From Candidatus Alcyoniella australis (GTDB lineage Bacteria > Lernaellota > Lernaellaia > JAVCCG01 > Alcyoniellaceae), in the NCBI GenBank assembly GCA_030765605.1, contig JAVCCG010000127.1:1-26034 (forward strand): 26,034 nt of DNA, read 5' to 3'. The notes under the pieces were generated by a model. It saw nothing but the letters and a program-made list of their open reading frames with translations, ran no database searches and was not told the DNA's origin. A program made the position numbers and the translations under genes. Positions 1-26,034 of this stretch are shown here, piece by piece. Every line of letters begins with the position of its first letter. Position 1 is the first letter of the stretch.

Positions 1-106
1 CGTCGTCGTCGTCGTCGTCATCGTCGCCGCTGGAGCAGGCTACGACCAGGCTCAAGGACAGGACCAGGGCCAGCATGAGGCCCATCAGCCAAAACAGCTT
101 CTTCAT
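1..106 (-). CDS. Lipoprotein with poly-Asp linker, N-terminal fragment
   Basis: Only the first 35 codons are inside the window; the gene continues past base 1. It starts at ATG 106-104 with a good ribosome binding site (AAGGAG at 115-120, 8 nt upstream). The product begins with Met-Lys-Lys, a hydrophobic stretch of about 20 residues and a lipobox ending Val-Val-Ala-Cys, then Ser-Ser-Gly and an unbroken run of Asp to the window edge. This predicts an exported lipoprotein whose anchor is separated from its folded part by an acidic spacer. An Asp directly after the lipid-bearing Cys can cause inner-membrane retention in enterobacteria, but here Ser-Ser intervenes, so outer-membrane or surface location is the better guess. 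The folded domain is not visible and no function can be given. Confidence 0.75.
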   Translation of the reverse strand, partial: MKKLFWLMGLMLALVLSLSLVVACSSGDDDDDDDD

Positions 107-406
107 CTTTCCGACTCCTTTTGGTTTCTGTGGCTGTCGCTAAATGTTAGCCATTTGTTTATGGTTCCGTTTGACAGGAGATTAGAGAGACGATCTCAGG
201 GCACGATCCCTGCTACCCTCCTTTCAACTCTTCTCTCTGCCCCAGAAAACACGGCCTGGGCCGCTTATGAGCGTTCTATAACTCGTATTCCGATGCACTG
301 TCAAGCAAAAAGTATGCCCCCTGCACAGACAGTGAACCGGTAAGTGTTCCGATTAATATGGCTTTTCTTGACTTCAACGTTATGGCCCGTCTAAGCTCTG
401 CCCACG
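107..406. other. Intergenic region between divergent genes
   Basis: This 300-bp stretch separates the minus-strand lipoprotein from plus-strand der and must hold both promoters. A 62-codon TTG-initiated frame at 155-343 has no ribosome binding site and a low-complexity product, so it is not called. A short inverted repeat GCTAA-ATG-TTAGC lies at 139-151 and could be an operator. A possible promoter for der is TTGACT at 368-373 with TCTAAG at 390-395 (16-nt spacer), but it would give an almost leaderless transcript. Nothing else was recognised. Confidence 0.4.
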
Positions 407-1732
407 ATGTTACCTTTGATCGCAATTATCGGACGACCCAACGTGGGCAAGAGCCAGTTGTTCAATCGGCTGGTGCGCTCGCGCTCGGCGTTGGTCGAGG
501 ACATCCCCGGCGTCACCCGCGACCTGCGCTACGGTAAGGCCAGTTGGGAAGATCGCAGCTTCATGCTCGTGGACACCGGCGGATTCGACAGCACATCGGA
601 GGATCCGCTGATCGAGCAGGTCCGCCTTCAGCTGGAATTCGCCGTGTCCGAGGCCGACCGCATCCTGTTTCTGCTCGACGCCCGTCAGGGAATCAGCGCC
701 CTGGACGAGGAACTCGCCCTGTGGCTGCGTAAGATCGATAAACCGCTGTTCGTGGCCGCCAACAAGGTTGACGCTCCGTCCCTCGAACCGCTGTCCGCCG
801 AGTTCTACCGCCTGGGAGTCGACCACGTCTATCCGATCTCGGCCAAAGAACGCTACGGCTTGTCCGAGCTGATGGACGACCTGCTTGAGGGCGTACCCGA
901 GCAGGAGCAGGAACGGCCCCGCGAACGGGGGGCGGCGCGCGTGGCAGTGGTCGGTCGCCCCAACGTGGGCAAGTCCAGCCTGATCAACGCCCTGCTCGGT
1001 TCGCAGCGGATGATCGTCAGCGAGATCCCGGGAACGACCCGCGATTCGATTGACATCGAGGTGATACTCGGCGACGAGTCAATGACGTTGATCGACACCG
1101 CGGGCATCCGCCGTCGTCCCAAGGTCAAGGAAAAACTCGAGAAGTTCGCAGTAATCCAGGCGCTGCGCAGCCTGGAACGCACCGACCTGGCCTGCGTGGT
1201 GATCGACGCCAGCCAGCCGCTGAGCGAACAGGACGTGCGCATCGTCGGCTATGCCCACGAGCGCGGCCGCGGCCTGGTGCTGTTGCTCAACAAGTGGGAT
1301 CTGGTAACGGACAAGAAAAAAGCCCTGCGCGCGTTCGCCGACATGCGCGAGCTCAAGATGCCGTTCGCCGACTACGCGCCGATGGTAACCACCTCGGCCA
1401 CCCAGGCCAAAGGGCTGGACGAGCTGGTCAAGGCCGTCATCCGCACCCGCGTCAACCACGGCAAACGGCTGTCAACGCCGATCTGCAACAAAATCCTGGC
1501 CAATGCTCTGACAGAGCACCCTCCGCCGGCCAAAGGCGGCAGGGCGATCAACATGCTGTACATGGCCCAGACCTACGTGGCCCCGCCGACGTTCGCCGTG
1601 GTCTGCAACCGCCCCGAGGCCGTGCATTTCAGCTACCAACGCTATTTACAAAACCGCATCCGCCAATCCGAGGACTTCAGCGGCACCCCGATCTGGATCA
1701 AGTTCCGCCGTAAGGGGCACGGCAAGAAATAG
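407..1732 (+). CDS. der: Ribosome-assembly GTPase Der (EngA)
   Basis: The 441-residue product has the two consecutive GTPase domains that define Der, an essential factor for maturation of the large ribosomal subunit. Domain 1 shows the P-loop GRPNVGKS at 9-16, DTGG at 56-59 and NKVD at 119-122. Domain 2 shows GRPNVGKS at 183-190, DTAG at 230-233 and NKWD at 295-298. The C-terminal ~90 residues fit the KH-like RNA-binding domain. Length is normal for the family. The chosen ATG puts Met eight residues before the first P-loop, as in other Der proteins; no Shine-Dalgarno is visible in front of it, so initiation may be leaderless or SD-independent. It stands alone here, without operon partners, as a housekeeping gene. 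Confidence 0.97.
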   Translation: MLPLIAIIGRPNVGKSQLFNRLVRSRSALVEDIPGVTRDLRYGKASWEDRSFMLVDTGGFDSTSEDPLIEQVRLQLEFAVSEADRILFLLDARQGISALDEELALWLRKIDKPLFVAANKVDAPSLEPLSAEFYRLGVDHVYPISAKERYGLSELMDDLLEGVPEQEQERPRERGAARVAVVGRPNVGKSSLINALLGSQRMIVSEIPGTTRDSIDIEVILGDESMTLIDTAGIRRRPKVKEKLEKFAVIQALRSLERTDLACVVIDASQPLSEQDVRIVGYAHERGRGLVLLLNKWDLVTDKKKALRAFADMRELKMPFADYAPMVTTSATQAKGLDELVKAVIRTRVNHGKRLSTPICNKILANALTEHPPPAKGGRAINMLYMAQTYVAPPTFAVVCNRPEAVHFSYQRYLQNRIRQSEDFSGTPIWIKFRRKGHGKK

Positions 1733-1885
1733 CGCCCGTCCCTAAGCCAGCTCGAATTTCACACCCGATCGATCCCCAATCATTGCACGATACAGTGACC
1801 AATATCACCGGCCCCAGGTGTTTGGTATGTGATAAGATGTTTGTTTGCAACTGCTTGGAACAACCCAAGCACGGAGGAACTGCCG

Positions 1886-3274
1886 GTGACAATACGTAAT
1901 TGGGGATGGAGCCTATTGCTGGTGCTGTTTATCCCCGCATTGGCCCACTCACAATGCACCAACAACTGGGGCTATGCTGAGCCGACCCCCGAGCGCTTCT
2001 ACCGCGGCAACGCCGCCTACTATAACGGCAACGTCTACATTACAACCGGCGAGTTCGACGGCCGCGTCTACCACAACGACGTCTGGGTCTACGACGTGGG
2101 GCGCGATACCTGGGAGGAATCCGGGGCGAGCTACGACGCCACGGGCTGGACCAACGCCTGCATGGTGCAGTACCAGGCGCAGCTCTATGTGGTCGGCGGA
2201 TTCAGTGCCGGAGTCTACAGCGACGACCTGAAGATCTACGACATTGCCGCCGACACCTGGTCCGCGGGACCCGACCTTCCGTTCACCACCTCGGGCTCCT
2301 ACTGCGCGCTGATCGACGATCAGATCCACGTTGCCGGCGGCACGCCGAGCTATCAGTCGTCGCATGCGGTCTACGACATCTCCGAGGGCACCTGGGACGA
2401 CAGCGTTGCCGACCTGCCTAGCGGCCGGGCCTTCGGCCTGGGCGCCACGGACGGCGAGCTGTTCTATGTGATCTCCGGCCTGGTCGGACCGACCACCGAA
2501 TTCCTGGCCTACGACCCCTCCGAGGATACCTGGAGCGCGCTGCACGACCTGAACTCGGGCCGGATGTCTCCCGGTGGAGGGTTTGCCGAAGATCAGCTCT
2601 GGGTGTTCAACGGCGGAGGCCAGAACAACGACCCGTGGATCCCGCGTCCCAGCGCCGAGATCTACGACAGCGACGCGGACAGCTGGCAGTTCCTCCCCAC
2701 CACTCCCAGCGTGGAGCCGATCGCCCCGGCCTCGGCCTTCGTTCCCGAATACGGCGGTCTGTGGCTGCTGTTCGGCGGCACCTACGGCGGCAACGAATAC
2801 AACTACACCCAGGTCTATTCGTTCTGCTACGCGGCCCTCGAGGGGGTCGTCCCCACCGTCGGATACAACGGCTCCGACGCCGAGATCGCCATCAGCGGCT
2901 GGGGATTCGAGGCTGACGACGAGGTCTACCTGATTAACGATCTCGACCTGCGCAGCGACTTCTCCGAGGCAATAGTCGTTGCCGACGGCACAATCGAGGC
3001 CGTGGTCCCCCAGGGCGCGACCCCTGGCACCTACGACCTGGTGATCATCAGTTCCAGCGGCGAACAGGACGAACTGCTCAGCGCCTACCAGGTGATCGAG
3101 GGCAGCGCTGACGACGATGATGACGACGACGATGACGACTTGGATGACGACGACTTGGACGACGACGACAGCGCCGACGACGATGATCTGGACGACGACG
3201 ACCTCGACGATGACGACGATGATGACCACGTCAGCGCCGGTGACGACGATGACGACGCCGGCTGCTGTGGATAA
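1886..3274 (+). CDS. Secreted kelch/TIG protein with Asp-rich, Cys-ended tail
   Basis: The start is set at GTG 1886 because GGAGG lies at 1873-1877, 8 nt upstream, and the product then begins with a clean signal peptide ending near Ala-His-Ser-Gln; the frame is open further upstream but has no such signals. The 462-residue product has about six kelch units (roughly residues 30-320; Gly-Gly or similar pairs followed by a Tyr-Asp...Trp pattern), predicting a beta-propeller. A TIG/IPT-like Ig domain follows (about 322-405), then a ~55-residue tail of Asp runs broken by Leu, Ser-Ala and His-Val, ending Ala-Gly-Cys-Cys-Gly. It is paralogous to the minus-strand kelch gene at 4264-5877, sharing cysteines in equivalent blades. 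The likely role is a cell-surface or secreted binding protein; the ligand is unknown. Confidence 0.85.
   Translation: MTIRNWGWSLLLVLFIPALAHSQCTNNWGYAEPTPERFYRGNAAYYNGNVYITTGEFDGRVYHNDVWVYDVGRDTWEESGASYDATGWTNACMVQYQAQLYVVGGFSAGVYSDDLKIYDIAADTWSAGPDLPFTTSGSYCALIDDQIHVAGGTPSYQSSHAVYDISEGTWDDSVADLPSGRAFGLGATDGELFYVISGLVGPTTEFLAYDPSEDTWSALHDLNSGRMSPGGGFAEDQLWVFNGGGQNNDPWIPRPSAEIYDSDADSWQFLPTTPSVEPIAPASAFVPEYGGLWLLFGGTYGGNEYNYTQVYSFCYAALEGVVPTVGYNGSDAEIAISGWGFEADDEVYLINDLDLRSDFSEAIVVADGTIEAVVPQGATPGTYDLVIISSSGEQDELLSAYQVIEGSADDDDDDDDDDLDDDDLDDDDSADDDDLDDDDLDDDDDDDHVSAGDDDDDAGCCG
3110..3257 (+). repeat. Asp-codon tract (DDDDL-like units)
   Basis: A nearly continuous run of GAC and GAT codons at the 3' end of the kelch gene encodes runs of Asp punctuated by Leu, giving repeated Asp-Asp-Asp-Asp-Leu units. 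GAC and GAT are mixed irregularly, so the protein composition seems selected rather than being a pure triplet repeat grown by slippage. The same type of tract opens the lipoprotein at 1-30 and ends the kelch gene around 4312-4362, both on the minus strand. Confidence 0.85.
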
Positions 3275-3285
3275 GGCGGGAAGGT

Positions 3286-3307
3286 AAAGATCGATAAATC
3301 GATCTTT
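3286..3307. terminator. Hairpin after kelch gene, probable terminator
   Basis: AAAGATCGAT at 3286-3295 pairs perfectly with ATCGATCTTT at 3298-3307. The stem starts with A-tract and ends with T-tract, so it can act in either direction. It lies 11 nt after the stop of the plus-strand kelch gene, between convergent genes. Confidence 0.6.
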
Positions 3308-3316
3308 GTGTGTAAG

Positions 3317-3352
3317 GCTCGCCTGGGGCACCTTTGAGGTGCCGCCGCGAGC
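3317..3352. terminator. Second, GC-rich two-part hairpin between convergent genes
   Basis: The outer arms GCTCGC (3317-3322) and GCGAGC (3347-3352) enclose an inner perfect stem GGCACCT (3327-3333) / AGGTGCC (3337-3343) with a TTG loop. This strong two-tier structure has no U-tract on either side. It sits between the stop of the plus-strand kelch gene and the stop of the minus-strand lipoprotein gene, so it may back up termination or protect mRNA 3' ends. Confidence 0.5.
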
Positions 3353-3427
3353 AGCAACAGCAATTGCAGCAGGCGGCGGGCGGCGGGCGGCCGATCAGCG
3401 ACCCTGGATGCGGGTCGGTATAGTCCG

Positions 3428-4006
3428 CTAGTCCAGCGGCACGAACGTCACGGTGATCGTGAAGGTCAGCTTGACGTTCATCGAGACCGTGGCCTCTTCG
3501 GGCGCGAACTGGCCGCAGACCACGAACACGCCTTCGAGATCGCCCAGAAGTCCGTTGATGATGTTTTCACCGTCGTTGAGGAAAATCAGGTCGGTGGCCG
3601 CAACGTTCTGGGCTGCGGAAATGTTGTCGGTCTTGGCGAAGGCCATGCTCTCGTCGGTCAGGTCGTCCAGCGTGGTCCCATCGTCGCCGGTGTAGAACGT
3701 CAACACGCCGTCCGCCGAGTTGGCGTTGTCGCTGACCTCGTAGGTCGCCACGCTGAGCTCAACGCTCTCGATGTGCCCCTCGACCTCGTCCCAGCCGGGC
3801 AGCTCGCCGAGCAGCGAGGTGAAGTTATAGGCCGGCAGACAGATGCCGGTCTCGCCACCAAGGTCGACCAGCGGCAGGTCGAAGTCCACGCTGAAGTCCT
3901 TCTCCTGCTTGGTCGCATCGTTGACCGAATCCTTGGCTTCGTCACAGGCCGCGATCAACAGGCCCAGACACAGGACCAGGGCCAAGATCAATGTATATCT
4001 ACGCAT
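3428..4006 (-). CDS. Putative small lipoprotein of unknown function
   Basis: The gene starts at ATG 4006-4004 with AAAGGAG at 4012-4018, 5 nt upstream. The 192-residue product has an N-terminal Arg-Arg, a hydrophobic core and a lipobox Ile-Ala-Ala-Cys with Cys21. The mature part is acidic, with alternating hydrophobic segments that suggest an all-beta fold, and ends in a Thr/Val-rich strand (residues ~175-192). Only two further Cys residues (near 56 and 163) are present and could form one disulfide. It does not match a family I recognise. It lies between two inverted kelch paralogues and directly downstream of a palindromic repeat element, so its transcription may depend on a promoter within or beyond that element. 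Confidence 0.75.
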   Translation of the reverse strand: MRRYTLILALVLCLGLLIAACDEAKDSVNDATKQEKDFSVDFDLPLVDLGGETGICLPAYNFTSLLGELPGWDEVEGHIESVELSVATYEVSDNANSADGVLTFYTGDDGTTLDDLTDESMAFAKTDNISAAQNVAATDLIFLNDGENIINGLLGDLEGVFVVCGQFAPEEATVSMNVKLTFTITVTFVPLD

Positions 4007-4022
4007 GAGTGCTCCTTTGCTT

Positions 4023-4202
4023 GCCCGGATTATTCATGAAGCTTCTACTGCGGCGCACAATCTGCTCACAACAACTGCGTCATCCTCGCCGATCCGTCCT
4101 CGACGTACCACAGCGGGTACGCCTGCGGAGTATCGACTCGGCTTTCTAGTTCTTGCGGCATCTTGCACGCCTCGCTAACGAACCCTCATGAATAATCCAG
4201 GC
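4023..4202. mobile_element. MITE-like 180-bp imperfect palindrome
   Basis: The ends are inverted repeats of 17 bp with one mismatch: GCCCGGATTATTCATGA at 4023-4039 and the complement of GCCTGGATTATTCATGA at 4186-4202. Partial complementarity continues inward for about 15 more bases, and a 6-bp hairpin (CGTACC 4104-4109 / GGTACG 4116-4121) lies exactly at the centre. GCTT occurs on both sides (4019-4022 and 4201-4204) and could be a short target duplication. No coding capacity is evident. The element occupies the leader of the lipoprotein gene, ending only 4 nt from its Shine-Dalgarno. It could be a non-autonomous transposon or a REP/BIME-like repeat; no transposase is in the window. Confidence 0.6.
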
Positions 4203-4263
4203 TTGGTATTTATTTATCAACCGGTTAATTCTATCAGCCGCCGCAGCAGGCTAACAACTCATA

Positions 4264-5877
4264 TCAGCAACCGCAGCTCTCGTCGTCATCTTTCGACATT
4301 CCGGGATCGGCGATGTCGTCGTCCTCCGGATCGCCGTCGTCATCGTCGTCCTCGTCAGTGTCGTCGCCTGTGGGCAGGCACTTGTCGAGCCCCTCGTCGC
4401 AACGCTGATCCGCGGCGCAGGGGTCGCCCGCGTGATCGGCGCAACTGCCGGAGAGGCACAAGTCCGAGCCGTTGCAGAACAGCTCATCGTCGCAAGCCAC
4501 GCCGTCGTTGAACGACCAGTCGAAGCGCGCGCGCGTCGGATCGCAGAGCAGGCAGAGGTTGGTGGGGTGAGTCTGGCCGACATCGATACATTGCTCGCCG
4601 ATCAAGCAGCCGCAGACGGTCAGGGCGTCCTCAATGCGAGCGCTCTCGCCGCTGGAGCTTTGGACCACCAGATCGTAGAGCCCGACGCGGGCAAACGCGC
4701 CGACGCTGCCGGTGATAGTACGCGCGTCCGGGACTTGCAGGTCGCTCAGGCTCTCGATCCAGTCGTCGTCCTCGAGATAGGCTGTGTCATAGCGCTCGAA
4801 GCCCCAGCCATCGATGGTCAGCTCGGTCGGTGCTCCATTGACCGCCAGCGAAGGCGAGACCGACTCAAGCTGAGCCACGCACAGGTTGAGGATCTGCGTC
4901 TCGTTGCGCTCGTGGTCGATCTGGGTCCCGCCGAACACGTAGAGCGCTCCGCCGTGGCGGCCGGGCACAACGGCGCTGGCCGACGCGGTCACGGGCACCA
5001 GCGGTGCGCTGAGCGTCTCCCAGTGATTCGCACCGATGCGGTAGCGTTCCGAGCCGGTCAGCGGGTCCCACCAATCGGGCACGCCGTGTACAACGTCGCC
5101 GCCGCTGACCGCCCACAGCGTTGATCCTGCATATCCGCCCGCGGGCGACATTCGCGCGTCGCCCATCCGGTCGAGCTCGGCCCAGATCTGGAGTTGCGGA
5201 TCGTAGGCGTAGCTGCGGTCGTCGCTGTCGGAGCCGAACACGTAGAAGCGCTCGCCGTCCGTGGCTCCCAATCCGTAGGCGCGCGCCGTGGGCAGATCGG
5301 CCGTTCCGCTGTCCCAGGAGTTGGTTGCGATGTCGTATGCCGCATGATGCTTGTGCATCGAGTACGGCGCGTCGGAGCCGCCGGCCAGGTAGACCTTGCC
5401 GTCGATCTGCGCGCAGTACGATCCCGAGGCGAGGAATGGAACGTCGGCGCCCATGGTCCAGGTGTTGCCGGCGATGTTGTAGATCCGCGTGGCCTGCAGG
5501 AAAACCGTGCTGCTCTTCCAGCCGCCGAACATATAGACCTTGCCTTGGTAGGCCACGGCGCAGGTGTTCATCCAACCTTGCAGGTCGTAGGGCGCGCCCA
5601 GGGACCAGGTGTCGGAATCAACGTCGTAGATCCAGACGCGGTTTAAAAAACCGCCTTCGGCAAGCCCTCCGCCAACCAGGTAGATCTTGCCCTCAGAGTG
5701 GACCGCGCTGCTGCGGAAAATGCCTTGGGGCGTCTGATGGCCCAGGGTCCAGCCGTTGGAACAGGCCTGGCCCAGACACGGCGCAACACCACAGAAAAAG
5801 AACAGTCCCGCGCAAAGCGCAATCAACGTCGCACTGCGTATCAGTGTTGACCGGCCGACCTTGGAAAAAATCATCAT
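4264..5877 (-). CDS. Secreted kelch/TIG protein with Cys-rich module and acidic Cys-ended tail
   Basis: The 537-residue product starts with a basic then hydrophobic signal sequence ending near Cys-Leu-Gly-Gln-Ala. Six kelch units follow (about 45-340) and a TIG/IPT-like domain (about 341-420). A region with about 12 closely spaced cysteines (about 425-505) looks like the small disulfide-rich modules common in secreted myxobacterial proteins. The last ~30 residues are mainly Asp/Glu and end Glu-Ser-Cys-Gly-Cys. It is a clear paralogue of the protein encoded at 1886-3274: the Gly-Ser-Tyr-Cys-Ala and Leu-Gly-Ala-Thr-Asp-Gly-Glu blocks occur in the same blades. ATG 5877 and ATG 5874 are both possible starts and neither has a clear Shine-Dalgarno. 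The likely role is surface adhesion or binding; the ligand is unknown. Confidence 0.85.
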   Translation of the reverse strand: MMIFSKVGRSTLIRSATLIALCAGLFFFCGVAPCLGQACSNGWTLGHQTPQGIFRSSAVHSEGKIYLVGGGLAEGGFLNRVWIYDVDSDTWSLGAPYDLQGWMNTCAVAYQGKVYMFGGWKSSTVFLQATRIYNIAGNTWTMGADVPFLASGSYCAQIDGKVYLAGGSDAPYSMHKHHAAYDIATNSWDSGTADLPTARAYGLGATDGERFYVFGSDSDDRSYAYDPQLQIWAELDRMGDARMSPAGGYAGSTLWAVSGGDVVHGVPDWWDPLTGSERYRIGANHWETLSAPLVPVTASASAVVPGRHGGALYVFGGTQIDHERNETQILNLCVAQLESVSPSLAVNGAPTELTIDGWGFERYDTAYLEDDDWIESLSDLQVPDARTITGSVGAFARVGLYDLVVQSSSGESARIEDALTVCGCLIGEQCIDVGQTHPTNLCLLCDPTRARFDWSFNDGVACDDELFCNGSDLCLSGSCADHAGDPCAADQRCDEGLDKCLPTGDDTDEDDDDDGDPEDDDIADPGMSKDDDESCGC

Positions 5878-5928
5878 TCGCCGCAGAATTTTACCAGAAA
5901 CCCACGCGGCCCGCCCGGATAATGCGGA

Positions 5929-6981
5929 CTATGGGCACGATCCACCATAGAGGTTTGGACCGCGATAACTCGCGCCGTCGAGGTAATTGTTGCCCACGCC
6001 TTTGAAACACAACAGCGTGCCCGAACCGTTGTCGCGCAACACTCCAAGGTGGAACTCGTTGCCGAATACCAGGTTGGAGCGGGAAAGCGCCGGGCTGCCC
6101 TTCTCGATTCGCAGCACCTCGATCCGCTCGGATTCGCCGACGCGAATCAGGGTCGGCTCCTCAATAGCGTAGCGCAGGGGTTCGATGCCGGCCAGCTCCT
6201 GTAACTTATCCGCGGTGCGGATCACGTTGCCGGTGAACACGTTGTGCGATGAGCCCTGGATGTGGCTGCCCGACTTGGCCCCGAGATCCAGGGTGTTGTG
6301 CTGAATCACGTTGTAGTTCGAGGCCACCAGCCAGATCGCGTTGCAGCCGTCCTCGTTGCGGGTAACGATGGTGTTGTGCTCGACTAGGTTCCCGCCGCCG
6401 CCGTAGAGAATCAGGTTGGACTCCATCGAGTCGACAACGTCGCTGCGCGAGTCCACACGCCTGATCACCGAATCGAAACAGGCACGGCAGGCGATTCCCG
6501 AGGTCCGCGTCTGGCGCACGACCAGATCCTCGATCAGTATCCGGCGGTTGATCGCTCCAGGTCCGCCGCCGATGTCGACGTACATCTCGGCTACGTTCTC
6601 GATTCTGATTTGCCGCAACCGCAGGTCTTGGGCCGACCCGCCGGAGATACCGATCGTAAATTCTTCAAGCGCCAGTCCGCGCAGTTCCACATCGCTCAGC
6701 GGCCCGGCGAGCATCACGCCGGTCCCCTGGCCGTTGCCGCGGATCGTTACCCCCGTCGCGTCAACCTCGAACCCAGTCCCGCGCACGATCAGCACCCCGG
6801 GCTCGCCGCGATCCTCTATCAGATACGGTTCGTCCGAGGGACACAGCCGCACGTCCGACTCGATCAGCAGATCGTCGCGCGGCATAACGCAGGACGCGCC
6901 CTCGGGCTCGAGCGCCGCGACCAGGGCGCAGCACCACACCGCGGGTATAACAAGCGAGAGCAGCGCAGCAGTTTGACGCAT
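5929..6981 (-). CDS. Secreted right-handed beta-helix (PbH1-repeat) protein
   Basis: The 350-residue product has an N-terminal signal peptide (about 1-23) and then short repeats with the rhythm of parallel beta-helix proteins: Val-Thr-Ile-Arg-Gly-Asn-Gly near 80, and Asn-rich turns such as Asn-Leu-Val-Glu-His-Asn, Asn-Val-Ile-Gln-His-Asn and Asn-Val-Phe-Thr-Gly-Asn around 200-260. These resemble NosD/periplasmic copper-binding-type and pectate-lyase-like PbH1 repeats. Six or so cysteines suggest extracytoplasmic disulfides. No catalytic residues were identified, so it may be a polysaccharide-binding or -cleaving protein, or purely structural. It begins 28 nt after the stop of the receiver-DUF4388 gene on the same strand and is probably cotranscribed; no strong ribosome binding site is seen. 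Confidence 0.75.
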   Translation of the reverse strand: MRQTAALLSLVIPAVWCCALVAALEPEGASCVMPRDDLLIESDVRLCPSDEPYLIEDRGEPGVLIVRGTGFEVDATGVTIRGNGQGTGVMLAGPLSDVELRGLALEEFTIGISGGSAQDLRLRQIRIENVAEMYVDIGGGPGAINRRILIEDLVVRQTRTSGIACRACFDSVIRRVDSRSDVVDSMESNLILYGGGGNLVEHNTIVTRNEDGCNAIWLVASNYNVIQHNTLDLGAKSGSHIQGSSHNVFTGNVIRTADKLQELAGIEPLRYAIEEPTLIRVGESERIEVLRIEKGSPALSRSNLVFGNEFHLGVLRDNGSGTLLCFKGVGNNYLDGASYRGPNLYGGSCP

Positions 6982-7009
6982 GATTTACGACCCAAGGCGG
7001 ATCAAGTGC

Positions 7010-8620
7010 TTAGGCGCTCTGCTGCTGGCGCTGCATCACCTTGAGCAGCCGCAGTTCCTTTTGCGCCTCGGTATTGCCCGGTTCGATCTCGATCGCGCGC
7101 TGATAGAACATCTGCGCCTTTTCCAGATCCTTGTATTCCATGCTCAGCCGCCCCATCACCAGGCTGAGCTGCACGCAGTTGCGGTCGAGCTGGGCAGCGC
7201 GCTGCAGCAGCACGTTGGGGTCGATGTACCCGGCCTTGAGCTCGAGGGGCATGCGGTAGATGGTCAGCGCCAACTGCGCCAAGAACCGCGGATCGCGGTT
7301 GTCGATGTTGATTGCCTGCTCAAGACGCGCGGCCGCGGCGCGAAAGTCCTTGGACTCGTACAGCTCGATGCTCTGCATGTAATGCTGCTCGGCCGTCTCC
7401 ATCGAGACCTCCTCGGTCAGTCCGGCCAGGCGCACCCGGGACTGCGGCTGCTCGATCTCGACCTGCACCTGCTGCTCGTCGTCGGCCTCGCGGAATTTGA
7501 AGGTCTCCAGCAGGAACATCACGTAGAGGATCTGATAGGTGCGCACCGTGCCGAGCTTGCCGCTGTTGAGCAGCTGCGACAACGTGGGCTCGGAGCGGGC
7601 CATGCTCGTGGCGAACAGCTCCTCGGGCGAGAGGCCGAAATCCTCGAGTCGGTAGGTCCGCTCGGGATTGACAAAGATCTTGCGTCCGCCCTTGTCGCGG
7701 AAGCTGCGACGGATGCGCTCGGAGCTGTAGAACTGCGAGACGCCGCGCAGGATGATCTGCGGCAGCGGGGTCTTGAGAGTCAGGTCCGGGTCGACCACCA
7801 CCGGCCGCTCGATGAACTCGAAGCTCCCCTCCTGCCAGCCGAAGGGGGTCAGCAGCTTCTCCTCGGCCTGAATACGCAGGGCGTTGGACAGCTCCTCGCG
7901 GGAGATCGCGTTGCTTTGCACCAACGCCTCGCCCTGCATCAGCTTGTTCTTCTTCTGCAGCCCGCGCGCAGCCTCGATCTGGCCGTCGTCCAACGAGATC
8001 ATGGTCTTGAGGATCCGCGTCAGCGAGCCCTCGCGGATGTAGTTCGAGCGCACGTTGCACGGACGGCCGTCCTTGAAGTAGATGCTGATCCGCTTGCGCT
8101 CGCCCTTGCAGTCGAGCAGGCCATTGGCCTTGCGCTTGCACAACAGGTGCAGCACCTTGGCGTAACTCTTGTCGCCGAAGGTGCCGGAGAAAGCCCGGAT
8201 CACGCCGTTGGTCATCACCTTGTGCAGCTTGCCCGGCTTGTCCTCGCCATCGCCGATCTGCCCGCGCACCTTGTCGAGCAGCTCGGGCATCTCGAACGGC
8301 TTTTGCAGGCTGGCGTCGGCCTTCCAGCTCTCGAGGGCGTCGTCCTCCGAGCGGTGGCTGCTGACGATGGAGGTCATCATGATCACCGGCACGCCCGCGC
8401 CGTCGGACGTGCAACGGATGTGCGCGACCAGCTCCGGCCCGTTGAGCCGCGGCATCAACAAGTCGCACAACACCAGGTCGAAAGCCTGCTCGTCGAAGCG
8501 CTTGCTGCCCTCAACCCCGCCCCGGGCGCAGACCGTGGCGTAGCCCTGATTTTTCAGAAAATTGCTGATCATCCCGATGCCCGAAGGCTCGCTGCCCACG
8601 ATCAGGATCTTCTTGGCCAT
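7010..8620 (-). CDS. Receiver-DUF4388-TPR protein with degenerate acidic pocket
   Basis: The start is placed at ATG 8620, preceded by GGGGGAG 4 nt upstream; a longer frame to 8677 would add 19 residues before a normal receiver start and lacks such a site. The 536-residue product has a response-regulator receiver fold (about 1-120), a DUF4388/PatA-like region (about 130-360) and a C-terminal TPR region (about 400-525). In the receiver, Asp53 (Leu-Cys-Asp-Leu), Thr83 and Lys107 are conserved, but the metal-binding acidic pair after strand 1 is replaced by Gly9-Ser10 with only Glu11 left. DUF4388 proteins often act in gliding, polarity or stress signalling in deltaproteobacteria and cyanobacteria. 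There is no DNA-binding domain, so output is probably through protein contacts. It is followed in the same operon by a secreted beta-helix gene. Confidence 0.85.
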   Translation of the reverse strand: MAKKILIVGSEPSGIGMISNFLKNQGYATVCARGGVEGSKRFDEQAFDLVLCDLLMPRLNGPELVAHIRCTSDGAGVPVIMMTSIVSSHRSEDDALESWKADASLQKPFEMPELLDKVRGQIGDGEDKPGKLHKVMTNGVIRAFSGTFGDKSYAKVLHLLCKRKANGLLDCKGERKRISIYFKDGRPCNVRSNYIREGSLTRILKTMISLDDGQIEAARGLQKKNKLMQGEALVQSNAISREELSNALRIQAEEKLLTPFGWQEGSFEFIERPVVVDPDLTLKTPLPQIILRGVSQFYSSERIRRSFRDKGGRKIFVNPERTYRLEDFGLSPEELFATSMARSEPTLSQLLNSGKLGTVRTYQILYVMFLLETFKFREADDEQQVQVEIEQPQSRVRLAGLTEEVSMETAEQHYMQSIELYESKDFRAAAARLEQAINIDNRDPRFLAQLALTIYRMPLELKAGYIDPNVLLQRAAQLDRNCVQLSLVMGRLSMEYKDLEKAQMFYQRAIEIEPGNTEAQKELRLLKVMQRQQQSA

Positions 8621-8840
8621 GACACTCCCCCACATCGAACTGCGAACAGCCCGATCGCCGATAAATCCCGTGGCCAAGGCGAGCCAATATAGACCCGCTA
8701 AAACGAATACATCCAGCCGAAGCTTAAACTAAAGTGTCATTGTATGCGACAAATGTAAAGGGATTTTCAGGAAGTATGGCAGAAGCCATCCCTCCCTTTT
8801 ACAATCGGTCCCTGCGGGGTTATTCCTGCTCTGGCTGCGC
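8621..8840. other. Intergenic region, boundary of AT-rich island
   Basis: The stretch lies between the start of the receiver-DUF4388 gene and the stop of the secreted island protein, both minus-strand genes. It contains a small hairpin ATGGC-AGAA-GCCAT (8776-8789) flanked by AAAGGGAT and TCCCTTTT, which together might form a weak terminator for the island operon. No gene was recognised. Confidence 0.3.
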
Positions 8841-10370
8841 CTAGTCCGACTTCTTGGAAGTGGCGTTGCCGATCATCTTAGCGAGGGTGACCACGTCGAT
8901 AGTGGCGCCGACCACCCAATCCACGGAATCATCCCAATCGCCCCATTTGTATTTGACCGGCAGATCGGCCTCATCGCCGTCGAACTTATCGCCCTCTTCG
9001 TGTGGGCCCCTGAGGGTATTTACCTTATGGACGCTGGCTCCCACAGTAAAATAGATACCCCCGAAGTAGAGGTTGTCCGTAACGTAGAAACGGTCCTGGG
9101 GCGCTTCGGCGTCAATGCCCAAACCTAGATTGAAAAGTAGTGCAATCAATGAGAAGCGGTCGAACGACCAGTTGTTCACATTTTCGTCCAGGCCTGCGGG
9201 ATGGATGATGAAAGCCGGGATCAGACTGCAACCCTCGGTTTCCTTGTCGCTGCGGATGGTCTTGGTTGTAACCTCTTCACCCTCTTCATTGGTGGTTGTA
9301 TCGCTATGCAGGAGAAACGTCTTTCCCCTCGTAAAGTCATATACATATTGAACGCCGAACGTTCCACAGTAGACATTGCTGAGTTTGAAGCTGCTTTGTT
9401 GTTTTTCGCCGTAGACCGTATCGATGGTGATCTTGACCTCGCCAGCCCCGCAATCAAGCTTCGCAAGTTCGATTGTTCTAAATTTAATCTGATTGTCAGG
9501 ACACTTAAAACCACCATTTTCTTTTGCAGCAGCACGAGATTGGCTGCTAATAATTGCTTTAACCGCCTCAAACGAGCCTAAAATCCGCCGTAATAATTTC
9601 TTAGGACATTCAATATTCAGATAATGTGTATAATTCAATTGCTTTTTATCTAAGAGCTCATATGCTTCGTTTTCATTCAGAGTGTCCGCTGGTAACAGCA
9701 ACTCTAAAATTATTTTATCGCCCTCGCTCAATCCCGATGGAATCGGTTTGACCGGGCTGCCATCGGGCATAAAATAAAGGGTTACTTTCTTACGACCTGT
9801 CCAGATATTGTTAATACTTTCGTTATCTATTCCATTTGTGATCACCCATCTAATTGCCTGTTGTTCAACACAACTACAGACGTCATCTGATAGGTTTTCT
9901 ACTTCCTCGGTTTTTTTCACGCCTTCCGACGGCTTCCCACCACCACTCTCCTCCGATTCTTCTACAGCAATTTTAATACTATCCTCGTTATTTTTGTTTT
10001 TATCGATTTGTGCCTTCACGACAATTTCATAATTCACACCTTCCGTTAGAGTCAGATTTTCGATCTTTATCTCATTTGTTGCACCGTCAGTTGCTTTCCC
10101 ATTTATATCTGATCCGGAAACTCGGTCTCCTCGATTCAATTCATAGTAAATCGCCTCTGAAAGTCTTACTTTATCCTCGCTGGATTGGACGACGATGATA
10201 TACTTCCCTGGCTTGACAGACGTCCCATCGTAGCTGCATTTCAATTCACCGTCATCGTCTATCGTGCATTTTATAGTCAAAGTGTTTTCTTTTGATAATG
10301 CCGGCTGTGTGGCCAGGATGATGATCGCCGCAAGAATCACAACCGAAAGCAACTTATATTGTTTCTTCAT
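8841..10370 (-). CDS. Large secreted protein of unknown family, island gene 2
   Basis: The start at ATG 10370 is chosen because AGGAG lies 6 nt upstream and the product then opens with Met-Lys-Lys and a typical Sec signal peptide (about 1-26, ending Pro-Ala-Leu-Ser); the frame is open to 10466 but that would overlap the upstream gene. The 509-residue product has a Lys/Asn/Glu-rich N-terminal half with an Ig-like strand pattern (about 30-130), then about nine cysteines spread over the rest, and a C-terminal part (about 390-470) with Gly/aromatic-rich alternating strands that could be membrane-associated beta structure. I do not recognise the family. It starts 31 nt after the trypsin-like peptidase gene and shares its AT-rich codon use, so the two form one transcription unit. 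Confidence 0.75.
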   Translation of the reverse strand: MKKQYKLLSVVILAAIIILATQPALSKENTLTIKCTIDDDGELKCSYDGTSVKPGKYIIVVQSSEDKVRLSEAIYYELNRGDRVSGSDINGKATDGATNEIKIENLTLTEGVNYEIVVKAQIDKNKNNEDSIKIAVEESEESGGGKPSEGVKKTEEVENLSDDVCSCVEQQAIRWVITNGIDNESINNIWTGRKKVTLYFMPDGSPVKPIPSGLSEGDKIILELLLPADTLNENEAYELLDKKQLNYTHYLNIECPKKLLRRILGSFEAVKAIISSQSRAAAKENGGFKCPDNQIKFRTIELAKLDCGAGEVKITIDTVYGEKQQSSFKLSNVYCGTFGVQYVYDFTRGKTFLLHSDTTTNEEGEEVTTKTIRSDKETEGCSLIPAFIIHPAGLDENVNNWSFDRFSLIALLFNLGLGIDAEAPQDRFYVTDNLYFGGIYFTVGASVHKVNTLRGPHEEGDKFDGDEADLPVKYKWGDWDDSVDWVVGATIDVVTLAKMIGNATSKKSD

Positions 10371-10401
10371 TTCTAACTCCTGTTCGTTCTGTTTTAATCG
10401 T

Positions 10402-11328
10402 TCAGAGGATACTTGCGAACTCCGTGAAGTAAGAGTGCTTATTATCCTCAAAATAACTTCCTTCATCTCCTCCGGTTAATAATCCAAGCGGCGTTAAAGA
10501 TTTTTCGTCCCATAAGATCGTGCCACTGTCGCCATGCGACGTGCAGAGTTGGGTCTGGATTAATAAGTCGAATTTATATATTTTGCCCATGACCTTGACC
10601 TTGACGTTGCTTCGATGAATATCCTGAATGTCAACCGGTACAATCCTGTTTTCGTTGGGAATATATACCTCGAAGGATCTATTTTTAGAGATTTCATCCT
10701 TGCCTTCAGCTAGCCGGGGTTTCTTGAACTCTTTTAGCTTATTTTGACAGAATATTTTATTCTCAAAATGTCCTTCGATGGTTAGCTTGATTTTTACAAT
10801 ATCCAAGGACAGAGTACTGTAGAATGTTTCCTGAACAGTTCCGATTTGGTTTTGATAACAATAAACAGCAGTACCCTTTTTTGCTTGTACTCCCACTACA
10901 TGTGCAGCTGTTAGGGCATACCATTGATCGCCTTTTTTAAAAAACCAAGAGATAACTCCGTCGTGTTTATTGCGGGCTGTAACCGGCTTTGTGGCTATTG
11001 GTGCACAGAGAGTTAGGTTTATCACCTTGTGTGCTTGAATCACCCGTTTTGGTTGCTGAATTACATCGGTTGGAAATCTATACTTAACTTTATCGTGTTG
11101 AAAATTAAAGGATTTCGGAATGACTTTTATATTTTTCTTTTTCGGTAATTCTGTCTTTTCATACTTGCGGGAGACATAGAGCCTTATGCTCAGCTTCTTC
11201 GTGCGCTTGCCAGCACTGTATTTGCGGCCCATGCCCACAGATTGAACACCATAGCCCTTATCCTTGCCGACGAACTTCTTCCGGGCTTTCTCAACTGCTA
11301 ACAGCTCAATGGCAACGGGGATTGACAT
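10402..11328 (-). CDS. Trypsin-like serine peptidase with Nal1-type N-terminal domain
   Basis: The 308-residue product starts at ATG 11328 with GGGAGG at 11334-11339, 5 nt upstream. The C-terminal ~190 residues have all three chymotrypsin-fold motifs: Thr-Ala-Ala-His (His143), Ser-Leu-Asp-Ile-Val-Lys (Asp176) and His-Gly-Asp-Ser-Gly (Ser268). The N-terminal ~90 residues have the pattern Gly-Val-Gln-Ser-Val-Gly-Met-Gly-Arg-Lys, an Ile-Arg-Leu-Tyr-Val strand, Val-Ile-Pro and Pro-Thr-Asp-Val-Ile, which resembles the domain that precedes the peptidase in Nal1-like bacterial proteins. There is no signal peptide and the N-terminus is very Lys-rich, so the enzyme is probably cytoplasmic. It is the first gene of an AT-rich operon with a large secreted protein. 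The substrate is unknown. Confidence 0.85.
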   Translation of the reverse strand: MSIPVAIELLAVEKARKKFVGKDKGYGVQSVGMGRKYSAGKRTKKLSIRLYVSRKYEKTELPKKKNIKVIPKSFNFQHDKVKYRFPTDVIQQPKRVIQAHKVINLTLCAPIATKPVTARNKHDGVISWFFKKGDQWYALTAAHVVGVQAKKGTAVYCYQNQIGTVQETFYSTLSLDIVKIKLTIEGHFENKIFCQNKLKEFKKPRLAEGKDEISKNRSFEVYIPNENRIVPVDIQDIHRSNVKVKVMGKIYKFDLLIQTQLCTSHGDSGTILWDEKSLTPLGLLTGGDEGSYFEDNKHSYFTEFASIL

Positions 11329-11638
11329 TAGGGCCTCCCAGGCTTGAACAAGGCTGCCGTTGCTTAGTTGGATTTATTATATTATTTTTTATTTTTATAG
11401 CAAATTATCCCTTGATTAGCAAGCTTTTATTAATATATTGATATGTATTTGACATTAAACCATTAATCCCTTTAGGCTCATTGCTTGCTAAACGGGTAAA
11501 CTGCCTCGTATCAATCAACACGCCTATGGACGCGGCTTTTCGACCCATGGGTTGGCTACTCGGGACAGCGGTGCGGTTATTGGACGCCCTCCGCCGATTT
11601 GACAGCAGCCCTCCGGCTCTTCAGACTTCCGGATCGAG
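11329..11638. other. AT-rich divergent intergenic region
   Basis: The 310-bp gap separates the minus-strand peptidase operon from the plus-strand asparagine-synthase-like gene. Bases about 11365-11470 are strikingly AT-rich and include a good minus-strand promoter (listed separately). TTGACA at 11449-11454 with TTTAGG at 11471-11476 could be a weak plus-strand promoter. From about 11520 composition returns to GC-rich; the frame of the downstream gene is closed by TGA at 11600-11602 and contains no start before 11639. No RNA gene was recognised. Confidence 0.5.
11394..11422 (-). promoter_or_regulatory. Sigma70-type promoter of the peptidase operon
   Basis: On the minus strand, TTGCTA (11422-11417) and TATAAA (11399-11394) are separated by exactly 17 nt. 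Transcription would begin near 11387, leaving a leader of about 58 nt before the peptidase start. Confidence 0.55.
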
Positions 11639-13417
11639 ATGGGCATCGAGGCAATTCACGGCGAGTTGGACCTGGAGGGCGCGCAGGAAGCGCGTTTCCG
11701 GCCGTCGTCCGGGTGCGTCGAGCTGTCGCAGAGCGGTTTGAGCGGCCTGTTTCACGGAGAGCTGTACAACCGCGACGAGCTGATCCAAGGCCTCGGAACC
11801 TGCCCCAAGGACATTATCGACAGCGAGCTGGTCCTGAGGCTCTACGAGCGTTGGGGCGACGAATGTCTGGCAATGCTCGACGGCCGTTTCAGTATGGCGT
11901 TGTGGGATACGCCGCAACGCAGGCTGCTGCTGGCGCGCGACCGCTTTGGCCAGGCCACGCTCTATTGGCACCAATGCGGCGCAAGCCTGGCCTTTGCCTC
12001 GCAGCTCGACGCCCTGACATCTTCGCCGGGTTTCGCTCCGCAGCTGGATCGGGCCGGGCTCAACGAGTATCTCAGTCAGGGCTATGTCTGCCCGCCGCGC
12101 ACCATGTTTCAGGGGGTCCACGCGCTGAAGCCCGGCCAAGCGCTGAACTTTGATCAAGGCGGCGTGCGCGAGTTCGATTATTGGTCGCTGCCCGATCAGT
12201 TGGAACCCGCGGCGTCCGAGGATCAGCTGGTCGAGCAAATGCGCGAGCTGTTGGCGCGCGCGGCCAAACGCAGGTTCAGCAGACACCAGCGGCCCGTGAT
12301 GCTGCTCAGCGGCGGAATCGACTCGGCCCTGCTGGCCTGTCTGGCAGCGGAAAACAACGGCCGTGTGTCCGCCTATCACGCGGGATTCGGCGACCTCGCC
12401 TTTGACAACCGATGCTGGGCGTCCGAACTCATGCGCTGGGGATTGGTCGACCTGCACGGCATCTCGCTGCAACACGACGCTCTGCGCATGTTGCCCGAAC
12501 TCGTGCGCCACGACCACGAGCTGTGCGCCAATCCCTCGAGCCTGCCGATCCTGGCCCTGGCGCGCGAGATCGGCCAAGGGACGACAGTGGACACGATCTT
12601 CACCGGCACGGGCATGGACGAGCTGATGGCGGGCTGCGAAACAATCAGGGCGGACCTGTTCGCCCATTACTATGGACGATTCGCGCCCAAACAGTTGCAG
12701 CGCATGTTGGCCGCGCGGGCCGAGGCACTGAGCGATACGGCCTGGCCCGTGGGGTGGCGTTTCAGGATCAAGCTGCTGCTCAGGGGTGCGCAATACGGGC
12801 CGAGCCGCGCACACATCTTTTGGCGTGAGTCCCTCGGCGATCAGCGCAAGGCCGAGCTGCTGACCGACCCGACGCTTGCCGAAACCGGCGAGCCCCACGG
12901 GCAGTACGCCGCACTGCTGGCGAACGTCGCCGGGCCCGCGAACTTCAACCGGATCGCCAACGCCGACCTGAGGATCCTCTCGCCGTGCTGGAATCAGCAG
13001 ATGTTCCGGCCGGGATTGCGCGCCGCGGGCCTCAGTCCGTGCCATCCATACCTGGACAACGAGCTGGCGCGGTTCTGCATTGAGCTGCCGTTTCGCTACA
13101 AGCTGCGCGGGCTGCGCTCCAAGTACCTGCTCAAGCGCGCCGCAAGTCGCTGGCTGCCCCGGCGTCTGGTGAACCAGCGTAAGCGCGGGCTGAGCGTGCC
13201 GGTGGGCGAATGGATCCGCTGCGACCGTCACGAGTTGGTCGAGCGTTACCTCGGCCCGGAACGGATGTGCAAGTTGGGGTTATTCGATCCGCGGGCCGTG
13301 TCGGAACTGCGCGAGCAACATCGCCGAGGCGGCGAGGATCACACCTTCAGCATCTGGACGCTGCTGGTCTTCTCGGCCTGGCACGAGGCGCACCTCGAGG
13401 CCAAGCCCTCGACCTAA
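11639..13417 (+). CDS. Asparagine-synthase-like protein lacking the glutaminase Cys
   Basis: The 592-residue product matches class II amidotransferase/asparagine synthetases from the motif His-Gly-Glu-Leu-Tyr-Asn (39-44, family Asn-Gly-Glu-Ile-Tyr-Asn) onward. It keeps the Phe-Ser-Met-Ala-Leu-Trp-Asp and Ala-Arg-Asp-Arg-Phe-Gly segments of the glutaminase fold, the ATP-pyrophosphatase loop SGGIDS (224-229), Gly-Thr-Gly-Met-Asp-Glu-Leu, and the C-terminal Lys-Tyr-Leu-Leu-Lys block. The family N-terminus (Met-Cys-Gly-Ile and the Arg-Gly-Pro-Asp region) is missing, and an in-frame TGA at 11600 rules out a simple upstream extension. It may use free ammonia or another amine, as in natural-product or polysaccharide-modifying relatives, or be 5'-truncated. 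It ends 5 bp from the stop of the convergent protease gene. Confidence 0.8.
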   Translation: MGIEAIHGELDLEGAQEARFRPSSGCVELSQSGLSGLFHGELYNRDELIQGLGTCPKDIIDSELVLRLYERWGDECLAMLDGRFSMALWDTPQRRLLLARDRFGQATLYWHQCGASLAFASQLDALTSSPGFAPQLDRAGLNEYLSQGYVCPPRTMFQGVHALKPGQALNFDQGGVREFDYWSLPDQLEPAASEDQLVEQMRELLARAAKRRFSRHQRPVMLLSGGIDSALLACLAAENNGRVSAYHAGFGDLAFDNRCWASELMRWGLVDLHGISLQHDALRMLPELVRHDHELCANPSSLPILALAREIGQGTTVDTIFTGTGMDELMAGCETIRADLFAHYYGRFAPKQLQRMLAARAEALSDTAWPVGWRFRIKLLLRGAQYGPSRAHIFWRESLGDQRKAELLTDPTLAETGEPHGQYAALLANVAGPANFNRIANADLRILSPCWNQQMFRPGLRAAGLSPCHPYLDNELARFCIELPFRYKLRGLRSKYLLKRAASRWLPRRLVNQRKRGLSVPVGEWIRCDRHELVERYLGPERMCKLGLFDPRAVSELREQHRRGGEDHTFSIWTLLVFSAWHEAHLEAKPST

Positions 13418-13422
13418 GGCGT

Positions 13423-15174
13423 TTACGGTTGGGGATCCTCTGAGCCGTCGTTCGGTTGTTCCTCGGGCACGACCACGTCGTTCACCGGCTCGAGCAGCCG
13501 CCGCGCCGCGCTGAGCATGGTTTCGTTGGTCGGCGGCGGCAACGAGCTGAGCAGGTCCTGGGCCAGGAGCATCAGCGCATCCGGGTCCTCGGCCTCGAGT
13601 TCCTCGGGCACGCGTCCGGCGTTGCGGTAGAACCAGTAGAGCTTCTCCGCGTCCACGCGCAGGCCTGCCCGGCTCTGCTCGGGCGAGCTATTGGGCAGGA
13701 AGCCCTCGAGGTTCTCCTCGCCAAAGGGCCGGTCGAGTTCGCCCTCATCGGTTGTGTAGTACAGCTGGATGTCGGGAACAATACCCGAGGCCTGAATCGA
13801 GCGTCCCGAAGGCGTGTAGTACATGCTGGTGGTCAGCGCCACATGGCTCTGGTCGTCGACGCTGATAATGCTCTGCACCGAGCCCTTGCCGAAGGTAGTG
13901 CCGCCGATGATCAGCCCGCGGCCCTGATCCTGGATCGCTCCGGCCACGATCTCGCTGGCCGAGGCGCTGCCGAAGTTGGTGAGCACGATCAGCGGCACGT
14001 CGTTCAGTGTGCCGCGACGTCCGGCCTTGATCACGCTGGAGCTGTTGGGTGCACGGCCGCGGGTCGAGACGATCACGCCGCTTTGGATGAAGTCGTCGGT
14101 CACGTCGACCGCCGCTGTGAGCAGGCCGCCGGGATTGTTGCGCAGGTCCAGCACCAGACCGCGCAATCCCTGAGGCCCGTCCTGAAGCTGTTGCAGGGCG
14201 CGGCGCAGGTCGCCGGCTGTCTTGCGGTTGAACTGGCGTACGCGCACGTAGCCCACGCCGTGCTCCAGCGCCTGGAAACGCACGGCCTCGACCTCGATCG
14301 TGCCGCGCACGATGCTCACGTCGAACGGCTGCTCAAGCCCCTCGCGCTCGATAGAGAGCACCACCGGCGTACCCTGGGGGCCGCGGATCTTTTCCACCGC
14401 GCCGAACAGTGTGATGTTCACAGCCGAGCGGCCGTCGATGGCCACGATCAGGTCGCCGGCGAGCAGCCCCGCGCGATGAGCCGGAGTGCCCTCGATCGGC
14501 GCAATCACCGTCAGCCGACGGTCGCGCATGCCGATCTCGATGCCGATGCCGCCGAAGCTGCCCGAGGTTTCCTCTTCAAACCTGCGCGCCTCTTCGGGGT
14601 CGATGAAGTCCGAGTGCGGGTCCAACCGCGCGAGCATGCCGCTCAACGCGTAGTACAGCAGCTCGCGCTGATCGATCTCGCCGCCGTGCTGCGCGGCGAA
14701 GCTGCATCCGGCAAGCAGCTGCTCGATCCGCTCTTCGCGCCCGCCGGAGAAGTCGAGTTGCTTGGTCTCGCCGCGCACCTCGAGTGTCACCGCGTCCGGC
14801 GGGTCGCCCGGGCCCACGGTCGTCGAGGCGATCTTCGGTTCCTCGGGCTGCGCCGGGTCGGACTGCGCGTCCTGAGGCTCAGCCTCGGGCAGGGGCTCGG
14901 TTGCGGCCTCGGGGTCGATCGGCTGTTCTTCGTCGATCGGCGGCTCGTTTAAAAATTGCACGCCCTGGGCAATCGCCTCTGCGGCCCAGACCATCAGCAT
15001 GCGTTCGTCGACCTGCTTGATGTAGTGGTCTTCCACCAGCTCGAGGGTCGAAACGACCAGCACCGCGTCGCCCGCCGGCTCGGCTCCGTGCAATTGGGCC
15101 GGTACGCGCCACAGCGCTGCCGCCGCGATCAGCGCGGCGAGCAGCAACAGTTGGATCGTGCGTTTGAGTCTCAC
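13423..15174 (-). CDS. C-terminal processing protease, S41 family (CtpA-like)
   Basis: The start is set at GTG 15174, with AAAGGAG about 10 nt upstream and 22 nt after the MoxR gene; a longer frame to 15240 would overlap MoxR. The 583-residue product has an N-terminal membrane segment or signal (about 4-24), a helical region interrupted by an acidic Pro/Glu/Ala-rich linker (about 77-118), a PDZ domain (about 206-283) and the S41 catalytic core. Catalytic Ser405 lies in Gly-Ser-Ala-Ser-Ala-Ser-Glu, followed by Asp416 and Lys430 (Phe-Gly-Lys-Gly-Ser-Val-Gln), the spacing known for Tsp/CtpA. It trims or degrades periplasmic proteins from their C-termini. It is the last gene of the MoxR/VWA operon, so its substrates may include those membrane proteins. 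The linker is unusual for the family. Confidence 0.92.
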   Translation of the reverse strand: MRLKRTIQLLLLAALIAAAALWRVPAQLHGAEPAGDAVLVVSTLELVEDHYIKQVDERMLMVWAAEAIAQGVQFLNEPPIDEEQPIDPEAATEPLPEAEPQDAQSDPAQPEEPKIASTTVGPGDPPDAVTLEVRGETKQLDFSGGREERIEQLLAGCSFAAQHGGEIDQRELLYYALSGMLARLDPHSDFIDPEEARRFEEETSGSFGGIGIEIGMRDRRLTVIAPIEGTPAHRAGLLAGDLIVAIDGRSAVNITLFGAVEKIRGPQGTPVVLSIEREGLEQPFDVSIVRGTIEVEAVRFQALEHGVGYVRVRQFNRKTAGDLRRALQQLQDGPQGLRGLVLDLRNNPGGLLTAAVDVTDDFIQSGVIVSTRGRAPNSSSVIKAGRRGTLNDVPLIVLTNFGSASASEIVAGAIQDQGRGLIIGGTTFGKGSVQSIISVDDQSHVALTTSMYYTPSGRSIQASGIVPDIQLYYTTDEGELDRPFGEENLEGFLPNSSPEQSRAGLRVDAEKLYWFYRNAGRVPEELEAEDPDALMLLAQDLLSSLPPPTNETMLSAARRLLEPVNDVVVPEEQPNDGSEDPQP

Positions 15175-15196
15175 GTTCCGTCCGCTCCTTTGCAAC

Positions 15197-16195
<999 letters not shown>

Positions 16196-16214
16196 CGGTC
16201 GCTCCCTTTAGTCC

Positions 16215-16243
16215 AGCCCGAATTATTTTCGACAATCCAGGCT
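16215..16243 (-). repeat. Intra-operon stem-loop made of the GCCYGGATT motif
   Basis: In the minus-strand transcript AGCCTGGATT (16243-16234) pairs with AATTCGGGCT (16224-16215), 10 bp with two G-U pairs and a 9-nt loop. The first bases overlap the TAG stop of the double-VWA gene, and the MoxR ribosome binding site follows about 10 nt later. The left arm matches the ends of the palindrome at 4023-4202, so this may be a degenerate miniature copy. It could set the relative expression of MoxR or be an mRNA processing site. Confidence 0.55.
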
Positions 16244-18788
16244 AAATTCTCCTTAGTACGGTTCCGAGCAGCACCATTGCCAGCGCGGCGTACAGCAGGT
16301 ACGGCCACAGCTCGCGGCTGTCCGGGAAACGCTCCTTGCCCGGCTCGAAGACCTCTTCGGCCGGTGGATCGAACTTGCCGCCGCTGATCTGGGCCAGCGC
16401 GCGAAGCAGTCCGCGATCGGTCTGCGTCTTGACGAACTCGCCCGGCGGCTCGAGCTGAACGCGGCCGATTCCCTCGGAGCGCAGCTCGCCGGTCTGGGGC
16501 CTGACGCTGATCGTGTAGCCGCCGAACCCGCTGTGCGGAAACTCTCCGCTGTAGCCGCCGGGGCGGTCCTGGATCAGCTCCACGCGCTGCCGGGTCAGGT
16601 CGGGTTGAACAACGTCCATCTGCAGCGGCATGTTATTGATGAAATCGCCGTGCGCGTCCGTGGCGTCCACCGCGACCCGCACGCTCTGGCCAGCGGGCTG
16701 AGCAGTAACCGCGAAATTCTGCAGGTTGCGGTCGCGCATCGTGTGTCGCGCCATGCGCCCCACCAGCGGGCCGTAGCGATCCCACTCCAGCCAGTCGGCG
16801 CTCCATTGGCCGCGCAGGTCCGCGCAGAACACCGTGACCTTGCCCAGGCCCAGGCTCCAGCGCGAGAGCAGCGGCTCGCGCTCCTTGGCCAGCAGATAGG
16901 TCTCGGAGGTCGGCCGCGACTCGGCGGAGTTGTAGCCGCGCAGCTCGGGCAGCGGCTCGAGATCAAGGCCGTCGAACATCTCGCCTGCCTGCAGCAGCTC
17001 GGGCTCGAAGGTGTCCTCGACGATGTTGGTGCGCGTGACCGTCTTGGTCTCCTCGAGCAAAATATCGGGAATCGATTCGGGATCCTCGATGTAATAAAAG
17101 CGCCCCTGGCCGTAGCGGGCGATGGTCCGCAGGTGTTCGCGGTCCGACTCGCGTCCCACGGCCACAGTGCTCACCGTGATCTCCTTGCGCGCCATGCCCT
17201 CGACGATGTCGCCGTTGTGCTCAAAGCGCGTGGTCGAGATGCCGTCGGTGAGCAGGATCACGTGCTTGACGCGCGCCTCGCTGTCGCGCAGCTCGCCGTA
17301 GGCGCGCCGCAAGCCCGGGTAGATGCTGGTGCCGCCGTCAGTGCCCAGCTTGTACAGCCGCTCGCGGATTAATTCGCGTTGCTCGATGTCGGTCAGCCCG
17401 AACAGTACGTAGGGCAGGTCGTCGAAAAGGATCACGCTGACCCGGCTGCGCTCGGGCAGCGCGTTGAGCAGTTGCTCCACCGCGGCCTGGGCCAGACCGA
17501 ACTTGTTCTGGCGCGCCATGCTCGCCGACTTGTCGATCAGGATCACCAGCTCGACCGGGTTGGGCTCGGTCTTCTTCTTGAGCTTGAACTCGACCGGCAG
17601 CAGCGGTTCGATCGGGTGCTGCTCCTCCTCGCCCAGGATCTGGCTGTCCTCTCCGGCGATCAGCAGCAGTCCGCCGCCGGTACGGCGCAGATAGTCCTCG
17701 AGCCGATCGGCGTCGGCCTGCTCGAAGCCCTCGAAGGTCAGACTGGAGAGCACCACCAGATCAAAGGGTGTCAGTCCGCCGCGCGGCAGACCGCTGTTCT
17801 CGGCCACGTCCAGCCGCAGCCCCTCGGCCTCGAGTGCGGCGAGCAGCGGCGCGTCGTCCGCCAGATTCTCGGTGACGAACAGCGCGCGCGGCTTGGAGAC
17901 CACGCGCAACGTACCGGCCAGTCGATTGTTGTTCGGCACCTGATCGAGCTCGGAGCCGACGCGTCCGACCACGCCCTGGTCGCCCTGGGACCCGGCGTCG
18001 AAATCGAACTCGACGTTGTTCTGTCCGATCAGCAGCTCGACCTGCTCAACCTGGGTCTTGCCCCCGGCGCTGAGTGAAATAGCGGCCGGACCGGCGAAGT
18101 TGCTCATCACCTTGACCCGTACGTGTACGCGCTCGCCGGGTCGTGCCTGGCGCGGAAGGCTCAGCGACTCGATGTAGGCGTCCACCAGGCCCAGGGTTTG
18201 CAGCGGAACGCTGTAGAGCTCGATCCCGCGCGCCTGGGCGGCCCGCGCCTCGGCCAGCAAATCGCCCCGAGTCTGGTTGCCGTCGCTGAGCAGCACGATC
18301 CGCCGCGTGGCGTCGGCCGGCAGCAGCTCCATTGTGGCGTGCACCGCGCGGGCGATGTCCGAGCTCATCGTCTGCTCGGGTCGCACGATCTGCTCGTACC
18401 AATCCTCCGCCCCGAGCACCTCGGGACTGTGGGCGAACAGCACGCCGCGCGCCCCGGCGTCGCCGCGCACGGCGTAGGCCCGCGCCGCATAGTCCGCAGC
18501 CGCAGCGAGCTGGTCGTCGGGCACCGAGGCCGAGGCGTCGACCAGCAGCGCCACCTCCAGCCGCTGTTCGTAGCGCGTGGCCACGACCTGGATCAGCGCC
18601 GCCGCGATCAGCAGCAGCAGCAGGCTGCGCGAAATCGCAAAGGCCGCGCGCAAAGGACGCGACATGCTCAGCCGACTGCGGAAGGCGATGATCCAGACCA
18701 GCGTCGGCAGCAGCGCCGCGGCCACCAGCGCGCCGATCAGCCAGGCGCCGCGAGCCTCAACGCTCAGCTCGGGCAGCCGCTCAAGCAA
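16242..18788 (-). CDS. Membrane protein with two VWA domains and a GATase1-like region
   Basis: The gene starts at TTG 18788, with GGAGG 5 nt upstream, and overlaps the previous gene by 8 nt (TTGCTTGA). The 848-residue product has two N-terminal transmembrane segments (about 15-35 and 50-70), a first VWA domain with MIDAS Asp84-Ala-Ser-Ala-Ser, a beta-rich linker, a region like class I glutamine-amidotransferase/ThuA folds (about 300-400), a second VWA domain with MIDAS Asp419-Lys-Ser-Ala-Ser, a beta domain and a C-terminal membrane anchor (about 828-845). This layout is known from large VWA proteins in MoxR/BatA operons. The soluble part is probably periplasmic. Its stop codon lies within a repeated GCCYGGATT motif. 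The physiological role is unknown; envelope integrity is a reasonable guess. Confidence 0.88.
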   Translation of the reverse strand: MLERLPELSVEARGAWLIGALVAAALLPTLVWIIAFRSRLSMSRPLRAAFAISRSLLLLLIAAALIQVVATRYEQRLEVALLVDASASVPDDQLAAAADYAARAYAVRGDAGARGVLFAHSPEVLGAEDWYEQIVRPEQTMSSDIARAVHATMELLPADATRRIVLLSDGNQTRGDLLAEARAAQARGIELYSVPLQTLGLVDAYIESLSLPRQARPGERVHVRVKVMSNFAGPAAISLSAGGKTQVEQVELLIGQNNVEFDFDAGSQGDQGVVGRVGSELDQVPNNNRLAGTLRVVSKPRALFVTENLADDAPLLAALEAEGLRLDVAENSGLPRGGLTPFDLVVLSSLTFEGFEQADADRLEDYLRRTGGGLLLIAGEDSQILGEEEQHPIEPLLPVEFKLKKKTEPNPVELVILIDKSASMARQNKFGLAQAAVEQLLNALPERSRVSVILFDDLPYVLFGLTDIEQRELIRERLYKLGTDGGTSIYPGLRRAYGELRDSEARVKHVILLTDGISTTRFEHNGDIVEGMARKEITVSTVAVGRESDREHLRTIARYGQGRFYYIEDPESIPDILLEETKTVTRTNIVEDTFEPELLQAGEMFDGLDLEPLPELRGYNSAESRPTSETYLLAKEREPLLSRWSLGLGKVTVFCADLRGQWSADWLEWDRYGPLVGRMARHTMRDRNLQNFAVTAQPAGQSVRVAVDATDAHGDFINNMPLQMDVVQPDLTRQRVELIQDRPGGYSGEFPHSGFGGYTISVRPQTGELRSEGIGRVQLEPPGEFVKTQTDRGLLRALAQISGGKFDPPAEEVFEPGKERFPDSRELWPYLLYAALAMVLLGTVLRRI

Positions 18789-20634
18789 GTCGGCCTCCGT
18801 GGAACAGCACCCAGTCGCCCGCCGCGAGCAGCAGGGCCATCAGGGCCAGCCAGGGCCAGAACACGCGCTGTTGCGGGATCTGGACCGCTGCGGCGAGCTC
18901 GATCGCGCCGTCCGCGTCGGCCGCTACGCTCAGGTCGGACTCGCGCGGGTTGATCAGACTCGCCGCGCACCAGCGCGGTGCGCCCTCGCCCAGGTCGTAA
19001 GAGTAGAATCCGGGCAGCGGCGGCATGAAGCTCACCCGGCCAGCGCCGCCCGCGGCCACGTATTCGCGATCGCTGGGTCCGACCAGCGTCAGTTGCTCAA
19101 GGTCGCCGGACGTGGCGATGGTCGCCGATTGCCCCACCGGCGTGCGCGAGGGGAGCTGCGAGGCTTCCATTCCGCCGAGCCACCAGACCATGTTGTGCAT
19201 GAACACCGGGAAGGCCACGCGCAACGGCAAATCGCTGCGGGTCAGGTCGAAGCCCAGGGCCACGCGGTTGAAACGGCCGTCGCGCCGCACCAACAGCAGC
19301 GAGCCTTCAAAGGTGTCGATCAGGCTCTTGTCGCCGGGCCGGGCCTGCAGTGGCCGCGCCTCGCCGATCTCGAGGTCTCCCAGCGTCACGTAGCGCAACA
19401 GCGGATGCTCGCCGTCCCACGATGTGAGCACCGGCTGCTCCACCGGCTGGGCCGCATCGAACGCGCCGCCGGTCGGCGGAAAAATCTCGACAGTGTGCGC
19501 CGGGACCTCGCCGGCGCTCACGCGGTCGAGAATCACCACGTCCGCGCCGCGCGCCTGCGATGCGGTGAACCCCTCGGGGCTGACGTTGCGCAGGCGAACC
19601 AGCGGGTTGATCTCCAACGCGCTGCGCACGTAACGGTTCTCGCGGGTGACCAGCAGCACGTCCACCGGCTCGGCTCCGGGCAGCACGGCGTAGGCCATGT
19701 CGTCCAGAACCAGCGCGTCGGCGCCGGACTCGAGCTGCGCATCGTTCAGTCCGGCGACCAGTCGGCCGCTGACCTCGATCGGCAGGAAGTAGACCTTGTG
19801 AAACTCGCCGCCGGGCTGGAGTGCGAGCGCTTCGCGGCCCACCAGCTTGTCCGGGGTATAGACGTTGAGCGTGGCGTTGGCCGCGGTATCCGAGAAGTTG
19901 ACCACGCGCACGAAGACCTCGTTGCCCGGCGCCTGGTTGAACGTCTGGCGCACGTCAAAGGCGGTGATCGCCAGGTTGGGCAGCGACGAGCCGATGCGCA
20001 CCCATTGCAACGTCGGTTCGTCGTCCTCGAGCTTTGGCGCGGGCCGATCGGAAAAGATCACCACCAGCCGCTGGGCGTTTTCGGGCGGCGCGCGGAAGGC
20101 AAAGGCGTCACGGGCGTATTCGAGCACCTGGCGCAGGTCGCCGTCCACGCCCGCGGGCTGGATCGATTTCAGCGCCGCGTCGAGCACCGAGCGCCGCGAG
20201 CTGAACCCGGTCAGCGCGCTGACGCGATCTCCGGCCGCGAGCAGCAACGCCTCGTCGTTGGGACCCAGGTTGTCCAGCAGCTCTCGCGCCTGGCGTCGGG
20301 CCAGATCGATCCGCGCCCCGCCCGGCTCGCGCGCTGCCATGCTCAGGCTGGTATCGATGCCGATCACGATCAACCGCGGCCGGACCTGCTCGACCTCGGT
20401 GCGCGGATCGAGAAGCGCTAGGCAGATCAGCAACAGCAGCAGGATCTGCACCAGGATGCTCAGCAGCTCGTTGAGAATCGTGCGCTGCCTGATCAGCACC
20501 CGTCGCCAGATCAGGTCCGAACTAATCAACTTGCCACGGCGGCGAAACCGCAGCAGGTAGACCAAGACGATAAACGCCGAGCCGCCGCCGAACAGCGCGG
20601 CGAACTGCGCCAGCGAGATCCCGGCGAAGATCAC
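18781..20634 (-). CDS. BatA-type membrane protein with VWA domain
   Basis: GTG 20634 is chosen as start because it overlaps the DUF58 stop by 4 nt (GTGA) and gives the standard BatA N-terminus; a longer frame to 20730 would run inside the DUF58 gene. The 617-residue product has transmembrane helices at about 12-30 and 58-76, the conserved segment between them with Leu-Arg-Phe-Arg-Arg-Arg and Ser-Ser-Asp-Leu-Ile-Trp-Arg, then a VWA domain with MIDAS Asp94-Thr-Ser-Leu-Ser, a long beta-rich region and a C-terminal helix (about 590-608) ending near His-Gly-Gly-Arg-Leu-Ala. It is translationally coupled to both neighbours, which implies fixed stoichiometry with DUF58 and the double-VWA protein, probably in one inner-membrane complex served by MoxR. 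Confidence 0.88.
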   Translation of the reverse strand: MIFAGISLAQFAALFGGGSAFIVLVYLLRFRRRGKLISSDLIWRRVLIRQRTILNELLSILVQILLLLLICLALLDPRTEVEQVRPRLIVIGIDTSLSMAAREPGGARIDLARRQARELLDNLGPNDEALLLAAGDRVSALTGFSSRRSVLDAALKSIQPAGVDGDLRQVLEYARDAFAFRAPPENAQRLVVIFSDRPAPKLEDDEPTLQWVRIGSSLPNLAITAFDVRQTFNQAPGNEVFVRVVNFSDTAANATLNVYTPDKLVGREALALQPGGEFHKVYFLPIEVSGRLVAGLNDAQLESGADALVLDDMAYAVLPGAEPVDVLLVTRENRYVRSALEINPLVRLRNVSPEGFTASQARGADVVILDRVSAGEVPAHTVEIFPPTGGAFDAAQPVEQPVLTSWDGEHPLLRYVTLGDLEIGEARPLQARPGDKSLIDTFEGSLLLVRRDGRFNRVALGFDLTRSDLPLRVAFPVFMHNMVWWLGGMEASQLPSRTPVGQSATIATSGDLEQLTLVGPSDREYVAAGGAGRVSFMPPLPGFYSYDLGEGAPRWCAASLINPRESDLSVAADADGAIELAAAVQIPQQRVFWPWLALMALLLAAGDWVLFHGGRLA

Positions 20635-21512
20635 TTGATGAACCGTCCGTAGCGGAAGGCCTGGAGTACAACCTCCTCGAACGGCACCCTGGTCTGGGTG
20701 GGCAGGTAGGTGCACTCGACCCCGATGCACAGTTTGCGCAGCTCTTCGCAGAACCGCTCGTACTCCTGGACGTAGCGCCGCAGCACGCGGCCGGTGATCG
20801 TCACGTGATGCACGCGGTCGGTCTCGGCGTCGGTGAAGCTGAATGCGCCGCGGTACTTGGGCTCGGCCTCGCGGTGATGGTGCACGCGCACGGCCACTAG
20901 GTCGAAGCCGTAGTGGTAGAGCGACTTGAGCGCCTTATCGCTGCCCGCCTCGTCGTAGAAGTCGGAGACCACAACCGCCAGGCCCTTGCCGCGGGCCTGT
21001 CGAAGGAAGGTTTGCACCGACTGCGAGATGTCGGTCTGGCCGCCCACCGGCGCCTGGTCGAGAAAATCAAAGATTTTGAGGATCTGCCCCTTGCCGCGCA
21101 GCAGCGGCAGGGTCTGGCCCAGATCGGAGCTGAAGGGGACGATGCTCACGCTGTCGAGGTTGGCCAGGGCGATGTAGGCCAGTGCGGCCACGATCTGCTT
21201 GGCGAAGTCCGCCTTATTGACCGTGCCGAAATCCATCGACCGCGAGAGGTCGAGCAGGAAGTAGACGTTGAGGTTCTCTTCTTCCTGGAACAGCTTGGTC
21301 GCCAGCTCGCCCACGCGGGCATAGAGATTCCAATCCAGGTAGCGCAGGTCGTCGCCCGGCGCGTACTCGCGGTGGTCGGCGAACTCCTGGCCCCAGCCGA
21401 CCTTCTTGGTGCGGGTCTGCGCCCGCAGCTTGCCGGCGAAGACCTTCTTGCTGACGATCGCCAGGTACTCGAGCTTCTTGAGGAAGTCGTCGTCGAACAG
21501 CTTCTGGGCCAT
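20631..21512 (-). CDS. DUF58 (VWA-like) protein
   Basis: The 293-residue product has the DUF58 signature Arg-Glu-Tyr-Ala-Pro-Gly-Asp-Asp-Leu-Arg-Tyr-Leu-Asp-Trp-Asn at 48-62 and a VWA fold with MIDAS Asp88-Leu-Ser-Arg-Ser. It has no signal peptide or membrane segment and is cytoplasmic, the usual arrangement for the short DUF58 form encoded with MoxR. It begins 19 nt after the preceding membrane-protein gene and its stop overlaps the GTG of the BatA-type gene. DUF58 proteins are thought to be direct partners of MoxR ATPases; the process served is not established. No clear Shine-Dalgarno is seen before ATG 21512. Confidence 0.93.
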   Translation of the reverse strand: MAQKLFDDDFLKKLEYLAIVSKKVFAGKLRAQTRTKKVGWGQEFADHREYAPGDDLRYLDWNLYARVGELATKLFQEEENLNVYFLLDLSRSMDFGTVNKADFAKQIVAALAYIALANLDSVSIVPFSSDLGQTLPLLRGKGQILKIFDFLDQAPVGGQTDISQSVQTFLRQARGKGLAVVVSDFYDEAGSDKALKSLYHYGFDLVAVRVHHHREAEPKYRGAFSFTDAETDRVHHVTITGRVLRRYVQEYERFCEELRKLCIGVECTYLPTQTRVPFEEVVLQAFRYGRFIK

Positions 21513-21531
21513 TATCAGTGGTTGCCGGGGA

Positions 21532-23136
21532 TCACGGTTTGGGATTGGGCTGGGGCTGGATCAAAAGGAAATAGTCGCGCACGTAGACCTTGAGCGCCAC
21601 GGGCAGCGCCTCTACGCTGAGCTCCTGCTGCGCATCCTGGGCGTAACGCTGAAACAGCGCCGTATAGGCCAGATCCTGCAATCCGTTGAGGTGGGCGTCG
21701 CTGAAATCCTCGATGATCTGTAGCGGGCTTTTTCCCTCGCCCACATGTGACTCGATCTCGAGCAAATCCGATGAACCAGCCTGGACTCGCTCGGGCTTGA
21801 ACGTGCCGGTGGGGGTGCCCGCGCCGGTCCCGGCCTCGGACGATGTGGGCATCTGGCCCTCCATGGGCTGGCCCATGGCGAGCTGCATATCGCCGGGATT
21901 ATCCGTGGGCACCATCGAGAGCTCGGCGTCCTCGGGCGGCGGCAGCGAGGTCATCATCATTTCGCCGGTGGCCATCTCATCCAGCGGCACGTTCTCGGCG
22001 TTGTCCGCCACGCGCTCGAGATGACCGGCATAATCTTGCAGGAACTCGCCGAACGACTGTTGCTGCGCGGACTTCAGCGCGACCTCCATCTCCTCGCGGC
22101 CGTTGAGATCCAGATCCTGGTCGCCCTTGGTGCGGCCGCGGCCCACCGTGTTGATCAGCTCGGTGCCCGTATCTTCGTAACCCTGTCCGCCCTCGTCGAG
22201 CATTTCCGAGACCTCGCGCAGATCCTCGGTGTTGATCGGCTCGTCGGTAAACACCCAACGGTCGAGCTCGGCAAAGGCCGAGGCGTAGTTGCCGTCAAGG
22301 GTCGGGTCGACCAGCCGCGAGAGGTCTCCGGCAACCACCGCGGCATTGGGCCGTTGAACCGTGGCGGTCTCGCGCACGCCATCGGGAACGATCCCCTGGG
22401 CCGAACCGTAGATCGTCTCCGGAGTCTCGGTCTCCTCGGACTGCTCGTCGGGCTTTTGCTGTTGATCGCGTTCACGACGGCGTCTGATCTCGGCGCGCCA
22501 GTTCTCGATCAGGCCCAGCGTGGGAGCCATGAACTCCTGCGGGATTATCTGCTCGGGAATCTCGGCCCCTTGCTCGGAGGGCAGGGTCGCGCTGTCCGGA
22601 ACCGGAATCAGTGCCTGGTCGCCGCTGCCCGGAAGGTTGCGCAGAGCCTCCCAGTCCGTGGAGAGGCTGGCGAACAGCATGCCGCTGCAAAACACGGCCA
22701 GCACAAGCTTGGCCGCCAGGGCGCGTCCTCTGACGATCGCCCGCCAGTTCAGTCGCAGTGCGACAGCGCGATCTGCCGCATCGCGGATCGCCAGCCGCAT
22801 CAACGGCGTCTGCTGCGCCTGCTCGGCGAAGCTCAAGGCGCTGCCGGCGCGGTCGAAGTTGTTGCTCTCGTGGTCGATCCGTTGGGCAAGCCGTTGGGCG
22901 CCCAGTCCGGAAAACGTGGCCGTCAACAGGTAGGTCAGCCCCAAACCGCCGGCGATCCCCGCGGTGACGTAAAGATTGAGGGCCGGCAGATCGATGTATC
23001 CGCCAAGGGCGTGCAGCAGCGCCCACAGCGCCAGGCCTACGCACAGCAGCGCTGCCGACGCATGGGCTAGGCGCAGTCCGATCAGCCGCAACCTGATGCG
23101 GTTGATTTTGCTGATCAGCGGCCGGATCTCTTGCAT
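21532..23136 (-). CDS. Membrane protein at head of MoxR operon (DUF4175-like)
   Basis: ATG 23136 is taken as start; TTG 23145 is an alternative with AAAGGG 5 nt upstream, and the open frame extends to 23217 without start signals. The ~534-residue product has two N-terminal transmembrane segments (about 23-45 and 53-75), a charged stretch with Ile-Asp-His-Glu-Ser-Asn-Asn-Phe, a third segment (about 140-158), and then a long low-complexity region rich in Gln, Glu, Pro, Met and Gly, partly with coiled-coil character. The N-terminal arrangement resembles DUF4175-type proteins often encoded near MoxR/BatA genes, but I am not certain of the family. It is probably the first gene of the operon and may be a scaffold for the VWA proteins. 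Confidence 0.75.
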   Translation of the reverse strand: MQEIRPLISKINRIRLRLIGLRLAHASAALLCVGLALWALLHALGGYIDLPALNLYVTAGIAGGLGLTYLLTATFSGLGAQRLAQRIDHESNNFDRAGSALSFAEQAQQTPLMRLAIRDAADRAVALRLNWRAIVRGRALAAKLVLAVFCSGMLFASLSTDWEALRNLPGSGDQALIPVPDSATLPSEQGAEIPEQIIPQEFMAPTLGLIENWRAEIRRRRERDQQQKPDEQSEETETPETIYGSAQGIVPDGVRETATVQRPNAAVVAGDLSRLVDPTLDGNYASAFAELDRWVFTDEPINTEDLREVSEMLDEGGQGYEDTGTELINTVGRGRTKGDQDLDLNGREEMEVALKSAQQQSFGEFLQDYAGHLERVADNAENVPLDEMATGEMMMTSLPPPEDAELSMVPTDNPGDMQLAMGQPMEGQMPTSSEAGTGAGTPTGTFKPERVQAGSSDLLEIESHVGEGKSPLQIIEDFSDAHLNGLQDLAYTALFQRYAQDAQQELSVEALPVALKVYVRDYFLLIQPQPNPKP

Positions 23137-23235
23137 TAAGTGCAAAACTACCCTTTCCGTCCCCGTTTCGACATCACGGCGGCGGGCATGGTTCAAATTA
23201 CCACATCGGCCAAACAAGGCCCTATCGAGCCGGTT

Positions 23236-23264
23236 AGTTTATCGATTGCGTTCGATACGTACAA
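23236..23264 (-). promoter_or_regulatory. Possible promoter of the MoxR/VWA operon
   Basis: On the minus strand TTGTAC (23264-23259) and TAAACT (23241-23236) are 17 nt apart, about 95 nt upstream of the first gene. The match to sigma70 consensus is only moderate (3/6 and 4/6), but it lies in the sole sizeable gap before the operon. Confidence 0.3.
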
Positions 23265-23349
23265 GACGTAGCAGCACCAACCCGTCCACGGTCGGATGCA
23301 CTGTGTTTAATCTGCCTTTTATCAAGCTCGCCGTTGCTGATCCCCGATC

Positions 23350-23365
23350 AATAATCCGGGCTAAA
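23350..23365 (-). repeat. Solitary GCCYGGATT motif over a stop codon
   Basis: On the minus strand TTTAGCCCGGATTATT reads through the TAG stop of the membrane-protein gene at 23361. It matches the termini of the palindrome at 4023-4202 and the stem at 16215-16243. No second, inverted copy was found between here and 23137. Confidence 0.5.
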
Positions 23366-24476
23366 AATGTCTCCCGGCGTAGGGGTGGATTTTGATCAGG
23401 AAGTTCTCTAGCAGCTTGAAGCTCGACCAGCTCGGGTCCCACAGCAGGTGGATCAGCGCCATGATCGTGATGTTCAGCGTGCCCGCCACAACCGAGATGA
23501 ACGGCACCGCCAGGAACAACAGCCAGTTGCGTTTGGCCCAGCTCATCTGCTGCCTGCGGTCGGTCATCAGGAAGTAGGCGTAGCTAAACGGCAGGAACGC
23601 CGAGAACCAGGCCACGTAGTTAACGATCGGCACGCCCACGAACTTGGGCAGCGAGCCCAGGCTCGGATGCCAGGCCCAGAAAATTCCCGAGAGGCTGGCC
23701 AGCGGGTCGAGCTGCGAGTCCAGCAGCAAAGCGATGAAGGTCGTGAGAAACGCCGAACGCAGCGGCGTGCGGGCAAACCAGGTCCAGTGCTCGCGCAGTT
23801 TTTCCGCGGCCCAGGTGCAGCAGTAGAACACCAGGCACCAGCCCATCATCGTGCAAAACGGCGCGGGGAAGTGATAGGGCGTGTGCTTGAAGCCCAGGTA
23901 GAAGTTGTACATCGGCTCGTCGAAAAACCCGAGCAAAATGTCGGTGTTCTCCAGCAACAGCCCGTAGGAGAATCCCACGACGTAGAAAGTAACGAAGCTC
24001 GCGGTGCCGCGAGTTACCAGGGCATGGACCATGAAGACCGCGATCCAGAACAGCTGCATGTACTCAAACAGGCTCTTAACCGCCGCGTCTTCCAACGGAT
24101 GGTAGGGTATGATCAGCAGCCACAGCACCAGCGGCCCGATCAGCGCGGCGTAGATCACGCGCAGCGCCTTGTCCTTGAGCGTGATCCGCGGGTCGGCCAT
24201 GATCCTGGCGTGGAAGTAGGCCAGCACTATCGACAGCGGGAACACGGCGGTGGCCGCGAACTCCCAGACCGTGTGCCCGGTGCTCAGAAAGCGCTCGCGC
24301 GGCACGTTCTTGGTCATGAAGCTCATCACGCCCAGAGTCTCGAGGTAGAAGAACCAGATCGGCAGCGACCTGAGCGTTTCCCTGAGCATCTCGCCGCGGC
24401 TGTAGGGGAATAATCCGCCGTCGTTCACGGCAATGGACTTGGGCTGCTCGGCGTTTGTCGACACGTCCCGCTCCAT
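23361..24476 (-). CDS. Polytopic membrane protein, DUF422/CruF carotenoid-like
   Basis: The start ATG 24476 is chosen because it leaves a normal divergent gap to the kinase gene; the frame stays open to 24749 but that would run antisense through the kinase start and encodes unrelated hydrophilic sequence. The 371-residue product has about 8-9 hydrophobic segments. The middle (Leu-Leu-Leu-Glu-Asn-Thr ... Tyr-His-Phe-Pro-Ala-Pro-Phe) and C-terminal (Leu-Asp-Ser-Gln-Leu-Asp-Pro ... Trp-Ala-Trp ... Val-Gly-Val-Pro-Ile-Val-Asn-Tyr) patterns resemble DUF422 proteins such as the carotenoid 1',2'-hydratase CruF. If correct it would hydrate acyclic carotenoid ends in the membrane, but no other carotenoid gene is in the window, so the assignment rests only on these motifs. 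Confidence 0.65.
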   Translation of the reverse strand: MERDVSTNAEQPKSIAVNDGGLFPYSRGEMLRETLRSLPIWFFYLETLGVMSFMTKNVPRERFLSTGHTVWEFAATAVFPLSIVLAYFHARIMADPRITLKDKALRVIYAALIGPLVLWLLIIPYHPLEDAAVKSLFEYMQLFWIAVFMVHALVTRGTASFVTFYVVGFSYGLLLENTDILLGFFDEPMYNFYLGFKHTPYHFPAPFCTMMGWCLVFYCCTWAAEKLREHWTWFARTPLRSAFLTTFIALLLDSQLDPLASLSGIFWAWHPSLGSLPKFVGVPIVNYVAWFSAFLPFSYAYFLMTDRRQQMSWAKRNWLLFLAVPFISVVAGTLNITIMALIHLLWDPSWSSFKLLENFLIKIHPYAGRHF

Positions 24477-24539
24477 AGTGTAGTCCGTAGATTGAATTTC
24501 GAGTCTAGCGCCGCGCTTTGGCCTGTCAAGCGGCTGAAG

Positions 24540-24568
24540 TTGATACCTGAGGGCGATGCTGATAGAAA
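24540..24568 (+). promoter_or_regulatory. Sigma70-type promoter of the PAS sensor gene
   Basis: TTGATA (24540-24545) and TAGAAA (24563-24568) are separated by 17 nt, predicting a start of transcription near 24575 and a leader of about 19 nt containing the GGAG ribosome binding site. Confidence 0.5.
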
Positions 24569-24593
24569 TTGCGCACACCTGTGTGGAGAGGCA

Positions 24594-26034
24594 ATGGAGC
24601 ACGGTCGATTCATGGAGCAATCGGACGAGATCGCGGCCCGCTGGATCGAGCGGATGCGCGAGCTGCCGAGCCTCTCCCAGGGCGAGTCCGCGTCCGACCA
24701 GGCGCAGCTGCAGTGGATCGAACCATTTGTGCAGATGCTCGCCGATCACCTGATCGGCAGCCGCAACGGGATGATCTTCGTCTACCTTGAAACGCTGATT
24801 AAGCGCGGCCCGTTCGTACGCTCGCCGATCAACGAGATCGTGGGCAGCTTGGTCGAGTTGGGCCGCATCATCGGCGACCTAGCAGCGCAAATCGAGCCTG
24901 AAACAACAGCGCGGCGCGAACTGCGCAGCCTGGTGCAAGGCGCTCTGACCGATTGCGCCCTGCGGGCCTGCAGCTACTATGACGAGCGGATCAGCTCCCA
25001 ACGCGAACGCACCGAGGAGCTGATCGAAGAGGCGAACCTGATCCAGCTTTACCTCGACGAACGCGGACGGATCGTGCGCCTCAACCGCCGTGGAGCCGAG
25101 ATCCTGCAGATCGATCCCAGCGACGTTCTGCACAAGAGCCTGGGCCAGTTCATCCTGCCCGAGCGGCTGGACAGGTTCACCGAGCTGATGGGATATCTGA
25201 TGCAGGGTCTGCCCCAGGTCGTCGAGCTTGCGGTGACCTTCGGCGGAGTGCGGCGCGAGCTGTCGATGACGATCCATCCGCTGTTCGACGGCGGCAAGGT
25301 CGTGGGCGCGCGCGGCATCGCCACGGACATCACCGACTCCAAGGCATTGCAGGCCAAGTTAAAGCGCTCGGAAGAGAAGTATCGCAAGCTGCTCGAGAAC
25401 GCCAACGACGCGATCATCCTCACCGATCTCAAAGAGGGCGCGATCGTCGACGTCAACCTGCGAGCCTGTGAGTTTTTCGGCGCGATCAAGGAGCAGCTGC
25501 TGGGGCGCACGATCATGGAGCTGTTCGTCCAAGAGGACGAGAGCAAGGTGATCGACCTACTGCAGACCACGATTTTCGAGGGCTCGTCGAACATCGACAA
25601 CCTGCAGATCCGGCGGCGCTCGGGGGGCGTGATCTACGTCGAGACCAGCTCGAACGTGATCGAGTACGGCGAGGTGCGGGTAATCCAGTCGATCCTGCGC
25701 GACATCTCCGAACGTAAGAAGCTCGAGCAGAAGGTCACCGAGCGAACGCGCGAGCTCAAGCGCGCCTACACCGAACTGCAGCGTTTTCAGGAGGACCTGG
25801 TGCAGTCCGAGCGCGCGGCCTCCCTGGGCGATCTGGCGGCACGGCTTTCCTCGCAACTCAGCGAGCCGCTTAAAGAGGCCCAGGAGGACATCGAGCGGCT
25901 GGTGAATGAGCTGGGCGTCCAGGGCGTGGGCCGCGAGGAGTTGCGCGGCCGGATGGTGTTGATCCGTCATTCGCTGAACCAGGCGCGAACCGTACTGCAC
26001 GACCTGCTGGACATCCCGGTCAAACACGAGGAGC
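24594..26034 (+). CDS. Two-PAS sensor with histidine-less HisKA-like helix, incomplete
   Basis: The gene begins at ATG 24594 with GGAG at 24585-24588, 5 nt upstream, and is open to the window end (480 complete codons). Residues ~1-140 are helical, with the look of the globin-like N-terminal domains of RsbR-type sensors. A first PAS domain spans about 147-250, a second about 257-378 (Tyr-Arg-Lys-Leu-Leu-Glu-Asn-Ala-Asn-Asp-Ala-Ile), then a coiled coil with Thr-Glu-Arg-Thr-Arg-Glu-Leu and a HisKA-like segment from about 400. Where kinases have Ala-His-Glu-Ile-Asn-Asn-Pro-Leu this protein has Ser-Ser-Gln-Leu-Ser-Glu-Pro-Leu, so the phospho-acceptor His is Ser420. No transmembrane segment is present; sensing is cytoplasmic. 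Whether an ATPase domain follows cannot be seen. Confidence 0.85.
   Translation, partial: MEHGRFMEQSDEIAARWIERMRELPSLSQGESASDQAQLQWIEPFVQMLADHLIGSRNGMIFVYLETLIKRGPFVRSPINEIVGSLVELGRIIGDLAAQIEPETTARRELRSLVQGALTDCALRACSYYDERISSQRERTEELIEEANLIQLYLDERGRIVRLNRRGAEILQIDPSDVLHKSLGQFILPERLDRFTELMGYLMQGLPQVVELAVTFGGVRRELSMTIHPLFDGGKVVGARGIATDITDSKALQAKLKRSEEKYRKLLENANDAIILTDLKEGAIVDVNLRACEFFGAIKEQLLGRTIMELFVQEDESKVIDLLQTTIFEGSSNIDNLQIRRRSGGVIYVETSSNVIEYGEVRVIQSILRDISERKKLEQKVTERTRELKRAYTELQRFQEDLVQSERAASLGDLAARLSSQLSEPLKEAQEDIERLVNELGVQGVGREELRGRMVLIRHSLNQARTVLHDLLDIPVKHEE

Follow-up and report, generated by a model that had tools for sequence, protein, structure and literature searches.

The closest described relative of the peptidase considered here is NARROW LEAF 1 (rice NAL1, maize ZmNAL1a), a crop-yield protein affecting plant leaf width. 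Its workings in the cell are understood only in part, and the maize form specifically cleaves a corepressor of the TOPLESS type (PMC12915138). The family also has bacterial, archaeal and viral members, and a limited literature search returned no description of the bacterial Nal1-type peptidases. As to proteases encoded next to a partner, those in bacterial gasdermin operons include trypsin-like and caspase-like enzymes, and the gasdermins themselves are cytoplasmic until cleaved. These operons combine a membrane-directed partner with an exchangeable protease (PMC9079055), and the AVAST, Hachiman and Lamassu systems contain pairs of a trypsin-like protease and a gated MBL nuclease (PMC12799240).

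Here we describe a small bacterial relative of NARROW LEAF 1, P1, with a candidate partner, P2, encoded next door. P1 shares with NAL1 and its relatives the order of the two domains and the fold of the N-terminal one. Its triad His and Ser occupy corresponding positions and, like NAL1, it carries no signal peptide, but it falls below the Pfam thresholds for both domains, its core is strongly diverged, and an exported protein is encoded alongside. As in the AVAST, Hachiman and Lamassu pairs, which likewise occur in different settings, a leaderless trypsin-like peptidase gene adjoins that of its partner; in contrast to them, P2 is exported, has no nuclease match in Pfam and is not accompanied by a defence core gene. 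P2 does not qualify as an MBL-type nuclease partner, given its signal peptide and the lack of any match in Pfam, NCBIfam and PADLOC up to E 10. The gasdermin operons resemble the pair in that an envelope-directed partner stands beside an exchangeable protease; P2, which is about twice as long as a gasdermin, differs in its Sec signal peptide, which together with the lack of a match in Pfam speaks against a cytoplasmic gasdermin-fold partner.

Both genes lie on the minus strand of a 26 kb contig (C127; 26,034 nucleotides), the whole of which is the window analysed here and which belongs to a 4.29-Mb genome of 98% completeness. The original prediction of two genes 31 nt apart agrees with the open reading frames: P1 (10402-11328) encodes a leaderless NARROW LEAF 1-type serine peptidase of 308 residues and P2 (8841-10370) an exported protein of 509 residues, counted from the ATG, and the intervening gap (10371-10401, minus strand) holds the ribosome-binding site of P2 (AGGAG), which is good, as is that of P1 (GGGAGG). 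Together with the region upstream, they form an AT-rich island (about 8650-11550) with a GC content of 0.40-0.45 in sliding windows, compared to 0.60-0.70 around it, whose AT-richness tapers off at the 3' end of P2. Sliding windows were the check named for the predicted compositional difference, which persisted in them and was stronger still in GC3, with values of 0.45 for P1 (z -11.6) and 0.50 for P2 (z -10.1) against 0.846±0.034 for 14 flanking genes, whose codon choice is opposite to that of the pair. The foreign composition is thus common to P1 and P2, and their horizontal acquisition is well supported; the same low GC3, the same strand, the 31-nt gap and the ribosome-binding site of each gene point to a shared acquisition, as a two-gene unit from a low-GC donor. 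A promoter placed earlier at 11394-11422 was not recovered, the scan finding a chance-level count of seven promoter-like sites (5.3±2.3 by chance), with the best match upstream of P1 (TTGCTA-16-TATAAT) located instead at 11403-11376 on the minus strand.

Pfam, PADLOC, tRNA and repeat searches recognised no mobility gene, tRNA or flanking repeat in the 26 kb contig, to which the searches for the context of the island apply, and a larger element may extend past so short a window. No phage gene was recognised in the contig and no defence gene near the pair, the 10 other proteins of the window giving weak NTPase-type matches at most. The pair had been thought to represent a horizontally acquired module of a mobile conflict or defence system, possibly within a defence island: the acquisition is upheld by the composition of both genes, but the contig contains no recognised defence or mobility gene that would make it such an island. 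The flanks of the island show no synteny in six genomes of the same class, and since the flanking genes lack a syntenic counterpart there, no empty site is demonstrable. Elsewhere in the window, an operon-like row of MoxR, DUF58, two VWA-domain genes and an S41 peptidase gene (13423-23217) lies close to an asparagine synthase gene (11639-13417), and two Kelch-repeat proteins encoded on opposite strands (1829-5877) adjoin an EngA-type GTPase gene.

P1 comprises an N-terminal domain (about residues 1-95) and a trypsin-like core (about 105-308). Single-sequence searches with it were almost empty, and P1 itself stays under the Pfam thresholds for PF25608 (NAL1_N) and PF25819 (Nal1_C). The one useful lead, the PHROGs protease family phrog_20754 (5e-7), gave access to relatives in other genomes, one of which matches NAL1_N at 1.1e-7 and two Nal1_C at about 1e-4, and the profile of these relatives matches the solved NARROW LEAF 1 at 2.8e-10. 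A viral Nal1-type profile covers residues 14-94 of P1 at 28 bits and, weakly, the GDSG region. In the AlphaFold model, residues 1-90 reach a pLDDT of about 90 and the core is of low confidence; NAL1 chains occupy ranks 1-21 of the Foldseek search with this model, the N-terminal domain aligning with residues 88-173 of NAL1 (8pn1) at Z 9.6 over 84 residues and 2.5 Å, and the structural alignment extends over residues 3-308, including the core modelled at low confidence. This makes P1 a divergent member of the Nal1-type serine peptidases, and profiles and structure search bear out the original prediction of a Nal1-type N-terminal domain on a trypsin-like core. Residues 5-19 form the first helix, an integral element of the N-terminal fold, and P1 accordingly has no signal peptide. 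The triad of His143, Asp176 and Ser268 is intact and placed as predicted: His143 and Ser268, the latter in the GDSG motif (266-269), occupy invariant columns of alignment A1, and Asp176 lines up, as judged by eye, with the aspartate of the VDAAIA motif of the relatives. With such a triad, P1 would be expected to be proteolytically active. Further traits of Nal1-type peptidases are a hexameric assembly and the cleavage of a specific protein. Among the other matches, that to SAKeCEref in a PDB sequence search is a repeat artefact and two weak ones (L003, L004) are unrelated proteins; direct searches of plasmids, phages and viral contigs with P1 returned nothing.

P2 begins with a Sec-type signal peptide, MKKQYKLLSVVILAAIIILATQPALS, identified by eye and by hydropathy (3.38 over residues 8-19), with an AxS cleavage site assigned by eye, and so carries an export signal. 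A PG-x-Y segment, a helical middle and a C-terminal β-strand domain (about residues 334-493) follow. The view that this 509-residue exported protein belongs to no listed family proved correct, as P2 gave only noise in PHROGs besides the empty searches mentioned above; it has no sequence match to inhibitor families, and direct searches of plasmids, phages, viral contigs and genome contigs gave nothing. Its model is poor (pLDDT 32). The last 136 residues weakly match an exported-type protein from a Thermoanaerobaculia MAG (29% identity over 138 residues, pairwise E 2e-7), a match that alone could be due to chance given the number of genomes searched; other weak matches to the C-terminus (L031, L032, L034 and others) are unrelated proteins, for example transporters.

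With the C-terminal domain (8865-9383, minus strand) as the query and enlargement through profile and pattern searches, we collected a family of exported proteins (L052-L055, L121-L129), mostly from Acidobacteriota MAGs, which has no Pfam entry, was not found in viral contigs and for which a limited literature search gave no description. Against a profile of seven members, from which the protein found through P2 (L052) was left out, hhalign aligns P2 residues 334-493 colinearly with a score of 39.2 and an E-value of 3e-4, at probabilities of 39-50%, compared to a score of at most 21.8 in 75 controls (15 other proteins of the window and 60 shuffles). Direct HMMER-type sequence profiles built without P2 score it at 4-11 bits, partly no better than shuffled sequence, and the assignment consequently relies on hhalign and its controls, the architecture and the gene neighbourhood. 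Membership of P2 in the family is probable, at the limit of detection. Like P2, the proteins from Acidobacteriota MAGs combine a signal peptide with a C-terminal β-strand domain, marked in the family by the motifs GLG-x-D, TVG-x-x-x-H and L-x-G-x-Y/H-x-x-G, and in several loci have a serine peptidase for a neighbour; the signal peptides of five are clear and similar to that of P2, and some members share the PG-x-Y type segment behind it. They differ in being GC-rich, in their identity to P2 of only about 18-24%, and in adjoining subtilases or an ordinary trypsin rather than a Nal1-type peptidase. Many have long variable tails, and in a Thermoanaerobaculia MAG (G088) a histidine phosphatase domain is fused to the exported protein (L041:8579-10258, identical to L052:7131-8810).

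A subtilase gene lies within 3 kb of the exported-family gene in four of 11 loci (G550, G590, G687 and G655), which represent four different families of genomes. Given the number of subtilases measured in each genome, the expectation for the 11 loci is 0.15 neighbours of this kind, which gives a P(≥4) of about 1e-5, a value to be read with the fact that the pattern and the 3-kb limit were picked after the loci had been seen and that several contigs are short. The background was measured for subtilases (S8), to which this statistic applies; a trypsin (S1) is counted separately: in L127, the exported gene (2172-3791, minus strand) is followed with no gap by a trypsin-family gene (1353-2171) that encodes no signal peptide. 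Six of the 11 loci have neither an S1 nor an S8 neighbour, and in L054 a patatin-like phospholipase gene adjoins the exported one. The subtilases of G590 and G687 lack a signal peptide, and that of G550 is probably exported, as an ORF with a signal peptide precedes it in another frame. A frameshift or assembly error is likely in the same locus (L044:7045-8210 and 5502-6914), where the gene of the exported protein, and perhaps also that of the subtilase, is divided between frames. Overall, a link between the exported family and serine peptidases is probable. The original prediction that the two genes would be neighbours elsewhere was borne out in part: no relative of P2 was found beside a Nal1-type peptidase in any other genome searched, but the likely family of P2 repeatedly stands beside serine peptidase genes, including one leaderless trypsin. 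The puzzle of a cytoplasmic protease with an exported partner, raised at the same time, is not unique to this contig: leaderless peptidases occur near exported-family genes in at least three other loci (G587, with a trypsin, G590 and G687), so that the layout recurs with different proteases. P1 and P2 appear to be an instance of an arrangement that recurs and has not been described.

Our preferred reading, to which we assign a probability of roughly 40%, is that the acquired pair couples a Nal1-type peptidase to P2, the constant, exported part of an arrangement in which peptidases are swapped. P1 would be a soluble, cytoplasmic serine endopeptidase of the NARROW LEAF 1 type and P2 a Sec-exported envelope protein ending in a β-strand domain. 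The exported component appears to be kept while the neighbouring enzyme changes between S1 trypsin, S8 subtilase and Nal1-type peptidase, from which we infer that P2 is the constant and the peptidase the exchangeable element. P2, or something that it binds, would then be the most likely target of cleavage. Signal peptides are absent from P1, from the trypsin of G587 and from two subtilases, so that the partners would have to meet either before P2 is translocated, for quality control or to trim its precursor, or once the peptidase has left the cell through lysis or along a route that does not involve Sec; that the two work together, and where they would meet, is inferred. If the linkage holds, serine peptidases of several unrelated kinds would have the exported family as their constant partner, and the question becomes how a protease without an export signal works with a secreted partner. 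The wider form of this reading, in which constant exported β-strand proteins and exchangeable, mostly leaderless serine peptidases (S1, S8 and Nal1-type) make up an undescribed module across several bacterial lineages, the peptidase acting on its partner by a route other than ordinary secretion, is put forward tentatively, as more doubtful than its narrower form.

The main rival is that the two genes are unconnected and arrived together on the same stretch of foreign DNA, P1 as a protease that serves house-keeping or once belonged to a phage and P2 as a stray protein of the envelope, with a gap that is short by chance. Such an origin would agree with the single occurrence of the Nal1/P2 pair in the genomes searched, with an island that has no synteny in the six genomes of the same class and with the varied neighbours of Nal1-type genes on plasmids and viral contigs; we nevertheless regard it as rather unlikely, because serine peptidase genes lie near P2-type genes in other genomes much more often than expected, one of them encoding a leaderless S1 enzyme and directly adjoining the exported gene. 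Considerably less probable is a conflict or defence module, in which infection would release or activate P1 as a cytoplasmic effector protease and P2 would be an envelope sensor or pore-forming target, comparable to bacterial gasdermin or protease-nuclease systems. In AVAST and Hachiman, trypsin-like peptidases are established as partners of a nuclease that proteolysis activates (PMC12799240), and the foreign composition of the pair and the exchangeable enzymes beside a constant partner, including the patatin, would fit; yet PADLOC returned noise for P1 and P2 and only the weak NTPase-type matches for the ten further proteins, no STAND, helicase or other sensor gene adjoins the pair, and P2, unlike gasdermins or a gated nuclease, has a signal peptide.

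About as improbable as a defence module is an origin of P1 from a phage, in which case it would act on phage or host proteins, with P2 joining later. Nal1-type proteases are common in viral contigs: they are encoded by one large metagenomic phage and by gene 25 of the archaeal Aeropyrum coil-shaped virus (L080, L081), and one pattern scan found them at 28 viral loci (L082-L110, IMG/VR contigs). Among the neighbours of the viral genes are those for a UvsX-like recombinase, for tail proteins and for a glycosyltransferase. P1 fits this viral family in its N-terminal domain. P1 is, however, only 20-27% identical to the viral copies, none of which is close, the contig is devoid of recognised phage genes, and the family of P2 was not seen in viral contigs. 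We consider least likely a role of P2 in the periplasm as an inhibitor or scaffold shielding the envelope from serine peptidases of the cell itself or of dying neighbours. The linkage of an exported, β-rich family to several unrelated peptidase clans is what would be expected of a guard rather than of one specific substrate, but P2 resembles no inhibitor family, and the long variable tails of many members and the one histidine phosphatase fusion would be unusual for an inhibitor.

Beyond viruses, Nal1-type relatives of P1 are found on plasmids of Rubrobacter, Clostridiaceae, Rhizobium, Paenibacillus and others, and their neighbours vary; lipoproteins and secreted proteins are frequent among the other bacterial members. 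On one Rhizobium plasmid (L029:3809-5707), the Nal1-type peptidase domain is part of a protein annotated as a DNA/RNA non-specific endonuclease, and Nal1-type proteins annotated as endonucleases are also encoded on two more Rhizobium plasmids and one Streptomyces plasmid. On a plasmid of Rhizobium lusitanum (L027:2313-5894), radical SAM and HEXXH peptide-modification genes are followed by a Nal1-type gene, in an order that resembles a peptide-modification cluster.
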